Shown here: piece by piece, positions 1 to 64,000 of the stretch | Layout: every line of letters starts with the position of its first letter | Position numbering within the stretch: position 1 is the stretch's first letter | Assembly (NCBI RefSeq): GCF_900142545.1 | Contig: NZ_FRBF01000006.1 | Span: 62,001-126,000, forward strand | Origin: Fibrobacter sp. UWT2 | GTDB lineage: Bacteria; Fibrobacterota; Fibrobacteria; Fibrobacterales; Fibrobacteraceae | Direction: 5' to 3' | Length of the DNA stretch: 64,000 nucleotides | Notes under the pieces: model-generated | What the model was told of the DNA's origin: nothing | Database searches by the model: none | Seen by the model: only the letters and a program-made list of their open reading frames with translations | Made by a program: the position numbers and the translations under genes

Positions 1-2129
1 TTGCCACAAAGCTTGTCGAAGAAGGGGCGAGTCGTAACGACTGTAGAAAGATCTGCCTTTTCGATGCATCCAAGAATCGTATCTACGGGAGCGGAGTAGT
101 TCAAGTTCACCGTCGTCTTGCCGGTGCCGAGAATAGACATGATGCCGAGAGCGGCGTCGCGGCTGGTGGGCATCATGAAGCCCACGTTCTTGTCGTTCTT
201 GGTTACAGACTTGATGACCTTGCCGAGGTAATGACACAGGCGAATCATGCCGTAACCGTTCACGTGGTTACCGGCGGGGTCAATCAAAATCATGCGGCTA
301 CGACGCTTGCGCATGGCCCTGAACCACAGCGGAACAATGGAGGCGGAATGGTCCATGGCAATGTTCCAAATGTCGGTATCCAAAAGTTCCAGGTCGTGGC
401 GGATTTCTTTTTCGGTAGCGTTCGTCGGCAGCGGCTTCGAGAAACCGACGCTAATGATTCGGTTGAAAGACTGCGGACGGTTCACGCTTTCGCTGGCGTG
501 GCTGTAACGGCTGCCCCAAAGACCTTGAATGTAGAACGGAATAATCGGAGCTTCGGTGCCTTCAATCGCCTTGGAATAGTCCAGCGAGAAGGTCGACACG
601 AACGGAGTCTTCGACACTTCGCCTTCCGGGAAAATTACGACCGCTTCGCCGTTCAAGAGTGCCTTGTGGATTTCTTCCATAGCGGGCGCCGGATCGCGGC
701 GGTTAATGCTGATCAGGAAGTTGCCGTGGAAGAACCAGCGCTGGTACCAGTCGGCAAAAGTGTTGCGGTTGCTTGCAATACGGAGCGGTCTCGGGCTTGC
801 AATCTGGAGTACCGCCCAGTCAATAAAGCTGAAGTGCGGCCCCACCAAAAGAACCGGGCCCGATTCAGGAATGTTCTGCACGCCCATGACCTTCACCTTG
901 TAGCGGAATACAAAGGCGAACGCAAAGCGGAGTGCGGCACGCAAAAGGGCCATCGGGTTGTTCTTGAGGTTTGCGATAAAGCAGAGTGCAAGAATCACTG
1001 CCAAAATCATGAAGCAGTAATCAAGCGTAATCGGTGTAAAAATCAAGAGCAGAGTCTGGCCGCCCATAATGACCACGAGCAAGGCCATCTGAATAGCGTT
1101 AGCCACAGCGTGAATGCGGCCTGCTGTATCGGGGCGCGTGTAGCTTTGAATGACCGTACGCAAAATCACGAAGGCGCAGCCGGCGCTCCAGCCGATAATG
1201 CCGTAAAGGATCGCTTGCAACCAGGCGTTATGTACGAACGGGAGTGCAAACATGGTAATGGCGGAGGCCACGGCTGCAAACGGGATCAAGCCTGTTTCGA
1301 CAAAGCCCTTGGATGCCCAACTGGCAGAGAATGCTCCAACCACATAGCCGGCGGTCACGATGAACATGGAAACCGGAATCACGGCGGTGTTCAGCATGTT
1401 CGCCAAGTCTTGAATCAAAATCAGGAAAATCTGCGTCACGCCCCAGAAAGCGGCAAGACCGAGAATCGAAAGGCGTACAATCGGGTGGCTCCAGGTGGCC
1501 GAGAAATTGCGCATGGGGGAGCGCATCTTGAGACTGTCATGCGTTTCGCCGACCTTGATGCAAAAACCGGCAATGGTTGTCACGACACTCAAGCCAAGGT
1601 AAATCCACAATGTAAGGTCAATGCTTACGGGGGAATCGGGCCTGCCCGAAAGTCCCATGGCAAAGAAGGCCGCGGTCGCGGTGCCGAGCACTGAAAGGGC
1701 CATGTACCAAGAGTTAATCTTGACCAAGTCCTCGCTTTCGACCATCTCTTTCATAATGCCAAGCTTTGCCGGACTGAGTACGGCAAGAAAAATACCGTAC
1801 AAGCCAAGAAGCCCGTAGGCAACCCATTCGGCGCCCGCCACATAGCAGACAACGACTGCAATTACCGAGGCAAGCATTCCCACCGAGGACCACGCCATGA
1901 CGTGACCCTTGTGGAATCGGCCCGCAAAGTAGCTCGCTGCCGGGAGCATAAAGATGCTCGGTGCAAAAATGGCTACCTGCAACAGCATGCTGCGCCACCA
2001 GAAGGCAGACCCTTCGAACGAGAAGGAAAGCCATCTCTGGAAATGAACAAACAAGCCCATTTGCACAAAAATGCTGCAGAAAACAAATATTAAATACGCA
2101 ATGGAGCTCTTATACTTGGTAAGCTTCAT
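1..2129 (-). CDS. LplT-Aas type fusion: lysophospholipid transporter, acyltransferase and acyl-ACP synthetase (C-terminus cut by window)
   Basis: About 709 N-terminal residues are visible; the gene runs off the left edge. Residues 1-400 form a hydrophobic MFS-type transporter with about 12 membrane segments. A PlsC-type acyltransferase follows, with the HX4D motif at H432/D437 (HFSFID) and a later FPEGE motif. The last visible part (MMPTSRDAALG) looks like the start of an AMP-binding synthetase. In other bacteria LplT flips lysophospholipids inward and Aas re-acylates them, so the fusion would act at the inner membrane in phospholipid repair. The ATG is preceded by GAGGA. A 487-codon open frame on the other strand is a shadow. 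The family call is firm; the missing C-terminus leaves the synthetase activity unproven. Confidence 0.85.
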   Translation of the reverse strand, partial: MKLTKYKSSIAYLIFVFCSIFVQMGLFVHFQRWLSFSFEGSAFWWRSMLLQVAIFAPSIFMLPAASYFAGRFHKGHVMAWSSVGMLASVIAVVVCYVAGAEWVAYGLLGLYGIFLAVLSPAKLGIMKEMVESEDLVKINSWYMALSVLGTATAAFFAMGLSGRPDSPVSIDLTLWIYLGLSVVTTIAGFCIKVGETHDSLKMRSPMRNFSATWSHPIVRLSILGLAAFWGVTQIFLILIQDLANMLNTAVIPVSMFIVTAGYVVGAFSASWASKGFVETGLIPFAAVASAITMFALPFVHNAWLQAILYGIIGWSAGCAFVILRTVIQSYTRPDTAGRIHAVANAIQMALLVVIMGGQTLLLIFTPITLDYCFMILAVILALCFIANLKNNPMALLRAALRFAFAFVFRYKVKVMGVQNIPESGPVLLVGPHFSFIDWAVLQIASPRPLRIASNRNTFADWYQRWFFHGNFLISINRRDPAPAMEEIHKALLNGEAVVIFPEGEVSKTPFVSTFSLDYSKAIEGTEAPIIPFYIQGLWGSRYSHASESVNRPQSFNRIISVGFSKPLPTNATEKEIRHDLELLDTDIWNIAMDHSASIVPLWFRAMRKRRSRMILIDPAGNHVNGYGMIRLCHYLGKVIKSVTKNDKNVGFMMPTSRDAALGIMSILGTGKTTVNLNYSAPVDTILGCIEKADLSTVVTTRPFFDKLCG

Positions 2130-2141
2130 AAATCCTCAAAA

Positions 2142-2243
2142 CTATTTCTTCTTGAACACCTTGTAGAAGCAGAAGGTGCACATCCCGATAATGCCGGCCC
2201 ACGAAAGGACCATAAAAATCAGGCCGCTAGTAGAAAATTCCAT
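2142..2243 (-). CDS. MetS-like small subunit of NSS amino-acid transporter (33 aa)
   Basis: A 33-residue ORF with one hydrophobic segment (GLIFMVLSWAGIIGM) and a basic tail ending in FKKK. It starts one base after the stop of the NSS symporter gene, and its GAGGAGG ribosome site overlaps the end of that gene, so translation is probably coupled. In Corynebacterium MetP, an NSS transporter, needs a similarly tiny membrane protein, MetS; size, topology and position match here. The role as transporter partner is inferred from family knowledge and context. ORF tools with a length cutoff would miss this gene. Confidence 0.8.
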   Translation of the reverse strand: MEFSTSGLIFMVLSWAGIIGMCTFCFYKVFKKK

Positions 2244-2244
2244 G

Positions 2245-3897
2245 TTATGCCTCCTCATTGTCGGAATCGCCGACAGTCATGTTCTGCTTGTGGAGAACGG
2301 TAGTCTTTCTAGCCGGGCCGTTCACCTTCCAGGCGTAGTAGATGGCAATGTTCAAAAGCACCACGAGGGCGAGCAGGAATCCGCGAACGCCCCAGGTAAA
2401 GCCAATCTGCGTGAATTCGCTGCCGAGGAAAGTCACCTTGGCATCGGCCGGAACGTTGCTCAGCAGGAGCACGCCCATACCATCGTGAATAATCCAGGCG
2501 ACCAGCACGACGGCCAGATAAATCGGGCACACATACATAATGATCGGCCTAAAGAAGCGGGGGAGTTTCAAGGCGGCGCCGTCGTTCATCAAGGCGAAAG
2601 CTTCGCATTCCGGCTTGCCGTCTTCGCCAATCACGTCGGACTTGCGGCGACCGAGCACGAACGAGAAAATGAATGCCTGAATCGTGCCGAGAACCACGAG
2701 CAAGAAGCTTCCGCCCCAGAAGTCGAGCTCATCGACCGCGCCTGCGGCAAGGCCGAAAATACCCACAAGGCCTCCCAAGAAGGTCACTGTACCGGTGGCG
2801 GTAATGGAGCCCTTGCGGCTAAACTTCAGGTCGTCTTCGCAAAAACTGATCAGCGGCTGGATAATCGAAATGGCGCTGGTGACGCCTGCGATAAAGAGCA
2901 TCGCAAACCAAAGCGTCTGGAAGAATCCGCCAAAGGGTAGCTGGCCGAACACGAACGGCATGGTCTGGAAACCGAGGCCGAAGGTGCCGAGCTTCGCGCA
3001 TTCTTCAATATTGTTGCCGGCAATGAGCACGGCCATCGGAATCACGATGGTACCGCCGAGGATAATTTCGGCAAAGCCGTTGGTGGCGCCTGCGGTCAAG
3101 GACGAAAGCACCAGGTCTTCCTTGGGCTTCAGGTAGCTTGCGTAGCAGAAGACGATGCCCATACCGAGGCTCATGGTAAAGAACACCTGGCCCGAAGCGG
3201 CAAGCCAAACGGCGGGGTTAAGGATTTCAGAAAGGTTCGGGTTCCACACGAAAGCGAGTCCCTTACCGATATCGCTAATGGTAAGCACGCGCACCACAAG
3301 GATAATGCCCATGATCAAAAGAATCGGCATGGTAATCTTGTTCACGCGTTCAATGCCCTTGCGCACGCCGAACGACAGGAGCCCCATGTTGCAGGCGAAC
3401 GTGATCAAGAAGAAGAGAATGGCGGCAGGAACCGGGCCAATCTTGGTGTTCAGCATGATGTAGTTGCCGAAGAATTCCTTCATCGGTTCGTAACCGCCGG
3501 CGACCACTTCCATCAGTTTGCCTGTGGCAGAGTAGTAGGTGAACGCCAGAATCCAGGATTGGATAAAGATGTAGTAGAAGCTGATGAACAGCGGGGGCAA
3601 GAGCCCGAGCGATCCCAGGTGCTTGGCCCAGGGCTTCTTGTTCAGAATGTAGTGGAATCCGCCCGGAGCGGTACCGTGGTGCTTGTTACCAGCTGCGCGG
3701 CCAAGCGTCCATTCCATCCACGAAAGGGGAATGCCCAAAAGCAAGAAGGCGATGAGGTAAGGGATAATGAATGCGCCACCACCGTTTGTGGCTGCCTGCA
3801 CCGGGAAACGCAAGAAGTTGCCAAGTCCGACGGCGGAACCCGCGACCGCGAGAATCACACCAAGTTTCGAACCCCAGTTGTCTCTAGAGCTTTTCAT
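2245..3897 (-). CDS. Neurotransmitter:sodium symporter (NSS/SLC6) family transporter
   Basis: A 550-residue polytopic membrane protein with about 12 hydrophobic segments. The N-terminus has the NSS TM1 signature (VAGSAVGLGNFLRFP), where the unwound helix binds Na+ and substrate. Members import amino acids with sodium across the inner membrane. Substrate specificity cannot be read from the sequence; the downstream MetS-like gene suggests a MetP-type uptake system for methionine or small neutral amino acids. The ATG follows an AAGGA-type site. The length fits the family (450-600 residues). Confidence 0.92.
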   Translation of the reverse strand: MKSSRDNWGSKLGVILAVAGSAVGLGNFLRFPVQAATNGGGAFIIPYLIAFLLLGIPLSWMEWTLGRAAGNKHHGTAPGGFHYILNKKPWAKHLGSLGLLPPLFISFYYIFIQSWILAFTYYSATGKLMEVVAGGYEPMKEFFGNYIMLNTKIGPVPAAILFFLITFACNMGLLSFGVRKGIERVNKITMPILLIMGIILVVRVLTISDIGKGLAFVWNPNLSEILNPAVWLAASGQVFFTMSLGMGIVFCYASYLKPKEDLVLSSLTAGATNGFAEIILGGTIVIPMAVLIAGNNIEECAKLGTFGLGFQTMPFVFGQLPFGGFFQTLWFAMLFIAGVTSAISIIQPLISFCEDDLKFSRKGSITATGTVTFLGGLVGIFGLAAGAVDELDFWGGSFLLVVLGTIQAFIFSFVLGRRKSDVIGEDGKPECEAFALMNDGAALKLPRFFRPIIMYVCPIYLAVVLVAWIIHDGMGVLLLSNVPADAKVTFLGSEFTQIGFTWGVRGFLLALVVLLNIAIYYAWKVNGPARKTTVLHKQNMTVGDSDNEEA

Positions 3898-3949
3898 TTT
3901 TCACATCCTTTCAAATTTTGGAACAAATGTAGAATATACTGCTTTTGTC

Positions 3950-3968
3950 TTCCCCGCGTAGGCGGGAA
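3950..3968. repeat. Short palindromic intergenic repeat
   Basis: A GC-rich inverted repeat (CCCGC / GCGGG with flanking TTCCC / GGGAA) in the divergent intergenic region between the NSS and SDR genes. It resembles the short palindromic elements scattered through many genomes. No function is assigned. Confidence 0.4.
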
Positions 3969-4031
3969 TCCCCTCTTTTTTTTTGACGTTATTTACTCTT
4001 GTATACAGATTTTCCAAAAAAAAGCGCTGAT

Positions 4032-4060
4032 TTGGGACAGCGAAAGAGTATCTTTATACA
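4032..4060 (+). promoter_or_regulatory. Candidate sigma70-type promoter for the SDR gene
   Basis: TTGGGA at 4032-4037 and TATACA at 4055-4060 are separated by 17 bases. The position is about 50 bases upstream of the SDR start codon at 4113. Found by pattern only. Confidence 0.5.
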
Positions 4061-4112
4061 CAGAAATCAGAAAAACGGGTTGAACTGTTTTTCATACAAA
4101 AAAGGATGACTT

Positions 4113-4847
4113 ATGATCGACGTTAAGGGCAAATGGACCTTGATTACCGGCGGCTGCCGCGGAGTGGGCCGTCTCACCGCCATCGAAATGGCGAAACTCG
4201 GCGCCAACATTATTTTGCAGGGCCGCGACAAGTCCCACGCTGAACCGGTAATGAACGAAATCAAGAAGTACGGTGTCGAATGCCGTGCCGTGGGCTGCAA
4301 CCTTGAAGTCGCTTGCGAAATTGATGCCGCTCTCGCTGAAATTGATTCTTGGGGCGTGCAGGTCGATATCGTGTTCAACAATGCCGGCCTCATGAGCCAT
4401 TACTTTACCGACTATCTCACCAACACGATGGAAGATTTCCACCAGGCCATGGCGGTGAATTTCTTGGCTCCCATCAAGATAGCTTACCATTTCTTGCCGG
4501 GCATGATCAAGCGAGGCTTTGGTCGCATGCAGCTTACCACTAGCGGTATTGCTAACGAACCGGAGCTGATGGGTTACGCCTGCGCTAAGGCTGCTTTGAC
4601 AAAATTTGTCAAGGATTTTGCTTGCAAGTTGAACGGCACCGACGTGATGATGAACGTGATGGATCCGGGTTGGCTCCGCACGGATCTCGGTGGCCCCAAC
4701 GCCCCTAACGCTCCCGAAACCGTGATTCCGGGTTCTATGGTGTCTGTCATGCTCGACGACAAGAAGAGCGGCCGTTGGTTCAGCGCTCAGGAATTTACGG
4801 GTATGTCCCTTGCCGAAGCCGTGGAGAAGGGCAAGTCCGTAGAGTAA
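4113..4847 (+). CDS. SDR family NAD(P)-dependent oxidoreductase
   Basis: A 244-residue classical short-chain dehydrogenase/reductase. Visible motifs are the cofactor-binding TGGCRGVG near the N-terminus, NNAG in the middle and the catalytic S...YxxxK (TTSGIA, then GYACAKAA). Members reduce or oxidise alcohols and ketones in the cytoplasm. The substrate is not evident: the sequence is not clearly FabG, and the C-terminal part is lineage-specific. The ATG follows AAGGA. It is a single-gene unit with its own promoter and terminator. Confidence 0.85.
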   Translation: MIDVKGKWTLITGGCRGVGRLTAIEMAKLGANIILQGRDKSHAEPVMNEIKKYGVECRAVGCNLEVACEIDAALAEIDSWGVQVDIVFNNAGLMSHYFTDYLTNTMEDFHQAMAVNFLAPIKIAYHFLPGMIKRGFGRMQLTTSGIANEPELMGYACAKAALTKFVKDFACKLNGTDVMMNVMDPGWLRTDLGGPNAPNAPETVIPGSMVSVMLDDKKSGRWFSAQEFTGMSLAEAVEKGKSVE

Positions 4848-4885
4848 TTGTAAAAAAGAGGTGTTTGAAATTTTACAATGGAGAA

Positions 4886-4914
4886 AGTCCTGCCTTTGGG
4901 CAGGGCTTCTTTTT
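4886..4914 (+). terminator. Intrinsic terminator of the SDR gene
   Basis: The hairpin AGTCCTGCC / GGGCAGGGCT is followed by TTCTTTTT, about 40 bases after the SDR stop codon. Confidence 0.8.
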
Positions 4915-5061
4915 GTAAAAAGATGTTTAGGGAAACGGTGGTTATTGGGCTCAAAATTTGTTATAGAAAATATTACAAGGAAATTACGACTTGCTTTACT
5001 ATTTTTGCTTTGGGAACTATAAGGGATTGGTGTCCACATAAACCAAAAAGGGTCACGAAGA

Positions 5062-7758
5062 ATGAAAAAGATTCTTGCGATTATGGCCGTGGCTGCGGTG
5101 TCCGCCATGGCAATCAGTGCGAACAGGGTTGGTCCTGTAAGTACTTACGGTGAACTTAAAGCAAATGGCAGCAAGCTCTCGGGTTCTTGCCCGCAGTATC
5201 AAAACGAAGCTGTCCAGGTCAAGGGCATGAGCCTCTTCTGGAGCTCTGCTGCGGATAGTGCAACCGCTTTCTACACAGAAAAAGCAGTGAACCTCATGGT
5301 GAAGGACATGGGCATCGAAGTGCTCCGCTTTGCTATGGGCGTGAGCAACAGCTTTGACAAGGGCCGTGGCTATATCACCGGTGGTGAAGACCTCCAGAAG
5401 GCTTACCTCAAGAACGTGGTGAATGCTGCCATCGAAAACGATATTTACGTGATTATCGACTGGCACATCGAAAGCTCTACTGGCTATACCGATGACGCCG
5501 TCAAGTTCTTTGACTATGCTGCAGAGACCTACGGTGAATACAACAACGTGATTTTCGAAGTCTGGAACGAACCCACCGGTGGCTGGAGCGAAGTCAAGAG
5601 CCATGCTGACAGGGTTATTTCTGCCATTCGTAAGCACTCTGACAACCTGATTCTTATCGGTAGCACGGGTTGGTCAAGTAACCCTGCTGAATGTGCCGGT
5701 TCCTTTAGCGATAAAAACTACGGTTGCACACTTCACTTCTACGCAGCCACCCACCCTGCTAACGGTGACAAGGCTCAGTCTGCTGCAAGTGCCATGAGCA
5801 AGGGCGTTCCGGTGTTTGCAACGGAATGGGGTACCGTTTCTGCCGATGGTAACGGTGGTGCCAACCAGGGTGAAAGCGAAAAGTGGATTTCCTGGATGGA
5901 TCAGAACAAGATTTCTTGGGCAAACTGGTCCGCTTCTGCTGTGAACGAAGGTTCTGCAGCATTTAACAAGATTAACCTTGATAACGGCCTTTCTTACTCC
6001 ACCTCCGGTAACATGGTCAAGGGCTGGATGAACAAGGGCAAGTCTTACAAGGATTGCGGCCTCCAGAACGGTAGCAGCTCTGGTAACTCCGGCTTCTCTA
6101 CTGGTGTGGCCAACGGCGCAAAGACCGATTTGATCGACGACGTGGAAGACAATGACCATTATGCCTATACCGGTGGTTTCTGGTCTGCATGGACTGACGC
6201 TGGCGAAAGCGGCACCAATGGTGTTGGTAAGTCTACCTTGACCAATGCTAAGTGGGAAAATGACTTCGGCAAGGAAGTTTATGATGTTCTCCTTCCGTCC
6301 GATGGCGGCAAGAACACCTCTAAGTATATGGTTGGTATGAAGGGTATCAAGCTCGCTAGAGGTACCTACGAATACGCTCCGTATGCTGACCTCGGCCTGA
6401 ACCTCACGAAGGACACCACCGTGTTCAACATGAAGTCCTGCAAGTCCATCAGCTACAAGTTCAAGGGCGCAAGCCACAACTTCCGTCTCGAAACCTCTCT
6501 CGTGACGAACTGGAACTTCCACCACGTGAACAAGGACGCTTCCGAAGAATGGAAGGAAGTGGAACTCACTTGGGATCAGTTCAACCAGGAAGACTGGGGC
6601 GATAACGACAAGCACTTCAACCTCAAGGACAAGGGCCTCGACAAGGTCATGCGCCTCGCTTGGGAAGTCAAGGGCGTGCTGAACGTTCCGGATGCTCAGA
6701 ACCAGCCTTCTCTCGATTACCTCTATGTGGATGATGTCCGTTGCGATGGCATGTCTATCACTGCAATTAGCGGTGGTGCTGGCGATACTCCGAAGTCCTC
6801 TTCTTCTTCCAATGGCGGCAAGTCTAGCTCCAGCAAGGGTGGCAAGTCAAGCTCCAGCATCGCTCCGACGCAGTCTTCTTCTTCTGTCGCTCCGGTGATT
6901 ACGGATCTCTTGGTGATTGACGATGTTGAAGACGTTGATGAAGTCCTCAATACTACTGGTACTTGGTACGCCTACACCGACGTTGACGGTGGTGGACAGT
7001 CTGCAATTACCAACGTCTATGATCCGGCTCTTCCGGGCTATGTCGTTGTGTTCCCGGGTACCAAGGATGCCACTAACGGCACGCAGGGCTTTGTTGGCCT
7101 GGAAGGAATTTCTTGGAAAGACGGTACGCTCACGTACGATCCGTTTGTCGCTCTTGGTGTTAACCTGAATGCCGACACCTCTAAGGGTGTTGACCTGACC
7201 AACTGCCCGGTTATCAGCTATCGCTACAAGGGTAACGGTCATACCATCAAGCTTCAGGACGGTCAGGTGACTGATTTCGCCTTCCATAACCGTAGGGTTG
7301 AATCCGCTGCTGAATGGACGACGATTGCCTTCGCTCAGGAAGAATTCAAGCAGCCGAGCTGGACCGAAACTAAGGTCGACTTCAACTGGGCTAACGTCAA
7401 GAAGATGTCCTGGGAAGTCATCGGTGCTCTCGGTTACTCTGACGAATTCCAGCCGGAATACAACTACCTCTATGTGGATGACCTGAAGTGCGTCGCCGCT
7501 GGTTCTGTGGGTGTCCGCGTGTCTCGCAAGGCTGCAAGCGACCTCAAACTCACTGTGAACGGCGATATGCTGAACGTGGTGACTACTGCCGCTGCCCGCA
7601 TCCAGGTGTTCGACATGCAAGGTAACATGGTGATGAACCGCGTCGAAAATGCCGCCGGTAATCATCAGGTGTCCTTCCAGGGCATGAACCGCGGTAACTA
7701 TGTTGTCCGCGTGAAGTCTGCTGGCATGGCCAAGACTGCTCGCATCAGCATCCGCTAA
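5062..7758 (+). CDS. Secreted GH5 endoglucanase with two carbohydrate-binding modules and C-terminal sorting domain
   Basis: 898 residues. A signal peptide (about 1-20) leads to a GH5 catalytic domain (about 30-330) with the acid/base in WNEP (E170) and the nucleophile in ATEWG (E255), as in clan GH-A cellulases. Two related CBM11/CIA30-like domains (about 352-575 and 620-810) each begin with a DDVED motif. A linker of Ser clusters separated by Gly/Lys (about 576-615) lies between them. The last 80 residues form a type IX-like sorting domain (IQVFDMQGN...GNYVVRVKS). The enzyme should cleave beta-1,4-glucan outside the cell or on its surface. It is followed by a strong terminator and is probably monocistronic. 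Confidence 0.92.
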   Translation: MKKILAIMAVAAVSAMAISANRVGPVSTYGELKANGSKLSGSCPQYQNEAVQVKGMSLFWSSAADSATAFYTEKAVNLMVKDMGIEVLRFAMGVSNSFDKGRGYITGGEDLQKAYLKNVVNAAIENDIYVIIDWHIESSTGYTDDAVKFFDYAAETYGEYNNVIFEVWNEPTGGWSEVKSHADRVISAIRKHSDNLILIGSTGWSSNPAECAGSFSDKNYGCTLHFYAATHPANGDKAQSAASAMSKGVPVFATEWGTVSADGNGGANQGESEKWISWMDQNKISWANWSASAVNEGSAAFNKINLDNGLSYSTSGNMVKGWMNKGKSYKDCGLQNGSSSGNSGFSTGVANGAKTDLIDDVEDNDHYAYTGGFWSAWTDAGESGTNGVGKSTLTNAKWENDFGKEVYDVLLPSDGGKNTSKYMVGMKGIKLARGTYEYAPYADLGLNLTKDTTVFNMKSCKSISYKFKGASHNFRLETSLVTNWNFHHVNKDASEEWKEVELTWDQFNQEDWGDNDKHFNLKDKGLDKVMRLAWEVKGVLNVPDAQNQPSLDYLYVDDVRCDGMSITAISGGAGDTPKSSSSSNGGKSSSSKGGKSSSSIAPTQSSSSVAPVITDLLVIDDVEDVDEVLNTTGTWYAYTDVDGGGQSAITNVYDPALPGYVVVFPGTKDATNGTQGFVGLEGISWKDGTLTYDPFVALGVNLNADTSKGVDLTNCPVISYRYKGNGHTIKLQDGQVTDFAFHNRRVESAAEWTTIAFAQEEFKQPSWTETKVDFNWANVKKMSWEVIGALGYSDEFQPEYNYLYVDDLKCVAAGSVGVRVSRKAASDLKLTVNGDMLNVVTTAAARIQVFDMQGNMVMNRVENAAGNHQVSFQGMNRGNYVVRVKSAGMAKTARISIR

Positions 7759-7765
7759 GATTTAT

Positions 7766-7783
7766 CCCCGGCCTCGCGCCGGG
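7766..7783. repeat. Short GC hairpin upstream of the terminator
   Basis: CCCGGC and GCCGGG form a short inverted repeat between the GH5 stop codon and the main terminator. It may be a dispersed palindrome or an auxiliary hairpin. Confidence 0.45.
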
Positions 7784-7797
7784 AATCCTCTTTAACA

Positions 7798-7826
7798 AAA
7801 ACCCCGGTTTTTAACCGGGGTTTTTT
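7798..7826. terminator. Bidirectional intrinsic terminator between GH5 and tgt
   Basis: AAAACCCCGGTT and AACCGGGGTTTT form a perfect 12-bp stem with a 3-base loop. It is flanked by A and T runs, so it can serve the convergent GH5 gene (+) and tgt (-). Confidence 0.9.
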
Positions 7827-7847
7827 GTGTTGAATTGTTTTGCTGAA

Positions 7848-9020
<1,173 letters not shown>

Positions 9021-9122
9021 TTATCCATAAGAATATCCATGTAAACGGGATTTTTACGCAAAAAGGGGGTAATTTTACCTTTGGATGGGTCTACATGTTG
9101 TAGCCCTTGCATGGAGTGATAA

Positions 9123-11303
9123 ATGGATTACAAAAAGGTGTGGAAAAGGGCCACTTGCCTTGTGGCAGGCCTTGCTGTGTTTGGCTTAGCCGACAACCCG
9201 ATTTCATCGTATCATTATTTGGCGGACCCCTCTTGTGCCTCCGATGGTGACACGTTCTATATTCTGACGGATGTCGACGACTACAACAATCAGACCAACT
9301 GGAACTACGACATTGTCGGTCTTTATGCCTTCACTTCTGAAGATATGAAAAACTGGACCGACCACGGTATGATTTTCCGTTCCAAGCGTGAATTCGGCAA
9401 CTATCCGAACAACACTTGGGCTTCGGGCATTGCTGTCAAGAATGGTAAGGTCTATATCGTTTACCCTGATGGTGCAAGCGGCGTGGGTATGATTACCGCC
9501 CCGGCGATTGATGGACCTTATACCGACCCGGTCAAGGAAACTCATGGCGTCAATAGAATTGCAGGTGGCGGAAGCCTTATCGGCGGTTGCGACGGCATTG
9601 CGCACTGCTTTGACCCGGGCATCTTGATTGATGACGACGGCAAGGGTTACGTGATTTTCGGTGGTGGTGAAAGCTCCAGCCGTCCCTACGGCAACAACTT
9701 TGACATTATCAGCTTTACCGAAAGCAATGGCAAGATTACTTTCGACAAGAACTCCTTGAAGAAGGTCTCTTTGCCGAACTCCTTCGAAGCTCCGTACTTG
9801 CACAAGAAGGGCAGCACTTATTACTTGAGCTTCAACAACCGTAGCCAGGTGATTGACTATGGTATGTCCAACAATATTTGGGGTCCGTATACCTTTGTGG
9901 GCACGGTCATTCCGGGAATCGGCTCTGTGCCTGATGCTCATGGCGAAGGTGGTAACAACCACCAGGGCTTCGCTCCGTTCAAGGACAAGTGGTATGCCGT
10001 GTATCACGACCGCCGCTTGGTGACTTCTGACAACCACCCGGCTGCAACGACTCAGGCTGGCGTGCGTTCTGAAAACCCGAACTACGAAAACCACAGAAGC
10101 GTGTCCATCGACGAACTCACTTGGAGTGGCGACAAGATGAACAAGCTGACCTTCACTCGTGAAGGACCTAAGCAGATCAAGAACTTTGACCCGTACAAGA
10201 CCTACAAGGCAACGACGAGCTCCAAGCAGCTGAACATCCGTAGCCGTACTGACTGGACTCAGGGGCAGCCGGTGAAGCACGTGCTCTTGCCGCTCACGAG
10301 CCGTAGCGAATCTTGGATCCGCGTTTCTGGTGTGGACTTCGGTAATGGTGCTCAGAACCTTCGTATCAAGGCCGCAAACGTAGGCGATGGCAACAAGATT
10401 GAAATCCATACGGGTAGCGCTAGCGGTACGTTGGCCGGTACTTGCGAACTTGCAAAGACTGCCAATAACAAGACCTTTACTGATAACGATTGCGAAATGA
10501 AGGGCCTTACTGGCGTGATCGACCAGGTGTTCTTCGTGTTCAAGAATAATGGCAAGGACTCTACCATGGGCATTCTCGAATGGGAATTCCAGGGTACCAA
10601 GCGCGAACCTGAACCGCAGACCGCTTTCGGCGGCAAGGTTGCAGAAATTCCGGGCAAGATTGAAGCCGAAAACTTCGACGAACCGGGTTATGGCGCAGGC
10701 AATGATTCCTATGCTGAAAACGATTCTGACAACCATGGTGATAGCGACCTGCGCAAGGGCACCGGCGTTGACCTTTATAAAAAAGAAACCGGCGTAGTGG
10801 TGGGTTACAACCAGGCTGGCGAATGGCTCGAATACACCGTGAACGTGAAGGAAGCGGGCGATTACACCATGTACGCTTCTGTTGCCACAGACAATTCGAC
10901 TGCAGGCTTCAAGCTCTCTATCGATGGTGATGCCGTGGCTGAAGTTCCGGTCTCTGGCTCTAGCTGGGATGAATTTACCAAGGTGAAGGCAAACCTGACG
11001 CTTCCCGCAGGCGAACATATCCTTCGCTTCGAAGTGACGGGCGATTGGTTCGATATCGACTACTTCAACTTTGTGGCCGGTAAGGATGCTCCTGAAACAA
11101 CGACATCCATCGGAACGGTCAAGCTCCAGAACAAGGCTTCTGTATCTTACCGTGTGTTTGACTTGAAGGGCTCTGTGCTTGGCTCGGTAGATATGGCTCA
11201 TAAGGGTGATGCAACTGTAGCGCTCAAGGCCGCCGGCTTCAAGAAGGGTGTCTACATGCTCAAGCAGGGCAATAAGACCTTCGTGGTGAATTTCACCAAA
11301 TAA
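9123..11303 (+). CDS. Secreted GH43 arabinofuranosidase/xylosidase with CBM6 and C-terminal sorting domain
   Basis: 726 residues. After a signal peptide (about 1-24) comes a five-bladed GH43 domain (about 27-345). Candidate catalytic residues are D35 (LADPS, base), D164 (CFDPG, pKa modulator) and E222 (SFEAPYL, acid). A jelly-roll-like region (about 360-500) and a clear CBM6 (about 505-655; starts IPGKIEAENF, ends WFDIDYFNF) follow. The final 65 residues form a type IX-like sorting domain (YRVFDLKG...GVYMLKQG). It should remove arabinose or xylose from hemicellulose outside the cell. GGAG precedes the ATG. Confidence 0.9.
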   Translation: MDYKKVWKRATCLVAGLAVFGLADNPISSYHYLADPSCASDGDTFYILTDVDDYNNQTNWNYDIVGLYAFTSEDMKNWTDHGMIFRSKREFGNYPNNTWASGIAVKNGKVYIVYPDGASGVGMITAPAIDGPYTDPVKETHGVNRIAGGGSLIGGCDGIAHCFDPGILIDDDGKGYVIFGGGESSSRPYGNNFDIISFTESNGKITFDKNSLKKVSLPNSFEAPYLHKKGSTYYLSFNNRSQVIDYGMSNNIWGPYTFVGTVIPGIGSVPDAHGEGGNNHQGFAPFKDKWYAVYHDRRLVTSDNHPAATTQAGVRSENPNYENHRSVSIDELTWSGDKMNKLTFTREGPKQIKNFDPYKTYKATTSSKQLNIRSRTDWTQGQPVKHVLLPLTSRSESWIRVSGVDFGNGAQNLRIKAANVGDGNKIEIHTGSASGTLAGTCELAKTANNKTFTDNDCEMKGLTGVIDQVFFVFKNNGKDSTMGILEWEFQGTKREPEPQTAFGGKVAEIPGKIEAENFDEPGYGAGNDSYAENDSDNHGDSDLRKGTGVDLYKKETGVVVGYNQAGEWLEYTVNVKEAGDYTMYASVATDNSTAGFKLSIDGDAVAEVPVSGSSWDEFTKVKANLTLPAGEHILRFEVTGDWFDIDYFNFVAGKDAPETTTSIGTVKLQNKASVSYRVFDLKGSVLGSVDMAHKGDATVALKAAGFKKGVYMLKQGNKTFVVNFTK

Positions 11304-11326
11304 GCTTCTTACATACACCTCCAACG

Positions 11327-11362
11327 AAGTCTTCCCGGTGCTTTGCACTGGGAAGACTTTTT
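11327..11362 (+). terminator. Intrinsic terminator of the GH43 gene
   Basis: A 15-bp stem with one G-T pair (AAGTCTTCCC...GGGAAGACTT) and a TTT loop is followed by a short T run, 24 bases after the GH43 stop codon. Confidence 0.9.
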
Positions 11363-11400
11363 ATGACCGTTCGGCTCTGTCGCATACATGAAAATGTGAT
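11361..11400 (+). repeat. 40-bp direct repeat, copy 1
   Basis: A 40-base unit beginning TTATGACCGTTCGGCTCTGT. It recurs 102 bases downstream with a single difference (A at 11387, G at 11489). Confidence 0.85.
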
Positions 11401-11462
11401 ATCGCCTCACTCTCGCCCTCACGACTCGTTAAGACGAGTCGCTCGTGGCTCACGAAAATTGC

Positions 11463-11502
11463 TTATGACCGTTCGGCTCTGTCGCATGCATGAAAATGTG
11501 AT
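11463..11502 (+). repeat. 40-bp direct repeat, copy 2
   Basis: The second copy of the 40-base unit, 39 of 40 bases identical to copy 1. The 62 bases between the copies contain an inverted repeat (CGACTCG / CGAGTCG). No ORF covers this stretch. Confidence 0.85.
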
Positions 11503-11525
11503 AAAATAGGGAAGTGCATAAAACG

Positions 11526-11554
11526 AAAAAAGACTCAGTTTTCACTGAGTCTTT
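11526..11554. terminator. Terminator of tRNA-Leu copy 1
   Basis: AAAGACTCAGT and ACTGAGTCTTT form an 11-bp stem with loop TTTC. Read on the minus strand it lies just 3' of the tRNA and ends in a T run. Confidence 0.85.
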
Positions 11555-11558
11555 CTTC

Positions 11559-11642
11559 TGCGGTCGGACAGACTTGAACTGTCATGGGATCGCTCCCACT
11601 AGCACCTCAAGCTAGCGTGTCTACCAATTCCACCACGACCGC
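11559..11642 (-). tRNA. tRNA-Leu(GAG), copy 1
   Basis: 84 nt class II tRNA with acceptor stem GCGGTCG / CGACCGC, discriminator A, D-loop AATTGGTAGA, anticodon loop TTGAGGT (anticodon GAG), a long variable arm, and T-loop GTTCAAG. CCA is not encoded. It is identical over all 84 bases to the copy at 13197-13280. It has its own promoter and terminator. Confidence 0.97.
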
Positions 11643-11665
11643 GTGGTCCTTAGCGGAACGACCCA

Positions 11666-11694
11666 AATTTAGATTAAATCGCTCCGCTTGTAAA
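11666..11694 (-). promoter_or_regulatory. Promoter of tRNA-Leu copy 1
   Basis: On the minus strand, TTTACA (11689-11694) and TAAATT (11666-11671) are spaced by 17 bases. The -10 box ends 23 bases before the tRNA 5' end. Confidence 0.7.
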
Positions 11695-11724
11695 GGGGTA
11701 AGGATGAATTTTTTTGAAAAAATT

Positions 11725-11753
11725 CAAAAAAAATGCCGCACATTGTGCGGCAT
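11725..11753 (-). terminator. Intrinsic terminator of murD
   Basis: ATGCCGCAC and GTGCGGCAT form a perfect stem with a 3-base loop, followed on the minus strand by eight or more T. It lies 30 bases past the murD stop codon. Confidence 0.9.
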
Positions 11754-11782
11754 GCTTGATATAGGTAATTGTTCTGTCCGAA

Positions 11783-13135
11783 TTACAAATCTGCGACGAG
11801 CTTGTCGAAGACTTGGCCGCGGACTTTGTAGTTCTTGAACAGCCCGAAGCTTGCGCAGGCGGGGCTCATGATAACGGTGCCGCCTTCGCCGATGGAGAGG
11901 CTGTCTGCAAATGCTTCTTCAAGAGTGGGAAAGATATTTGCGGTGACTTTGAGCCCGGCCTGCTTCAGCGATTCCAGCATGCGTTCTGCGGTAGCGCCGA
12001 TGAGCGCGATGCGCTTGAGGTTCGGACGTTCGTTCACCAGAATCTGCGAAAGTTCGGTGAAGTCTGCGTTCTTTTCGGAACCGCCGAGAATCAGCGCGAA
12101 GGGGCGCTTCATGCTGGCCGTTGCAGCAATCGTTGCATCGGGGCGAGTTGCGTAGCTGTCGTTAAAGAATTCGATGCCGTTCTTTTCGCCTTTGAATTCC
12201 ATACGGAAGGGGAGAGTCTCGTAGCTCTTCAAAGCATTGAAGGCGTCTGCAACCTTGATTCCCAAGGCCTTGCAAGCGAGCGTTGCGGCGGCCATGTTTT
12301 CAAGCTGGTAAATGCCGCGTACTTTGCAGTCCGAAAGGAACAGCTTCTCGCCGTCAATCGAGAGTGTTGCTCCATCGATGACTGCATCGCCATCGCCCGC
12401 GCTCGGACCATCTTTAAGGCTAACCGCATACTTGGTCCCAGCGGGGCTTTCTGCGGCAATCTTTGCGGTGGGTGCGGCGTCCTTCAAGTACACGCACGTA
12501 CCGGCGCGCTTCTGCCAACGAACCAAGTTCGCCTTCGCGTCGCGGTATTCTTCGACAGTCTTATGCCAGTCGAGGTGCTCCGTGGAAACACGCAGCACCA
12601 CGCCCACGTCCGGCGACAGCGACAATGTCATCAGCTGGAAACTCGAAAGCTCCAGAATGCTGATTCGGTCTGCCGTTTCCGTTTCGAGCAAGTCCAACGC
12701 CGGCACACCGAAGTTGCCGCCAATTTCATTGTTCACGCCGCACTTGGTCAGAATGTGGCTGATCATGCTCACGGTAGAGCCCTTGCCGAGCGTACCCGTA
12801 ACGCCAACAACCTTCTTGGATTTAGTTTGTTCTAAAAACAGCTGGATCTGGCTTGTCATGAGGCCGCCGTTCATCTGGAACTTGAACAGCTCCTGGCTCA
12901 TGGGGTAAACACCTGCGGAACGTACCACGGTCACGCAATCCTTGAGACCGTCCAGGTAGCTTTCTCCGCTGCAAACCTTCACGTTCACGCCGGCGGGTAC
13001 TTGCGGCAGGTTCACCGGATTCTTGTCCATCACCACGATGTCCTTGACTCCGTTACGAACAAGGTAATTGAATGTGCTCTGGCCTTCGACGCCAAAGCCC
13101 AGGACTCCAACCGGTGCAACTAATGTATTCTGCAT
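11783..13135 (-). CDS. murD: UDP-N-acetylmuramoylalanine--D-glutamate ligase
   Basis: 450 residues. MurD adds D-glutamate to UDP-MurNAc-L-Ala in the cytoplasm, an essential peptidoglycan step. An N-terminal Rossmann-like domain (GVLGFGVEGQST) is followed by the ATP-binding P-loop GVTGTLGKGSTVSM, the central Mur ligase region (ISILELSSFQ), and the C-terminal domain with NDSYATRPDAT and ILGGSEKNADF. The length is normal. GAGG precedes the ATG. It is detached from other mur genes here and sits between two identical tRNA-Leu genes. Confidence 0.95.
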   Translation of the reverse strand: MQNTLVAPVGVLGFGVEGQSTFNYLVRNGVKDIVVMDKNPVNLPQVPAGVNVKVCSGESYLDGLKDCVTVVRSAGVYPMSQELFKFQMNGGLMTSQIQLFLEQTKSKKVVGVTGTLGKGSTVSMISHILTKCGVNNEIGGNFGVPALDLLETETADRISILELSSFQLMTLSLSPDVGVVLRVSTEHLDWHKTVEEYRDAKANLVRWQKRAGTCVYLKDAAPTAKIAAESPAGTKYAVSLKDGPSAGDGDAVIDGATLSIDGEKLFLSDCKVRGIYQLENMAAATLACKALGIKVADAFNALKSYETLPFRMEFKGEKNGIEFFNDSYATRPDATIAATASMKRPFALILGGSEKNADFTELSQILVNERPNLKRIALIGATAERMLESLKQAGLKVTANIFPTLEEAFADSLSIGEGGTVIMSPACASFGLFKNYKVRGQVFDKLVADL

Positions 13136-13159
13136 ATAAAACCTCGGGGAAGAAATTAA

Positions 13160-13188
13160 AAAAATCCGCCCTTTTCACAAGGGCGGAC
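13160..13188. terminator. Terminator of the secG-tRNA-Leu unit
   Basis: TCCGCCCTT and AAGGGCGGA pair around a TTCAC loop. On the minus strand seven T follow. It lies just downstream of tRNA-Leu copy 2 and before murD. Confidence 0.85.
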
Positions 13189-13196
13189 TTCGTAAT

Positions 13197-13280
13197 GCGG
13201 TCGGACAGACTTGAACTGTCATGGGATCGCTCCCACTAGCACCTCAAGCTAGCGTGTCTACCAATTCCACCACGACCGCA
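13197..13280 (-). tRNA. tRNA-Leu(GAG), copy 2
   Basis: 84 nt, base-for-base identical to the copy at 11559-11642, anticodon GAG, CCA not encoded. It starts 36 bases after the secG stop codon, and I see no promoter of its own, so it is probably co-transcribed with tpiA-secG. E. coli has the same secG-then-tRNA-Leu(GAG) order. Confidence 0.97.
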
Positions 13281-13316
13281 GGCTGTTGGCGAGCCTAAGC
13301 TGCGCCAAACAAAACC

Positions 13317-13718
13317 TTATTCAGCTGCGGGAGCGGCCGGAGCTTCGGTAGCCGGAGCAACATCGGCGGCCGGTGCAGCAGGAGCTGCAAAGTCAGCCGG
13401 AAGTGCCGGAGCCGGAGCTTGCTGCTGGGCAGCGTTTTCGCGGGTAGCCTTCTGCATCGAAGATTCTTCGACAGCCTGGTCCTGCTTGGCAGTAATCAGG
13501 CCGAGGGCGAACACGACGATAAAGAAGATCACGGCCACGACACGGGTCAACTTCTGGATGAAAGTCGCGGCACCTGCGGTAGAGAAGGCAGACTGGGAAG
13601 TCATGCCACCGAGGCCTGCGAGACCGCCCATCTTGTCGTTCTGAACCAGAACGAGCAGCATGAGGAAGAGGCACAGGAACACGTGGAGGACGATACCAAT
13701 CCAAAAGAGAGTTGTCAT
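13317..13718 (-). CDS. secG: Protein translocase subunit SecG
   Basis: 133 residues. SecG is a small accessory subunit of the SecYEG channel in the inner membrane. Two hydrophobic segments (about 4-26 and 58-78) flank the conserved cytoplasmic loop LVQNDKMGGLAGLGGMTSQ. The C-terminal tail after residue 90 is rich in Ala and Pro, longer than in the compact E. coli protein (110 residues). It lies downstream of tpiA with a short gap, as in many bacteria, and is followed directly by tRNA-Leu. Confidence 0.93.
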   Translation of the reverse strand: MTTLFWIGIVLHVFLCLFLMLLVLVQNDKMGGLAGLGGMTSQSAFSTAGAATFIQKLTRVVAVIFFIVVFALGLITAKQDQAVEESSMQKATRENAAQQQAPAPALPADFAAPAAPAADVAPATEAPAAPAAE

Positions 13719-13754
13719 AGTCGTTTTACCTTGAGTTTAAAGTTTTACCGGAAA

Positions 13755-14516
13755 TTACTTGGCTTCGGCAGCGGCGATGATTTCCATGAAGGTGTTAGCC
13801 TTGAGGCCTGCACCACCGATAAGACCACCGTCGATGTCCTTCTGAGCGAGGAGGCCTGCAGCGTTGGCGCCCTTCATGGAGCCACCGTACTGGATGCGCA
13901 TGCCTTCGGCAACGGCTTCGCCGTAGATTTCCTTAACAACGGAGCGAGCGTAGGCCTGGGTGTCCTGAGCCTGTTCGTCGGTAGCAGTAACGCCAGTGCC
14001 GATTGCCCAAACCGGTTCGTAAGCGAGAACGCACTTGGCTGCGTCTTCAGCAGAAACGTCCTTGAAGGCGCCCTTGATCTGGAGGCCGAGGACTTCCTTG
14101 AGGATGCCGCCGTTGCGCTGGTCGAGAGTTTCGCCAATGCAGATGATCGGCTTCAGACCGGCTTCGAGGGTCTTCTTGACCTTGAGGTTCACAGTTTCTT
14201 CAGTGTCGTGGAAGTACTGGCGCTGTTCGGAGTGACCGATGATGATGTATTCGGCACCGATTTCCTTGACCATGTCCACAGAAACCTTACCAGTGTATGC
14301 GCCCTGGTCCTTCCAGTGAATGTCCTGGATGGCGAGCTTCACGTTGGAACCCTTGATGACGTCGGCGACCTTGGCGGCGGCGAGGTAAGTCGGGGCGATG
14401 ACCACTTCGGTCTTCTTCACGTCCTTGACGGCTTCCACGATATCCTTAGCGAGCTGAATGGATTCGCTAACGGTCTTGTTCATCTTCCAGTTACCAGCGA
14501 TGATATACTGACGCAT
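13755..14516 (-). CDS. tpiA: Triosephosphate isomerase
   Basis: 253 residues from the ATG at 14516, which has AAGGAG seven bases upstream; longer in-frame starts lack support. The enzyme interconverts dihydroxyacetone phosphate and glyceraldehyde 3-phosphate. Motifs: substrate-binding NWKMNKT at the N-terminus, catalytic His in IIIGHSEQRQ, catalytic Glu in AYEPVWAIGTG, and phosphate-binding GGSMKG and GLIGGAGL near the end. The length equals the family norm. It is probably the first gene of tpiA-secG-tRNA-Leu. Confidence 0.97.
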   Translation of the reverse strand: MRQYIIAGNWKMNKTVSESIQLAKDIVEAVKDVKKTEVVIAPTYLAAAKVADVIKGSNVKLAIQDIHWKDQGAYTGKVSVDMVKEIGAEYIIIGHSEQRQYFHDTEETVNLKVKKTLEAGLKPIICIGETLDQRNGGILKEVLGLQIKGAFKDVSAEDAAKCVLAYEPVWAIGTGVTATDEQAQDTQAYARSVVKEIYGEAVAEGMRIQYGGSMKGANAAGLLAQKDIDGGLIGGAGLKANTFMEIIAAAEAK

Positions 14517-14562
14517 AATTAACTCCTTGAGAGGTTTAAAATTTAACGCGCCTAAATTTAGT

Positions 14563-14598
14563 AAAAAAAGACCGCCCCCGGTAGTCCGAGGGCGCATC
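14563..14598 (-). terminator. Terminator downstream of the BamE-like lipoprotein gene
   Basis: A GC-rich stem (CGCCC-CGG / CCG-GGGCG with one mismatch) is followed on the minus strand by a run of seven T. It separates the lipoprotein gene from tpiA. Confidence 0.75.
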
Positions 14599-14621
14599 TT
14601 TTCGCATAAATCGTTCTTGTC

Positions 14622-14642
14622 ATTCCAGACTTGGTCCGGAAT
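14622..14642. repeat. Short palindromic intergenic repeat
   Basis: ATTCCAGAC and GTCCGGAAT form a hairpin with a TTG loop and one mismatch. It has the look of a dispersed palindromic element. Confidence 0.45.
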
Positions 14643-14653
14643 CGCTACTTAAA

Positions 14654-15094
14654 CTAGTAGTTAGAGGAATGCTTGGAGGTCGGAGCCGGGGATCCACCGT
14701 AGCGGTCGCCTTCGATCTTTTCCAAAATCCATTCTTCTTCGTAGCCCTTCAAACGAGCCTGGTCGGGGTGCTTCCAGATAAGGCGGGTAATGAGTTCGCC
14801 TTCGCGGGTGTAGTATTCCCAAATGCTCTGCTTGTCGGTAGTCTTTTCGTGGTCAGGAGGGCCCCACAAGAGGTTCACCATGTCATTGGTCATGCCTTCT
14901 TCGATATAACCCTGCTTGAACACGTCCTTCAGGCGCTTGTCGATGCCCATACTTTCCTTAACGGCGTAGTATTCGCGTTCGTATTCCTTGCGACCTTCGC
15001 CGCGTTCGATCAGAATGGGGGAAGAATAGCGGCTTGCACAGGCCCAGAACATCAGGGCGCTCACGCCAAGCACGCAAATATGAGAGAGCTTCAT
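14654..15094 (-). CDS. BamE/SmpA-like small exported protein, probable lipoprotein
   Basis: 146 residues. The N-terminus is a signal sequence ending in FWACAS, a weak lipobox with Cys at about 19. The middle (IEEGMTNDMVNLLWGPPD, then WEYY) matches the SmpA/BamE pattern in which a G-M-T...V...G-P-P turn precedes a W-x-Y strand. BamE is a lipoprotein of the outer-membrane barrel assembly complex, but this fold is shared by other envelope lipoproteins. The residues after 125 are polar and low-complexity. It has a single-gene context with a terminator downstream. Confidence 0.6.
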   Translation of the reverse strand: MKLSHICVLGVSALMFWACASRYSSPILIERGEGRKEYEREYYAVKESMGIDKRLKDVFKQGYIEEGMTNDMVNLLWGPPDHEKTTDKQSIWEYYTREGELITRLIWKHPDQARLKGYEEEWILEKIEGDRYGGSPAPTSKHSSNY

Positions 15095-15173
15095 AGTGAC
15101 TCCTATAAATTAATGCCTACAAAATAAGAATTTATGGCGCAAATGGGGAAATTATTTTAAATTTTATTCCGAA

Positions 15174-16151
15174 ATGACTTATTTTAAGAAATTATTGGCC
15201 TTTTCTATAATTTTTTTTACTTGTAACGTCGCGTCTTTTGCCGATGGTTTTAATGAAATTGCCAATTATGGCTTCCGTTATGGTCCGAACCTTTCCTGGA
15301 GCCTGATGGGGAACACCCCGTTCGTGTGGGGCCAGTGGCTGCCTCAGGCTACGGGCATGTTGCACTATACTTGGCTCGAACCTCTTGAAGAACTTTCCTA
15401 CGGTGAACGCCTCGAAAACCTCCCGACTTATTTGCGTATGGATGCCGCCGTTGAAGTTTCCCCATTCTATGCGGGTTACCTGGCCGGTATAGGTATTCGT
15501 CCCTTTAAGACCAATCCGCAAATCGAGGCGAATGTGGTCTACGAAAGCTATCTCTACATGCGTTCGAACCTGGAAATGGTGACCGCCGAAGTGGAAGGCG
15601 AGGGCCGTATTGCCGAAAGTTGGAATGCGGACTATGTGGTGGACAATATCTATAAGGACGATGCCGCCTTTGATTACACCCAGTTGATCGATATGTTCTT
15701 CAGCTTGAGCTATTCTTTGCCCAAGGGTTCTATTCTCGGCGTCAAGTTCCACTATATCTTGTTGGATGTCAGTACCGATTTCGAAGGCAAAAGCTATGAT
15801 TATCGCAGGAACATCCCCGTATTTAGCCGCGATTTCTTGCTAGTGTTGGATACTTACGGACGTATCCCTCTGACAAACCATTTCGCCGCCATTTTTGAAT
15901 CCAATTTCTACAAGACCGGTTTCTTGCGCGACAAGAACACCGTGCGTAAGGAATCGCTCGGTTACGGCAAGGCCATGCTTGGCGGCCATTTCTTCTGGAA
16001 CGAGGGTCTTCAGAATATTATCTTGGAAGTGGGCGGCTGGAAACGTGTTGAAAAGCGTTTCTATGACGGATCACTCGCGCAGCAGTTCCTGGTTCAGCTT
16101 GAGTATCAGGGGTATTTTTCTTTCCCCTTTCACAGGAATTTTTCTAAATAA
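15174..16151 (+). CDS. Exported protein, probable outer-membrane beta-barrel
   Basis: 325 residues, not matched to a named family. A signal peptide (about 1-24, ending SFADG) is followed by alternating aromatic and hydrophobic strands (for example FHYILLDVS, NIILEVGGW, FLVQLEYQG) with many Tyr, Phe and Trp. This pattern is typical of outer-membrane barrels. The last 81 bases overlap the 3' end of the oppositely directed gene at 16071-16856. No clear Shine-Dalgarno site is seen before the ATG. Confidence 0.6.
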   Translation: MTYFKKLLAFSIIFFTCNVASFADGFNEIANYGFRYGPNLSWSLMGNTPFVWGQWLPQATGMLHYTWLEPLEELSYGERLENLPTYLRMDAAVEVSPFYAGYLAGIGIRPFKTNPQIEANVVYESYLYMRSNLEMVTAEVEGEGRIAESWNADYVVDNIYKDDAAFDYTQLIDMFFSLSYSLPKGSILGVKFHYILLDVSTDFEGKSYDYRRNIPVFSRDFLLVLDTYGRIPLTNHFAAIFESNFYKTGFLRDKNTVRKESLGYGKAMLGGHFFWNEGLQNIILEVGGWKRVEKRFYDGSLAQQFLVQLEYQGYFSFPFHRNFSK

Positions 16152-16856
16152 ATCCGGCAGAGGCGGTTTTGGCTTGCCTTCTACGCTGTTCTTGAGCGGG
16201 TCGGCTTGCAGTGCCTGAATGGTGTAGGCGGAGCGGATCCAGATTTCGCCGCTGTATTTTTCGCTTTCAAGCTTTACTAGGGTCGGCAGCATTTCGCCGG
16301 AATAGTTTTTCCACTGGCGAATCCAGAAAGAGCGCTTTTCTTTGCGTGCGCCGTTCATTGTCACCTTTGACGGCTGCGGCAGGCTGTCTGCAACCAGGCT
16401 CCACCAGGCCATGGAGAAGGCGGTAGAAAGAATGTTCGGCTTCTGGACGCTGGAGTCCCTGCACAGGAACTGGCCGTTGGCCAGAAGTTCCATGTCGTCG
16501 AGCTTCAAGGGAGTCTCGCCGATGTTTTCTTTCAGGTGGTGAGTGCCCAGCTGGCGCTTGACCTTGATATCGGGGAATTCCATGTAGCGGTATTCGCCGG
16601 CGGTCACGAAATTGAATTTAGGAACGTCCGGCTGGTTCACGAAGAATGTGTCCAGCGCTTCGGGGTGGTGTCGCCATTCTACATCGAGGCTCACTCGGGA
16701 CATCTTTTCGTTCACGAAGAAGCCTTCGATATTGACGACCATGGGACCGTTCAGCAAAAAGTGGGGGCAGGATGTCTGGGAAAAGGCGCCGGAGCAAGCA
16801 ATAGCGAGGAATGTTGCTGTCGTCCGTAATGTTGCCTTGAAAAATTCTGCCTTCAT
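16071..16856 (-). CDS. Exported protein of unknown function
   Basis: 261 residues from the ATG at 16856 (MKAEFFKATLRTTATFLAIA). An upstream in-frame start would add 17 residues ahead of the signal peptide and is less likely. A signal peptide ends near AFSQTSC. The mature part is beta-rich with repeated charged turns and no motif I recognise. A segment (SAYTIQALQADPLKN) and a proline-rich stretch (KPKPPLPDL) lie near the end. Its 3' end overlaps the convergent gene at 15174-16151 by 81 bases. Confidence 0.6.
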   Translation of the reverse strand: MKAEFFKATLRTTATFLAIACSGAFSQTSCPHFLLNGPMVVNIEGFFVNEKMSRVSLDVEWRHHPEALDTFFVNQPDVPKFNFVTAGEYRYMEFPDIKVKRQLGTHHLKENIGETPLKLDDMELLANGQFLCRDSSVQKPNILSTAFSMAWWSLVADSLPQPSKVTMNGARKEKRSFWIRQWKNYSGEMLPTLVKLESEKYSGEIWIRSAYTIQALQADPLKNSVEGKPKPPLPDLFRKIPVKGERKIPLILKLNQELLRE

Positions 16857-16888
16857 GGTCTGGAATATAGCAAATTTACAACAAAGGA

Positions 16889-16931
16889 AAACCCCGACCC
16901 ATCCCAATGGCTAAAGGATAGGCCAGGGTTT
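16889..16931 (-). terminator. Probable terminator of recA
   Basis: On the minus strand AAACCCTGGCCTATCC pairs with GGATGGGTCGGGGTTT over 16 positions, with a few G-T pairs. It lies 36 bases after the recA stop codon and is followed by a short T-rich stretch. Confidence 0.7.
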
Positions 16932-16966
16932 GTTGCTCTTCAGGAAGAAAATGTTTGGATAGGGTT

Positions 16967-18064
16967 CTATGCGTCTTCGCTAACGCTGACTTCGTCGCTG
17001 TCGTCAGCTTCGATGGCGTCGCCTTCGTTCAGCTTGAACAGTTCCACGTCCTTCATACTTTCGCGGATCTTCTGCTCGATTTCGTTGCAGAGGTCTGCGT
17101 TGTCCTTCAGGAACAGGCGGGTGTTTTCGCGACCCTGGCCGATGCGTTCGTTGTTGTAGCTGAACCAGGAACCGCTCTTCTGGATGATATCGAGTTCGGT
17201 AGCGAGGTCGAGGATAGAGGCTTCACGAGAAATACCGCAACCGTAAAGGATGTCGAATTCGCACTGGGTAAACGGAGCGGCCACCTTGTTCTTGACCACC
17301 TTGACGCGGGTGCGGTTACCGATCACTTCTTCGCCGTCCTTGATGGCGGCGATGCGACGGATGTCGATACGCTGGGTGGCGTAGAACTTCAGGGCGTTAC
17401 CGCCGGTGGTGGTTTCGGGGTTACCGAACATCACGCCGATCTTCATACGCAGCTGGTTGATGAACAGCATGCAAGTGTTGGACTTCGAAAGAATGCCGGT
17501 GAGCTTACGCAGGGCCTGGCTCATAAGGCGGGCCTGCAGACCGACGTGGTTGTCGCCCATTTCGCCGTTGATTTCGGCCTGGGGCACAAGTGCTGCCACA
17601 GAGTCGATCACGATGATGTCGATAGCGCCGGAACGAACGAGGGTCTCGGCAATGTCGAGGGCCTGTTCACCGGTGTCCGGCTGGGAAACAAGGAGGGATT
17701 CGATATCCACGCCGAGCTTACGGGCGTAGACGGCGTCAAAAGCGTGTTCTGCATCGATGAATGCGGCGACACCGCCAAGCTTCTGGGCTTCGGCAATGGC
17801 GTGCAGGGTCAAAGTCGTCTTACCCGAAGATTCCGGTCCGTAGATTTCGATGATACGACCGCGGGGGAAACCTCCGACGCCAAGGGCCATGTCGAGCTGG
17901 ATACAACCCGTAGGAATAACGGGAATGTCTTCGACGGGCTGCTGGCCTAGGGCCATGATGGAACCTTTACCATAATTCTTTTCAATTTGGGCGATGGCGG
18001 CTTCTACTGCCTTGGCCTTGTCTGCGGAAAGGTTGCTTGTCGGGGTTGTTGTTTTCTTAGCCAT
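16967..18064 (-). CDS. recA: Recombinase RecA
   Basis: 365 residues from the ATG at 18064 (MAKKTTT), which has GGAG eight bases upstream. RecA forms ATP-dependent filaments on single-stranded DNA, drives strand exchange and triggers SOS self-cleavage of LexA. Motifs: KNYGKGSIM, Walker [10 protein letters not shown], Walker B region [10 protein letters not shown], and loop L2 region [13 protein letters not shown]. The C-terminal tail is acidic, as usual. It follows cinA and appears to have its own promoter inside the end of cinA. Confidence 0.98.
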
Positions 18065-18093
18065 GTTGGACTCCATTTTGTTTTTCGTTTCTA

Positions 18094-18122
18094 AATATAA
18101 CATTTAGTGTTCACTTGTGCAA
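18094..18122 (-). promoter_or_regulatory. recA promoter with SOS-like palindrome over the -35 box
   Basis: On the minus strand, TTGCAC (18117-18122) and TATATT (18094-18099) are spaced by 17 bases, about 30 bases upstream of the recA start. The imperfect palindrome TGCAC-AAGT-GAACA (18108-18121) overlaps the -35 box. It matches 8 of 10 fixed positions of the TGCNC-N4-GTGCA LexA box that I recall for Fibrobacter succinogenes. Confidence 0.6.
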
Positions 18123-18655
18123 GTGCTTTTTTGGTTATTCAACAAAAAAAGTAGCTTGCCCAATACACTATACACGCTTTTTTCGCGTACCTCGGTACGG
18201 TTTCCTTCGAAAATTTTACAAAAAACCTCATTTTGCAAACTATTGGCGACAGCCATCCATACGGTTCCTACAGGTTTGCCGGGTTCTGCTCCGGTAGGGC
18301 CTGCGATTCCGGAAGTGGCGATTGCCCATTCGCAACCGAACTTTTTGCGTGCGTCTTCGGCCATGGCTTTTACTGTTTCGGCCGAGACGGCGCCCTTTTC
18401 TTCGAGCACTTGGTGCGGGACTCCGAGCAGGGATTCCTTGATTTCGTTCTGGTAGGCGACAATGCCGCCGGCAAGTATTGCCGAAGATCCTGCCTCGTTT
18501 ACGATGCTGCTTGCCACAAGTCCGCCCGTGAGCGATTCGGCTGTAGCCATCATTTCGCCACGTGCAATGAGCGTATCCTTGATGGCCTTGACCAACTGGG
18601 AAATCTTGTTTTCGAAGTCTTCGTGTTGAAGATCAAAATCTTTTGTATCGCTCAT
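18104..18655 (-). CDS. CinA C-terminal domain protein (PncC-type nicotinamide-nucleotide amidase)
   Basis: 183 residues from the ATG at 18655, chosen because GGAG stands seven bases upstream; the ATG at 18661 is too close to that site. Visible motifs are ATAESLTGGLVAS near residue 40, GGIVAYQNEIKESLLGV, and ATSGIAGPTG, all hallmarks of the CinA C-terminal amidase domain. The family converts NMN to nicotinate mononucleotide. The N-terminal CinA domain is absent. The cinA-recA order is common in bacteria. Confidence 0.88.
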   Translation of the reverse strand: MSDTKDFDLQHEDFENKISQLVKAIKDTLIARGEMMATAESLTGGLVASSIVNEAGSSAILAGGIVAYQNEIKESLLGVPHQVLEEKGAVSAETVKAMAEDARKKFGCEWAIATSGIAGPTGAEPGKPVGTVWMAVANSLQNEVFCKIFEGNRTEVREKSVYSVLGKLLFLLNNQKSTCTSEH

Positions 18656-18685
18656 TTTCATACTCCGTAATTTAGAATTATTTTG

Positions 18686-18700
18686 TGTCATAAAATGACA
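18686..18700. promoter_or_regulatory. Perfect 15-bp palindrome upstream of cinA
   Basis: TGTCAT and ATGACA are perfect inverted repeats around a 3-base spacer, 31 bases upstream of the cinA start. It could be an operator; the regulator is unknown. Confidence 0.4.
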
Positions 18701-18784
18701 ATTTGATAAAAACCTGAAATTTTTTTGAAAATATACCTTTTGGAACCTCGGTATGCTGTTCCTTTGCGAAAAAATGAAAAATTA

Positions 18785-18812
18785 TTGCCAAAGATTGAAA
18801 AAAAGATATATT
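18785..18812 (+). promoter_or_regulatory. Candidate promoter of the FISUMP lipoprotein gene
   Basis: TTGCCA (18785-18790) and TATATT (18807-18812) are spaced by 16 bases, about 30 bases upstream of the start codon. Confidence 0.6.
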
Positions 18813-18841
18813 TGAACAAACGAATATAAAGGAGAACAATG

Positions 18842-19603
18842 ATGAATTACTTAAAATATGCACTCTTGATCGGTGCTGTGTTTTTTGCCGCTTGCGGAGA
18901 TGACTCTTCTACGTCTGCATCCGATGTTCCTAAAGATTCTGCCAAAACATCCTATGTCACGACGAGCTACCTTAATCCCGATTATTCGTACGGGGAGATG
19001 ACGGATGCTCGCGACGGTCAGGTGTACAAGACGACTACAATCGGTTCGCAGACTTGGCTTGCGCAAAATTTGAACTATGAAACGACGAATTCTGTCTGCT
19101 TCAATAATGCTGCCGATAGTTGCGCCAAGTATGGAAGGCTTTATTCATGGAACGATGCTAAGGAGGCTTGCCCGTCCGGTTGGCACTTGCCCGATACAAC
19201 GGAGTGGAACGTATTGTTGGATGAAGTGGGTGGAAAGGATTCGGCTACCGTAAATCTTATTTCGAAGAATGGCTGGCCCAGAAGCGAAAGTGCCGCTGCG
19301 TCTATGGATTCTATCGTATCCCAATTGGATTCCGCTTTGATGGACAGAATTCCCAAGGGTTGGGGCGGTTCGGACCCTTATGGGTTTTCTGCTCTTCCGG
19401 CAGGTCAAAAGCATAAAGGTGGCGATTTTATGGGGGTCGGTGGCATGAGTGATTTTTGGCTAGCTACAGAATACTTGGTAAATCTGTTTGGCGATAGTGT
19501 CGATGAAGCCTTGTATGCGAATCTGCTCATTTTGGGATATTATGTCTACGTGGTTCAAGAAGAAAAGACCAGCTTCAAGTCTGTTCGTTGCATCAAGGAT
19601 TAG
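18842..19603 (+). CDS. FISUMP-domain lipoprotein
   Basis: 253 residues. The lipobox FFAAC puts the acylated Cys near residue 18, followed by a Ser/Thr-rich spacer (DDSSTSAS). The rest is a FISUMP domain, the Fibrobacter succinogenes major paralogous domain: TMKDGQVY-like start (DARDGQVYKTTTIGSQTW), LAQNLNY, CFNN, YGRLYSWNDA, CPSGWHLPD, FSALPAG, FWLATE and the final SVRCIKD. The function of this surface domain is unknown. Two adjacent ATG codons exist (18839, 18842); the second has better spacing (7 bases) to AAAGGAG. Confidence 0.93.
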   Translation: MNYLKYALLIGAVFFAACGDDSSTSASDVPKDSAKTSYVTTSYLNPDYSYGEMTDARDGQVYKTTTIGSQTWLAQNLNYETTNSVCFNNAADSCAKYGRLYSWNDAKEACPSGWHLPDTTEWNVLLDEVGGKDSATVNLISKNGWPRSESAAASMDSIVSQLDSALMDRIPKGWGGSDPYGFSALPAGQKHKGGDFMGVGGMSDFWLATEYLVNLFGDSVDEALYANLLILGYYVYVVQEEKTSFKSVRCIKD

Positions 19604-19630
19604 GTCATCTTTTTCTATATTGTCAAGCCG

Positions 19631-20647
19631 ATGTCAAATCGTCTGCTTGCTATAATCTTGTTTGTAAGCCTCGCCTTTGCGGCGGGGGTTAGTGCGCAGA
19701 CGGTTCCGGCGGATTCCTCGCAAGCAGAAGAATCTGCCGATACCTTGGCAAGTGACCCTATGCAAAAGGGCAAAACGGGCATTGTTGCTATCGATACACT
19801 TGCGGTAAACGAATGGGATATTCCGACTAAGCGCAATTCGCTTGCAATGACGATGCTGTTTGCCATATTCCCGGGTGGTGGTCAGTACTATACCGAACAT
19901 TATGTGCGTGGTGGCTTTATTACGGGCATCGAACTCCTGTTGCTGTACGAAGTCACGGCGAACAAGAGTTACCAGCATAAGCGAGTGCTTGAACAGGCAG
20001 AACCCTTCCGCGATTCCGTGGCGTTCTATACCGACAAGGTCTTGCATGAGCGTAACCGCGATAGCCTTGCCTATTACCACGAAAAACGAACCGAATTCAT
20101 TGGCCGTGTTCATGAAAAGAGCGACAAGAAAATGGAACAGGAAGACTTGCGCAAGGCAGAAACTGCCTGGATGTACGGCCTTTACCTGTATAGTTTCTTT
20201 GATGCCTTTGGAATCTGGTACAATAACAACTACCGCAGCGTTGAACTCAAGAGCATGAAGACGGCATTGCTCTGGTCCATTATCCCCGGTTTCGGACAAA
20301 TGTACAACCGCGAGTTCGGTAAGCAGGGCCTTTTGTATATGGCGTTTATCGGCTCTGCGACCAGTATCTGGACTTCGCAGAATATGGTGGAATACTACCT
20401 GGATCGCAAGCATATCGTGGAAAAAGAAAGCACCACGTCCGAAGAGTATGAACGCGTCGATGAACGCGTTACTTATTATCGCAAGAACCGCAACCAGTAC
20501 ATTTGGGCGATTGCTTTACTTTATCTGTATTCCGTTGGCGATGCCGCTGTCGACGCTCTGTTGAGCGACTTCGACAACCCCATGCACTTGGCCGTACTGC
20601 CGCAGCTGGGCGGCGGCCTCCAGGCTTTGCTGTCCTTTGATTTCTAA
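19631..20647 (+). CDS. DUF5683-like membrane protein
   Basis: 338 residues. After a signal peptide (ends GVSAQ) there are two copies of the pattern found in DUF5683-type proteins: LAMTMLFAIFPGGGQYYTEHYVRGG (about 73-97, written here in parts: FPGGGQYY, then VRGG) and LLWSIIPGFGQMYNREFGKQG in the second half. Each is followed by a hydrophobic segment. A charged helical region (about 115-175) lies between them. The biochemical function is unknown. It starts 27 bases after the FISUMP gene and is probably co-transcribed with it. Confidence 0.7.
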   Translation: MSNRLLAIILFVSLAFAAGVSAQTVPADSSQAEESADTLASDPMQKGKTGIVAIDTLAVNEWDIPTKRNSLAMTMLFAIFPGGGQYYTEHYVRGGFITGIELLLLYEVTANKSYQHKRVLEQAEPFRDSVAFYTDKVLHERNRDSLAYYHEKRTEFIGRVHEKSDKKMEQEDLRKAETAWMYGLYLYSFFDAFGIWYNNNYRSVELKSMKTALLWSIIPGFGQMYNREFGKQGLLYMAFIGSATSIWTSQNMVEYYLDRKHIVEKESTTSEEYERVDERVTYYRKNRNQYIWAIALLYLYSVGDAAVDALLSDFDNPMHLAVLPQLGGGLQALLSFDF

Positions 20648-20657
20648 CGCATCCGTC

Positions 20658-20678
20658 ACCCTGAACTCGTTTCAGGGT
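20658..20678. repeat. Short palindromic intergenic repeat
   Basis: ACCCTGAA and TTCAGGGT form a perfect 8-bp stem around CTCGT, between two convergent genes. It resembles dispersed palindromes and may act as a weak terminator. Confidence 0.5.
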
Positions 20679-20683
20679 CGGCA

Positions 20684-21301
20684 TTACCCTATCTTCAACG
20701 GCTGCATCTGGATGCCGTCGTGGATCTTCGTGAACGTCCCGTGGTAGTGACCGTCTGCGTCACGCTTGAATTCGAACTTAGTCACCATGGCATAGCTGAA
20801 TGCACCTTCCACGAACTGTTCGTCGGGCAGTCCGCAGGCAAAATGCTGCAAGGCCGCAATCACGCCGGCATGAGTAATCCACAAGAATTCACCATCGTCA
20901 TCGAGCGTGTCCAGCAGCGACTGCACGCGGCGGTCGATGTCGTAAAAGCATTCGCCGCCTTTAAAGCGGTATCCGCGCAGGTCGTGAGCCCAGGCTGCCA
21001 TTTCTTCGCGGGGTACGGCTGTCAGTTTCTGACCTTCCCATGTACCGAAGTTCATTTCGATGATTTCTTCTCGCGGTTCCTTGGTAAGTCCCGTGGCCTT
21101 TTCTGCCTTTTCGGCGAGCCTCAGGCAACGCTTTAGGGGGCTGGTGAACATGCGCGTGGGCTTGGCGCCAGCACCTAGTAAAGCCTTCAGAGCTCCGTCG
21201 CTTTCTTCTTCAAAAGTAGGGGAGACGTCAAAATCGAGCCTGCCATAGCAGACATCGTTTGGATTGTAGGGCTTGGTGTGGCGAATCGTCCAAAGAATCA
21301 T
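20684..21301 (-). CDS. Histidine phosphatase family protein
   Basis: 205 residues. The N-terminal IRHTKP carries the phospho-accepting His of the branch-1 histidine phosphatase (phosphoglycerate mutase-like) family. The acid Glu is likely in EMNFGTWEG, and the second His is in ITHAGV. The sequence resembles alpha-ribazole phosphatase CobC, which acts in cobamide assembly, but no cobalamin genes lie nearby, so the substrate stays open. It lies directly downstream of the SRP RNA terminator. Confidence 0.85.
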   Translation of the reverse strand: MILWTIRHTKPYNPNDVCYGRLDFDVSPTFEEESDGALKALLGAGAKPTRMFTSPLKRCLRLAEKAEKATGLTKEPREEIIEMNFGTWEGQKLTAVPREEMAAWAHDLRGYRFKGGECFYDIDRRVQSLLDTLDDDGEFLWITHAGVIAALQHFACGLPDEQFVEGAFSYAMVTKFEFKRDADGHYHGTFTKIHDGIQMQPLKIG

Positions 21302-21313
21302 AAAATCCCAATT

Positions 21314-21334
21314 AAAAAAGCCCTGTTAAGGGCA
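21314..21334 (-). terminator. Terminator of the SRP RNA gene
   Basis: GCCCT and AGGGC pair around GTTA, with A and T runs on both sides. It lies 11 bases past the RNA 3' end on the minus strand. Confidence 0.8.
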
Positions 21335-21344
21335 ATAAAAAAAT

Positions 21345-21437
21345 CCTAGGCGACCTGAGCACATAAAAATTCGCAAGTCCGTTGCTGCTTTCGCCCTGGC
21401 GATTTGCCCGCAAATAGTCATTGCGCAGGGCCTAGGA
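21345..21437 (-). ncRNA. ffs: Small signal recognition particle RNA (4.5S type)
   Basis: An RNA gene of about 93 nt. The ends CCTAGG and CCTAGG pair, then CTG/CAG, CGCA/TGTG and ATTTGC/GCGAAT continue a long hairpin up to CCAGG-GC-GAAA-GC-AGCA. CAGG...GNRA...AGCA is the Ffh-binding core of SRP domain IV. A near-consensus sigma70 promoter lies immediately upstream and an intrinsic terminator downstream. The apical stem appears to have 2 rather than 3 base pairs. SRP RNA guides membrane proteins to SecYEG together with Ffh and FtsY. A different structured RNA is the alternative. Confidence 0.72.
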
Positions 21438-21443
21438 ACCCGC

Positions 21444-21473
21444 AATTTAGCAATAAGTCGTGATTTTTGTCAA
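21444..21473 (-). promoter_or_regulatory. Strong promoter of the SRP RNA gene
   Basis: On the minus strand TTGACA (21468-21473) and TAAATT (21444-21449) are spaced by 18 bases. The expected start site, about 7 bases further, coincides with the 5' end of the RNA hairpin. Confidence 0.8.
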
Positions 21474-21625
21474 GGGAAAGCGGCAAAAACAAATTTTCGG
21501 AACAAAAGTGGACGATTTATCCATGAAAATGTCTAGTTTTGTGAAAAAAAAGAAACCTACGTAAACTTTTTTTATTTATTTTTGTTACGGGAGAGTAAAA
21601 TCCTGTTTCAAACAGGGGGTATAAG

Positions 21626-24600
21626 ATGGTTAGAGTAAACAACATTAAAAAGTTTTTAAACAAGTTATGGCTCGTACTGACGGTAGCGGGGGTTGCCTCG
21701 GCTGCAGATGTTGCACCGCTAGTTTTTGATAGTCTTACAACATATTACAAGGATCTTTCGGATGTAGGTAATCCTGCTACGATGGATTCTGCATTAAGGG
21801 CTCAACACCAAAAGTATTGGGAAAAGTTGATGACCTTTAAGATGTGGGGTTCTTTTGGTATCTCTATGGGGCATGCGAGTGCACCCGATGTCAACGGTGC
21901 AATTGGAACAGCTCATGGCTCTATGACTTTGACCAATGGCGATCACAAGTTAGGCGGCCCGATTTATATTGGCGGAGACATTGTGTTCCAAGATGGTCCG
22001 GATGTCTTTTTAAGTGGTCCTGCACGTGTTAAGGGTGATTTTAATACGGGTGCAAATGGTAATTCCTTTTATGGAACGCATTGTATCGAGGGGGCTGCTT
22101 CCACCAAGAATCAGAACTCAACTATCCAAGCCGAATTTAAAAGCGATAAAGAACCTGTAGGTAGGCTTGCTCAAGGGGCTGCCGCCAAGTTCGGTATGTG
22201 TTCTTACGATAGTGTTCCTGAAGTCCCGACATATCTTACGATTCCTGATGTGCCTGCTCTTCCTGCAAATGCGAACGTTATTTATGGCGATATAACCATT
22301 AATAATAATCAAACCTATTTCATTGATGTTCCGCCTAATAGCAACGGTTCGAATATATATGACGTTTATGTTGGTGGAAACATCATTATGGGCGCGAATT
22401 CGGGCATTGTTGTTCGTATGGCGAACAACAAGAATTTGGTTCGCCTGTTTATAAGTGGCTCGATTATTGCAAACTCCAGTTCGACAATTCAAGTGGCTTA
22501 CGTTGAGGAAGGAGCTCAATATGTAGGGGATGCATGGATTAACTCTACGAATCCTAAGTTTGTTGAGAATAAAGACTATGCAGGAAATGTATTGTTCCAT
22601 TGTAAAGAGGATATTGACTGGTCTGCGATGAATGGTGGATCTTTCTTCCAGGGTTCGTTCCTGTCAAAGAAAAAGATTAAGGTCGGCCCGAACTTGGTTC
22701 TGGCGGGTCAGCTCCTCGCCAATGAACTTGAAATTGGACACGAATTTGATGGCAGTTCCTTCCGCTATGTTCCGTTCGATCCTCCTGTTTTGCAGACTGC
22801 AGAAGGCATAAAGACTTATTTGGTCGAAGGCCATGCTCTGGATACGGTTAAGATTGCTTTGGACAAAGAAGCAACGACGCTTATTGATTTCGAATATTGC
22901 TTTGACTTCCAAGGAACTGTAGATGGCAAGGATCCCAATGGTCTTGCCGCTCGCGCTGATATCACTACTGCAAATATTCCGTTGTTCAATGGAACGGAAT
23001 GCGTCAATCCTGGTAAGGCCTATTTTGATGTCGGTAGCAAGAATCTGAGGGACCCCATCATTTTGACCGCCAATGATGACAAAATTGACGAAGGTGCTGA
23101 CAGCAAGCCTGGAAAGGAAACCTTTAGAATTATCATCCAGAACCTGAATGCCGCAACGCTGAAGGATGGTTCTCATGATGGCTACATCACTTTGGAGATC
23201 AGTGATCCTGATCTTCCTCCACTCAAGTTCGAAAAAGACACCTTGCGTGCGATTAACGAAAATCCGGTGAATAATGCAGTGATTGACACATTGCGCGGTG
23301 TTCATGATTTTGTTGGTTGTCCTGGTTGCAAGTATAGCTTGAGCGATACCAGCCATTATAGCGACTTTGTTACGGTTGAAGAAAATGGTACTGTTCGTGT
23401 CAAGGATTCAACCAAGTTTGACTTTGAAACCGTCCAGTATATCGATATCCAAGTTCATGTTGAAGATGTTGACAATAATATGGAAGCCGATACGACGATT
23501 ATTATTCCGATTGGCAACGTCAACGAAAATCCGATTTTGGACGACCAGAACTTTGATGTCAATGAACATAAGATCCCGGGAACTGTCGTCGGAACTCTCG
23601 AATGGGGTGAAAATGACTCCATACCTGTATTTAGGCAAGATGTGTTCACCGCTGTGGGTGGTGACACGGCCTACTTCTCGATTACTCCCGAAGGCGTAAT
23701 CAAGACTAAGAAGGAATTCGACTACGAGACGGAACCGCATACTTACACGATCGATGTAATGCTTGCCGACAAGAACGATCCGACGCTCTTCGTTGTCAAG
23801 ACGGTTACGATCACGATCAATGATGTGAACGAAAATCCGAAGATTATCACGGATACCATTCAGGTCAAGGAAAATTCTGATCCTGGCACCATCGTTGATA
23901 CCTTGGAAGCTATCGATAAGGACAACGACGAACTGACGTGGATTCTTGAAGAAGATCCTTCTGGATGCTTTGAATTGTCCGAGTCGGGTGTCGTGACCAC
24001 CAAGAAGTGCTCTAACCTTGATTACGAAAAGAACAAGACGATTTCGATCAAGGTCAAGGTGACGGATAATCGCGGTGGCGTTGATTCCAAGATTGTCGTT
24101 GTGAAACTCATCGATGTTCTTGCACCTGATCTCGAAATTACCGAAGCAAGCAACGAGGATTCCCTCTGGAAAAATCCTGAAATCATCTACACCCATACGG
24201 ATTCCCTTAACATCTGCTGGGAAATCAACAAGGCGAATAAGGATTGCTCCGATACAACGCTTAAGCCCGGCGAGAATAAGATCTGTAAGGAAGTTTGCGA
24301 TGTGGACGGCTTCGAAGGCTGTTCCAAGGATTGCTTCATTGCCTACTACAGCGACGTGTCTCCGATAGTTTACATCGATGCCGGTGGCGATGCTAACCTC
24401 GCCAGCAACATCTATACCATTGTGGAACAGCCCGCTGAAGGCGATACCAACGTGTACGTGAAGGATACGGTTCGCCAGATTACGGTGTACGTTACGGACA
24501 AGGATCCGATCAAGGGTGACTCTAGCTATAGCTTCACTATCCCTGTTGACCTGACCAAGAAGATTAGCGTGCCGCAAAAGACTTACGACGCTCTTTCTAA

Positions 24601-26173
24601 CGTGGCCAAGCAGACGGTGGCTCTTGACGAACTGAATCCGAAAACCACAAGTACTCCGATTAACGGAACCAACTACCTGAACTCCTACCCGACGACGATT
24701 GCCGGAATTGAAGTGACTGTCAGTTACGTGACCGACACTAAGGGCAACGTTGTCAAGCAGGCTGTGGTGAACGAAAAGGGTAAGGTCGATTCCATCGAAG
24801 TCATCACGGTGACTTACGAAACCGAAATTGACGGACAGAAGGTGAAGGTTTCTTACCAGGCTGACGCTACCACGGGCGAGGTTCTCAATGTGGATGGCAA
24901 CGGCGGCTTTATCGCTACCAAGAATTCTGAAAGCTCCAGCGGCATGTTCAAGGTCTCTTACGAATATACCGACAAGAATACTGGCAATGCGGTGGAACTG
25001 ACCTACGTTGTTGATAGCAAGGGCAATTCTGTCAAGAATCCGGAAGGCGACCGCGGCTACCAGGTGTCTTACACCTATGTAGACAAGTATGGCAATGCGG
25101 CCAAGCAGTCCGTGTTCGTGGTGCTCGACCAGACGCTTCCGACGGTGGAAATCCTCAAGCCTGTCGACAACCAGGTGGCTCATACGAACTTCGTGAATAT
25201 CGAATGGACTGTCAACGGCGAAAAGCAGGATTCCCTGACTGTCCAGGGGCTTGTAAAGGGACCGAACATCATTGTTCGCTTCTACAAGGATAAGGCTGGA
25301 AACATCGCCGCCGATACGGTGCGCGTGTACATGAAGGATGGCAAGGATCTCGACATTGCTGTGGAACGTCCGGTGACTATCGTGACCAAGGACAAGGTCG
25401 AAGAATACTACGCCGAAAACGCTCCCGAGAAGGGCCAGACCTTCGCTGTTAGCGTGAAGAACCCCACTACGGGCGACGAAGTGGAAACCTTGATTGGTGG
25501 TTCCTTCAAGACCAAGGACGGTAGCGGTGAAAAGCCATATGCCGGAGTTAGCGACTCCAAGCACCTGGGCCCGACCCTGATTCTTGACGTTGTGCTCCCG
25601 ACCGTCAGCGATGGCAAGAGCGGTACCGTGAGCGGCCTTGCGACTATGGATGACTTGATGCTCTCTAACGGTAGGATTTCTTCGGCCGGTATGGGCGTGG
25701 ATACTTCTAAGCTCGATGCCGCTGCGAAGAAGGACTACAAGGAATATACGGTTGACGAATACGTTTCCCAATTCTGCGAAGACGGAACCAAGATCCCCGA
25801 CGACGCAAGCGCCTTTAACCTGTACAACTCCAAGCTGAAGATCAAAATCTGGGTCTACACGACTCTCGGTAACTTTGTAAGCGATTACAGCTTTACCCAG
25901 GAACTGAACGACCCCAGCTACGCCAACGAAGCCGGCCTCACGAAGCTCTACTTCGAACTGAAACCGGATAAGGATGGCTATGTGCACGCAGAAAACGGTA
26001 AGCTTATGGCTACGGGCGCCTACGTGTACAAGGTAGAAGCTAGCCTGCAGAATAAGCTGCGTTGCTCGATTCCGCCGTTCAACGGCGGCACCGGAAAGAC
26101 CAAGGGTGACGTGACCAGGTCCCGCGAAGAGCTCCTGAAACCCTTCGGTTACAAGCGTCCGTCTAACAAGTAA
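21626..26173 (+). CDS. Giant cadherin-repeat surface protein (1515 aa)
   Basis: 1515 residues. A signal peptide (about 1-27, ends GVASAAD) leads to a roughly 380-residue domain of short repeated turns (GGPIYIGGDI, SGPARVKGDF, LAGQLLANELEIG) that probably folds as a beta-helix-like adhesin head. Calx-beta-like sequence and about three cadherin-like units follow (about 400-830), with NVNENP and DVNENP linkers. A C-terminal region from about 832 to 1515 is shared with the next gene and ends in a FlgD-like Ig segment (IWVYTTLGN, then ATGAYVYKVEAS) and GYKRPSNK. A surface adhesin for substrate or cell contact is the likely role, by inference. AGGGGG precedes the ATG. Confidence 0.8.
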   Translation: MVRVNNIKKFLNKLWLVLTVAGVASAADVAPLVFDSLTTYYKDLSDVGNPATMDSALRAQHQKYWEKLMTFKMWGSFGISMGHASAPDVNGAIGTAHGSMTLTNGDHKLGGPIYIGGDIVFQDGPDVFLSGPARVKGDFNTGANGNSFYGTHCIEGAASTKNQNSTIQAEFKSDKEPVGRLAQGAAAKFGMCSYDSVPEVPTYLTIPDVPALPANANVIYGDITINNNQTYFIDVPPNSNGSNIYDVYVGGNIIMGANSGIVVRMANNKNLVRLFISGSIIANSSSTIQVAYVEEGAQYVGDAWINSTNPKFVENKDYAGNVLFHCKEDIDWSAMNGGSFFQGSFLSKKKIKVGPNLVLAGQLLANELEIGHEFDGSSFRYVPFDPPVLQTAEGIKTYLVEGHALDTVKIALDKEATTLIDFEYCFDFQGTVDGKDPNGLAARADITTANIPLFNGTECVNPGKAYFDVGSKNLRDPIILTANDDKIDEGADSKPGKETFRIIIQNLNAATLKDGSHDGYITLEISDPDLPPLKFEKDTLRAINENPVNNAVIDTLRGVHDFVGCPGCKYSLSDTSHYSDFVTVEENGTVRVKDSTKFDFETVQYIDIQVHVEDVDNNMEADTTIIIPIGNVNENPILDDQNFDVNEHKIPGTVVGTLEWGENDSIPVFRQDVFTAVGGDTAYFSITPEGVIKTKKEFDYETEPHTYTIDVMLADKNDPTLFVVKTVTITINDVNENPKIITDTIQVKENSDPGTIVDTLEAIDKDNDELTWILEEDPSGCFELSESGVVTTKKCSNLDYEKNKTISIKVKVTDNRGGVDSKIVVVKLIDVLAPDLEITEASNEDSLWKNPEIIYTHTDSLNICWEINKANKDCSDTTLKPGENKICKEVCDVDGFEGCSKDCFIAYYSDVSPIVYIDAGGDANLASNIYTIVEQPAEGDTNVYVKDTVRQITVYVTDKDPIKGDSSYSFTIPVDLTKKISVPQKTYDALSNVAKQTVALDELNPKTTSTPINGTNYLNSYPTTIAGIEVTVSYVTDTKGNVVKQAVVNEKGKVDSIEVITVTYETEIDGQKVKVSYQADATTGEVLNVDGNGGFIATKNSESSSGMFKVSYEYTDKNTGNAVELTYVVDSKGNSVKNPEGDRGYQVSYTYVDKYGNAAKQSVFVVLDQTLPTVEILKPVDNQVAHTNFVNIEWTVNGEKQDSLTVQGLVKGPNIIVRFYKDKAGNIAADTVRVYMKDGKDLDIAVERPVTIVTKDKVEEYYAENAPEKGQTFAVSVKNPTTGDEVETLIGGSFKTKDGSGEKPYAGVSDSKHLGPTLILDVVLPTVSDGKSGTVSGLATMDDLMLSNGRISSAGMGVDTSKLDAAAKKDYKEYTVDEYVSQFCEDGTKIPDDASAFNLYNSKLKIKIWVYTTLGNFVSDYSFTQELNDPSYANEAGLTKLYFELKPDKDGYVHAENGKLMATGAYVYKVEASLQNKLRCSIPPFNGGTGKTKGDVTRSREELLKPFGYKRPSNK

Positions 26174-26203
26174 TAAGAATTTGTAAGTGTTATCTTATAC
26201 AAA

Positions 26204-26235
26204 ACCCCTGGGCCAAGGCTCAGGGGTATTTTGTA
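26204..26235 (+). terminator. Terminator of the 1515-aa protein gene
   Basis: ACCCCTGGGCC and GGCTCAGGGGT form an 11-bp stem followed by TATTTTG. The 335-base gap to the next gene otherwise holds a short hairpin near 26308 and the promoter at 26424-26452. Confidence 0.85.
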
Positions 26236-26423
26236 ATAAGGGCGTGTAATTTATATGAATTTTTTTGAAATAGTTTGCTTGTAAATGAAATTTTTCGTTC
26301 GAGGGCTGACTGGAGGCTCCGGTCGGGGGTGTCGTACGTCACGCAAAAATGTCGTTTTTAACTCAGAATACGCAAATTTTTACGTAAAATAACAACTTAT
26401 TAACATTTTATGCGATATTACTA

Positions 26424-26452
26424 TTGTAATAATTAAAAAAGTTTTGTATCTT
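26424..26452 (+). promoter_or_regulatory. Candidate promoter of the 2749-aa protein gene
   Basis: TTGTAA (26424-26429) and TATCTT (26447-26452) are spaced by 17 bases in an AT-rich stretch, 57 bases before the start codon. Confidence 0.55.
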
Positions 26453-26508
26453 TATGGTGGTGAAATATAGGGGTGTATTGTATACACTGAACTTTTTAGG
26501 AGTTTATT

Positions 26509-29500
26509 ATGTGGTTTGGAAAAAGCATAATGAAAAAACTCGGCCTTGCTCTTGCATTGGCAGTTCCCGCTTTTGCTGCGGATCTTGAACCGTTCCATTT
26601 TGCCAATGGAGGTAGTACTCATGAATCCCAGCAGGATTATTGGGAAGAAATGATGAAGTATAAGGTCTTCGGTGAAAAGGGGATCTCTTTCATTGGTGGA
26701 AATATTCGTGTTACGGATACTGTAGGTTGGTTTGGTACGGCCAAAGGTAATTTTGATATGTCTGGCAACAATGTTCACATTGTTGGCGGTCCCATCATGA
26801 TTGGTGGTAACATTATCTTGGGCGATGGTGATGATGCCTTTTCAACCGGTCCGGTGCGTGTTACGGAATCAATTGTTAAACAGGGTAATTTTGGCGGTAC
26901 AAACGTTCTTAAGGGAACTCAGTGTATTCAGGGGACTATACCCGCGCTTTATGAAAAAGCGGTTGTTGGTAATCTATACACAGATGATACTGATGTTACA
27001 GGTAAAACTGGTGGTAAATCGGGATCTTATGGAGATTGTCCGGTCAAAGAAGTTCCGCAGTTTCATCAGGACTTGACTATTCCGGAATTCCAGTATCCTA
27101 GCAGTTATACATTGCATGACGCAATTTCGATGAATAACTCCGTTGGTGTTATTGATGTTCCTAAAGGCTCTGGTCAATATGACTACTATATCAAAGGCCT
27201 CTCGTTTAGTAATGTTAGTGTCTTGGTTGTTAGAATGCCTAAAGGCGGACGTTTAACGCGAGTTTTGGTCCAGAACAACATTGAATTTGGTACGGCTCAC
27301 CCCAAAGTTCGTATCGTTTATATGGATGAGGATGTCGCATGGGTGGGTAATGACCAAACAGGACATTGGGACGCTGCTTATGGTTATGACGGGGAGCAAA
27401 ATGTAGATGTTACATATAATGGTCAAACGCAAACGGTAACTTCTTCTAAATGGCATGTAGATCATTCAACAACGCTTGAAAATAAAGATTATGGTGGTGA
27501 ATTGCTGATTTATACACCGGGAAAAATCCATTGGGGTGCGTTAACTCCGGTGGACTCCATGCAGGGCTCTTTTATTGCTGGGGATAGCATTATTATTGAA
27601 CAACAGATGACCTTGGCTGGTCAGCTCCTTGCAAAATTTGTTCAGATTAACGCTAACTTTGACGGTTCCGGTTTCCGCTTTGTTCCGTATGACAATCCTA
27701 AGGTGAAGTTGCCCAAGGCTGCGGATGATAGCGAATATTTGATTGAAGGTATTCCGAATGTCGTAAAAATCCAGTTGGACAAGCCTTCTAAGTTGAAGAT
27801 TGACTTTAACTATTGCTTCCAGTTTGAAGGCTCTAAAACCGATTTAACCTCTGGTTTAGCTTCCCGTGATGATATCCAGAATTCGGATATTCCGTTATAC
27901 AATGCAAGTACGGGAAAGTGCGCTACAAGCAAACCGGGTAGTTTTGAAATCGGTGAAACGTCAATGAGTACTCCGATAACATTGACTGCAACTAAGGATG
28001 AATACACTCCTGAGGGTAAAGGTCTTGACCGATTGGAAACATTCAAAATTTGGATCACGGGCCTGACGGGTGCAACGCTTGAAGATGGTTCTCATGATGG
28101 TTTCATTGTGTTGACGATTAAGGACGTTGGTGGTCCTCAATTTAATGATGATGTAAAGAAATACAATGTCAAAGAAAATACAGGGAAGAATATTGTCTTT
28201 GATAGCATTCCTATCAAGAATGTGAAAGTTGATGTTGCTGACGGAGACAAGTTTGATCTTGTTATTGATGGTGACGATGCAACTGCAGCTCAAACCTTGT
28301 TTAATTTTGAATTGGTAAAGGAAGCTCGCAATGATCCGGACGTTTATGATACGGCTTACATTAAGATGTCGGTTAAAAGCGCGCTTGACTATGAAGCTTT
28401 GACTAAGAATTCAAAGAATTCATTCAAGGTGACATTCCGTTTGAAGAATGACGCTACTGTTACTGATTCTACGACTCGTACAATCAATGTTCTTGATGTG
28501 AACGAAGTGCCGACAATTGATAGAATTTATGATCCTAAGTTGGCTCTCACGGCGGGTGCGTTTGATACTCTCAAAATTAAGGAAAAATCAAAGTTAGGCG
28601 ATACTGTTGGTTTTGTTAATGCCGTGGATCCTGATGTTTATAATGCGGTGTCTTTCGGTCATTTGGCTTTCTCTATCGTTGAAACGGGTATCCCGTTCAC
28701 GATGAATGATTCTGTGATTGTTGTCAATGACGCTTCTAAGATGAATTATGAAACTAAGGATAGCGTCTACACGTTTACCGTAAAAGTTGACAACTGTGAA
28801 ATGGCAACAAATGGTTCGTGGACAAAGAATTGCTTGACGACAAGCCATAAGGTGACCGTAAAGATTGTGAACGTTCCCGAAGATCCTGTTCTAGAGTGCT
28901 TTACTGATGATCTTGATTGCGCTGGCCCGTACACTGCAATTGAAAATTCCAAGATTGATTCTGTAATCCATGCATTCCATGTGGCAGATCCTGATATTGG
29001 TCAGCTTGCCACGCTTAAGGCATCTATTGCTGATACAAAGACGGGTGGTAAGGCTGCAGATTATTTCAAGGCTGTTATTTCACACGATACTTTGAACATT
29101 AAGGTTAAGAGTAATATTGACTATGAAAAAGTTGAATCTGAATATGTCGTCAAGATTACTGTTACTGATGCCGATTCAAAATCTGTTTCGATTACTCGTA
29201 CCATTAGTATTAAGGATGTGAATGAAAAGCCGACTGTAGACAGTCTTGATCGTAAGAATGACGGTTATACGGGTACGGCAGCAAGGGATAAGTTTACCTT
29301 GTATCCGAAGGAAAACCTGAAGGTAAATGATCCTGTCGGTATCGTTCGCACGACTGATCCGGATGTTTTGAATGCTGATTTCAGACATTCGACATTCTCT
29401 ATTGTTGAAGATGCATCTAACCCGGTTCCGTTTACGATGAAGGGAACACAGGATTCTACCATTTATGTGAATGATGCATCGAAGATGAATCATGAAGATA

Positions 29501-32500
29501 ATGTTGTTTACAAGTTCACGGTAAAGGTCCAAAACTGCGAAAAGGCTTCTGATAACTCGTGGACCAAGAACTGCTTGGAAACAACGCAGTTGGTTACGGT
29601 AAGAATCCAGAACGTGCCGGAAGGACCTACCATTGAATGTAAGGATACCGATACTCCTGAAGAATGTAATGGCCCGTACTATGTCAAGGAAAACTCTGCC
29701 GCGACAACCGTCGTTCACGAATTTATCGTGAAGGATCCGGATCTGGGTCAGATTGCTACTATGACGCCGTCTCTTAAGGACAATACGACTGGTGGCAAGG
29801 CTGCCGACTTCTTCGATGCTATCATGAAGGATGATACCTTGAAGATTGTTGTCAAGAGCAATATTGACTATGAAAAGGATCCGAAGACATTCAACGTAAA
29901 GGTTACGGTTACGGATGCCGATGGTAAGACCGATTACATTGACCGCGAAATTTACATTGTCGACGTGAACGAAAAGCCGGCGGTTGCAGATACAACTCTT
30001 ACCATTAAAGAAAATCTTGCCAATGGCAAGGTTGCCGGTACTGTTTCCGCTTCTGACCTCGATAAGATCAATATCAAGGCTTTTGCCCATCTCGAATACG
30101 AAATTCTTCCGATTCCGGGTGAAACTATTCCGTTCAAGATGGATTCTAACAAAATTGTGGTGACGGATGCAAGTGCCCTTAACTACGAAGCCCTGAAACC
30201 GGATACGACCTTTACCTTTAAAGTTCGTGTCACAAACTGCCCGATTGATTCTTCGACGTGGAATGCCGAAAAACCCTCGTATCCGAGAACGGATGATTGC
30301 TTGTTTGATGAAGCTAGCGTATTGCTTTCTGTGACCGATGTTCCCGAAACGACAATCATTATTCCTGATTGTAAGGGTGATAGTTGCACGGAATGCACTG
30401 GCCCGGATTGCCACGACATTGTGGATTCGCTCTGCAAGGGCCCGAATTGCACCGGTGTCCATACCCATGACTCTGTCTTGACTCTTGCGGTAGAGGAAAA
30501 TGTTCCGACCGGTTACAAGATTATCGACTACTTAGTTGCTGACGAAGACGTCGGAACTGGCCATAAGGATTCTCTGTACGCATACTTCAAGAATACGAAT
30601 GCCTCTGGCGCTGACAGCCTGTTCAAGATTTATATGCAGAAGGTCGGTGGCAAGTGGAGAGTCGTGGTTGCCGTAAAGGATGGCAGCAAGCTTGACTACG
30701 AAACTGTCAGCGACATTCACAAGCTCACGATTTACGTTAGCGATCCTGAAGATCCTGCCGGTATGGGTGACTCTATCCGTCGCATTATCGAAGTTGTCGA
30801 CGTGAACGAAGCTCCGAGCGCAAAGGATGCCGACCTGAAACCCGAAGAAAATCTGCCGAAGGGTACTGTCGTTGGTAAGCTTGATGTTACTGAACCGGAT
30901 ATTAAGCATGTCAAGGAATTTGGCCACTTGGAATACTCCATTATCGGTAAGGACAGCACCTATGCCTTCGTGATGGACTCCAACAAGGTTGTGGTGAATG
31001 ATCCGACCAAGATGGATTACGAACTTGCCGTGCATAAGTACGTGTTCAATGTCTTGATTTCGAACTGCGAACTGAACGCATCTTCTGGCAAGTATGATGG
31101 TGCATGCCTCTATGACACTGCTAAGGTGACTGTCGACATCCAGGATGTCAACGAAAAGCCGACGATCATTGTCGATGGTCCTGTTCCGGATGGTGACGAC
31201 GATTCCGATACGCTTTGCGTTGCCGTCTGCGATACTACAGACCGTGGCGTCAAGAGCAAGGATTCTATCCTTACCATTGGTATCAGGGAAAATCCGGATA
31301 ATCCGAATGGTACTAAGAAGATCGTTACTCCGACGGGTATGATCTTGTTCCAGTATCATGTTGCTGACGAAGATACCAACCATGCTACTGGTGCTAAGGT
31401 AACTTGGTTCGATGCTGGTACGACAATTCCGGGCGTGAGCACGAAGGGCTCCGACCTCTTTACGATTGCTTACGATTCTGTAAAGCATGTGATTACGGTG
31501 CGCGTCAAGGACGAAAAGCTGCTTGACTACGAAACACTTAGAAATGCAACTTCTCGTGATGATCCGGATCCGGAATACACGATGGGCATTGTCGTGACAG
31601 ACCCGAAGGGCTTGGCCGATACTCTCTATCGTAAGATTCGCGTGACGGATGAAAACGAAAAGCCGCTCTTCGATGTCTGGCCGCTCGTGATTACCGAAAA
31701 CAACCATATTAACGATTCCCTTGGCCACGTGGAACACCCGAGCGATATCGACTCGATGTCTAGGAATCCGGAATTGTTCGATAACGGCTTCAAGATGACG
31801 GGTGGTGATACCGCTTTGTTCTGGCTCGACAAGGACTCTACGGACTTGATGCGAGTCATGATTCGCGCGAATGTCGTGCTTGACTGCGAAAATGGTGAGT
31901 ATATCTGCGGCCAGGATTCCATGTACTGGGTGTACATGACGTATGGCGATACGACCCTCAAGACTGTCTATACAGACTTGAAGATTCCTGTCAAGCTGAT
32001 TGACTTGAACGAACCGCCTAAGATTCTGACCGATACCATCGGTGTTGATGAAAACTCGCCGAAGGGTACCGTTGTCGATACGATCAAGTGGGATGACATT
32101 GACCGCTTCGATTCTGTGATGACCTTCAAGATTGTTGACGATCCGATTGGCTGCTTCGAAATCGATTCGAAGACGGGTGTCGTGACTATCAGCGATAGCA
32201 AGTGCCCGGGTCTTGACTTCGAAAAGAATCCGACGATCGACCTCAAGGTATCTATCACTGACATGGTGAATATTCCGGATAGCTTGTACGACGAAAAGTG
32301 TAAGTGCCAGTTGATCTCGGCTAAGGATGGACCGATTACGGTCACGAAGACTGTCAAGGTCAACATTCACGACGTGAACGAACCGCCTTCCATTACGGAT
32401 AAGACGATCACGGTGAAGGAAGACACCAAGCCGGGTACGGTTATCGATACCGTGCGTGCAACCGATCCGGATAAGGATCCGAAGAAGCGCGAACTGACTT

Positions 32501-34758
32501 ATACGCTGATCGACGGTGATACGACCACCTTCAAGATTGACCCGAAGTCGGGTGCCTTGACCTTGATCGATTCCCTCGACTACGAAACCAAGAACAGCTA
32601 CTACGTGACTGTCCAGGTGGATGACGGTGAATTCGCCGATACCGCCAAGGTCAAGATCAATATCAGTAACATCGAAGAATGGACCAACGTCAAGATTACG
32701 GAAGCAAGTTCCGATAAGAAGACTTGGGAAGATCCTGAAACGATTTACACCAACCATCCGATCCGCGAAATCTGCTGGAACCAAGATGGTTACGATACTT
32801 GCATGACTGATCTGAACATTGCGAAGGATTCTGTTGTGGTCATTTCTTGGAAGAACCCGGCCAAGGACCATGCGGGTAGCGATACGGTAAGAATCTACTT
32901 CAGCGACGCTATTCCGGCTGTGACCGTGACTGGCAAGCCCACGCTGGTTGATGCAGAAAACGTGTTTACTCTTGTGGAAGACATGGAAGGCGACACCAAC
33001 ATCTACATCAATACGATGAAGGATTCTATCTGGGTGTCCATTAAGGATCCTGCCGGTAAGAAGGATACTTCCTTTGCTATCGAAGTGAACCTTGATCCGG
33101 TTACCGTTTCTCAGGGTACACTCGATAAGGTTAGCAAGATTGCCGATTCCAAGCTGATGCGCGATGAAACCGGCAAGAAGGTGACCGAAACTCCGGTGAA
33201 CTCCGACATGATCAAGTTCTCTTACAAGGAAATCGTTGGCCAGGACACCGTGACGATTTCTTACCTGACCGACAAGAAGGGTAACCCCGTCAAGGTGCCG
33301 GTGATCAACGACAAGGGCAAGGTTGACTCTGTCGAAGTGATTACCGTGACCTACAAGACCAGGGTCGGCGGCAACAATGGTAAGGACGTCGAAGTTTCTT
33401 ACCAGGCTGACGCTTTGACTGGTGAAATCTTCGTGAAGGGTCCGTCTGGCGAACTAATGGAACAGGGTGCTTCCAAGACCGTGTTTGCTCCTACCGAAAA
33501 GGATTCTTCCAAGACTACCAGCCGTTACACGACCAACGAAGGTATGTTTACGATTACCACGACGACCAGGGATGCCCTTGGCAACGACAGGACGATTTCG
33601 TACTTCGTCGACAAGAAGGGCAACGCGGTCAAGAGCCCCGAAGGCGATATGGGCTTCTCTGTGACCTACACCTACGAAAACAAGTATGGCAACGTCGCAA
33701 CGGAATCCGTATTCATCGTGGTTGACCAGGTGCTTCCGAAGGTGGAAATCCTTTCGCCGACCAACAAGGAAATTATCCGCTCGAACTCTGTGCAGGTTGT
33801 CTGGACTGTTGACGGTGTCATTCAGGATACCTTGACGCTCCAGGGTCTCTCTAAGGGTCCGAACCCGATTATCCGTATCTACCGCGACAAGGCCGGTAAC
33901 GAAGCCTCTGCTACGGTGTATGTGTACATGAAGGACAGCAAGGATGTTGACATTTCTGTTGAACAGCCGGTGACCGAGATCTCGAGAGAAAAGATCGAAG
34001 AATACTATGCTATCAACCCGCCTGAAAAGGGTGAAACCTTTGCTGTGAGCATCAGGAACCCGACTACGGGCGAAGAAGTGGAAACCTTGATTGGTGGCGA
34101 CTTCAAGACCAAGGAAGGTAGCGGTAAGGAACCGTATCCGGGTGCATCCGGATCCAAGCACTTGGGCCCGACCCTCGCTATGGATATCAAGGTGCCGGTG
34201 ATCGACGCTATTTCTGGCCTCGCAACGCTCGACGACTTGATTACTCCGGATGGAATGATCGCTCTCGAACGTACGAACTCCAAGAAGAGCCACAAGATCA
34301 CTGTTGAAGAATACGTTGAAGAATACTGCGAAGACGGCTTCAAGATCGGTAGCGATGCAAGCAAGGTGAACCTGTTTGACATCAAGCTGAACGCCAAGAT
34401 CTGGGTCTACACCTCGCTGGGCAACTTCGTGGATTACTTCAGCTTCACTCAGGAACTGAATGACCCGAGCTTCACGGATGACGCCGGTCTCCTTGAAATG
34501 TACTTCGAAATGAAACCGGATAAGGACGGCTTTGTAAGGGCTGACAATGGCAAGCAGTATGCTACCGGCGCCTTCGTCTACAAGGTTCAGGCCAATATCC
34601 GTTCCAAGGCTCGTTGTACGATTCCGGACGGCACCTACGATCCGGATCACAACAAGGGTGATGGCTACGGCGAAACCACCAAGCGCAAGGGTGACGTTGT
34701 CAAGAACAGCGACGAACTCTTGAAGTCCTTCGGTTACCGTCGTCCGAAAAACAAGTAA
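26509..34758 (+). CDS. Giant cadherin-repeat surface protein (2749 aa)
   Basis: 2749 residues, paralogous to the gene at 21626. A signal peptide (cut near AFAAD) and the same head domain (GGPIMIGGNI, LAGQLLAKFVQI; to about 420) come first. About 12 cadherin-like units follow (about 540-2058), joined by DVNEKP-type linkers. Units from about 678 to 1714 alternate as four A-B pairs; A units hold two Cys (such as NCEMATNGSWTKNC) and the A-B linkers are Cys-rich. The tail (about 2058-2749) matches the paralog and ends RRPKNK. AGGAG lies 8 bases before the ATG. Calcium-dependent rigid adhesin is the inferred role. Confidence 0.85.
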   Translation: MWFGKSIMKKLGLALALAVPAFAADLEPFHFANGGSTHESQQDYWEEMMKYKVFGEKGISFIGGNIRVTDTVGWFGTAKGNFDMSGNNVHIVGGPIMIGGNIILGDGDDAFSTGPVRVTESIVKQGNFGGTNVLKGTQCIQGTIPALYEKAVVGNLYTDDTDVTGKTGGKSGSYGDCPVKEVPQFHQDLTIPEFQYPSSYTLHDAISMNNSVGVIDVPKGSGQYDYYIKGLSFSNVSVLVVRMPKGGRLTRVLVQNNIEFGTAHPKVRIVYMDEDVAWVGNDQTGHWDAAYGYDGEQNVDVTYNGQTQTVTSSKWHVDHSTTLENKDYGGELLIYTPGKIHWGALTPVDSMQGSFIAGDSIIIEQQMTLAGQLLAKFVQINANFDGSGFRFVPYDNPKVKLPKAADDSEYLIEGIPNVVKIQLDKPSKLKIDFNYCFQFEGSKTDLTSGLASRDDIQNSDIPLYNASTGKCATSKPGSFEIGETSMSTPITLTATKDEYTPEGKGLDRLETFKIWITGLTGATLEDGSHDGFIVLTIKDVGGPQFNDDVKKYNVKENTGKNIVFDSIPIKNVKVDVADGDKFDLVIDGDDATAAQTLFNFELVKEARNDPDVYDTAYIKMSVKSALDYEALTKNSKNSFKVTFRLKNDATVTDSTTRTINVLDVNEVPTIDRIYDPKLALTAGAFDTLKIKEKSKLGDTVGFVNAVDPDVYNAVSFGHLAFSIVETGIPFTMNDSVIVVNDASKMNYETKDSVYTFTVKVDNCEMATNGSWTKNCLTTSHKVTVKIVNVPEDPVLECFTDDLDCAGPYTAIENSKIDSVIHAFHVADPDIGQLATLKASIADTKTGGKAADYFKAVISHDTLNIKVKSNIDYEKVESEYVVKITVTDADSKSVSITRTISIKDVNEKPTVDSLDRKNDGYTGTAARDKFTLYPKENLKVNDPVGIVRTTDPDVLNADFRHSTFSIVEDASNPVPFTMKGTQDSTIYVNDASKMNHEDNVVYKFTVKVQNCEKASDNSWTKNCLETTQLVTVRIQNVPEGPTIECKDTDTPEECNGPYYVKENSAATTVVHEFIVKDPDLGQIATMTPSLKDNTTGGKAADFFDAIMKDDTLKIVVKSNIDYEKDPKTFNVKVTVTDADGKTDYIDREIYIVDVNEKPAVADTTLTIKENLANGKVAGTVSASDLDKINIKAFAHLEYEILPIPGETIPFKMDSNKIVVTDASALNYEALKPDTTFTFKVRVTNCPIDSSTWNAEKPSYPRTDDCLFDEASVLLSVTDVPETTIIIPDCKGDSCTECTGPDCHDIVDSLCKGPNCTGVHTHDSVLTLAVEENVPTGYKIIDYLVADEDVGTGHKDSLYAYFKNTNASGADSLFKIYMQKVGGKWRVVVAVKDGSKLDYETVSDIHKLTIYVSDPEDPAGMGDSIRRIIEVVDVNEAPSAKDADLKPEENLPKGTVVGKLDVTEPDIKHVKEFGHLEYSIIGKDSTYAFVMDSNKVVVNDPTKMDYELAVHKYVFNVLISNCELNASSGKYDGACLYDTAKVTVDIQDVNEKPTIIVDGPVPDGDDDSDTLCVAVCDTTDRGVKSKDSILTIGIRENPDNPNGTKKIVTPTGMILFQYHVADEDTNHATGAKVTWFDAGTTIPGVSTKGSDLFTIAYDSVKHVITVRVKDEKLLDYETLRNATSRDDPDPEYTMGIVVTDPKGLADTLYRKIRVTDENEKPLFDVWPLVITENNHINDSLGHVEHPSDIDSMSRNPELFDNGFKMTGGDTALFWLDKDSTDLMRVMIRANVVLDCENGEYICGQDSMYWVYMTYGDTTLKTVYTDLKIPVKLIDLNEPPKILTDTIGVDENSPKGTVVDTIKWDDIDRFDSVMTFKIVDDPIGCFEIDSKTGVVTISDSKCPGLDFEKNPTIDLKVSITDMVNIPDSLYDEKCKCQLISAKDGPITVTKTVKVNIHDVNEPPSITDKTITVKEDTKPGTVIDTVRATDPDKDPKKRELTYTLIDGDTTTFKIDPKSGALTLIDSLDYETKNSYYVTVQVDDGEFADTAKVKINISNIEEWTNVKITEASSDKKTWEDPETIYTNHPIREICWNQDGYDTCMTDLNIAKDSVVVISWKNPAKDHAGSDTVRIYFSDAIPAVTVTGKPTLVDAENVFTLVEDMEGDTNIYINTMKDSIWVSIKDPAGKKDTSFAIEVNLDPVTVSQGTLDKVSKIADSKLMRDETGKKVTETPVNSDMIKFSYKEIVGQDTVTISYLTDKKGNPVKVPVINDKGKVDSVEVITVTYKTRVGGNNGKDVEVSYQADALTGEIFVKGPSGELMEQGASKTVFAPTEKDSSKTTSRYTTNEGMFTITTTTRDALGNDRTISYFVDKKGNAVKSPEGDMGFSVTYTYENKYGNVATESVFIVVDQVLPKVEILSPTNKEIIRSNSVQVVWTVDGVIQDTLTLQGLSKGPNPIIRIYRDKAGNEASATVYVYMKDSKDVDISVEQPVTEISREKIEEYYAINPPEKGETFAVSIRNPTTGEEVETLIGGDFKTKEGSGKEPYPGASGSKHLGPTLAMDIKVPVIDAISGLATLDDLITPDGMIALERTNSKKSHKITVEEYVEEYCEDGFKIGSDASKVNLFDIKLNAKIWVYTSLGNFVDYFSFTQELNDPSFTDDAGLLEMYFEMKPDKDGFVRADNGKQYATGAFVYKVQANIRSKARCTIPDGTYDPDHNKGDGYGETTKRKGDVVKNSDELLKSFGYRRPKNK

Positions 34759-34777
34759 GTTGAATAATTGAAAATGT

Positions 34778-34812
34778 AGGAGATGCCCGCCAATGAACAG
34801 CGGGCATTTCCT
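34778..34812 (+). terminator. Terminator of the 2749-aa protein gene
   Basis: AGGAGATGCCCGC and GCGGGCATTTCCT form a 13-bp stem with one G-T pair, 20 bases after the stop codon. The T tract is weak. Confidence 0.7.
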
Positions 34813-34842
34813 ATTTATACAGAAAATTTCTAAGTTCTAAGT

Positions 34843-35172
34843 ATGAGTATTGAAGAACGTTCTACACTGGTATATTCGACGGCTCTTGGTGGTCGTGTCA
34901 AGCAAGAAAAACCTAAGGCGGAGCGCCCCCAGGGTGACGGCGTGGTCCGTATTCTTTTAAAGCGTTTGGGTGGCGGTAAAATGGCGAGCGTGGTGACCGG
35001 AGTGCCTTTGGATGAACCCGAACTCAAGGAACTTGGCCGTGAACTCAAGCAAAAGTGCGGGGTAGGCGGCTCTGTCAAGGATTTTGCCATCGAAATCCAG
35101 GGTGACAAGCGCAATCTGCTTAAAACGGAGCTGGAAAAGCGTGGGTACACGGTAAAGCTTGCTGGTGGCTAG
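34843..35172 (+). CDS. SUI1/YciH family translation initiation factor-like protein
   Basis: 109 residues. The C-terminal 80 residues form a SUI1 (eIF1-like) domain: VRILLKRLGGGKMASVVTGV, then LGRELKQKCGVGGSVKDF and IEIQGDK. Bacterial YciH proteins of this size bind the small ribosomal subunit and may affect start-site fidelity; the cellular role is poorly known. It sits between the adhesin gene and the FecR gene without an obvious functional link, and its gene is preceded by the adhesin terminator. Confidence 0.9.
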   Translation: MSIEERSTLVYSTALGGRVKQEKPKAERPQGDGVVRILLKRLGGGKMASVVTGVPLDEPELKELGRELKQKCGVGGSVKDFAIEIQGDKRNLLKTELEKRGYTVKLAGG

Positions 35173-35278
35173 AAATAGCGGCTCGGGGGGAGATTGATTT
35201 ATATCACCAGGCAAAAAAAGTGAGTGCTTTTTTCGAAAAAAAAGGGTATTTTTTAAGAGATTGAGAAGAGGGCTTACA

Positions 35279-36907
35279 ATGGTCAGAATTTCCGTTTCAC
35301 GCAAAACGTTTTTACGCTCGTTGTTTATTCTTGCCGTAGTGCCTGCGATGGCATTTTCGGGTCCTTCTGTCGGTACCGCAAGCATGCCTGTGAACGAAGT
35401 CGATCGCTGGAAGGCCAAGCAGAGTCAGTGGAAACCTCTCGGTAACGGTGCCAAGATTTATCAGTCCGATAAAGTGCGTACGGGCGCAGAATCCGAAGTG
35501 GTGATTCGACTCCCTGACGGAAGCTCCATCAAGATTGGCGAAAAGACGATTGTCGAAATGGAAAGTCTTTTTGAACCCAACGACGAAGGCGGTTTCGAAA
35601 CCATGATCGACGTGGAAAAGGGTTTCTTGAATTTCGCCGTACATAAACTCAAAAACAAGAAGTCTAAGTTCATCTTCAAGACGGGAACCGCAACTGCATC
35701 GATTCGCGGTACCGAAGGCTATATTGGCGGCGAAGGTGTTTTCTTCGCGGGCCTGAAAACGGGTAAGCTGGAAATCAAGCCCAACGGTTCTGACCAGTTG
35801 GTGTCCATTGTCGCTGGCGAAACCACTTTCGGAACGGATTCCCTGGTGGTGGTGAAGTTGGCCTCTTCTGGTGAAGCCCGCTTCGCGAAGCGTCTTTCGA
35901 AGATTCTTTCGGACAAGTCCAAGTCGACGAAGGCTTTGAAGGCTGAACTTGAAAAAGCCGATACTGAATTCCAGGCTCAGCTGAAAGAAGAAGCCAAGCA
36001 GGCTGCCGCAACGGTTCCCGAGAACGGCTTTATCGTAAGCACTGTTTCGCCGGTGGAAATTTGCGAAGACGGTCTTGTGGTTGACGGCTCTTACCGAACC
36101 TCTGATGAATCTGCCACGCTGGTCTTGAAGGTGGGCAATTCCTATACCTCTAGCAACTTGATCCGCGCTGCCGATGGCCAGGCTCATTCCTTCTCTGAAA
36201 AGGTCGTGGTCAACGACGATAACGGTCTCTGGAAAGCTGAAAAGGCAACTCTTGAATTCAAGGGCGCCGGTGTGACCAGTTCCAAGTCCATTGACTTGAT
36301 GGTGAACAAGGCTTGCGTCGACGTGAATACGAAGGCTCCTACGGCATCGATTATTTCTTATGACTCTTTGCGCTGTATTGCCAACGTGATGGTCGGTGAA
36401 ATTCAGAATGATGCCGGTATCCTGGTCATGGAAGCGGATGGAAGCAAGTTGAGCGAAGAAACGGTGACCAAGAATTCCCAGAAGAGACTGAAACTGCAGA
36501 AGGGCCGCCATGAATATGTGGTCCGCGTTGAAGACTTGGCGTCGAACAAGGCTGAAGTCACCAAGAAGATGGGTTGCTACCCGAACAAGAGATTCCCGGT
36601 AGAAGTCCTGGGTCCCGCAAAGGAAGTGTTGAAGGTCCCGCCTCCGCCGCAGGATATTCCGGATCGCATTACGCAGACGCTCCAGTTTAGAATTCGAATT
36701 CCTGAAAATGATCCTGATTACTTGTACAAGGTAACTGTTAGACAAAACGGCAAGGTCATTTTGCAAGAATCGCTATCGCAGATTCACAACCTGGATTACC
36801 AGATTCCAGTGTCGCTAACGCGAGGGGCGAGAAACCATTTCGATATCGAAGTCGTTCACAAGAGCGGATATATATCGAAGGCTAAGAAGGATTACGAGGT
36901 TCATTGA
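35279..36907 (+). CDS. FecR-domain exported protein
   Basis: 542 residues from the ATG at 35279, with AGAGGG upstream; a TTG six codons earlier is less likely. A signal peptide ends near AMAFSG. A FecR domain (about 35-170) contains GAKIYQSDKVRTGAESEVVIR (in parts: VRTGAESE) and LPDGSSIKIGE, then the typical TASIRGTEGYIGG near 145. A Lys/Ala-rich helix (about 205-245) and Ig-like segments follow. No anti-sigma membrane segment is seen, so it is not a classical FecR regulator. The stop overlaps the next ATG by one base, so the two proteins are made together. Confidence 0.85.
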   Translation: MVRISVSRKTFLRSLFILAVVPAMAFSGPSVGTASMPVNEVDRWKAKQSQWKPLGNGAKIYQSDKVRTGAESEVVIRLPDGSSIKIGEKTIVEMESLFEPNDEGGFETMIDVEKGFLNFAVHKLKNKKSKFIFKTGTATASIRGTEGYIGGEGVFFAGLKTGKLEIKPNGSDQLVSIVAGETTFGTDSLVVVKLASSGEARFAKRLSKILSDKSKSTKALKAELEKADTEFQAQLKEEAKQAAATVPENGFIVSTVSPVEICEDGLVVDGSYRTSDESATLVLKVGNSYTSSNLIRAADGQAHSFSEKVVVNDDNGLWKAEKATLEFKGAGVTSSKSIDLMVNKACVDVNTKAPTASIISYDSLRCIANVMVGEIQNDAGILVMEADGSKLSEETVTKNSQKRLKLQKGRHEYVVRVEDLASNKAEVTKKMGCYPNKRFPVEVLGPAKEVLKVPPPPQDIPDRITQTLQFRIRIPENDPDYLYKVTVRQNGKVILQESLSQIHNLDYQIPVSLTRGARNHFDIEVVHKSGYISKAKKDYEVH

Positions 36908-39900
36908 TGAAACTTAGGGATTGGTTTGTAGGCGTACTTTCTATGGCAGCACTCCACGTGAGTGCTTTTGCCGTTGATACGGCCCTCCAGCAAGGGAGCG
37001 TGATTGGAGGCGAAGTATCCGGTTTCTTGAAAAAAGACAAGTCTCCGTACCTGGTGAACGAGACCCTAGTGGTGCCCGAAGGCAAAGCCCTGGTCGTGGA
37101 AGCGGGAACCGAGATTTACTTTAACGAAGGCACGGGTCTTGATGTCCGTGGTGGTTCTTTGGCGGTGATGGGCGAGAGCCATAATCCGGTGGTGATGACC
37201 GCTGCAGAAGAAGACAAGTATTGGAACGGTATTTCCATTACGGGAAACAAGTCTTGCGAAACTCAAGGCACCCATATCAAGAATGCTCAGTTTGGCTATG
37301 CGGTTGAAAGCGGTTCCTTGGAAGTTCGCGATGGCGTTATCAAGAACGCTGGCCGCACTGCCATCTATGTCCGCAACGCCTCTTTGGCGATGAAGTGGAC
37401 AACGGTTGAAGATGGTCGCAATGTGGGCGTGTGGGCGGCCTCTAATGCCAAAATCGATATCGATGGTTCCAATTTGACGCAAAACAAGATTGCCTTGGTT
37501 GCCGGCGAAAATGCCGTGGTGAACATGAAACGCGTTCACTTGGAATCTAACGATGTAGCCATTCTCGACTTTGGTAACAACAACTTGAAGCAGAGAAATT
37601 CCTTGATTATGGATAACGTAATCGGCCTTGTTTCCAAGGACATTCCGCCTGAAGAAATTCGCCAGGCGTTGGAAGACAACAAGAGACCGCTTGCGAATAA
37701 TATGAACGACTATACGGGTATGCTGGGCGACGAGCCCCGTAATCCTTACGCAAATACCGAAAAATTTGCAGGCAACCAGGACGATTCTGCGGATTCTGTC
37801 TGGTCTATTTCGGGTAGCGTAGGCGTTGAAATGGGCTATCACAAGGTGCTGATGCGCCACAATTCTTCGGGCCAAAAGTACGTGTCCGATAAGGATACGG
37901 TGCTTCCGCGCGAACGCTACATCAACTACTTCCAGGTTCCGGGATTCTTTACCAACTGGAATGCCAACTTGTTGATGAAGTCTCCTACGGGAGCAACGAT
38001 GGAATTCCTCTTGGATGCTTCAAGCGATTCCTGGGATAACCTTAAGCTTTACCAGTTGCAAGCCAGCTATACGGACGATATGCAGCACTTGGTCCTCGGT
38101 GATTTCTATGCGAACGGGGGAGAGATTTACCTGTCTGGCATGAACGCTTTTGGTGGCTTGTATGAACTGTCGCTGCTCAAGAATGCGGCCAACATCCCGA
38201 CTTTCGTCGGTACGGCTTTTGCGGGCGAAATGAATGCTCCCAAGATTCAGGGCAAGCGCAACTACGATGTGTACAAGGATTACATTGATGATGGTGAAGC
38301 CGAGGCCCAGCGCATCGGAGCCGGCGGAAGTATCCGCTGGAATATGCACCGTCGCTTTAACGGAACCTTGGGCTTTGTGGCCAGCAAGGATTACCTGGAA
38401 GATCCTTTTATGAGGGACGGCATGTCTCCCGAAACCAACACGGCAAAACCCCTGGTGACATCTAGAGCCTTCTTTGCCGATGGTAACTGGCTGGTTTACC
38501 CTGGCGATATCAAGCTGAATGGCCAGGTTGCCGTAGGTGGAGCCGATACCTTGAATGCCGCTAAAATCAGGGCGGTAAATCAGGTGTTCTCGGAAGCGGG
38601 ACTGGATCCGTCGAATTTTGCGCTCTTGAATAAGCTGATGAGTAACGTGAACCAGGTAAATTCCTTGACGCCTGCCGAGTTGAATGAGATTTTTGGTGAA
38701 AATGCCATGATGACTCCTTCTGAGATGCGCGCCGAATTGAAGGCCCTTTTGAAGGAAGCTTCTAGGGTGGCGAGGACATTGCAGACCGAAGACAGTAGGC
38801 CTTCTCATGGTGAATTCTGGGGCCATGAACATTGGGCTTTTGCCGGATCTTACCAGTGGTCGAATCCGACGACTTCTATTGAAGGTTTCTTCAGGTATGT
38901 GGGTGCCGAATATTACAGCCCCGGTTCCGAAGACTTGTTGCAGAATACCCGCATGATTGGTGGTAACTTGAAGCATAAGATTTATGACTTCTGGAACTTG
39001 GGCTTTGGCTATACCTTGAATATTGAAAACGCTGCCGGAGAAGGCAACGATTACAATATCTTCGGCTTGGGTGAAGGTACCCAGTGGGGCCTTACGGGCG
39101 CCGATGACGATTGGCTCAAGAAGCATGAGCAGGATATGGTGCGCACGCTGTATATTCACGATGGTTACTTGAAGAACGACTTCAAGTTGAATGAAAAGGT
39201 CGGCCTTTCTTTCAAGTACGCCCTGAATTACAGAACCCGCAGCACGCCGCAACGCCTGTACGGCAACTACTCGGCCTCTTCGGGTATTTATGATGACCCG
39301 TGGTTTGACGCTATTAAAGGTCGTCCGACTGTGAAGGTGAATGAAGGGCTCGATACGACGGTTATTGATTCGGCTCATTGGGCTCAGTATTATGCACTTG
39401 TCGATGAAGATTATTTGGCAACCCAGTTCGAAGAAAAACTGATGAAGCATACTCTTGAACTCGGGCTTTCTTTCAAGTTCCCCAAGAACTTGCTGAAACT
39501 TGGGGCGGGTTTGGTGGCCTTTACGGATATGTCGGAATTCAAGCAAGACAACCTGATTTCTGGCTTTAGGTTCAAGAACGAAACCTATGGCATTCTGGGT
39601 TACTATTTCCACGGAAGTGATTACCTGGAACAGCGTTACCCGATTTCTTTGACGACGACGATGGACGGCTTCAAGAATTCCGTTTCGTTGACGCCCCGCT
39701 ACAAGGTGTACAATCGTAACGAAATGCGCGAGTTCGAGTGGAGTTTCTTGGATAACATGGATATTGAACTTTCCAGGGACTTTTTGGAACTGGGCCTGTC
39801 GGGTGGTTTGCGTCAGAACTTCTTGAGCTACGAGATCAAGGACCAGGATTACGACGAAATGGAACTCGATATCGACGCTTCTGCAAAATTACGTATACAT

Positions 39901-40020
39901 CACACCCAGGCCTTGTATACAGATTGGACATTAGGTTCAATTTTCAACTATCGTCCGGATAACAAGGCTGACCAGTATAAGGATTTTTATATAATTGCAG
40001 CAGTGAATTACGACTTTTAG
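36907..40020 (+). CDS. Exported protein with beta-helix and outer-membrane-barrel-like region
   Basis: 1037 residues from the ATG at 36907, which overlaps the FecR stop (TGATG). After a signal peptide (ends SAFAVD) a right-handed beta-helix-like domain (about 30-260) shows repeated turns: LVVEAGTEIYFNEG, LDVRGGSLAVMG, SLEVRDGVIKNAG, RTAIYVRNAS. From about 300 to the end the protein is rich in aromatic alternating strands with long polar loops and ends in NYDF, a C-terminal Phe as in outer-membrane barrels. No TonB box or plug is evident. I infer an outer-membrane protein working with the FecR protein. Confidence 0.75.
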   Translation: MKLRDWFVGVLSMAALHVSAFAVDTALQQGSVIGGEVSGFLKKDKSPYLVNETLVVPEGKALVVEAGTEIYFNEGTGLDVRGGSLAVMGESHNPVVMTAAEEDKYWNGISITGNKSCETQGTHIKNAQFGYAVESGSLEVRDGVIKNAGRTAIYVRNASLAMKWTTVEDGRNVGVWAASNAKIDIDGSNLTQNKIALVAGENAVVNMKRVHLESNDVAILDFGNNNLKQRNSLIMDNVIGLVSKDIPPEEIRQALEDNKRPLANNMNDYTGMLGDEPRNPYANTEKFAGNQDDSADSVWSISGSVGVEMGYHKVLMRHNSSGQKYVSDKDTVLPRERYINYFQVPGFFTNWNANLLMKSPTGATMEFLLDASSDSWDNLKLYQLQASYTDDMQHLVLGDFYANGGEIYLSGMNAFGGLYELSLLKNAANIPTFVGTAFAGEMNAPKIQGKRNYDVYKDYIDDGEAEAQRIGAGGSIRWNMHRRFNGTLGFVASKDYLEDPFMRDGMSPETNTAKPLVTSRAFFADGNWLVYPGDIKLNGQVAVGGADTLNAAKIRAVNQVFSEAGLDPSNFALLNKLMSNVNQVNSLTPAELNEIFGENAMMTPSEMRAELKALLKEASRVARTLQTEDSRPSHGEFWGHEHWAFAGSYQWSNPTTSIEGFFRYVGAEYYSPGSEDLLQNTRMIGGNLKHKIYDFWNLGFGYTLNIENAAGEGNDYNIFGLGEGTQWGLTGADDDWLKKHEQDMVRTLYIHDGYLKNDFKLNEKVGLSFKYALNYRTRSTPQRLYGNYSASSGIYDDPWFDAIKGRPTVKVNEGLDTTVIDSAHWAQYYALVDEDYLATQFEEKLMKHTLELGLSFKFPKNLLKLGAGLVAFTDMSEFKQDNLISGFRFKNETYGILGYYFHGSDYLEQRYPISLTTTMDGFKNSVSLTPRYKVYNRNEMREFEWSFLDNMDIELSRDFLELGLSGGLRQNFLSYEIKDQDYDEMELDIDASAKLRIHHTQALYTDWTLGSIFNYRPDNKADQYKDFYIIAAVNYDF

Positions 40021-40071
40021 TCGGTTGCAGCGGTAAACAGATTTGTATACACAGGAACACCGGAATGACAT

Positions 40072-41841
40072 ATGAAAAGCTATTCTTGTAATATGAAGAT
40101 TCCTGTTCGCTATAACCATGTCGGTTATGCTCCTGATTCGGCAAAGATTTTCTTTGTGAACCCGAAGGAGCTTGAACCTGATTGTGGTAATGTGAATAAT
40201 TATTTTTTTCGTGTAATACGGCAACTTCAGTATACGAAATATGCTGCTGTATGGGAAGGCTCATTTGTCGAGGGGACTTTGGGGCATTCCGGTGTTTGTG
40301 AGTACACAGGTGAAATTCTCTGGTCGGGAAATTTTACGGACGTTAACGAAACGGGATTGTTCTTTATCCAAATTCTGCGAAAAGGTGGCGCTGAGAAGGA
40401 GACGCTCCTTTTTGAGACGGAATCGTTTGAAATATCGAATGACTGGATTTGTCGTCAGTTGCTTGCAAACATCAAATCTTTTTACTACCAACGTAGCGGT
40501 GTGAAACTGCCTGCCGATTTTGCGGGCAAGTGGGCAAGGCCTGCAGCTCATTTAGACGACAATATCGGATTCCACCCGAGCATGCAGCGCGAAGGTACCT
40601 GGAACGCCCATGGTGGTTGGTACGATGCCGGTGATTATGGCAAGTATATTGTGAATGGTGGCGTCTCGGTGGCGACACTCTTGCTTGCCTGCGAATTGAT
40701 TGGCGATTGTGAATGCGAAAGCCTGACAAATAAGGCGATCAATGCGACGGAACCCTTTGTGGGGCCTGACGGACTCAAGATGTACAGCCTCAAGGATGAA
40801 ATCCGCTTTGAACTGGACTTTTTCTTGCGAATGCAGGACACCGACGGCGGCGTATTTTTTAAGGTGACTCCTGAACATTGGGACGGATTTGTTTCGCCTA
40901 CGGATTCCGACCTGTTGCAAAAGCGCATGATTTTAGGCAAGTCGACAACATCGACGCTGAATTTTGCGGGAGCTCTCGCCGCGGCATCGCGCGTGTATGG
41001 TAAGCGCGATACAGCGTTCGCAGAACGCTGCCTGCAAGCGGCGGTAAAGGCCTATAAGTGGGCCGTTTCGCGCCCCTTTGTGGATTGGCCGCACAATACC
41101 GAAGGTAGTGGCGGCTACGGCGACGAACACGCCGAAGACGAATTTTTCTGGGCGCGTGCAATGCTTTACCGCGAGTTGCAGGTACGCGGCGAAGTAGACG
41201 GAGTTTCCGCCGAAAGCTTGCGCCCCCTGCTACTTGAAGACATGAAGGTGATTCCGCCTAAGTCGGGCCTTGACTGGCGTGACACCCAGAACTTGGGCTG
41301 GCTAGCCCTTGCCTTGCAGGACTTTGACCGCGAATTCCGCCTTTATGCGCGCACGACGCTGAACATGACGGCTCGTGAAATTGTCGACATGCAAAATGGC
41401 GATGCCTACGGAATTCCGGTACGCAAGTTTATTTGGGGCAGCAATGGCGATATTGCCAACCATGCACTTACCCTGGCTATTGTAAAACGCTGGGCTCCGA
41501 GCCTGGGTGGCAACTCCCTGGATTTCTGGTGCCGCGAAATGTTGAACTTTATTTATGGCCGCAATCCTGTGGATGTCAGTTTTGTGACGGGTTCCGCTTG
41601 GAGCTCTCCGAAAGATCCGCACCATCGCTTAAGCCATTCCGACGGCGTCGAAGAACCGATTCCGGGGCTTTTGGTTGGAGGCATCAACAGCGACCGTCAG
41701 GATATGCACCGCGCTCCCCATTATCCGGGAGAACTGTCCGGTTATTCGTACACCGACGAACGCTGCTCTTTTGCGAGCAACGAAACGGCAATTAACTGGA
41801 ACGCCCCGCTGACAGCGGTGCTTGCATTACTTTGCTTTTGA
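40072..41841 (+). CDS. GH9 family glycoside hydrolase without signal peptide
   Basis: 589 residues. An N-terminal Ig-like (CelD_N) domain (about 8-120, starts IPVRYNHVGY) precedes the GH9 (alpha/alpha)6 domain. Catalytic features are GGWYDAGDYGKY (two Asp, near 182-193), the HHRLSH segment, and the acid Glu in SNETAINWNAP near the C-terminus. GH9 enzymes cleave beta-1,4-glucans. No signal peptide is visible, so this enzyme may split imported cellodextrins in the cytoplasm. The 3' end overlaps the convergent gene by 15 bases. No clear Shine-Dalgarno site supports the start. Confidence 0.9.
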   Translation: MKSYSCNMKIPVRYNHVGYAPDSAKIFFVNPKELEPDCGNVNNYFFRVIRQLQYTKYAAVWEGSFVEGTLGHSGVCEYTGEILWSGNFTDVNETGLFFIQILRKGGAEKETLLFETESFEISNDWICRQLLANIKSFYYQRSGVKLPADFAGKWARPAAHLDDNIGFHPSMQREGTWNAHGGWYDAGDYGKYIVNGGVSVATLLLACELIGDCECESLTNKAINATEPFVGPDGLKMYSLKDEIRFELDFFLRMQDTDGGVFFKVTPEHWDGFVSPTDSDLLQKRMILGKSTTSTLNFAGALAAASRVYGKRDTAFAERCLQAAVKAYKWAVSRPFVDWPHNTEGSGGYGDEHAEDEFFWARAMLYRELQVRGEVDGVSAESLRPLLLEDMKVIPPKSGLDWRDTQNLGWLALALQDFDREFRLYARTTLNMTAREIVDMQNGDAYGIPVRKFIWGSNGDIANHALTLAIVKRWAPSLGGNSLDFWCREMLNFIYGRNPVDVSFVTGSAWSSPKDPHHRLSHSDGVEEPIPGLLVGGINSDRQDMHRAPHYPGELSGYSYTDERCSFASNETAINWNAPLTAVLALLCF

Positions 41842-42777
41842 TTTCTCGTCCTTTTTAGAGGTCGAGTCTTTCTTTGATTCTTTAGATTCCTTGGTTTCCT
41901 TGGAATCTTTTTTTGATGTAGAGTCTTTAGCGGATTCCTTTACGACAGAATCTTTAACGGCTTCTTTGGCAGATGCTTTTGCAGTCGTATCCTTGGCGGT
42001 GGTGTCTGCTTCGGCTTCCTTGATTTTTTCCTGAACCTTCGGCAAAAGGGATTGCAGGTTTACCACCGGATTCTTTTCGGCTTCGAATTCCTTGGCCGAG
42101 ACGATAGGCTTGTAGTAGAAGGAATCCTGGGCGCTCATGGGGTGAGACGGGAGCAGGTCTATGTAAGAGGCTGCAAGAGCTGCCCAACCACGGAGCCATT
42201 CCTTGCGGGATTCACGGTGCGTGTACCAGGAATCGGGATTGTAGTAGTAATGGTGAACGTCCTTGGTCAGGTAAACGGGAGATTCGCCAGAAAGCTTTGT
42301 AAAAATTCGCTTGACGCGGTAAGTGGATGCGGCGCCGGTGAGGAGCAAAACCGTGTCGGCGTTGTGCATTTTGAGCCAAGGAATAATGGAGTAGGCTTCG
42401 TCCATGGTGGAGGGGTCATCGTGCCTTGCGATAAAGACTGCGTTGCTGTCGAAGTTGCCGAGGCGCATGAAGTCGTCCAGATAGAATTCTGCGTTGCTGC
42501 GGTTGCGCAGGATGCGGCGCCCGAGAATCAAGACGGAATCGGCTTTGCCGCTAGCCATGAGTTCGGCGGCCATGTCGATGCGTTCCATGTCGGCGGTTTG
42601 TCCGTCGAGCACGACGATCCAGCTGACATGTTCGAATTCGTCATCGTCGACAAGCCAATGGCCGCTCTTGGTCATCACCAAGTAGAAGGCGATGACGAGG
42701 AGTACGGCGGCGGCCGCAATGGTACTCAAAATGACTTTCTTTTTCTTGATCTGTTTCTTGGTGGGTAGCTTAGTCAA
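41827..42777 (-). CDS. YdcF/ElyC-like (DUF218) membrane protein with charged tail
   Basis: 316 residues from a TTG start at 42777. TTG is chosen because AAGGAG stands six bases before it and it overlaps the rimI stop (TTGACTAA); a longer ORF would run back into rimI. A basic N-terminus and one membrane anchor (about 15-35) lead to a DUF218 domain (IVVLDGQTADMERI, DSVLILGRR, DEAYSIIPWL, TVLLLTGAAS). ElyC-type proteins act in envelope maintenance; the exact reaction is unknown. The last 60 residues are almost only Lys, Ser, Asp, Glu, Thr and Ala. Confidence 0.8.
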   Translation of the reverse strand: MTKLPTKKQIKKKKVILSTIAAAAVLLVIAFYLVMTKSGHWLVDDDEFEHVSWIVVLDGQTADMERIDMAAELMASGKADSVLILGRRILRNRSNAEFYLDDFMRLGNFDSNAVFIARHDDPSTMDEAYSIIPWLKMHNADTVLLLTGAASTYRVKRIFTKLSGESPVYLTKDVHHYYYNPDSWYTHRESRKEWLRGWAALAASYIDLLPSHPMSAQDSFYYKPIVSAKEFEAEKNPVVNLQSLLPKVQEKIKEAEADTTAKDTTAKASAKEAVKDSVVKESAKDSTSKKDSKETKESKESKKDSTSKKDEKSKAK

Positions 42778-43213
42778 TTTTTGCTCCTTGGGTGCGGTAC
42801 AGCGCCGCATTTTCGCCGTCGGCGTAATACTTCTTGCGGATTCCAAACAAATTAAAACCGTGGCTTTCGTAAAAGCGGCGGGCTTTAATATTGTTCTCGC
42901 GGACTTCTAGAAAACAGCAATCTGTCTTGTCTAAATCCAGTTGCGAAAGTCCTGAGCGTAAAAGCAGTGAACCAATTCCGCCGCGCTGTGCCGATTCGCT
43001 TACGGCAATAGAGAGCAGCTCGGAGTCGGCGCCTAGCAAATGGAATACGGCGTACCCTACGATTCCTGTTTCGGTTTCGTAAACGACGGCGTAGGTGTAG
43101 GGCGCCTTGATTTCTAGCTCATATTGTCGTTCGTTCCAGTCTTGAAATGCAAGTTCACCCTGAATCCTCAGTACGGCAGGAATGTCGGCGGAATTCATTT
43201 TGCGGATGGACAT
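42770..43213 (-). CDS. rimI: Ribosomal-protein-alanine N-acetyltransferase
   Basis: 147 residues of the GNAT fold. RimI acetylates the N-terminal Ala of ribosomal protein S18. The acetyl-CoA site is seen in LLSIAVSESAQRGGIGSLLL (in parts: QRGGIGSLL), followed by FLEVRENNIKARRFYESHGF, the family's typical LEVRxxNxxAxxLYxxxGF motif. AGGAAG precedes the ATG. It lies directly downstream of tsaB, a common neighbour. Confidence 0.92.
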   Translation of the reverse strand: MSIRKMNSADIPAVLRIQGELAFQDWNERQYELEIKAPYTYAVVYETETGIVGYAVFHLLGADSELLSIAVSESAQRGGIGSLLLRSGLSQLDLDKTDCCFLEVRENNIKARRFYESHGFNLFGIRKKYYADGENAALYRTQGAKID

Positions 43214-43228
43214 GGAACTTCCTGTGGA

Positions 43229-43864
43229 TCAGTGCAACTTTTCGAAATATGAGGGCTGGATGTAGTTCGCTTCTTGCATAAGGCTCGGGGCCACTCGCTC
43301 GAAGAGTCTTGCCCAATCGCTCAGGGGCTTGCCCTTGTCGATGACTGTCGCTGCACCGATTTCGCTGAAAAGGGCCTTCAAGGTTTCGTCGCTGGCGGCG
43401 TTTTCGTCGACGACGACGTAGTTCACGTCGCTGGACTTAAGTGCTTTTACCACTTGCTCGGTTTCGATGAAGCTTTCTTTTTCGTTCAGGCGCAAGTACC
43501 AGTAGTCTTTGCGGGCGCGGATGACTACGGCTGCCTTGTCGGGCTCTGCTGCGAAGCAGGAGAGGGCCTGCAGCGTAGAAACTCCGTAGAGCTTGCGCTT
43601 GCCGCTAAAGCTCAAGCCTTCGCAAAAGGCGACTCCCGTGCGCAGTCCGCTGAAAGACCCTGGGCCGAGGGTGACCATGACTCGGGTCACCTGGTCGAGG
43701 GTCGCTCCCGTTTTTTCAAGGAGTGCGTCCAGCATGGCCGATGCGGTTTCGCCGCGGGCCGATTCGTCGACGCTTTCCATATAGCGGGGGCGGGCGGCGT
43801 CTGATTCCAGAAGCGCCATCGAAATTCCCTTGCGCGAAGTATCTACAAATAAGTCGAATTGCAT
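43229..43864 (-). CDS. tsaB: tRNA threonylcarbamoyladenosine biosynthesis protein TsaB
   Basis: 211 residues. TsaB is the non-catalytic ASKHA partner of TsaD in forming t6A at position 37 of ANN-decoding tRNAs. The N-terminal LFVDTSRKG strand and VTLGPGSFSGLRTGVAF motif are characteristic. The C-terminal half is divergent, as usual. It starts 15 bases after ddl and is followed by rimI with a 15-base gap, so ddl-tsaB-rimI-elyC form one operon. Confidence 0.93.
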   Translation of the reverse strand: MQFDLFVDTSRKGISMALLESDAARPRYMESVDESARGETASAMLDALLEKTGATLDQVTRVMVTLGPGSFSGLRTGVAFCEGLSFSGKRKLYGVSTLQALSCFAAEPDKAAVVIRARKDYWYLRLNEKESFIETEQVVKALKSSDVNYVVVDENAASDETLKALFSEIGAATVIDKGKPLSDWARLFERVAPSLMQEANYIQPSYFEKLH

Positions 43865-43879
43865 GAAGCTATCCGTGAC

Positions 43880-44914
43880 TTAGCGTTTGATGTAGAGGCT
43901 CTTGTCGATAATCAAGTCGATGAGCTGGCTGTAGGTGATGCCGTTGCAGGCAGCCTGTTGCGGCAAGAGCGACGTGGGTGTCATGCCCGGGAGTGTGTTC
44001 GTTTCGATAGCGAACAGCTGCTTGTCCTTGGTGATGCGCACGTCGGTACGGCTGTAGCCAGCACCGCCCAAGGCGTAGTGGGCGTTCTTCACGAGTTCCT
44101 GGATGCGGGCCGTCAGATCGGGTTCGAATTCGGCCGGAGTGACTTCCTTGCATTCGCCGTTGTACTTGGCTTCAAAGTCAAAGTATTCGCGGGTAGTCAT
44201 GCGCATTTCGGTCGGCGGCAGCGGCTTTTCGCCTTCGATGTAGCCGCAGCTAGCTTCTTCGCCGGCAATGAACTTTTCGCAGAGCAGGCGGTTGGAATCC
44301 TTGAACAAGTCTTGGGCAATTTTGCCGGCTTCGTCCAGGTCCTTGGCGATGCCGATACCGATAGAGGAACCGCCAAGCGGGTCCTTGATGACCAGCGGGA
44401 ATCCGAGTTCATCAGAAACGGAAACGAGCGTATCGCCGGTGAAGTCGTGCTTCCAAATCACGCGGTACGGCGGAGTCGGAATACCGTTGGCCTTATAAAT
44501 TTCCTTGGTCTTTACTTTGTCCATGGCGAGAGCAGATGCCAAAAGGCCGCAACCGGTGTAGGGAATGCCCCAGTTTTCTAGCAAGGCCTGAATGTGTCCG
44601 TCTTCGCCCCATTTGCCGTGCAAGGCGAGGAATGCAATGTCTGCATCAGGGAGCTCAGAAAGGGCCGGAGATTTTTTGCAGTTTGCGGCAGTGCCTTCGA
44701 GTCCGCGGAAGTAGTTCACCGAGAAGTTGTCCTTCTGGTAGGGGGAAAGTTCGCGGGAAGACCAGTGCCAGGTGCCGTCTTTGTCGATAAGCACCGGATG
44801 AATGTTGTAACGATCCGGGTTCATGGCGCGAACAACGCCCGTGCCACTGACAACGGAAACATCATGTTCGGTGGACGGGCCACCCATTAAAACTAATACG
44901 CGCATACGAGCCAT
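43880..44914 (-). CDS. ddl: D-alanine--D-alanine ligase
   Basis: 344 residues from the ATG at 44914, with AGAGG seven bases upstream. The ATP-grasp enzyme makes the D-Ala-D-Ala end of peptidoglycan. Motifs: N-terminal VLMGGPSTEHDVSV, HGKWGEDGHIQ, PLGGSSIGIG, EASCGYIEG, and the metal/ATP-site end IETNTLPGMTPTSLLPQQA (in parts: ETNTLPGMT). The length fits the family. It leads the operon with tsaB and rimI rather than a division/cell-wall cluster. Confidence 0.95.
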   Translation of the reverse strand: MARMRVLVLMGGPSTEHDVSVVSGTGVVRAMNPDRYNIHPVLIDKDGTWHWSSRELSPYQKDNFSVNYFRGLEGTAANCKKSPALSELPDADIAFLALHGKWGEDGHIQALLENWGIPYTGCGLLASALAMDKVKTKEIYKANGIPTPPYRVIWKHDFTGDTLVSVSDELGFPLVIKDPLGGSSIGIGIAKDLDEAGKIAQDLFKDSNRLLCEKFIAGEEASCGYIEGEKPLPPTEMRMTTREYFDFEAKYNGECKEVTPAEFEPDLTARIQELVKNAHYALGGAGYSRTDVRITKDKQLFAIETNTLPGMTPTSLLPQQAACNGITYSQLIDLIIDKSLYIKR

Positions 44915-44968
44915 AATAAACCTCTTGAAAAACTTATGCAAATAATGTAGTAAATTCAATTCCTTTAG

Positions 44969-44997
44969 TTGCCTGGCTCTTAAAAGGTTTGTATCTT
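44969..44997 (+). promoter_or_regulatory. Candidate promoter of the epimerase gene
   Basis: TTGCCT (44969-44974) and TATCTT (44992-44997) are spaced by 17 bases, 20 bases before the start codon. The -10 box matches the one proposed at 26447. Confidence 0.55.
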
Positions 44998-45017
44998 ATG
45001 GGAAAAGAGAGGTTGTT

Positions 45018-45938
45018 ATGCGTGTATTCGTTACAGGTGGTACTGGTTTCATCGGTCACTATGTGGTGAAGGCCCTTTTGGAAAATGGCCACGACGTAGT
45101 GATTGCGACTAGGCACCCTAATAAGGTCCCGACACTCAAGGCAAATCCTAAGGTTACGTTCGTGGAATGTGCCTTGACTGATTTTGACCTGATGGCTGAA
45201 GGACTGAAGGGTTGCGACGCCTGCATTCACATTGCTCTCGGCTGGGGCGATACCCCGAGCACGATGCTTGCTAACGACACCCGCGCAACGGTGATGCTGC
45301 TTGAAAATGCGGCAAAGGCCGGTTGCAAGAAGTTTATTTACACGAGTAGCACGGCCGCTATGGGCCGCATGCGCCCCACGATGCGCGAAATCACGAGCAA
45401 CCTGCCGATGGATCTTTACGGTGCCACCAAGGCCGCAGGCGAAGCCTTTGTGCTTGGCTTTACGCATGGCTACGGAACCCAGTTCCCCGAAGTCAAGATG
45501 ACCCGCAACATTATTCGCCCTGGTTACACCTTTGGTAATCCTGCTTGGGCCGATGGCTGCTCGCAGCCGGACCGCAGATTCTTCTCGATGGCACAGGCCG
45601 TCAAGGAAAACCGCGACATCAATATCATCAAGAATGACGGCACGCAGTTCATTCATGCCAGTCAGCAGGCAAAGCTTTACATGAGCGTCCTTGAATCCGA
45701 CAAGAACGAAGAAATCTTCCTCGGTCTTGGTGAAGTTTGGATGAGCTGGAAGGAAATTGCCGAAATGATGATTTCCATGAAGCCTGGTTGCAAATCCAAA
45801 ATCGTGGAAACTGACCTTGGCTGGGGCGATGAACCCATGCTGTTTGACGTGAGCAAGATTCAGGAACAGTTCGGGCTTGCCTTTGACGCTCACGAGTTTA
45901 TGCTCGATCACGTCAAGTGGACTTATAACCAGATTTAA
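45018..45938 (+). CDS. NAD-dependent epimerase/dehydratase family protein
   Basis: 306 residues of the extended SDR type. The cofactor site is VTGGTGFIGHYV at the N-terminus, and the catalytic Ser...Tyr-x-x-x-Lys is in YTSSTAAMG and LYGATKAAGE. Such proteins act on nucleotide sugars or small carbonyl compounds. The substrate cannot be told here, and no sugar-nucleotide genes adjoin. AGAGG precedes the ATG. It is a single-gene unit with its own promoter and a shared terminator. Confidence 0.85.
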   Translation: MRVFVTGGTGFIGHYVVKALLENGHDVVIATRHPNKVPTLKANPKVTFVECALTDFDLMAEGLKGCDACIHIALGWGDTPSTMLANDTRATVMLLENAAKAGCKKFIYTSSTAAMGRMRPTMREITSNLPMDLYGATKAAGEAFVLGFTHGYGTQFPEVKMTRNIIRPGYTFGNPAWADGCSQPDRRFFSMAQAVKENRDINIIKNDGTQFIHASQQAKLYMSVLESDKNEEIFLGLGEVWMSWKEIAEMMISMKPGCKSKIVETDLGWGDEPMLFDVSKIQEQFGLAFDAHEFMLDHVKWTYNQI

Positions 45939-45960
45939 TTTGGCTTTAGACGAAAATAAA

Positions 45961-45990
45961 AAAGGCGAGAGCAAATGCTCTCGCTTTTTC
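45961..45990. terminator. Bidirectional terminator between epimerase gene and purF
   Basis: GCGAGAGC and GCTCTCGC form a perfect 8-bp stem around AAAT, with A-rich and T-rich flanks, between convergent genes. Confidence 0.9.
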
Positions 45991-45992
45991 TT

Positions 45993-47378
45993 TTAACCGC
46001 AGCGGGTCTTTGTCGTGTCTATTCCGATGTAGTCGGGGTAGTCGTTGTCAAAGCAGGCGGCGCAGTAGTTTTCGCCTTCGCCGGTACATTCCTTCATGCC
46101 TTCGACGCTCAGGTAGCCGAGGCTTTCGACGCCGAGCATCTTGGCGATTTCGGCAGGCGTCATGGAGCTTGCGGCAAGTTCGCCTTGGCTCGGGAAATCC
46201 ATGCCGAAGAAGCACGGGTGTGCGACCGGAGGCGATGCAATGCGGATATGCACTTCTAAAGCACCGGCATCGCGCAGCATCTTGGATAGAATCTTGAGCG
46301 TGGTGCCGCGCACAATAGAATCTTCGACGACACAGACGCGCTTGTTCTTAAGCACGCCTTCGATGGGGTTGAATTTGAGCTTGACTTTCTGTTCGCGAAC
46401 GTTCTGCGTGGGGTCGATGAAAGTGCGGCCCACGTAGTGGTTACGGAGCAGGCCGATTTCAAAGCGAATGCCGCTCGCCTGGGCGTAGCCGAGCGCAGCG
46501 GTAGTGGCGCTGTCGGGTACTGAAATCACGATGTCGGCATCGACGGGGCATTCCTTGGCGAGCTGCTTGCCCATTTTGCGGCGGACCTTGTCGCAGCTCT
46601 GCTCGAAAATCTTGGAATCCGGGCGGCTAAAGTAGATGTATTCGAAAATGCAGTGGGCGAGGCGATCCTTTTGCACGAAGCGTTCGGAATGGAGCCCGTT
46701 CTTGGTGATGGTCAGGAATTCGCCGGCCTGGATGTCGCGAATGTAGTGGGCGCCCAGCAAGTCGAAGGCGCAAGTTTCGCTGGCGACGCACCAGGCTTTT
46801 CCCATGCGTGCAAGCGACAGTGGGCGGAATCCGAATCCGTCGCGGGCGACGTACATGGTGTCTTTGCTAATGAATACGAGGCAGAAACTGCCGGTAAATT
46901 TCGTGACGGCCTTCTTGATGGCTTCACCTAGGTCTGCGGCCTCGGTGCGCGCGATTTCATGCAGAAGAATTTCGGAATCGGATGTCGTCTGAAAAATATG
47001 GCCGTCGGCTTCCATTTCGGCACGGAGCTCGGCGGCGTTAGTGATGTTTCCGTTGTGGGCGACTGCAATCTGGCCCCATTTGCAACTCACCAGAATCGGC
47101 TGCGCGTTGGCCAAGGTTGATGCGCCTGTGGTGCTGTAACGCACGTGGCCAATGCCTGCAAATCCGTCAAATTCGTTGATGTCGTGTTCCCGGAGAAGGG
47201 TCGATACAAGCCCCATGGACTTGCGGACGCGAATCTTGTCTCCGTCAGTGACCGCGAATCCGGCACTTTCCTGCCCGCGGTGCTGCAGGGCGTAAAGCCC
47301 CATGGTAATATTCCTTACGACAGTGTCGCCATTGTAAATGCCGATCACTCCGCATTCTTCGTGCAATTCGTCGAGCAT
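45993..47378 (-). CDS. purF: Amidophosphoribosyltransferase
   Basis: 461 residues. PurF makes 5-phosphoribosylamine from PRPP and glutamine, the first committed purine step. The N-terminal MLDELHEECGVIGIY shows a short propeptide before the catalytic Cys (residue 9), as in Bacillus-type enzymes. The phosphoribosyltransferase domain has the PRPP motif VCVVEDSIVRGTT. C-terminal Cys residues (for example CFFG, NYCAACFD) suggest the Fe-S cluster of this class. AGAGG precedes the ATG. Confidence 0.96.
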   Translation of the reverse strand: MLDELHEECGVIGIYNGDTVVRNITMGLYALQHRGQESAGFAVTDGDKIRVRKSMGLVSTLLREHDINEFDGFAGIGHVRYSTTGASTLANAQPILVSCKWGQIAVAHNGNITNAAELRAEMEADGHIFQTTSDSEILLHEIARTEAADLGEAIKKAVTKFTGSFCLVFISKDTMYVARDGFGFRPLSLARMGKAWCVASETCAFDLLGAHYIRDIQAGEFLTITKNGLHSERFVQKDRLAHCIFEYIYFSRPDSKIFEQSCDKVRRKMGKQLAKECPVDADIVISVPDSATTAALGYAQASGIRFEIGLLRNHYVGRTFIDPTQNVREQKVKLKFNPIEGVLKNKRVCVVEDSIVRGTTLKILSKMLRDAGALEVHIRIASPPVAHPCFFGMDFPSQGELAASSMTPAEIAKMLGVESLGYLSVEGMKECTGEGENYCAACFDNDYPDYIGIDTTKTRCG

Positions 47379-47529
47379 AACGCCTCTTTGAAATGTATGT
47401 TCCCCCTACCTCGAAGGTCATAGCCCACCCGGACGGGTGCAAGCAAGGAAACGGCCGCCCTTGTAAAGCAAAAAATGTGCCATTATGGCGATTTTGGCTC
47501 AAAAACGCCAAAATTCAAATTGCAAAACA

Positions 47530-47587
47530 AAAAGGCTTTACAACTTGTGTAAAACCTTATTGTAAAACTTACGTTTTATGTAAAAGA
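47530..47587. promoter_or_regulatory. Cluster of TTTTACA/TGTAAAA motifs upstream of purF
   Basis: Within 58 bases the motif TTTACA or its complement TGTAAA occurs about five times in both orientations, including TAAAAC-TTAC-GTTTTA, an inverted repeat. It may be an operator array or overlapping promoter region. The regulator is unknown. Nearer purF a short palindrome (CACCCG / CGGGTG, around 47430) lies in the leader. Confidence 0.35.
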
Positions 47588-47590
47588 GTC

Positions 47591-47740
47591 TTATGCCTTG
47601 TCGGACTTGTCCAACGAGGAATCAACCGCTGAAAGCAGGCCTGTGTAGGGTTCGCTGCTTTGTAGCAGGTGGGCCTGGTTCTTGAGCTTGATTTCCTTCA
47701 TTTCGGGGGCGAAGTAATTCTTTTTCTGTTCGTTGCTCAT
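47591..47740 (-). CDS. Small protein (49 aa) following the secreted beta-helix protein
   Basis: 49 residues starting MSNEQKKNYFAPEMKEIKLK, with no signal peptide or membrane segment. A perfect AGGAGG site lies five bases before the ATG. It starts 10 bases after the stop of the 589-residue secreted protein, so both are probably one transcript. The pattern of a Lys-rich start, aromatic-x-PE, then LL-x-SSE recalls the many short unannotated proteins of Bacteroidota. The function is unknown. Confidence 0.65.
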   Translation of the reverse strand: MSNEQKKNYFAPEMKEIKLKNQAHLLQSSEPYTGLLSAVDSSLDKSDKA

Positions 47741-47750
47741 AGTGTCCTCC

Positions 47751-49520
47751 TTATTTCACTAAAACTTTCTTGCCGTAGTAGGCACCGCGGGCTTGGTGTG
47801 TGCCGTTCAGCTTGCGGCCCTTGAGGTCGTAGTTACGGTTCATCTTGAATTCGCCGGTGCGTGTATCGATGCGCCCGATAACTGTCGTGTGTTCGTTGCC
47901 ATTGGTACTTTCGACGATGACTACGTCCATGGTGGCGGGGCGTTTCGTTTCCTTGAATTCGGGACCGAAAATGTCTCTGGTAAATATGAATGCGCGGAAG
48001 GGTGGTATTGCGGCTCCGGTACCAATTTTGACGAACTGGCCTGCTGTTTTAAAGTTTTCTGTGACTTGATCGTTAAATCCATAAATGTTGTCACCCGCAA
48101 CATGCTCTGATGTAAATTCTAAGAATTCGTCGTTGCCATTAAAAAACCAAAGACCACTACTGCTTACAGTATAGGAGTTATTTGACTTTATTTCTACTGC
48201 ACCTTTAATTTTGAGGGTTTCGGATTCCATTTGAATGAGATAAGGTCTATAAGCTTGGATTTCTACTTGGCTGATATCTTCGGCTCCATCTTTTAAGTTT
48301 TGAACTTGGACTTCCATTTTGCCGTTGACTTCTTCGACACCTCTGAAATAGTAGATATTCTTGACTCCGCCCAGTTGACCCAGCTTGACTGCAAAGGGGA
48401 GCATGATTGTGGAGTATCCGTTTGCTGAAAGAGGGAACTTTCTTTCGAAAACGACGGAGTCCACGTGTTTCTCTTCGACGTCGCCGACGGATCCGTAGTA
48501 GTCGCCATCGATGTATGCTGTTGTTTTCCCGTCTTCGGTTATGTACCGGATAGCGGGGTAATCCTTTCTCAGCATGAGCGTGTTGTTGTAGGCGTAAAGT
48601 TGGTAGCCAGTTGGCTCTGCTGTGACATGTCTGAATATCTTATTAGCAATGGCGTCATTGGTGATGTATTCCGATTGTCCGGAAAGAGCGATCTTGGGAT
48701 TTTTGTCTGTCAAGGGCTCTGCAATGTTTACGTTGATGAGGGCTTTATCTTTTAATTCGCCTACAATATTGATTTTCTTTCCGTTAGAGAGAACCAGCGC
48801 GTTGTAATTGGGAAAATATGGAGTGCCAGAAATATTGATGTCTTCAAAAGCTTCTACAGCATAGTTTGAGTTAGTATTGAATGATCCTCCTGCAAGAGTC
48901 ACTTTGGATCCTTCTTTTGCGACTATACCTCTGTTGTTTCCGTTGACAGATCCGCTGAATACTTCAACTTTTGAGCCGGAATGAGCGGTTATACCTGTAC
49001 CATAGGAATAAACACTCCCCCCATCTATTTGAAGGGACCCGTGTAAGTCGATGGCCAGATTTTCCTCCGTAACATTGATTATTCCTGATAGCAGGAAGGC
49101 ACTGCCGTTATCATTAACGAGAATCGCAGGGATGCCGGTATTAATGTTGAAATCTCCTGCTATTATGCCTCTATTGTTCTCGCTCTTGTTGCTGTCTTCG
49201 ATGATAAGTGTCCTATCGACACGGAAAATCAATGCTTTTTCTGTAACAAAAAGATTATCTAAATTACGTGATAGCGTGTAGCCGTTGAGATCTAGGCGAA
49301 TGGTTGCTCCGATGTGAAGGCATCTTGTCAATTTTACGTTTTGGGTTAATATGTAGTCTGTGTTTTTTTGTAGTGACCAACAGCCGTCAAAGGTAGAACG
49401 ATGTTCAAAATCGTCTTCGCTGGAAACTTTCACCGTTTCGATCGGTTCTATCGGGGGGTCTAGGGCGAATGCTCCAAGGGGTAAAAACAGTAATGTCAGG
49501 ATTAACTTTGTGATTTTCAT
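47751..49520 (-). CDS. Secreted beta-helix protein with C-terminal sorting domain
   Basis: 589 residues. A signal peptide (about 1-19, ends GAFAL) leads to a right-handed beta-helix-like region (about 60-290) with turns such as RLDLNGYTL, AFLLSGIINVT, SLQIDGGSVYS and KVTLAGGSFNT. A beta-rich middle (about 330-540) follows. The last 35 residues (MNRNYDLKGRKLN...GAYYGKKVLVK) match the type IX secretion C-terminal pattern seen in the GH5 and GH43 enzymes here. No catalytic motif is recognised, so a structural or binding role is as likely as a polysaccharide lyase. GGAGG precedes the ATG. Confidence 0.75.
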   Translation of the reverse strand: MKITKLILTLLFLPLGAFALDPPIEPIETVKVSSEDDFEHRSTFDGCWSLQKNTDYILTQNVKLTRCLHIGATIRLDLNGYTLSRNLDNLFVTEKALIFRVDRTLIIEDSNKSENNRGIIAGDFNINTGIPAILVNDNGSAFLLSGIINVTEENLAIDLHGSLQIDGGSVYSYGTGITAHSGSKVEVFSGSVNGNNRGIVAKEGSKVTLAGGSFNTNSNYAVEAFEDINISGTPYFPNYNALVLSNGKKINIVGELKDKALINVNIAEPLTDKNPKIALSGQSEYITNDAIANKIFRHVTAEPTGYQLYAYNNTLMLRKDYPAIRYITEDGKTTAYIDGDYYGSVGDVEEKHVDSVVFERKFPLSANGYSTIMLPFAVKLGQLGGVKNIYYFRGVEEVNGKMEVQVQNLKDGAEDISQVEIQAYRPYLIQMESETLKIKGAVEIKSNNSYTVSSSGLWFFNGNDEFLEFTSEHVAGDNIYGFNDQVTENFKTAGQFVKIGTGAAIPPFRAFIFTRDIFGPEFKETKRPATMDVVIVESTNGNEHTTVIGRIDTRTGEFKMNRNYDLKGRKLNGTHQARGAYYGKKVLVK

Positions 49521-49624
49521 ATTTCCTCCTTAAAATAATGAAATACGGGTGAAAGTTACAAAAAACTTACCGTTTTGGCTTTGGATAAAGTACTTTTTTT
49601 GATTTTTTTAGAGTAAGGAGGCTT

Positions 49625-50518
49625 TTAACAGCTCACGACGAGGGCGATAAGGCCTGCGAACATGGCGATTTTCACCAGTTTTTGAGCGTTTCGGTAGTTA
49701 CGCTTGTTTGCAAAAACGAGAATCGCGATGACGGCGGGGGTAAAGGCGATTCCGGTGATAATCAAGAAGAGCATGGGGTAGTAACCCTGCGCGACAGGCA
49801 GCGGTAAAATGGCCCAGGTGAAAAGGCAAATGAGGCCGGCGAGGCGCCTAGCGGTGGGGGCGCCTGCAATCAGTGGGAACGTCATGATGCCAGCCTTGAG
49901 GTCGCCAGTTTCGTCTTCCAGGTCCTTGTAGATTTCGCGGGCGGTCGTGAGGAGTATTGCGAACAGCATCGCGGGGTAGAGAAGTCCGATTTTGTTCGAA
50001 ATTCCAAGCGTCGATTCGATGGATTCCTTGAGGCCCGTGGGGTAGAACAGGCAGAGAATCAGGGGTGTTGCGCAAAGGAAGGCAACCGTCATGTTCTTTA
50101 AAAGCGGGATGTGCTTGAGCCACTTGTTGTAGGCGACAAGAAGCGCGCTGAGTAGCACAAAGAAAATGCAAGCCGTGAAGTTCGTCTTGGTCATCAGGCT
50201 GTCGGCAAGGCCCGCCGCAACTGTGAGCACAAGAAGAATAATCCACGCCCTCCGCGCCGCCGCCACCGAAACCTTTCCGCTCACCAGCGGACGCTCCGGG
50301 CGATTCAGACGGTCGCTATCCAAGTCCCAAATATCGTTCTGGATGTTTGCAAAGGCAATTGCAAATGCAAAACCGAGCGCCTGCAAAACAAGCGGAAACC
50401 ATTCGATACCGCCCGTCGTTGTAGGCAACGCCGAAAGCAGGTAGTAGCCGATTACAAGCGTGACCATCGCAATCACGATATTCACCGGCCGGGACATTTT
50501 AACGAGGGCTAGGAGCAT
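49625..50518 (-). CDS. UbiA family prenyltransferase
   Basis: 297 residues from the ATG at 50518; a longer in-frame version would overlap the divergent gene at 50561 and is rejected. About nine hydrophobic segments. The two Asp-rich prenyl-diphosphate/Mg sites are NIQNDIWDLDSDRLNRPERP (about 58-77) and YKDLEDETGDLKAG (about 200). The family attaches polyprenyl chains to aromatic or glycerol-phosphate acceptors in the membrane. The motif resembles the (S)-2,3-di-O-geranylgeranylglyceryl phosphate synthase branch; MenA-type function is an alternative. No clear Shine-Dalgarno site is visible. Confidence 0.85.
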   Translation of the reverse strand: MLLALVKMSRPVNIVIAMVTLVIGYYLLSALPTTTGGIEWFPLVLQALGFAFAIAFANIQNDIWDLDSDRLNRPERPLVSGKVSVAAARRAWIILLVLTVAAGLADSLMTKTNFTACIFFVLLSALLVAYNKWLKHIPLLKNMTVAFLCATPLILCLFYPTGLKESIESTLGISNKIGLLYPAMLFAILLTTAREIYKDLEDETGDLKAGIMTFPLIAGAPTARRLAGLICLFTWAILPLPVAQGYYPMLFLIITGIAFTPAVIAILVFANKRNYRNAQKLVKIAMFAGLIALVVSC

Positions 50519-50560
50519 GGGTAAAATATAGCTTTCTTTTTGATTTTCTATATTTGCGGT

Positions 50561-50836
50561 ATGCCGTTTTTTACCAAAAGCAATCTTGTGGACTTGCGGG
50601 CGGAAGCCGAGCAACTTTCGATATGCGTGGAGCATTTTCTGTATGCGTCCGAGCGCGTAGTCGAGGGCGACTACAAAACGAAGGGCTTTTACGACAACTG
50701 TATCGAAAAATGTAATGGAAGACTCAAGGCGATTCATTTTTTGATGGAGTCCATTCGTCAGGATAGGCCTGTTTCGGAAGACGAACTCCAGGAATCGCTT
50801 CCGGATTTTTTAAATTGCAAGAAAGATGCTAAATAA
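50561..50836 (+). CDS. Hypothetical small cytoplasmic protein
   Basis: 91 residues from the ATG at 50561. It is mostly helical and charged, with three Cys and no membrane segment. I recognise no family. It shares a 42-base intergenic region with the divergent prenyltransferase gene, and its last 11 bases overlap the rsgA start, so it leads the rsgA operon. Confidence 0.65.
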   Translation: MPFFTKSNLVDLRAEAEQLSICVEHFLYASERVVEGDYKTKGFYDNCIEKCNGRLKAIHFLMESIRQDRPVSEDELQESLPDFLNCKKDAK

Positions 50837-52043
50837 CGAATTCGATGACGAACCGGAACCGCTCCGTCGCGTAAAGCCGACCCGCCGCGATCACCGCAGC
50901 AGGCGTATTGACGTGATGCGTGAATTGGAATCGGGCGTGGTAGACGAGCGCCCGGTCAAGGAGCGTTTCAGTCGCGAATTCAAGAATCCCCGCATCAAGA
51001 AAATCAAGGACCCGCTCGAAAAGATCGACGAGAAGGATTGCGTTGAGGGCTTGGTGGTCGAAGTACACCGAAGAACATGTGAAGTTCGGTTAGATTCTTC
51101 GACTACGCCTAACGGCTTCGCTCAGAATGACTCCCTTCCTACTTCCTACTGCCTACCGTCTACTGTTACTGCCATGTACCGTGCGACGACTTCGAAGGCG
51201 CTGGGGGAATTTCCGGCGGTGGGTGACCGCGTGCTTTTGGGTCAGGTGAACGAAGACGAGGACAGCGGCGAAGGTGTCGGTTCGCAGAAGTATTGCGTGG
51301 TGCGTGTGCTCCCGCGAAAGAGCGAACTCAAGCGCCCCGGCCCCCGCGATAGCTTTAGGCGTAAGCTCACCCTGGCAGCGAATATTGACCAGGTGGTGAT
51401 TGTCGCGAGCGTGACTCAGCCGGAATTCAACTACGGATTTATGGACCGCTTCTTGCTGGCGGCTAACCTGAACAACTTGCCGTTTGTGCTGGTGCTGACC
51501 AAGATGGACCTGCTGCCGAATGGCGAAGCTGACCTGAACGACGATATCCGCGACTTCATGAGTATCGTGGACAAGGTGATTCCCGTGAGTGTGAAGACGG
51601 GGGTGGGCCTGGAACGTCTGCGCGAGGAACTCCTGGGCAAGTCGTCTGTGTTCAGCGGACAGAGTGGCGTGGGCAAGTCGACGCTGGTGAATGCCTTGGT
51701 GCCGGGTGCGGAACTTGAAACCGGCGCCGTGCGCGAACGCGACGGCAAGGGAAGGCATACGACGACTTCTTCGAGCCTGTTCGATTTTCCGGGTGGCGGC
51801 TACGTAATTGATACGCCGGGGATTAGGAGTATTGGTCTTGCCGACGGTGACGACGATATGGACGGCGAGACCTTGGCGAAGATTTTCCCGGGATTTTTCG
51901 AGGGCGACTTGTTTACCTGCAAGTACAGCAACTGCAAGCACCTGAAGGAACCGGGCTGCTCGGTGCGCGAGGCGGTAGAATCGGGTAAGCTTTCGCGGGC
52001 CCGCTATGCGAGTTATTTGAGAATTTTGAATTCTAGGAACTAG
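50826..52043 (+). CDS. rsgA: Ribosome small subunit-dependent GTPase A, with in-frame insertion
   Basis: 405 residues. RsgA checks 30S maturation. The circularly permuted GTPase order is visible: TKMD (G4, about 222) before GQSGVGKST (G1, about 278) and DTPG (G3), then a zinc site CKYSNCKHLKEPGC. The OB fold (about 72-140) starts GLVVEVHRRTCEVRL and resumes at MYRATTSKALGEFPAVGDRV. Between them about 27 residues (90-117) are encoded by a DNA stretch resembling a dispersed palindromic repeat. A charged N-terminal extension of about 70 residues is also unusual. It starts inside the previous gene. Confidence 0.92.
   Translation: MLNNEFDDEPEPLRRVKPTRRDHRSRRIDVMRELESGVVDERPVKERFSREFKNPRIKKIKDPLEKIDEKDCVEGLVVEVHRRTCEVRLDSSTTPNGFAQNDSLPTSYCLPSTVTAMYRATTSKALGEFPAVGDRVLLGQVNEDEDSGEGVGSQKYCVVRVLPRKSELKRPGPRDSFRRKLTLAANIDQVVIVASVTQPEFNYGFMDRFLLAANLNNLPFVLVLTKMDLLPNGEADLNDDIRDFMSIVDKVIPVSVKTGVGLERLREELLGKSSVFSGQSGVGKSTLVNALVPGAELETGAVRERDGKGRHTTTSSSLFDFPGGGYVIDTPGIRSIGLADGDDDMDGETLAKIFPGFFEGDLFTCKYSNCKHLKEPGCSVREAVESGKLSRARYASYLRILNSRN
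51093..51173 (+). repeat. Putative dispersed repeat inserted inside rsgA
   Basis: The first 39 bases (starting GATTCTTCGACTACGCC, ending GCTCAGAATGAC) form an interrupted inverted repeat (ATTCT/AGAAT and GCC/GGC) of a kind common between genes in many bacteria. The next 42 bases repeat CTACT/CTACC/CTTCCT units. The length is a multiple of three, so the rsgA frame stays open. Confidence 0.6.
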
Positions 52044-52048
52044 GTTTG

Positions 52049-52456
52049 ATGGATATTGCGATAAAAATTACCTTGGTGGCGTCGATTGTGCTGGTGGGTT
52101 ACAACCTGCACCAGTTGGTGACGAGTTATGAGGCAATTTGCGAAAAGGTCAAGGAATTCAAGGCGATGGCGCTGGAGAACGATTCGGACGAAAGTTCGAT
52201 CCGTCGTTCGAATTTCTTGCTGACCGGAACGCTTTCGGTGCTGTTTATCTTGCTGACTTACCTTTCGGGCTTGGCCTACTGGGTGGTGGGCGTCGTGTTT
52301 GTGAAGCTTGCGGTTTCAATGTATTTGTCGCATTTGGAAATTTCGCAGATTTTCAAGGAAAATTCGATTCGCCCGAAGTTCTTCAAGATTACCAAGGTAG
52401 ATGCCGCGGTGAATGTCTTGATGGGGCTTGGGGTGGCGGTGATTGCCGTATCGTGA
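52049..52456 (+). CDS. Small membrane protein of unknown function
   Basis: 135 residues from the ATG at 52049. Four hydrophobic segments (about 5-22, 58-75, 80-98 and 118-134) with a charged loop (EKVKEFKAMALENDSDES) after the first. No named family is recognised. It begins 6 bases after the rsgA stop codon and belongs to the same operon. Confidence 0.7.
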   Translation: MDIAIKITLVASIVLVGYNLHQLVTSYEAICEKVKEFKAMALENDSDESSIRRSNFLLTGTLSVLFILLTYLSGLAYWVVGVVFVKLAVSMYLSHLEISQIFKENSIRPKFFKITKVDAAVNVLMGLGVAVIAVS

Positions 52457-52463
52457 GGTGCCT

Positions 52464-53072
52464 ATGAAAAAGATAATCGCCCTGCTCGTGTTTGCGCTGT
52501 TCGCCTGCGTTCCGGCCTGGTCGCAGATGGAAGCGGCCATTGACCCGACCACGGGGGCTGCTGCAGGAACTTCTGCCGGACCGTTGCTGAACGGAATCCG
52601 TACGCCGCTGATTGTGGGCGGTGCGCTCGGCTTTGGCTCGGGCACGGGCGTGGGTTCTGACCGAGGAATCGGACTCCGCCAGATTGAACCGATGATCGGT
52701 ATTTGGTACCCAGGAATGGCTTTGCTCCGTGTGGGCTACGGCATGTATGGTTACGAAGAGGATACCGATGATGGCAAGGATTATCAGGTGGACCATTCGG
52801 AAATGGATTTCGAATTGGGACTCCACTTGCTGGGCGAAGTCTATTTGCTGGGTTCGTATTCTCGCGTGAAGGAACTGAGCGACTTGGGCGACGTGGCCTG
52901 GAACGAATGGGGCGCGGGCTTTGGGTCGCTGTTGTTTATTTTCTCGAAGACGATGCTGTTTGCCGAAGTCGCTTACCGCTGGGTGCTGACGCATTATGAC
53001 CCGTTCTTGGACAAGAAGGTTCACGGCGGGCGCATCCAGATGAATTTGGGATTCTCGGTGTACGTATTCTAG
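52464..53072 (+). CDS. Exported protein, probable outer-membrane beta-barrel
   Basis: 202 residues from the ATG at 52464 with GAGGT upstream. A signal peptide (ends PAWSQ) precedes a Gly/Ala/Thr-rich segment and then about eight alternating aromatic strands (LLRVGYGMYGY, LHLLGEVYLLGSY, LFAEVAYRWV, MNLGFSVYVF). The C-terminal residue is Phe, as in outer-membrane barrels. Its role in this housekeeping operon is unclear. Confidence 0.65.
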   Translation: MKKIIALLVFALFACVPAWSQMEAAIDPTTGAAAGTSAGPLLNGIRTPLIVGGALGFGSGTGVGSDRGIGLRQIEPMIGIWYPGMALLRVGYGMYGYEEDTDDGKDYQVDHSEMDFELGLHLLGEVYLLGSYSRVKELSDLGDVAWNEWGAGFGSLLFIFSKTMLFAEVAYRWVLTHYDPFLDKKVHGGRIQMNLGFSVYVF

Positions 53073-53095
53073 TGGTTTAATTTTAGGGATTTGTT

Positions 53096-53731
53096 TTGTC
53101 TGATTTTAAGAAGAATGTTGCTGTTTTAGGGGGAGCGTTCGATCCGGTTCATTTGGACCATATTAGGGTAGCAAAGACCTGTCTGCAAAAAGGATTTTGT
53201 GACGAGGTGTGGTTTATGCCGAGTCCTGACCGTTGGGACAAGAAGCTGAATGCGAGTCCCGAAGACCGCTTTGCCATGCTGGAACTCGCCATGGAAGGCG
53301 ACCCGCGGCTGATTCTTTCGGACTTGGAAATTGAACAGGGTGACTTTCGCGGCTCGTACGTGTTCTTATGCGGGCTCAAGGAAAAATTCCCGGACATCAA
53401 TTTTCGCCTGCTGACCGGTGCCGATACCTACGACGGCATTCCGCATTGGCGCGACCCGATGAACTTTTTCGGCACGAACTACAATGGACACCTGCTGTTG
53501 CGCGACATTGAGCTGATTGTATTTGCCCGTAACGGTTACCCGAAGCCGGATATAGTTGAACACAAGGCGAAGGGTTATGCTGACCTTTTGTGGCTTGGGC
53601 CGGAGCAAGGGTTTGAAGGCGTGTATTCGAGTACCGCGATCCGCAAGGCTTTGCTGTGTGGCGAAGAACCCAAGGGCTTGCACCCGAAGGTGTACGAGTA
53701 TATCAAACAGCATAATCTGTATAGGGAATAA
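53096..53731 (+). CDS. nadD: Nicotinate-nucleotide adenylyltransferase
   Basis: 211 residues from a TTG start (MSDFKKNVAVLGG) with AGGGA about 10 bases upstream. NadD adenylylates nicotinate mononucleotide in NAD synthesis. The nucleotidyltransferase motif GGAFDPVHLDH and the C-terminal YSSTAIRKAL are diagnostic. The length is normal. The stop codon overlaps the next ATG by one base. Confidence 0.93.
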   Translation: MSDFKKNVAVLGGAFDPVHLDHIRVAKTCLQKGFCDEVWFMPSPDRWDKKLNASPEDRFAMLELAMEGDPRLILSDLEIEQGDFRGSYVFLCGLKEKFPDINFRLLTGADTYDGIPHWRDPMNFFGTNYNGHLLLRDIELIVFARNGYPKPDIVEHKAKGYADLLWLGPEQGFEGVYSSTAIRKALLCGEEPKGLHPKVYEYIKQHNLYRE

Positions 53732-54771
53732 TGTCGCGCGCGCCTTCTGATATGTATTTCGAGAGCGTGGTGCAGCCGGAGCATGAAGGCTGGCTGTTGC
53801 TCGATTCGCTCTGCAAGCGCTTTACTTACCATAGTCGCGAACTGTGGGGCGAAAAGATTGCGAATGGCTTTGTGTCGGTGAACGGCGTGGCCGCGAATCT
53901 GGAGACGATTGCGCACCGCGGCGACAAGGTGGTGTACCACGTCACGAACTACACCGAGCCCGAAGTGCCGACGGATTTTAAGGTCGTATTCGAAGACGAC
54001 GAATTCATGCTGGTGGCAAAGCCTGCGGGCGTGCCGGTGCACCATACGGGCCATATATTCTACAATACTTTTACGTCGATTGTGCGTCGCGGAACGGACT
54101 ACGAAACCGCGACCCCCATGCATCGCCTGGACCGCGATACGGGCGGACTCATGCTGTTTGCGAAATATGCGGAGTCGGCAGCAAGATTCCAGAAAAATCT
54201 GGACCGCATTTTGCTGAAGAAATTTTATATGGCGGTCGTGCGCGGGGACTTCGCGGTCGAAGGAACCCCTGCGGGCGAGCCTGTAGATTGCACGATGCCT
54301 TTGCGCGAAGACCCCGCGGACCGCTTGCGGCTCCGCATGCACCACTTTGCCGATGGCAAACCCTGCCACACGCGCTTTAGAAAGGTTGGTGAGGGGCAGC
54401 TTTTACAGCCGGTGGCAGGCGAGTCGAAGTACTCGGTGGTGGAGGCGGAACTTTTGACGGGCCGCAAGCACCAGATTCGGGCCCACCTCGCAGAACTCGG
54501 GTACCCGATTCTGGGCGACCGCCTGTACAGCTTCGATGGCATTTACTACGAGAAGATGTCTCGCTCCTGGTCTCGCGATCCTTCTGTCGATAATTCCGAA
54601 GAAGGCCTTTCCGCCGAAGACCTCACGGCCCTCGGCGGCAAGTCGCAGATGCTTTATGCCTACAAGGTCGAAATCCAGTTGCCTTACTGGAAAGAATCGC
54701 GCGTTTTCGACTGCGCAGACTACCCGACAGACATGGCGGTGCTTGTCCAAAACGCCCAAAAGAATGCGTAA
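53731..54771 (+). CDS. RluA family pseudouridine synthase
   Basis: 346 residues. An S4-like RNA-binding part (about 20-75; FVSVNGVAANLET) precedes the catalytic domain with HRLDRDTGGL (catalytic Asp near 137) and LLTGRKHQIRAHL. Such enzymes make pseudouridine in rRNA or tRNA; the exact target site is not readable. About 40 acidic and Ser-rich residues (SRDPSVDNSEEGLSAED) are inserted near the C-terminus. It overlaps nadD by one base (TAATG). Confidence 0.9.
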   Translation: MSRAPSDMYFESVVQPEHEGWLLLDSLCKRFTYHSRELWGEKIANGFVSVNGVAANLETIAHRGDKVVYHVTNYTEPEVPTDFKVVFEDDEFMLVAKPAGVPVHHTGHIFYNTFTSIVRRGTDYETATPMHRLDRDTGGLMLFAKYAESAARFQKNLDRILLKKFYMAVVRGDFAVEGTPAGEPVDCTMPLREDPADRLRLRMHHFADGKPCHTRFRKVGEGQLLQPVAGESKYSVVEAELLTGRKHQIRAHLAELGYPILGDRLYSFDGIYYEKMSRSWSRDPSVDNSEEGLSAEDLTALGGKSQMLYAYKVEIQLPYWKESRVFDCADYPTDMAVLVQNAQKNA

Positions 54772-54835
54772 GTTGCGAAAAAGCTCTCGAAAATGAATTT
54801 TTTCAAAAAAAAAGCAAAAAATTCGCCCTTACCCC

Positions 54836-54863
54836 TTGACGAAATATTCTGAATATCTATATT
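54836..54863 (+). promoter_or_regulatory. Promoter of tRNA-Asn
   Basis: TTGACG (54836-54841) and TATATT (54858-54863) are spaced by 16 bases, about 40 bases upstream of the tRNA. Confidence 0.75.
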
Positions 54864-54904
54864 TGGTGCCGTCGATGAGAGCAATCTCAAAGGCAAAACC
54901 AAAT

Positions 54905-54977
54905 TGCTTCATAGCTCAGTTGGTAGAGCCCGCGACTGTTAATCGCGTTGTCCTTGGTTCGAGTCCAAGTGAAGCAG
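54905..54977 (+). tRNA. tRNA-Asn(GTT)
   Basis: 73 nt with acceptor TGCTTCA / TGAAGCA, discriminator G, D-arm GCTC...GAGC, anticodon stem CGCGA / TCGCG with loop CTGTTAA (anticodon GTT), and T-arm CTTGG-TTCGAGT-CCAAG. CCA is not encoded. It has its own promoter and terminator. Confidence 0.96.
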
Positions 54978-54979
54978 TG

Positions 54980-55012
54980 AAAAAGGTTCCGATGCAAGTC
55001 GGGACCTTTTTC
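54980..55012 (+). terminator. Terminator of tRNA-Asn
   Basis: AAAAAGGTTCCGA and TCGGGACCTTTTT pair with one G-T pair around a 6-base loop, followed by T-rich sequence. Confidence 0.85.
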
Positions 55013-55094
55013 TTATACTCTCGACTCGGCAAAATGGGGCTGCCTAAGTCCTTATTTTTTATATTTTGAATGTACCATTTTAATGAGGGCTTTT

Positions 55095-55493
55095 ATGCTC
55101 AAGAAACTGATTGCCATTCTGTTTGCAGTTGCGGTTTTTGCCGTGGCAGACCCCATTTCTATTGAGGGCCGCTTGACCGAAATTCCGGGCAAGATGCCGA
55201 GCAACGACCTTTATAGCTACGTGTACGTGTTCAAGTACAAGGTGCTCAAGGTGGAATCGGGCAAGCTGGATGCCAAGGATGTGCTGGTGGGTGTCTATAA
55301 CCCGCTCATTGCTCGCGGCAAGGTCAAGGACAAGATGGCTGACAAGTCCAAGGGCAATGTAGGCGAATTCAAGGCGAAGGCCAAGCACAAGCTCAAGCTC
55401 GTGCCGCTTGAAGGCAACTGGGATGGCGCCGTTGAAGATGAATACTTTGACGATGAATCGCCGCGTTACCTGGCTATCGAAGTGAACGAGTAG
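55095..55493 (+). CDS. Small exported protein upstream of the MBOAT gene
   Basis: 132 residues from the ATG at 55095, chosen for GAGGG just upstream; another ATG lies 12 bases earlier. A signal peptide (ends AVADP) precedes a Lys-rich beta-type domain (IEGRLTEIPGK, YVYVFKYKVLKVESG) and an acidic C-terminus. I know no family for it. The stop lies 3 bases before the MBOAT start, so the products are made together, and a role in O-acylation is a possible inference. Confidence 0.65.
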   Translation: MLKKLIAILFAVAVFAVADPISIEGRLTEIPGKMPSNDLYSYVYVFKYKVLKVESGKLDAKDVLVGVYNPLIARGKVKDKMADKSKGNVGEFKAKAKHKLKLVPLEGNWDGAVEDEYFDDESPRYLAIEVNE

Positions 55494-55496
55494 TTC

Positions 55497-56915
55497 GTGG
55501 TTTTCTCTTCTCAGCTTTTTCTGTTCTATTTCTTGCCGACTTTTTTGGTCGGCTACTTCGTGTTGTACAAGTTCCACGCGAAGCATTCCTTGTTGAATTT
55601 TTTCATCACGGTTTTCAGCTACGTTTTTTACGGATGGCTTGAACCGTGGCTTGTGTTCTTGATGTTTGGCTGCACCTTGGTGGTGTACGTGGCTGGCCGA
55701 TTCATTTCGGCGCCGGGTGCTTCCAAGTTGCAACGGAACTTGGCGCTGGGAGCTGCGGTAGCGGTGAACCTGGGCGCTCTAGGTTATTTCAAGTACTACA
55801 TGTTCGGCATGGGCGTCATCAATGACGTGATTACCAAGTTGGGCTGTGAACCCTTCTCGGTGATGACGGTGCTTTTGCCGGTGGGTATTTCGTTCTATTC
55901 GTTCCAGTCCATGAGCTACGCCATTGACGTGTGGCGTGGTACGGCGCCTCCGGTCAAGAACTTTGCGACTTTCGCCTGCTATGTGGCTTTGTTCCCGCAG
56001 CTGGTGGCGGGCCCGATTGTGCGCTACAATACGGTGGCCGAAGAACTTGAAACCCGCACCCATACCCTTGAAAACTTTGTGCGCGGCATTGCGTTTTTCT
56101 GCTTTGGCTTTGCCGAAAAGATTTTCCTCGCCAACCAGGTGGGGATTATCGCAGACCGCGTGTTTGCGGCGGATGCACCGGGTGTCCTGAATAGCTGGTG
56201 GGGCGCACTGGCGTACATGTTCCAGATTTATTTTGACTTCTCGGCGTATTCGAATATGGCGATTGGTCTTGGCCTGATGCTCGGGTTCCATTTCCCGCGC
56301 AACTTTAACGGTCCGTACCGTTCCAAGAGTATTACCGAATTCTGGAAGTTCTGGCATATCTCGCTTACGAGTTGGTTCCGCGATTACCTGTATATTCCGC
56401 TGGGCGGAAACCGCGTGGGAACGGCGCGTCTATACTTTAATCTGTTCCTGGTGATGTTCGTGAGCGGCGTGTGGCACGGTGCCAACTGGACTTTTGTGTG
56501 CTGGGGCTTGTACCATGCCTTCTTTATGATTGTGGAACGCGCGAACAACAAGAACGCTTTCTATTACAAGGCTCCCAAAGTGGTGCAGGTCCTGATTACG
56601 CAGGTGATCGTGCTGTTTGGCTGGGTGCTGTTCCGCGCCGATAGCATTGGCGAGGCTTGGCGTATGTGGAAGTGCATGCTCGGCTTGAATGCGATCAGTT
56701 CTGCCGACGCGATTCTTTCGACTGAAATCTTTACGCCGACTTGCCTGTTCTTCATGGCGCTTGCGGCTCTGCTTTCGTTCTGGAAGTTCCGTAGTTTCGA
56801 TTTTTGCAACAAAGTTTCGCCGTTGCGTGTGGCGGTGGCCTTGGTCATTTTTGTGGTGGCGGTTCTTGCTTTGTTTACACAGAGTTACAATCCGTTTTTG
56901 TATTTCCAATTCTAG
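55497..56915 (+). CDS. MBOAT family O-acyltransferase (AlgI-like)
   Basis: 472 residues from a GTG start (MVFSSQLFLFYFLPTF), the typical N-terminal pattern of AlgI/PatA-like proteins. About 11 hydrophobic segments. The conserved segments ELVAGPI-type (PQLVAGPIVRYNT), RDYLYIPLGGNR and SGVWHGANWTF (with the catalytic His) are all present. The family moves acetyl groups across the membrane to decorate polysaccharides; it normally needs an AlgJ/SGNH partner, which is not seen here. The polymer is unknown. Confidence 0.92.
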   Translation: MVFSSQLFLFYFLPTFLVGYFVLYKFHAKHSLLNFFITVFSYVFYGWLEPWLVFLMFGCTLVVYVAGRFISAPGASKLQRNLALGAAVAVNLGALGYFKYYMFGMGVINDVITKLGCEPFSVMTVLLPVGISFYSFQSMSYAIDVWRGTAPPVKNFATFACYVALFPQLVAGPIVRYNTVAEELETRTHTLENFVRGIAFFCFGFAEKIFLANQVGIIADRVFAADAPGVLNSWWGALAYMFQIYFDFSAYSNMAIGLGLMLGFHFPRNFNGPYRSKSITEFWKFWHISLTSWFRDYLYIPLGGNRVGTARLYFNLFLVMFVSGVWHGANWTFVCWGLYHAFFMIVERANNKNAFYYKAPKVVQVLITQVIVLFGWVLFRADSIGEAWRMWKCMLGLNAISSADAILSTEIFTPTCLFFMALAALLSFWKFRSFDFCNKVSPLRVAVALVIFVVAVLALFTQSYNPFLYFQF

Positions 56916-56962
56916 TGAAATGTCCTAGTCTAGTGAATACTTAATTTTCTATTTTTAAGCCC

Positions 56963-57787
56963 ATGAAATATTTAACCCGTTTTTTGAGTGTAGTCAGCCT
57001 TGCTTTTCTTTCGGTTATAGCAGGTTGTAACAGTCCGTTTTCCGAAGATGATCCGGTTGTGGTATCGGTAGGGGAATCCAAGCTCCGTCAGTCTGCTGTA
57101 TACCGTCTTGTTCCCGAATGGGACTATTTGTCGGATCGTGAAAAGTTGACTTTCTTGGAACACTGGATCGACGAAGAAACCATTTACCAGGAAGCTCTCG
57201 CCAAGGGCTTCTGGAAAGACCCCGCCTTGCAGGAACAGATCAAGCGTACCGAACGCAAGTTGACGGTCGATTACTACCTGCAGACCTTTGCCGACACCAT
57301 GATGCTTGGCGATACTGAAAAGCTGGATTACTACCACGCCCATCCGGAATTCTTTGTCCGCGGTCGTAACTTGCTGACCGGCTCTATCCTTTACTTTAAG
57401 GATTGGCAGATGGCCGAAATGTATTACAAGGGTCACAGGAAGCTGACCTATGAAACTTATGCCGCAAACAGCTGGATGGTGAAGCGCATCGAAAACTTCG
57501 ATACCGTTGCCGTAAGCCCCGATAGCTGCATTCTCCCGTCGTTTACCGATGTGGAATTTGGCAAGCTTTCTCAAGTGAAGCTTTGCGGTGGCCAGCTCAA
57601 GGCTGTGATTGTTTTGTCTAGACTTGATTCTGCCGATGTGCTGCCCTATGCCGAAGTGGCCGAAGACGTGGCTGCCCGCGCCTGGGTCGAGCACCAGAAG
57701 ACGGTTCTCTCTCGCCTGAAGAAGGAATGGAAGAAGGCCCGTCCGATTTTCTCGCAGATGAATGTATTTAGTGAAAAGGAAAAGTAA
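56963..57787 (+). CDS. SurA/PrsA-like lipoprotein without a parvulin domain
   Basis: 274 residues. The lipobox VIAGC gives an acylated Cys near 22. Residues 30-110 resemble the N-terminal chaperone part of SurA/PrsA (VVVSVGESKLRQSAVYRL, then LDEEIIYQEA-type ETIYQEALAKGFW). The typical PpiC peptidyl-prolyl isomerase motifs are absent from the C-terminal half. It overlaps the downstream SurA-like gene by one base (TAATG), so the two likely act together on outer-membrane proteins. Confidence 0.75.
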   Translation: MKYLTRFLSVVSLAFLSVIAGCNSPFSEDDPVVVSVGESKLRQSAVYRLVPEWDYLSDREKLTFLEHWIDEETIYQEALAKGFWKDPALQEQIKRTERKLTVDYYLQTFADTMMLGDTEKLDYYHAHPEFFVRGRNLLTGSILYFKDWQMAEMYYKGHRKLTYETYAANSWMVKRIENFDTVAVSPDSCILPSFTDVEFGKLSQVKLCGGQLKAVIVLSRLDSADVLPYAEVAEDVAARAWVEHQKTVLSRLKKEWKKARPIFSQMNVFSEKEK

Positions 57788-59076
57788 TGAAGTTTCCTGG
57801 TCGTTTGGTTTTTGCTTTGAGCATTCTCGGCATCTCGTTTGCCGAGGCTGAACCGGCATTGATGGAAGGAATTGCTGCAGTTGTCGACGGAAAGCCGATT
57901 ATGCGTTCGGAGTACTTGAATGCGTTGTACCGCTATCAGGAAACTCCCGAAGGAAACGCCATGTCTGAAGCGGACCAGCGCAAGTATGTGTTGGACCAGT
58001 TGATTGACGAAAAGGTCTTGCTTAGCCGCATTGACCGCGACTCCATCGTGATTACCGATGCCGAAGTAGACCAGCGCGTGAACGCCCACTTGTCTCAGCT
58101 TGCCGCAAGCCAGAATACGGACTTGGCGACTCTTGAAAAGGCCATTCGTGCTCAGCTCGGTATTAGCATGGCCCAGTACCGCGACCAGCTGTCGAAGCAA
58201 ATTCGCAGCCACATTGAAATGGCCCGCGTCCGTCAGCGCCATGTCGGTTCTGTTTCGCCGACCAAGAAAGAAGTGGATGCCTTCTTTGCAGATTTCAAGG
58301 ATTCTATTCCGCAGCAGTTCAACTGCGTGCTGTTGAGCCACATCCAGTTGCCGATTCTGCCGGATTCCATGATTGTGGACTCGGTGAAGCGTATTGCCGA
58401 TGCCTTGATTGACACTCTTAACTTGGGTATGAGTTTTGAACTTTTGGCCAAGGCTCATTCGCAGGATACTTCTGCTGCCAAGGGTGGCGACCTGGGATAC
58501 TTCAAGCGCGGCCAGTTGGACCCTGCTTTTGAACGTGCTCTGGATGTCTTGAAGAACGGTCAGTATTCTGCAAACCCGGTGAAGACGAAGCTCGGTTGGC
58601 ATATTGCCCGCGTGCTTGGCCGTAAAGAGGACGGCGTGCGCTCGGCACAGATTTTGCTCCGTACGATTCCGACAGCAAAGGATACGGCGAAGGTGATTGC
58701 CTTGGCGGATTCCTTGCAGAAGAATATTAAGTCTGCCGAAGCTTTTGCCGCAGCAGCCAAGAAGTATAGCGAAGACAAGTCCAGCAACTTTGCCGGTGGT
58801 CGCCTCGGTTGGTTCCAGCGTAACGAAATGGAACCGGCTTATGTGGAACCCGTGGCGAATTTGAATGTGGGCGAAATTTCGGAACCGGTGCTGATCGATG
58901 GCGCCTATCACTTGTTCCGCCTCGATGATTCCCGTCAGACTCGTGACTTGACTTTGGAAGAAGATTACGGCAAGATTGAACAGATGGCGGCAACGCATCT
59001 TGAAAATCAGAAGCTTGAAGCGCTCGTGAAAAAGTGGCGCGACGAAGTGCATATCGAAATCCGCATGACGGAATAA
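57787..59076 (+). CDS. SurA-like periplasmic peptidyl-prolyl isomerase/chaperone
   Basis: 429 residues. A signal peptide (ends SFAEAEP) precedes the SurA N-terminal domain (GIAAVVDGKPIMRSEYL, QLIDEKVLLSR). Two parvulin (PpiC)-type domains follow: about 175-280 (HIQLPIL, GGDLGYFKRGQLDPAFE) and about 288-385 (AQILLRTIP, GGRLGWFQRNEM). SurA escorts unfolded outer-membrane proteins across the periplasm. The domain order and length match E. coli SurA (428 residues). Confidence 0.92.
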   Translation: MKFPGRLVFALSILGISFAEAEPALMEGIAAVVDGKPIMRSEYLNALYRYQETPEGNAMSEADQRKYVLDQLIDEKVLLSRIDRDSIVITDAEVDQRVNAHLSQLAASQNTDLATLEKAIRAQLGISMAQYRDQLSKQIRSHIEMARVRQRHVGSVSPTKKEVDAFFADFKDSIPQQFNCVLLSHIQLPILPDSMIVDSVKRIADALIDTLNLGMSFELLAKAHSQDTSAAKGGDLGYFKRGQLDPAFERALDVLKNGQYSANPVKTKLGWHIARVLGRKEDGVRSAQILLRTIPTAKDTAKVIALADSLQKNIKSAEAFAAAAKKYSEDKSSNFAGGRLGWFQRNEMEPAYVEPVANLNVGEISEPVLIDGAYHLFRLDDSRQTRDLTLEEDYGKIEQMAATHLENQKLEALVKKWRDEVHIEIRMTE

Positions 59077-59111
59077 TTTATTTTTCGTTAAAACAATAAG
59101 TTGCGGGTCTT

Positions 59112-59801
59112 ATGATTCACTTTAACCACGTCACAAAGTCTTACGAAGACAATTGGAAGGCGCTTTCCAACGTGACGTTGCGTATTCATAAAGGTGAATT
59201 CGTGTTTTTGACCGGACATTCCGGTGCAGGTAAGTCTACGCTTTTGAAGTTGATTTACATGGACGAACGTCCTGATGAAGAACGCGGCGGCCAGGTGATG
59301 GTGAAGTTTACGGGCGACTGCCTGTACGACAGCAAGAATACGCCGGATAGCAAGATCCAGGCGCTCCGCCGCAAGATGGGAATTATCTTCCAGGATTTTA
59401 AGCTGCTGCCGGATCGCAATGTTTTTGAAAACGTGGCGCTTGCTCTCCGCATTGTGGGTACGCCGAGTAAGTTGATTAATGCAGCGGTCTTTGACGCTTT
59501 AGCGCTCGTGGGTATTAGCCAGAAACGCTTTGCCATGCCGTATACGCTTTCGGGTGGTGAACAGCAGCGTGTGGCCATTGCGCGTGCGATGGTGCATAAT
59601 CCGTACCTTCTTTTGGCTGACGAACCGACGGGTAACCTTGACCCGAAAAACGCCGAAGAAGTTTTCAAAATCTTCAAGGAAATCAATGCCCGCGGTACAA
59701 CCGTCGTGATGGCGACGCATAACCCGGACTTTTACTTGAATAGCCCGTTCCGTCGCCTGGTGCTTGACCACGGCGAACTCTTGAACAGAGACCTTATTTA
59801 A
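59112..59801 (+). CDS. ftsE: Cell division ATP-binding protein FtsE
   Basis: 229 residues. An ABC ATPase with Walker [12 protein letters not shown], signature [14 protein letters not shown], Walker [13 protein letters not shown] and the switch His in MATHNP. The opening [11 protein letters not shown] and the [20 protein letters not shown] region are typical of FtsE, which with FtsX controls peptidoglycan hydrolases at the septum. Normally ftsX follows at once; here the next gene is on the other strand and overlaps the ftsE end by 8 bases. Confidence 0.9.
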
Positions 59802-61449
59802 ATTCTTTTATGGTGCAGGATCCCGGTTCGCCTAAGGTGTAGAAGGCGAAATATCCTGTTGTTCCTGCGGCTTCACGGAACACGGTGTTTATGCGGTTTA
59901 CGGCGCTTGCGTCCGACGGATTAAACGAATCCCATGACAAATTGACGACTGTTGGTTCCAATGATTTGGGAATTGAAACCTTCGGAATGCTTTGGCTGTC
60001 GTCTGCGTTGAAGGGGGCCAGTTCTATTTCAAAGTCATGGGTGGATTTATAGACAAAACAGAAGCCGCCCCAAGAGGTAATGTCGAAATTTTCTTGGGTT
60101 GCGTAATCCAGTTTGAAACCGATTTTGACGTAAGCGTTTTCGCCGTTGCCAATGGTAAACTTTCCTGTGAGAGCTTGGTAATATTCGATAATACCTAATA
60201 GGGAGTTTGGATTGAATTCATTTCCTATTTTTCCTGGCCAAGTTATGGAAGAAGTCGCATCGGTCTGGGCATCCCATGTTCCGAATTGTTCTTTACCGCA
60301 ACCGCTTATGATTCCATCTTCGCCATATTCGGCGCACCATCTGTAATTGTCGCCACAATTGATTTTGTTGTAAGAATAGTTTTCTTTTAGCAGATATTTT
60401 TTTAGACGAATAAGATTGAAATTCGCTGTGGGTTGATTCTGGATTTTGATATGGGCAATCGTTTTAGCTGCTTCTTTACCAGATATGGCAGGACTAGTCC
60501 AGCGAGCAGGCTTAAATTCAGACCATGTGTAGCAGATTTCTGAGGGAATTATGGGCCTAGGCCGGAGTGAAATATAGGGTAGGTTGTTGTTGAATTCCTG
60601 ATTCTTGGTTTCGCCAAGGTCTAGAAGGATATTCACGTTTGTATCGGCTGTATAGGTAATGCAGATGCCATCCCAATCGGACAAATCGTGAGTACCCGGA
60701 CTGCTGAAATATATGCCTTCGTTTTCTTGATAAGTCATTGAGCCGACGGGTGCCGTTGTACCATCTACGATGGGGTTATGACACCATAAGTCATTGTTGT
60801 CGCAGGAGACGAGTGTCGGTTCGGAATATGCGCTCATTACCCCTCCTGCTCTGTTGTTATACTTTTTGTATAGCGTATAGGTGATGCCGTCGCAGGTGAC
60901 CTCCACGATACTGTCAGCGTCCATGTGGTCGTTTAAGGTGCAAATTTGACCGTCAACGGCGATGGGGTAGATTTCACCATCTTTGCTGTAAAGATTGCCG
61001 AAGCGAATGCTGTCGCAAATAACAGGGTAGCCGTAGAGGGAATCCAGTTTGACAATGCAGGCGCCTTCATTGTTGATGAAACTAGAGGAAGATGTTTCGT
61101 TGTTACTGAAACTTGAAGATGATGTGTTATTGTTATCCGAACTAGATGAAATTGTGCTGTTGTTGTCGGAACTAGACGAGGATTTGTCTTTGGAAACGGA
61201 GGAATCCTTTGCTGCGGTAGAATCTTTTGCTGTTGTGGAGTCATTTGCCACAGTCGAATTGTTGGAGGAACTGTTGTTGGCTGCGTTGCCTGATTCTGTG
61301 CCGATGCTGGAGGAGTCGGCAATGTCTATTTCAGAAGAATTGCCGGGTGTGGTAATGGCTGCCGAGCTTGAATTGTTATCGCTGCAGGCAAAGAAGGTGG
61401 TTAATGTAGTGGCAATGAATGTGGTGTATACAAGTTTGTTCAGATTCAT
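59794..61449 (-). CDS. Ser/Asn-rich surface lipoprotein
   Basis: 551 residues. The lipobox TTFFAC places the lipid Cys near 22. Residues 25-128 are low-complexity: Ser/Asn runs with KDST repeats and repeated SSSS-DNN and SSSS-FSNNE units. The rest has two related domains (about 205-345 and 385-551), each with W-G/W-D-G-C/F-C-(I/V)-TY or VY strands (WDGICITY, WGGFCFVY), resembling the carbohydrate-binding CIA30 domains of the GH5 enzyme. A surface binding role is inferred. AGGAGG precedes the ATG. The 3' end overlaps ftsE by 8 bases. Confidence 0.7.
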   Translation of the reverse strand: MNLNKLVYTTFIATTLTTFFACSDNNSSSAAITTPGNSSEIDIADSSSIGTESGNAANNSSSNNSTVANDSTTAKDSTAAKDSSVSKDKSSSSSDNNSTISSSSDNNNTSSSSFSNNETSSSSFINNEGACIVKLDSLYGYPVICDSIRFGNLYSKDGEIYPIAVDGQICTLNDHMDADSIVEVTCDGITYTLYKKYNNRAGGVMSAYSEPTLVSCDNNDLWCHNPIVDGTTAPVGSMTYQENEGIYFSSPGTHDLSDWDGICITYTADTNVNILLDLGETKNQEFNNNLPYISLRPRPIIPSEICYTWSEFKPARWTSPAISGKEAAKTIAHIKIQNQPTANFNLIRLKKYLLKENYSYNKINCGDNYRWCAEYGEDGIISGCGKEQFGTWDAQTDATSSITWPGKIGNEFNPNSLLGIIEYYQALTGKFTIGNGENAYVKIGFKLDYATQENFDITSWGGFCFVYKSTHDFEIELAPFNADDSQSIPKVSIPKSLEPTVVNLSWDSFNPSDASAVNRINTVFREAAGTTGYFAFYTLGEPGSCTIKEFK

Positions 61450-61504
61450 AGAAATCCTCCTATGAACGAATATAGATAAAAATTTCTTGATAAAGCGCCG
61501 CGGT

Positions 61505-62278
61505 CTAATGTGAGGCTATTTTGGGGACGATTTTGTGAATTTCGCCGGGTTTTAAGTCGTTTAATGAGAAATTGTCGAATTGAATGCGCATCAGGCGCAT
61601 GACTTCGTAGCCGAGGTGGGCGAGCATGCGGCGGATTTCGCGGTTCTTGCCTTCGGACAAAGTAATTTCAAGCCAGCAGTTCTTTTCTCCTTCGCTGTGG
61701 AGAATCGCACGCTCGGCGTGCATGAATTCTTCGCTTTCGCCGAAGACGCGGGGCGGGACGCTGAAGCCGGATTCCATTTGCGAAAGTTCGGCGGCGGTGG
61801 GTTTGCCCTTGACTTGTACGCGGTAGATTTTGATGTGGGTGGCGTCGGTGAGGACGCGGTCCGCCCAGGCTGTGTCGTTAGTAAACAGCAGCAAGCCTTC
61901 GCTTGCGGCGTCGAGGCGACCTACGGGAGCGATGTGCGGCATGGCTTTGCCGGGGTACATCTTGGCGAACTCTTCGCGGAATAAGTCCATCACGGTCTTG
62001 CGGCCTTTTTCGTCGCTTGCGGTGGTGACGATTCCGCGGGGCTTGTTCATGGCGAAGTAGACGAATTCGCTTGCGGTCACGGGGGAGCCGTCTATGAGAA
62101 TTTCGTCGTTTTCGTAAGCGGGCGATTCAGGGTCGCGTACGGGCTTGCCTCTAAGAATCACGTGACCTTCGCGCACCAGCTTTTCGGCCTGGCTGCGGCT
62201 ACAATAGCCGCGTTTGGAAATCACGCGGGCAACGCCGTGGGCGCCCTGCTTTTGGGGCTTGCGGTTATTGAATGCCAT
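61505..62278 (-). CDS. RsuA/RluB family pseudouridine synthase
   Basis: 257 residues from the ATG at 62278. An S4 domain (RVISKRGYCSRSQAEKLV, then GHVILRGKPV) precedes the catalytic part with MNKPRGIVTT, GRLDAASEGLLL (catalytic Asp) and EGKNREIRRML, the family's diagnostic motifs. The enzyme modifies a uridine in rRNA; RluB or RluE/RluF specificity is not decided. The first 14 bases overlap the end of the upstream arginase-fold gene. Confidence 0.9.
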   Translation of the reverse strand: MAFNNRKPQKQGAHGVARVISKRGYCSRSQAEKLVREGHVILRGKPVRDPESPAYENDEILIDGSPVTASEFVYFAMNKPRGIVTTASDEKGRKTVMDLFREEFAKMYPGKAMPHIAPVGRLDAASEGLLLFTNDTAWADRVLTDATHIKIYRVQVKGKPTAAELSQMESGFSVPPRVFGESEEFMHAERAILHSEGEKNCWLEITLSEGKNREIRRMLAHLGYEVMRLMRIQFDNFSLNDLKPGEIHKIVPKIASH

Positions 62279-63080
62279 GGAGCCCCGCAAGAGTGAGGTA
62301 AAGTTTCTCGTTTAGCGCGTTGTTGAGAGCGTCTGCTGCGGCGGTGTCTTCGAATCCCATGTCACGGGCGCGTTCGCCGCAAACGTCGATGCCTAAAATT
62401 TTTCGGTTCTGTGCGAGCGTTTGGAGCGTGTCGGTGAGCTGTTCAAAAGTGAGTGAGCCTTGCTCCCAGTTGGTGGCTGCCTCGGCTGTAGAGAGGGCGT
62501 CTTTGTCGATAGAAATATAGAGGCTTGGGGTATGGGGTCGGCACAGGGTGCCTTTGAGGTGTGAGGTAAGAGCCTCTAATTCACTTTCGCGGATGAAGGT
62601 GACGCGGTTCAGAATTTCGGCGGCGTTTGCCTGCGAAAGGTCTTCGCGGATTTCTTCGACGAGATGGTCGGCGACTCCGATAACGATGACGTTCTGCACG
62701 AATTTATTGTTGTCAAGAACTTCCTTGATCCAGCCGCCGCAACTGAGGATTCCTTCGAAACGGGGTGGTTGCATGTCGGGATGGTGATCGAATACGATAA
62801 GGTCGAACGGTTCTTGAACGCGGTCCGTCCAGAGCTTACTCATGTAATGGTAATTGCCGTTATCGAAGAAGTGAATGCCGACGGTATCGCCGCGAGTGCT
62901 TTCGATTTGCTGGCGGAGAATCGCTTGCGCCTCGTCGTCGCAGTAGCAGTCTGTGCTGTCAATTTGAGTGCAGTCAAACCAATGAATATTCTTGTCGGTA
63001 GCCGCAGATTCCCGCAACCCTTGCATAAAAGGCTGTTCGGCGTAAACGCCTGTGAAATCTTGAACGGTAACGATTGGCAT
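62265..63080 (-). CDS. Arginase/agmatinase-fold protein
   Basis: 271 residues. The metal-binding ureohydrolase signatures are visible as VFDHHPDMQ (about 96-104) and SIDKDAL (about 190). The usual GGDH motif near the N-terminus is replaced by GIHFFDNGNYHY, so one metal ligand may come from that His. Family members hydrolyse guanidino compounds or related amides. The substrate is unknown. It lies in a minus-strand group between the radical SAM and pseudouridine synthase genes. Confidence 0.75.
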   Translation of the reverse strand: MPIVTVQDFTGVYAEQPFMQGLRESAATDKNIHWFDCTQIDSTDCYCDDEAQAILRQQIESTRGDTVGIHFFDNGNYHYMSKLWTDRVQEPFDLIVFDHHPDMQPPRFEGILSCGGWIKEVLDNNKFVQNVIVIGVADHLVEEIREDLSQANAAEILNRVTFIRESELEALTSHLKGTLCRPHTPSLYISIDKDALSTAEAATNWEQGSLTFEQLTDTLQTLAQNRKILGIDVCGERARDMGFEDTAAADALNNALNEKLYLTLAGLHGIQ

Positions 63081-63098
63081 ATTGACTCAAATATAAAC

Positions 63099-64000
63099 TT
63101 ATTTGCCGAAGCGCTTGCAGAAGGAGCAACTTTGACAAAGCGGGTGGCGCAATTCGTGCTTCTCGAATCCTTCGCGGAGACTCTTGGCGGCGGGCGATTC
63201 GAGAATTTCGGCGAGGTTTTGTTCCTGAATGCGTCCGAGTGTGATTTGCCCGCTATGGTCGAGACAACATGCGACCACGCGCCCGTCGTGCAGAATCGCT
63301 ACATGGGTGTCGAGGGCGCGGCAAGTCCCTGCTGCAATTCTCTCGTCTCTCGTCTTTCTTCTCTCGTCTAATTCAGGCCATTCAAAGCGGCTGTCTTGAT
63401 GCAGGTAGATCCTTCCGGTGACATTGAAACTCTTGTGGCGGCTGCAGAAATGTTCCAGCGAAATTTGCGTGCCAGATTCAGTGTTGTCAGAATCGTTGCC
63501 GAATGTCTCGTTGACCTTGGCGAGCAAGGTTCGGTTCCAAGCGTCGCTGGCATAATCGCCTACATTCCAGAGCCTTAAATTGATGTAGAGGTCTGGGCGA
63601 ATGGCATTGGCCATCTTGCAAAAGTCGAGGACGTCTTGGAGGTGGCGGGTCGCATCGTCTTGCGGCAATTCTGCATAGGCGTGCGTTGAAAAATTCACCT
63701 GTCGTACCGCAGAGGAGGCTAGAATCAATTTGCCGGTGCGTGCAATCGTGGTGCCGTTCGTTGTCAAGTTCAGTTTGAGCGACGTCGCTTCCAGTTTTTT
63801 CAGGAAAAGGCCGAATCCCGGATGCAGCGTAGGTTCGCCGAGAACATGAAAGTAGACGTTCTCGGCAACGGTCGCTGATTCGGTAAGGCAACGCTCAAAC
63901 AGTTCCGTACTCATGAATTCGCGCGGCTTATTTGTCGAATGGGACGATGCCGATGAATTCGTCTTGCCGCAGGGACAAAAGCTGCAATTCAAATTGCAAA
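63099..64000 (-). CDS. Radical SAM/SPASM-type protein (N-terminus beyond window)
   Basis: About 300 residues are visible. The frame stays open to the window end and reads CNLNCSFCPCG, the CxxxCxxC cluster motif, so the true start lies outside; the TTG in this motif is an internal Leu codon. Further features are LGEPTLHPGF (radical SAM GEP motif), LTTNGT and a C-terminal Cys set (CRAL, CCLDHSG, CQSCSFC) typical of a SPASM domain binding auxiliary Fe-S clusters. Members modify peptides or sugars; the substrate is unknown. Confidence 0.9.
   Translation of the reverse strand, partial: CNLNCSFCPCGKTNSSASSHSTNKPREFMSTELFERCLTESATVAENVYFHVLGEPTLHPGFGLFLKKLEATSLKLNLTTNGTTIARTGKLILASSAVRQVNFSTHAYAELPQDDATRHLQDVLDFCKMANAIRPDLYINLRLWNVGDYASDAWNRTLLAKVNETFGNDSDNTESGTQISLEHFCSRHKSFNVTGRIYLHQDSRFEWPELDERRKTRDERIAAGTCRALDTHVAILHDGRVVACCLDHSGQITLGRIQEQNLAEILESPAAKSLREGFEKHELRHPLCQSCSFCKRFGK

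Follow-up and report, generated by a model that had tools for sequence, protein, structure and literature searches.

LexA control of recA is textbook biology. In E. coli and B. subtilis, recA is a core member of the SOS response and is repressed by LexA at an operator that overlaps the promoter. The LexA box of Fibrobacter succinogenes is reportedly TGCNC-N4-GTGCA, and the LexA motif of the Verrucomicrobia is said to be TGTTC-N4-GAACA. The recA gene described here, from a genome of the genus Fibrobacter, has a promoter that is very probably under LexA control, as judged from its sequence and that of its relatives. It is like the E. coli and B. subtilis recA promoters in the overlap of operator and promoter and in belonging to a core SOS gene. 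It differs from them in the operator sequence and in that the Fibrobacter operator lies partly inside the upstream gene. The candidate operator has the same half-sites and the same N4 spacing as the F. succinogenes box, but one of its halves is degenerate, and it overlaps the -35 hexamer and the coding end of cinA rather than the interior of the promoter spacer. The degenerate half, TGTTC or GAACA according to strand, is identical to the Verrucomicrobia half-site, whereas the other half is the GTGCA of Fibrobacter.

The recA gene (16967..18064, minus strand; TIGR02012, 585.6 bits) starts at 18064 with MAKKTTT. Upstream of it on the same strand is cinA (18104..18691), which encodes a CinA / nicotinamide-nucleotide amidase domain and ends in a TAA stop codon at 18106-18104. 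The initial annotation had placed a recA promoter within the 3' end of cinA, consisting of TTGCAC and TATATT separated by 17 bases on the minus strand. The hexamers and the 17-base spacer are borne out by the sequence, with the -35-like TTGCAC at 18117..18122 and the -10 TATATT at 18094..18099. The placement needs to be amended in one respect: the -35-like hexamer and the box are inside the 3' end of cinA, but the -10 hexamer is just beyond the cinA stop. TTGCAC is a weak -35, matching TTGACA at 3 of 6 positions. A consensus promoter scan instead calls TGCACA, shifted by one base; the spacer is then 16 bases, 9 of 12 positions match, and the -10 is preceded by a TG, as is present in this genome. 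From the position of the hexamers, the recA transcription start would be expected near 18087. On the far side of cinA, and divergent from it, is a lipoprotein-like ORF (18839-19603) with a promoter-like TTGCCA-16-TATATT.

The palindrome TGCAC-AAGT-GAACA that had been noted over the -35 box is confirmed at 18121-18108. This probable LexA operator (18108..18121) reads TGTTC-ACTT-GTGCA on the plus strand and TGCAC-AAGT-GAACA on the minus strand. The two mismatches to TGCNC-N4-GTGCA attributed to it hold for the minus-strand reading only; on the plus strand there is one. The candidate operator takes in the larger part of the -35-like hexamer and the first bases of the spacer in what is itself a predicted promoter, and such overlap with core promoter elements is a property of a Fibrobacter-type LexA operator. 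A perfect inverted repeat of this genome, CACTTG-CA-CAAGTG, was considered as a functional element and rejected, since relatives carry AAAC or AAAA where this genome has AAGT.

One lexA gene was found in the genome (C2:90711-90902; TIGR00498, 221 bits). Its product contains AAG, GDSM and a later Lys, which we take to be the residues for self-cleavage and which are consistent with that activity. The lexA promoter has the form TTGACA-17-TATATT, and its spacer contains TGCCCAATTGTGCA. The box, TGCCC-AATT-GTGCA, is located between the -35 TTGACA and the -10 TATATT and is an exact copy of TGCNC-N4-GTGCA, in agreement with the consensus given for Fibrobacter LexA in the initial annotation. The motif at recA is also present at the genome's lexA, a second property of a Fibrobacter-type operator. 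Across the genus, the box is found at the same place in the lexA promoter in 30/30 loci, these being the 30 listed of 38 genomes with a match. Most are TGCCC-N4-GTGCA; among the other forms that the right half takes are GAGCA, GTACA, ATGCA and GAACA.

In the window, which is the whole stretch of 64,000 nucleotides that was analysed, there are 120 sites with up to two mismatches to TGCNC-N4-GTGCA, where 184 are expected. Likeness to the bare consensus, alone, therefore means nothing. The recA site was instead scored with a symmetric matrix that ignores the spacer and was made only from the boxes in the lexA promoters of 30 Fibrobacter loci, which comprise 8 distinct half-site pairs. By this matrix it scores 13.1 bits and ranks first of the 63,987 positions in the window; the next position scores 11.4, and the genome's own lexA box scores 15.5. 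The recA site is still ranked first when L054, the sole lexA training locus with GAACA, is dropped. Ten windows generated from a first-order Markov model contained 0 to 3 sites with an equal or better score (mean 1.0 per 64 kb). With a background of roughly one site of this quality in 64 kb, a chance match within approximately 40 promoter bases is estimated at about 6 in 10,000, a figure in which conservation is not counted. Its position on the predicted recA promoter and its conservation raise the candidate box above chance.

Conservation was assessed in 30 genus recA upstream regions, listed from 32 full-length genus matches. TTGCAC is invariant and TATATT is present in 30/30 of the aligned regions. 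AAAAGCACTTGCAC is likewise invariant in all 30. The N4 spacer varies in part, and the right half takes one of four forms, GAACA, GTACA, GTTCA or GAGCA. In each of the 30 loci the box is the best-scoring position in the 400 bases around the recA promoter. Of a further set of 55 named loci, scoring covered 45, leaving out nine that belong to other groups and one whose sequence was too short. The 45 are from Fibrobacter succinogenes and Fibrobacter sp. MAGs, with one Fibrobacterales and one Fibrobacteraceae bacterium, and they overlap in species with the 30-locus genus set. The box is the best position in the scanned stretch in 45/45 of these Fibrobacter-type loci. Where the right half is GTTCA, the scores are low, at 9.6-9.7 (4/30 of the genus set and 10/45 of the named set). 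Phylogenetic conservation at the same gene, as seen here, is a third property of a Fibrobacter-type operator.

The same conservation could be read as that of a constitutive recA promoter, in which the -35 and its neighbours are kept for RNA polymerase and the resemblance to a LexA box has arisen by chance. The -35, the -10 and the adjacent AAAAGCAC are conserved as much as the box is, consensus matches with two or fewer mismatches are common, and the motif is not enriched genome-wide. The right half of the box does not fit this explanation. Its G--CA falls in the promoter spacer, a region in which polymerase does not require particular bases, yet the G, C and A are kept in 75/75 loci, while positions 8-9 and 11-12 of the box vary. 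In addition, the variants of the right half recur at other genes, with GAACA, GTACA and GAGCA also found at lexA and GTTCA at uvrA, and the first rank of the site comes from a matrix of lexA boxes. A constitutive promoter with a coincidental box is therefore considered unlikely. The interpretation as a LexA box is supported by the lexA-only matrix, by its retention in every genus locus examined and by its presence in 12/13 loci at the order and class level.

The candidate operator overlaps the last cinA codons in the 30 genus loci examined. This overlap would be expected if the site were kept because it encodes the C-terminus of CinA. The Pfam CinA match, however, covers residues 32-180 of 195, leaving the tail outside, and it is in this tail that synonymous choice is frozen. 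In 74 codon columns of cinA, one residue is shared by at least 28/30 loci, and 10 of these columns use a single codon. Single-codon columns make up 5/6 of those within the last eight cinA codons and 5/68 of those elsewhere (Fisher p = 9e-5, with the eight-codon limit chosen after the data were seen). The box also persists where cinA stops earlier. At the order and class level, cinA ends before the box in 11/12 of the loci with a cinA match; for two of these loci, L202 and L208, the ends used are ORF ends (-34 and -18), since the tblastn-based ends overran a stop. In L198 the cinA stop falls inside the box, and at L153 the cinA coding sequence runs across this DNA in a reading frame other than the usual one. 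The frozen codons, the persistence of the box past the end of cinA and the change of frame in L153 indicate that the constraint acts on the DNA. Conservation for the sake of the CinA C-terminus is thus very improbable. In Fibrobacter, the putative operator DNA encodes the final residues of CinA, the end of cinA being written over it.

Directly upstream of the recA -35 is AAAAGCAC (18123..18130, minus strand), a candidate UP element or extra half-site. It is invariant in 30/30 genus loci and in 45/45 scored named loci. The form AAAAAGCAC is not invariant, as L034 has four A. Since AAAAGCAC is outside the 14-base box, and spacer positions 6-7 of the box are nearly invariant too, binding of LexA to the predicted box does not explain all of the conservation. 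Upstream of the -35, GCAC does not vary within the genus, and this leaves room for a different repressor or activator, which would recognise a similar palindrome, either alone or with LexA, through the direct repeat GCAC-T-TGCAC. Related repeats, TGCCC-T-TGCAC or TGCCC-T-TGCTC, are found in 6/13 order- and class-level loci. The repeat is nevertheless degraded in L197 and L198, two loci at the order level, and the genome contains no second exact copy of AAAAGCACTTGCAC. A different regulator acting here has a low probability.

At the lexA promoter of the genus loci (L045-L074), an additional GTGCA half-site, paired with a degenerate partner, lies just upstream of the -35 and 31 bases upstream of the box. 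The GTGCA right half is present in 30/30, and the element scores at least 9 in 10/30. It is possibly a second LexA site. A broader proposal can be made only tentatively, and we think it somewhat less probable than its converse: that the Fibrobacter cinA frame overprints both the recA operator and the core promoter, so that the CinA tail would be dictated by LexA and polymerase recognition, and that AAAAGCAC and the isolated GTGCA upstream of the lexA box represent a class-specific LexA arrangement of multiple half-sites.

Outside the genus, TGCnC-N4-GAGCA or TGCnC-N4-GTGCA with a score of at least 14 is present in 12/13 order- and class-level recA upstream regions. Each of these 12 boxes is preceded by T, giving TTGCnC. 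The thirteenth, in G042, has the weaker TGCTTTCTTGAGCA. At the phylum level, none of seven recA upstream regions (G052-G058) has a convincing Fibrobacter-type box, the best score being 8.9. Among the 14 class-level lexA promoters listed, a clear N4 box is mostly absent, with scores of at least 13 in 3/14 and of 6.9-9.6 in the others. As a result, outside the genus the Fibrobacter lexA matrix is matched more closely at recA than at lexA. In eight of the class-level lexA promoters (L169-L176), TGCAC and GTGCA are found 20 bases apart around the promoter -35 in 8/8, with no clear N4 box. One genome from another family, G052, has TGAACACCTGTTCA at recA and TGAACGCTTGTTCA at lexA. This suggests a joint change of the regulator and its operators, as seen in a single genome in which a second LexA-like gene, L184, is also present. 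A whole-genome search for the G052 box in further genomes returned G052 alone.

Within the genome, box-like sequences are not in excess by either a loose or a tight pattern. The loose pattern, TGNNCNNNNGNNCA, is found at 594 places per strand, compared to 585 for the control. The tight pattern, which excludes the recA site itself through its spacer, is found at 13 places, compared to 21 for the reversed control. These 13 include lexA, rarA and a zinc-ribbon gene. At rarA (L224), TGTACATTTGTACA is on a TACATT -10 that follows TTGACA and a 17-base spacer, and at the gene for the zinc-ribbon protein (L219; PF12674), TGTACATTTGTGCA is in the same arrangement, on a TACATT -10 after TTGACA and 17 bases. 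The exact consensus also has 13 matches in the genome, and by inspection only that of lexA is clearly in a promoter. Of the other matches, one looks like a terminator hairpin (L011) and one adjoins a hairpin (L008).

The initial annotation had proposed a scan of lexA and other SOS gene promoters for the same box. The box is consistent at lexA within the genus, as described above, but patchy at other expected SOS genes. At rarA, a site scoring at least 8.6 is within 80 bases of the start in 7/18 genus loci, and two more have a site of 9.6 farther upstream. At uvrA, with starts set by the longest open frame, a score of at least 8 is found in 4/12 loci, and this genome has the weak TACACAAATGTTCA, at 6.0. 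The gene for a Y-family polymerase has a box in 2/10 loci and has none in this genome. UvrA (L250, G000:C9:85385-90664) is encoded as two UvrA-like copies, arranged in tandem within a single 1,778-residue open frame. UvrA frames of 1,760-1,818 residues are found in 10 other Fibrobacter genomes searched.

In the mechanism proposed, a LexA dimer on the box would block RNA polymerase at the recA -35. Upon DNA damage, RecA on single-stranded DNA would trigger the self-cleavage of LexA, and recA would then be transcribed from about 18087 with no need for transcription of cinA. The predicted promoter comes after nearly all of cinA, which means that recA could respond without it. When the region upstream of cinA was scanned, no such box was found, with a best score of 3.9, and this fits damage control of recA that is independent of cinA. 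Read-through from cinA into recA may also contribute.

A term search of the main text of PMC3079729 gives no match for LexA, SOS or recA. No earlier account of the recA site was found in the literature searched, which included passages of PMC3091678 and PMC8565304. The system is a classic DNA-damage switch in a little-studied group and is not a new kind of system; it is ordinary SOS biology. Its unusual points are the overprinted end of cinA and the invariant AAAAGCAC. With the recA site very probably a LexA operator, recA would join lexA, and perhaps uvrA and rarA, in the LexA regulon of Fibrobacter and probably of its class. The site shows how much one half-site can diverge with the box still retained, and it would be a clear naturally occurring example of a regulatory site kept constant within the end of a coding sequence.

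Follow-up and report, generated by a model that had tools for sequence, protein, structure and literature searches.

The window analysed here, a stretch of 64,000 nucleotides from Fibrobacter sp. UWT2 (NZ_FRBF01000006.1, positions 62,001 to 126,000), carries two tandem genes for cadherin-domain proteins. The long gene encodes a predicted surface protein of 2749 amino acids built around a cadherin array (26509..34758, + strand), and ORF calling reproduced the coordinates and length of the original prediction exactly. The protein matches the Pfam family Cadherin (PF00028) with 164.9 bits (E 5.9e-49), against a curated cut-off of 28.8. Its short paralogue (1515 amino acids, 21626..26173, +), identified by Pfam and alignment, has the same N- and C-terminal regions, only a few generic cadherin domains and no A-B array. 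All PF00028 matches in the genome fall in these two genes.

The long protein begins with a predicted signal peptide that would be cleaved after residue 23, between AVPAFA and AD (26509..26577; this and all of the following features of the protein are on the + strand), and relatives show the same N-terminal pattern. Next is an N-terminal head (aa 24-546, 26578..28146), which AlphaFold and Foldseek portray as a beta-solenoid followed by a Calx-beta-like domain, with two Cys pairs. The stalk consists of 12 tandem cadherin domains. The first, B0 (aa 548-668, 28150..28512), is B-like and precedes four A-B pairs (aa 669-1719) in which two kinds of domain alternate. The alignments delimit A1 (aa 669-789, 28513..28875, Cys 763/775), B1 (aa 790-908, 28876..29232, linker Cys 797/804), A2 (aa 909-1036, 29233..29616, Cys 1010/1022), B2 (aa 1037-1157, 29617..29979, linker Cys 1044/1053), A3 (aa 1158-1277, 29980..30339, Cys 1244/1264), B3 (aa 1278-1436, 30340..30816, with a six-Cys linker insert), A4 (aa 1437-1551, 30817..31161, Cys 1520/1533) and B4 (aa 1552-1719, 31162..31665), which has an acidic linker with the motif CVAVC (Cys 1570/1574). 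A4 and B4 are 89% and 93% identical to their counterparts in the related long protein G5. Three proximal domains without A-B alternation, D9, D10 and D11 (aa 1720-2046, 31666..32646), were placed by Pfam and alignments and complete the stalk. The conserved C-terminal region (aa 2047-2749, 32647..34755), defined by the family alignment, is probably Ig-like and ends in the family tail LLKSFGYRRPKNK (aa 2737-2749, nt 34717-34755). Opposite the array there is a 779-aa antisense ORF (30532-32871, - strand) together with other long antisense ORFs, which we take to be likely artefacts of codon usage.

Relatives of these genes are present in 23 of the 24 other genomes of the genus. The sole genome in which no family member was detected is G001, which is 94% complete. 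Named orthologues come from rumen MAGs labelled Fibrobacter succinogenes, Fibrobacter sp. and Fibrobacterales. The family shares one plan, in which N-terminal and C-terminal regions of ~500 aa and ~700 aa, respectively, enclose a variable cadherin array. FGY[KR]RP plus a few residues ends every complete member that was aligned, and in the UWT2 genome this tail forms the C-terminus of only two proteins, the tandem cadherin pair.

Gene order is also conserved, running DUF5683 - histidine phosphatase - short cadherin gene - long cadherin gene - FecR - beta-helix, and then GH9 where the locus extends that far. The FecR-domain protein (35261-36907; Pfam FecR 43.7 bits), whose position is conserved across the genus, is directly downstream of the long gene and has weak NCBIfam matches to Lsa33, LipL45 and the LapA retention module. 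The next gene (36904-40020), which has a weak right-handed beta-helix match, overlaps the end of the FecR gene with its start codon, an order kept in relatives. It is followed by a GH9 enzyme (40072-41841), adjacent in L070-L072 too. In the window just 0.5 kb separates the long cadherin gene from the FecR gene; in L067 (14071-17523) and L045 (9276-12728) a 1150-aa protein lies between them that reads, from its sequence, like an MFS-acyltransferase-acyl-ACP synthetase fusion.

Periodicity and evolution of the cadherin array

The original prediction held that two kinds of cadherin-like unit alternate as four A-B pairs, and that a self-comparison would give a diagonal at an offset of about 245 residues. 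The alternation is borne out by offset diagonals, pairwise alignments and a peak at a lag of two domains. In an ungapped self-comparison, the strongest diagonals are at offsets of 249, 247 and 279 residues, and the best 35-residue windows on the first two score 120-130, compared with at most 50 in 20 shuffles. A units score 101-273 against each other (30-52% identity), B1 scores 328 against B2 (55%) and B3 scores 154 against B4 (34%). Scores between A and B units are 35-80, at or slightly over the shuffled background (mean 31, maximum 59). Mean domain scores at lags of one to six are 51, 128, 45, 86, 58 and 92, and the lag-2 excess is significant when domain order is shuffled (permutation p=0.0008).

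The extent of the array and the definition of the B unit were only partly right. The four pairs stand, but the B-like domain ahead of A1 had been missed. B0 scores 75 against B1 and 67 against B2, and in L045 and L070-L072 the unit in this slot is also called B; the array is therefore B0-(A-B)x4. The motifs ENS, HAF and SNIDYEK, proposed for B units in general, are present in B1 and B2 and are specific to those two. Judged by alignment, "B" is two subtypes, B1/B2 and B3/B4, which score 74-95 against one another, roughly the likeness seen among the protein's other cadherin domains.

The assignment of the units as cadherin domains agrees with both the Pfam match and structure prediction. For A3-B3-A4-B4, an alignment of tandem blocks with 27 rows gave an AlphaFold model whose mean pLDDT is 81.7 and in which segments below 50 are confined to the two Cys-bearing linkers. 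Foldseek matches this model to protocadherin EC3-6 (E 1e-25, prob 1.0) and also to desmocollin and N-cadherin ectodomains. As modelled, the A and B units are confirmed to have the seven-strand cadherin fold. Thus, the two things on which the original prediction depended, offset diagonals and cadherin folds, were both found.

The DNA of the window array has one detectable repeat pair (580 bp, 64% identity, offset 729). Because these repeats are only 64% identical, the duplications are old, and we rejected a recent expansion of the array in the window. In some Fibrobacter species the array repeats are 82-95% identical in DNA, reaching 94.8% over 1218 nt in L040. Of the 19 long genes examined, 12 have detectable self-repeats. 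In these genes the strongest repeat is spaced by 615-825 nt, or two domains, except in L055 and L059, where the spacing is 1362-1365 nt (about four domains). Single-domain spacing was not found in any of the 19 genes.

Seven long proteins (those of the window, G5, G3, G7, G9, G10 and G20; p 0.0002-0.001) show a significant lag-2 excess, which is weaker or absent in other long proteins, including L041 and L046-L049. Domain order is B-(A-B)x5 in L045 (G020) and in L072, five A-B pairs occur in L050 (G010), and L040 (G009) and L051 (G007) also have alternating arrays. In L051, two B units two domains apart (aa 1083-1200 and 1319-1437) are almost identical and the adjoining A-type units differ, as if, to judge from the sequences, the B units had been homogenised apart from A.

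Trees of the units indicate that a pair was exchanged as a whole. These were quick trees without bootstrap and with some long branches, including W_1 and W_2; in them, window A1 joins the A units of position 2 (SH-aLRT 96), window B1 joins the B units of position 2 (SH-aLRT 99), and the A1 and B1 units of relatives fall elsewhere. Window B1 is 29% identical to G3 B1 and 55% identical to window B2. Since A1 and B1 both group with position 2, we conclude that pair 1 was replaced by copies of pair 2 in the window lineage. B4, in contrast, is orthologous by position throughout the clade. Between the window, G5 and G3 proteins, conservation within the array is highest in the proximal B3, A4, B4 and D9 (62-93% identity) and lowest in the distal A1 and B1 (29-51%).

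The number of pairs, which the original prediction suggested comparing with other Fibrobacter genomes, is four in the window protein, G3, G5 and L067-L071, and five in L072, whose pairs include sister pairs in the tree. Because close relatives hold exactly four pairs, stalk length is not obviously variable over short times. Array composition differs widely among species, and the ends of the proteins are conserved. The spacing of repeats by even numbers of domains and the replacement of a whole pair together identify the two-domain unit as the evolutionary unit. DNA repeat spacing, trees and the lag-2 signal thus give strong support, both in the window and elsewhere in the genus, to the original proposal that the array grew by duplicating a two-domain unit. 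The family clearly illustrates stalk evolution that proceeds by a module of two domains and not by single domains.

Cysteines and calcium motifs at the domain junctions

Two further predicted features, a two-Cys loop in the A units and Cys-rich A-to-B linkers, hold throughout the array. An NC...C loop occurs in all four A units, and all four linkers contain Cys (2, 2, 6 and 2), with the most in repeat 3. That cysteines would be out of place in a cadherin array holds less well, as there is precedent: vertebrate cadherins carry some. Among 350 domain matches, the numbers with zero, one, two, three and four Cys are 250, 16, 71, 9 and 4, compared with Poisson expectations of 197, 113, 33, 6 and 1. 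There is thus an excess of domains with no Cys or two, and singles are rare (16 versus 113 expected). In the pairs 797/804, 1931/1933 and 2089/2098, both cysteines are either present or missing when orthologues are compared.

The positions of the cysteines suggest local bonds. In A3 and A4 (model residues 87/107 and 363/376, respectively) one Cys sits where strand F ends and the other where strand G begins, a modelled geometry that would suit a bond closing the F-G hairpin. The Cys-rich A3-to-B3 linker (aa 1288-1314, 30370..30450) has the pattern C-x4-C-x2-C-x4-C-x7-C-x4-C; all six of its cysteines are common to G5 and five to G3, whose last Cys is shifted. Few residues separate the linker cysteines, which are disordered in the AlphaFold model (in most of the A3-to-B3 linker, pLDDT is about 40-55). 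The genome encodes DsbA, and a DsbA oxidoreductase has been detected in the envelope of F. succinogenes S85 (PMC4619616). At least one giant Ig-domain adhesin from bacteria also has disulfides (PMC10619420).

The paired cysteines are most simply read as forming local disulfides. Since the pairs come and go mostly as local pairs, the evidence suggests such bonds and not locks between A and B. The idea of disulfide-locked A-B pairs therefore survives only in that the cysteines act in pairs. Nothing indicates A-to-B bonds. We rejected them as the default on two grounds: each Cys pair is local, and the model shows the linker inserts as disordered.

Putative inter-domain Ca2+ motifs are present in the window protein, where we scored each junction for the motifs E, DxD, LDxE and DxN-D/E, with nine canonical ligands. 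Junctions with a Cys linker have a mean of 7.0 of 9 ligands, compared with 8.29 of 9 at those without. Three of the four A-to-B motifs lack the Asn (NVPE, NVPE and DVPE), and D-x-N-E is kept in all of the B-to-A motifs. The loss of ligands is more pronounced in L045 (G020), in which four of the five A-to-B junctions hold only 1-3 of the 9 ligands and the others 9 of 9 (means of 3.0 at Cys-linker junctions and 9.0 elsewhere).

These observations raise the possibility that B-to-A junctions are clamped by Ca2+ and that A-to-B junctions have lost ligands and use a disulfide hairpin instead, giving a stalk of alternating rigid and flexible joints. This reading is compatible with the one that we favour below, and we regard it as doubtful. 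Loss of D-x-N-E does go with Cys linkers (Fisher p=7e-4, with related sequences counted as independent), but essentially two lineages are behind the signal. Cys linkers in L040 (G9), L039 (G19) and the proximal units of L051 (G7) hold 8-9 ligands, and over all 292 junctions the ligand score at Cys linkers is not significantly lower (p=0.105). A genus-wide rule that Cys linkers replace Ca2+ ligands is therefore unsupported; since the signal is confined to some lineages, alternating joints are a lineage-level hypothesis. The array does make it possible to ask whether, at every other cadherin joint, a local disulfide takes the place of Ca2+.

The head, the tail and the possible role of the protein

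AlphaFold models the head with high confidence (aa 24-546, pLDDT 89.1, pTM 0.89) as short, regularly spaced solenoid strands followed by further beta domains. Its Foldseek matches include 6eio, 6bg8, 2qvk and 3gin, and no PDB structure matches at E<=0.001. The DUF3494 ice-binding solenoid 6eio matches with E 3.9e-3 and prob 1.0, and the Calx-beta match also has prob 1.0. Tapirin ranks first by E, but with prob of 0.35-0.44 and TM of at most 0.25. Profile searches find PF11999 (Ice_binding) weakly in 7 of 44 family members (best E 0.0014, with none shown over the cut-off), PF20597 (pAdhesive_15) in 1 of 44 and DUF7305, weakly, in 3 of 44. None of the three matches the window protein itself, and a profile search with the N-terminal region found no match among PDB sequences. 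The model points weakly to a beta-solenoid distantly like the ice-binding DUF3494 fold.

How the protein might be held at the surface is less apparent from its domains. The T9SS sorting tail (TIGR04183/PF18962) is absent from the long cadherin gene and has 60 matches elsewhere in the genome, which also has SprA; searches found no known anchor in the window protein. Two neighbours in the window look like T9SS-type cargo: a GH5 cellulase with a Por_Secre_tail (5062-7758) and a GH43-CBM6 protein with a TIGR04183 match at its end (9123-11303).

To our knowledge, Fibrobacter, a gut bacterium that digests plant fibre, has no cellulosome, and the usual suspects for its grip on cellulose are fibro-slime and pilin proteins. 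With a putative solenoid head and a long stalk of cadherins, the genus-wide tandem gene pair offers a concrete, little-studied candidate for cellulose attachment. The interpretation that we favour, and consider reasonably likely, is that the window protein sits on the cell surface and resembles fibrillar adhesins, with a solenoid head, a cadherin stalk built of pairs, a conserved tail and local disulfides. It probably serves attachment to plant fibre. The beta-solenoid head and Calx-beta-like neck would be held off the outer membrane by the 12-cadherin stalk, which Ca2+ at most domain junctions may stiffen. The C-terminal region, with its invariant FGY[KR]RP tail, would act in export or anchoring. 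Duplication or replacement of whole A-B (or B-A) pairs would have lengthened, shortened and homogenised the array across the genus, and copying by pairs would keep both types of junction in register. One local disulfide may close the F-G hairpin of each A unit and others cross-link the A-to-B linker inserts; these bonds would stabilise the stalk in a protease-rich gut and not lock A to B.

An alternative, which we think unlikely, is that the array itself binds plant polysaccharide through its A and B units and that the head is merely a cap. Cadherin domains of Saccharophagus have been reported as carbohydrate-binding modules (Fraiberg 2011, as cited in PMC12153261), and GH9, GH5 and GH43-CBM6 enzymes are among the neighbouring genes. 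However, the short paralogue combines the head and C-terminal region with only a few generic cadherins. The variability of the array between conserved ends is what would be expected of a spacer, and the proximal position of its most conserved units and distal position of its most divergent ones also speak against binding by the array. We put less weight still on a homophilic cell-cell or biofilm adhesin acting through array-array contacts, as in vertebrate cadherins, because the best Foldseek matches of the array model, vertebrate clustered protocadherins and classical cadherins, reflect shared fold only, and the species-specific divergence of the distal units fits either reading.

A more elaborate version of the favoured adhesin can be imagined. 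Pair duplication would keep Ca2+-clamped B-A joints and Ca2+-deficient, disulfide-bearing A-B joints in register, and the solenoid head would dock onto crystalline cellulose in the manner of an ice-binding solenoid on ice. We consider this combination improbable.

Relation to known proteins

Fibrillar adhesins (PMC8286594, PMC9210967) share with the window protein a putative adhesive head, a stalk of tandem beta domains and the form of a giant secreted protein. Unlike them, the Fibrobacter protein has a stalk that repeats as two-domain pairs, a head assigned to no adhesive family and no known anchor that we could find. The main text of both surveys makes no mention of cadherins. The closest parallel to the pairs is SasG and other Periscope Proteins (PMC8201768), in which an alternating two-domain spacer (E-G5 in SasG) changes length by tandem duplication. 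The Fibrobacter stalk differs in its cadherin folds, its Cys pairs and the stable number of pairs among close relatives. Its repeats in the window are 52-55% identical at most (DNA 64%), below the identity of at least 80% between adjacent repeats that marks Periscope Proteins.

The cadherin proteins of Saccharophagus degradans, as described, likewise place bacterial cadherin domains in a polysaccharide degrader, although binding is assigned there to the cadherin domains themselves. The giant adhesin of Mobiluncus mulieris (PMC10619420) has repeated Ig-like stalk domains with covalent cross-links that include disulfides; it belongs to another fold family and has ester, isopeptide and thioester bonds too. 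Ice-binding (DUF3494) proteins and tapirins resemble the head in having a beta-solenoid or beta-helix, with weak fold and profile likeness. Bacterial cadherin domains, two-domain spacers (SasG E-G5, PMC8201768) and disulfide-bearing adhesin stalks (PMC10619420) are thus separately known. In the literature searched, we found no description of a cadherin stalk that evolves by pairs, combined with paired cysteines and genus-wide tandem genes.

The cell-envelope proteins FSU_2932 and FSU_2931 of F. succinogenes S85 have been annotated and detected (PMC4619616), and the literature searched gave no account of their pair structure or Cys pattern. FSU_2932, a "Cadherin domain protein" of 317.9 kDa, is predicted to be in the outer membrane and to be cleaved at 23-24. 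It is likely to be the orthologue of the window protein, to judge by how it is annotated, its size, the site of its signal peptide and the locus tag next to it. It was detected on microcrystalline cellulose only, with a count of two; FSU_2931 ("Cadherin"), adjoining by locus tag, was seen on glucose and on a second cellulose (PMC4619616). The species whose long proteins are closest in size to FSU_2932 are those of L046-L049, and in their long genes the strongest lag is four domains, not two.
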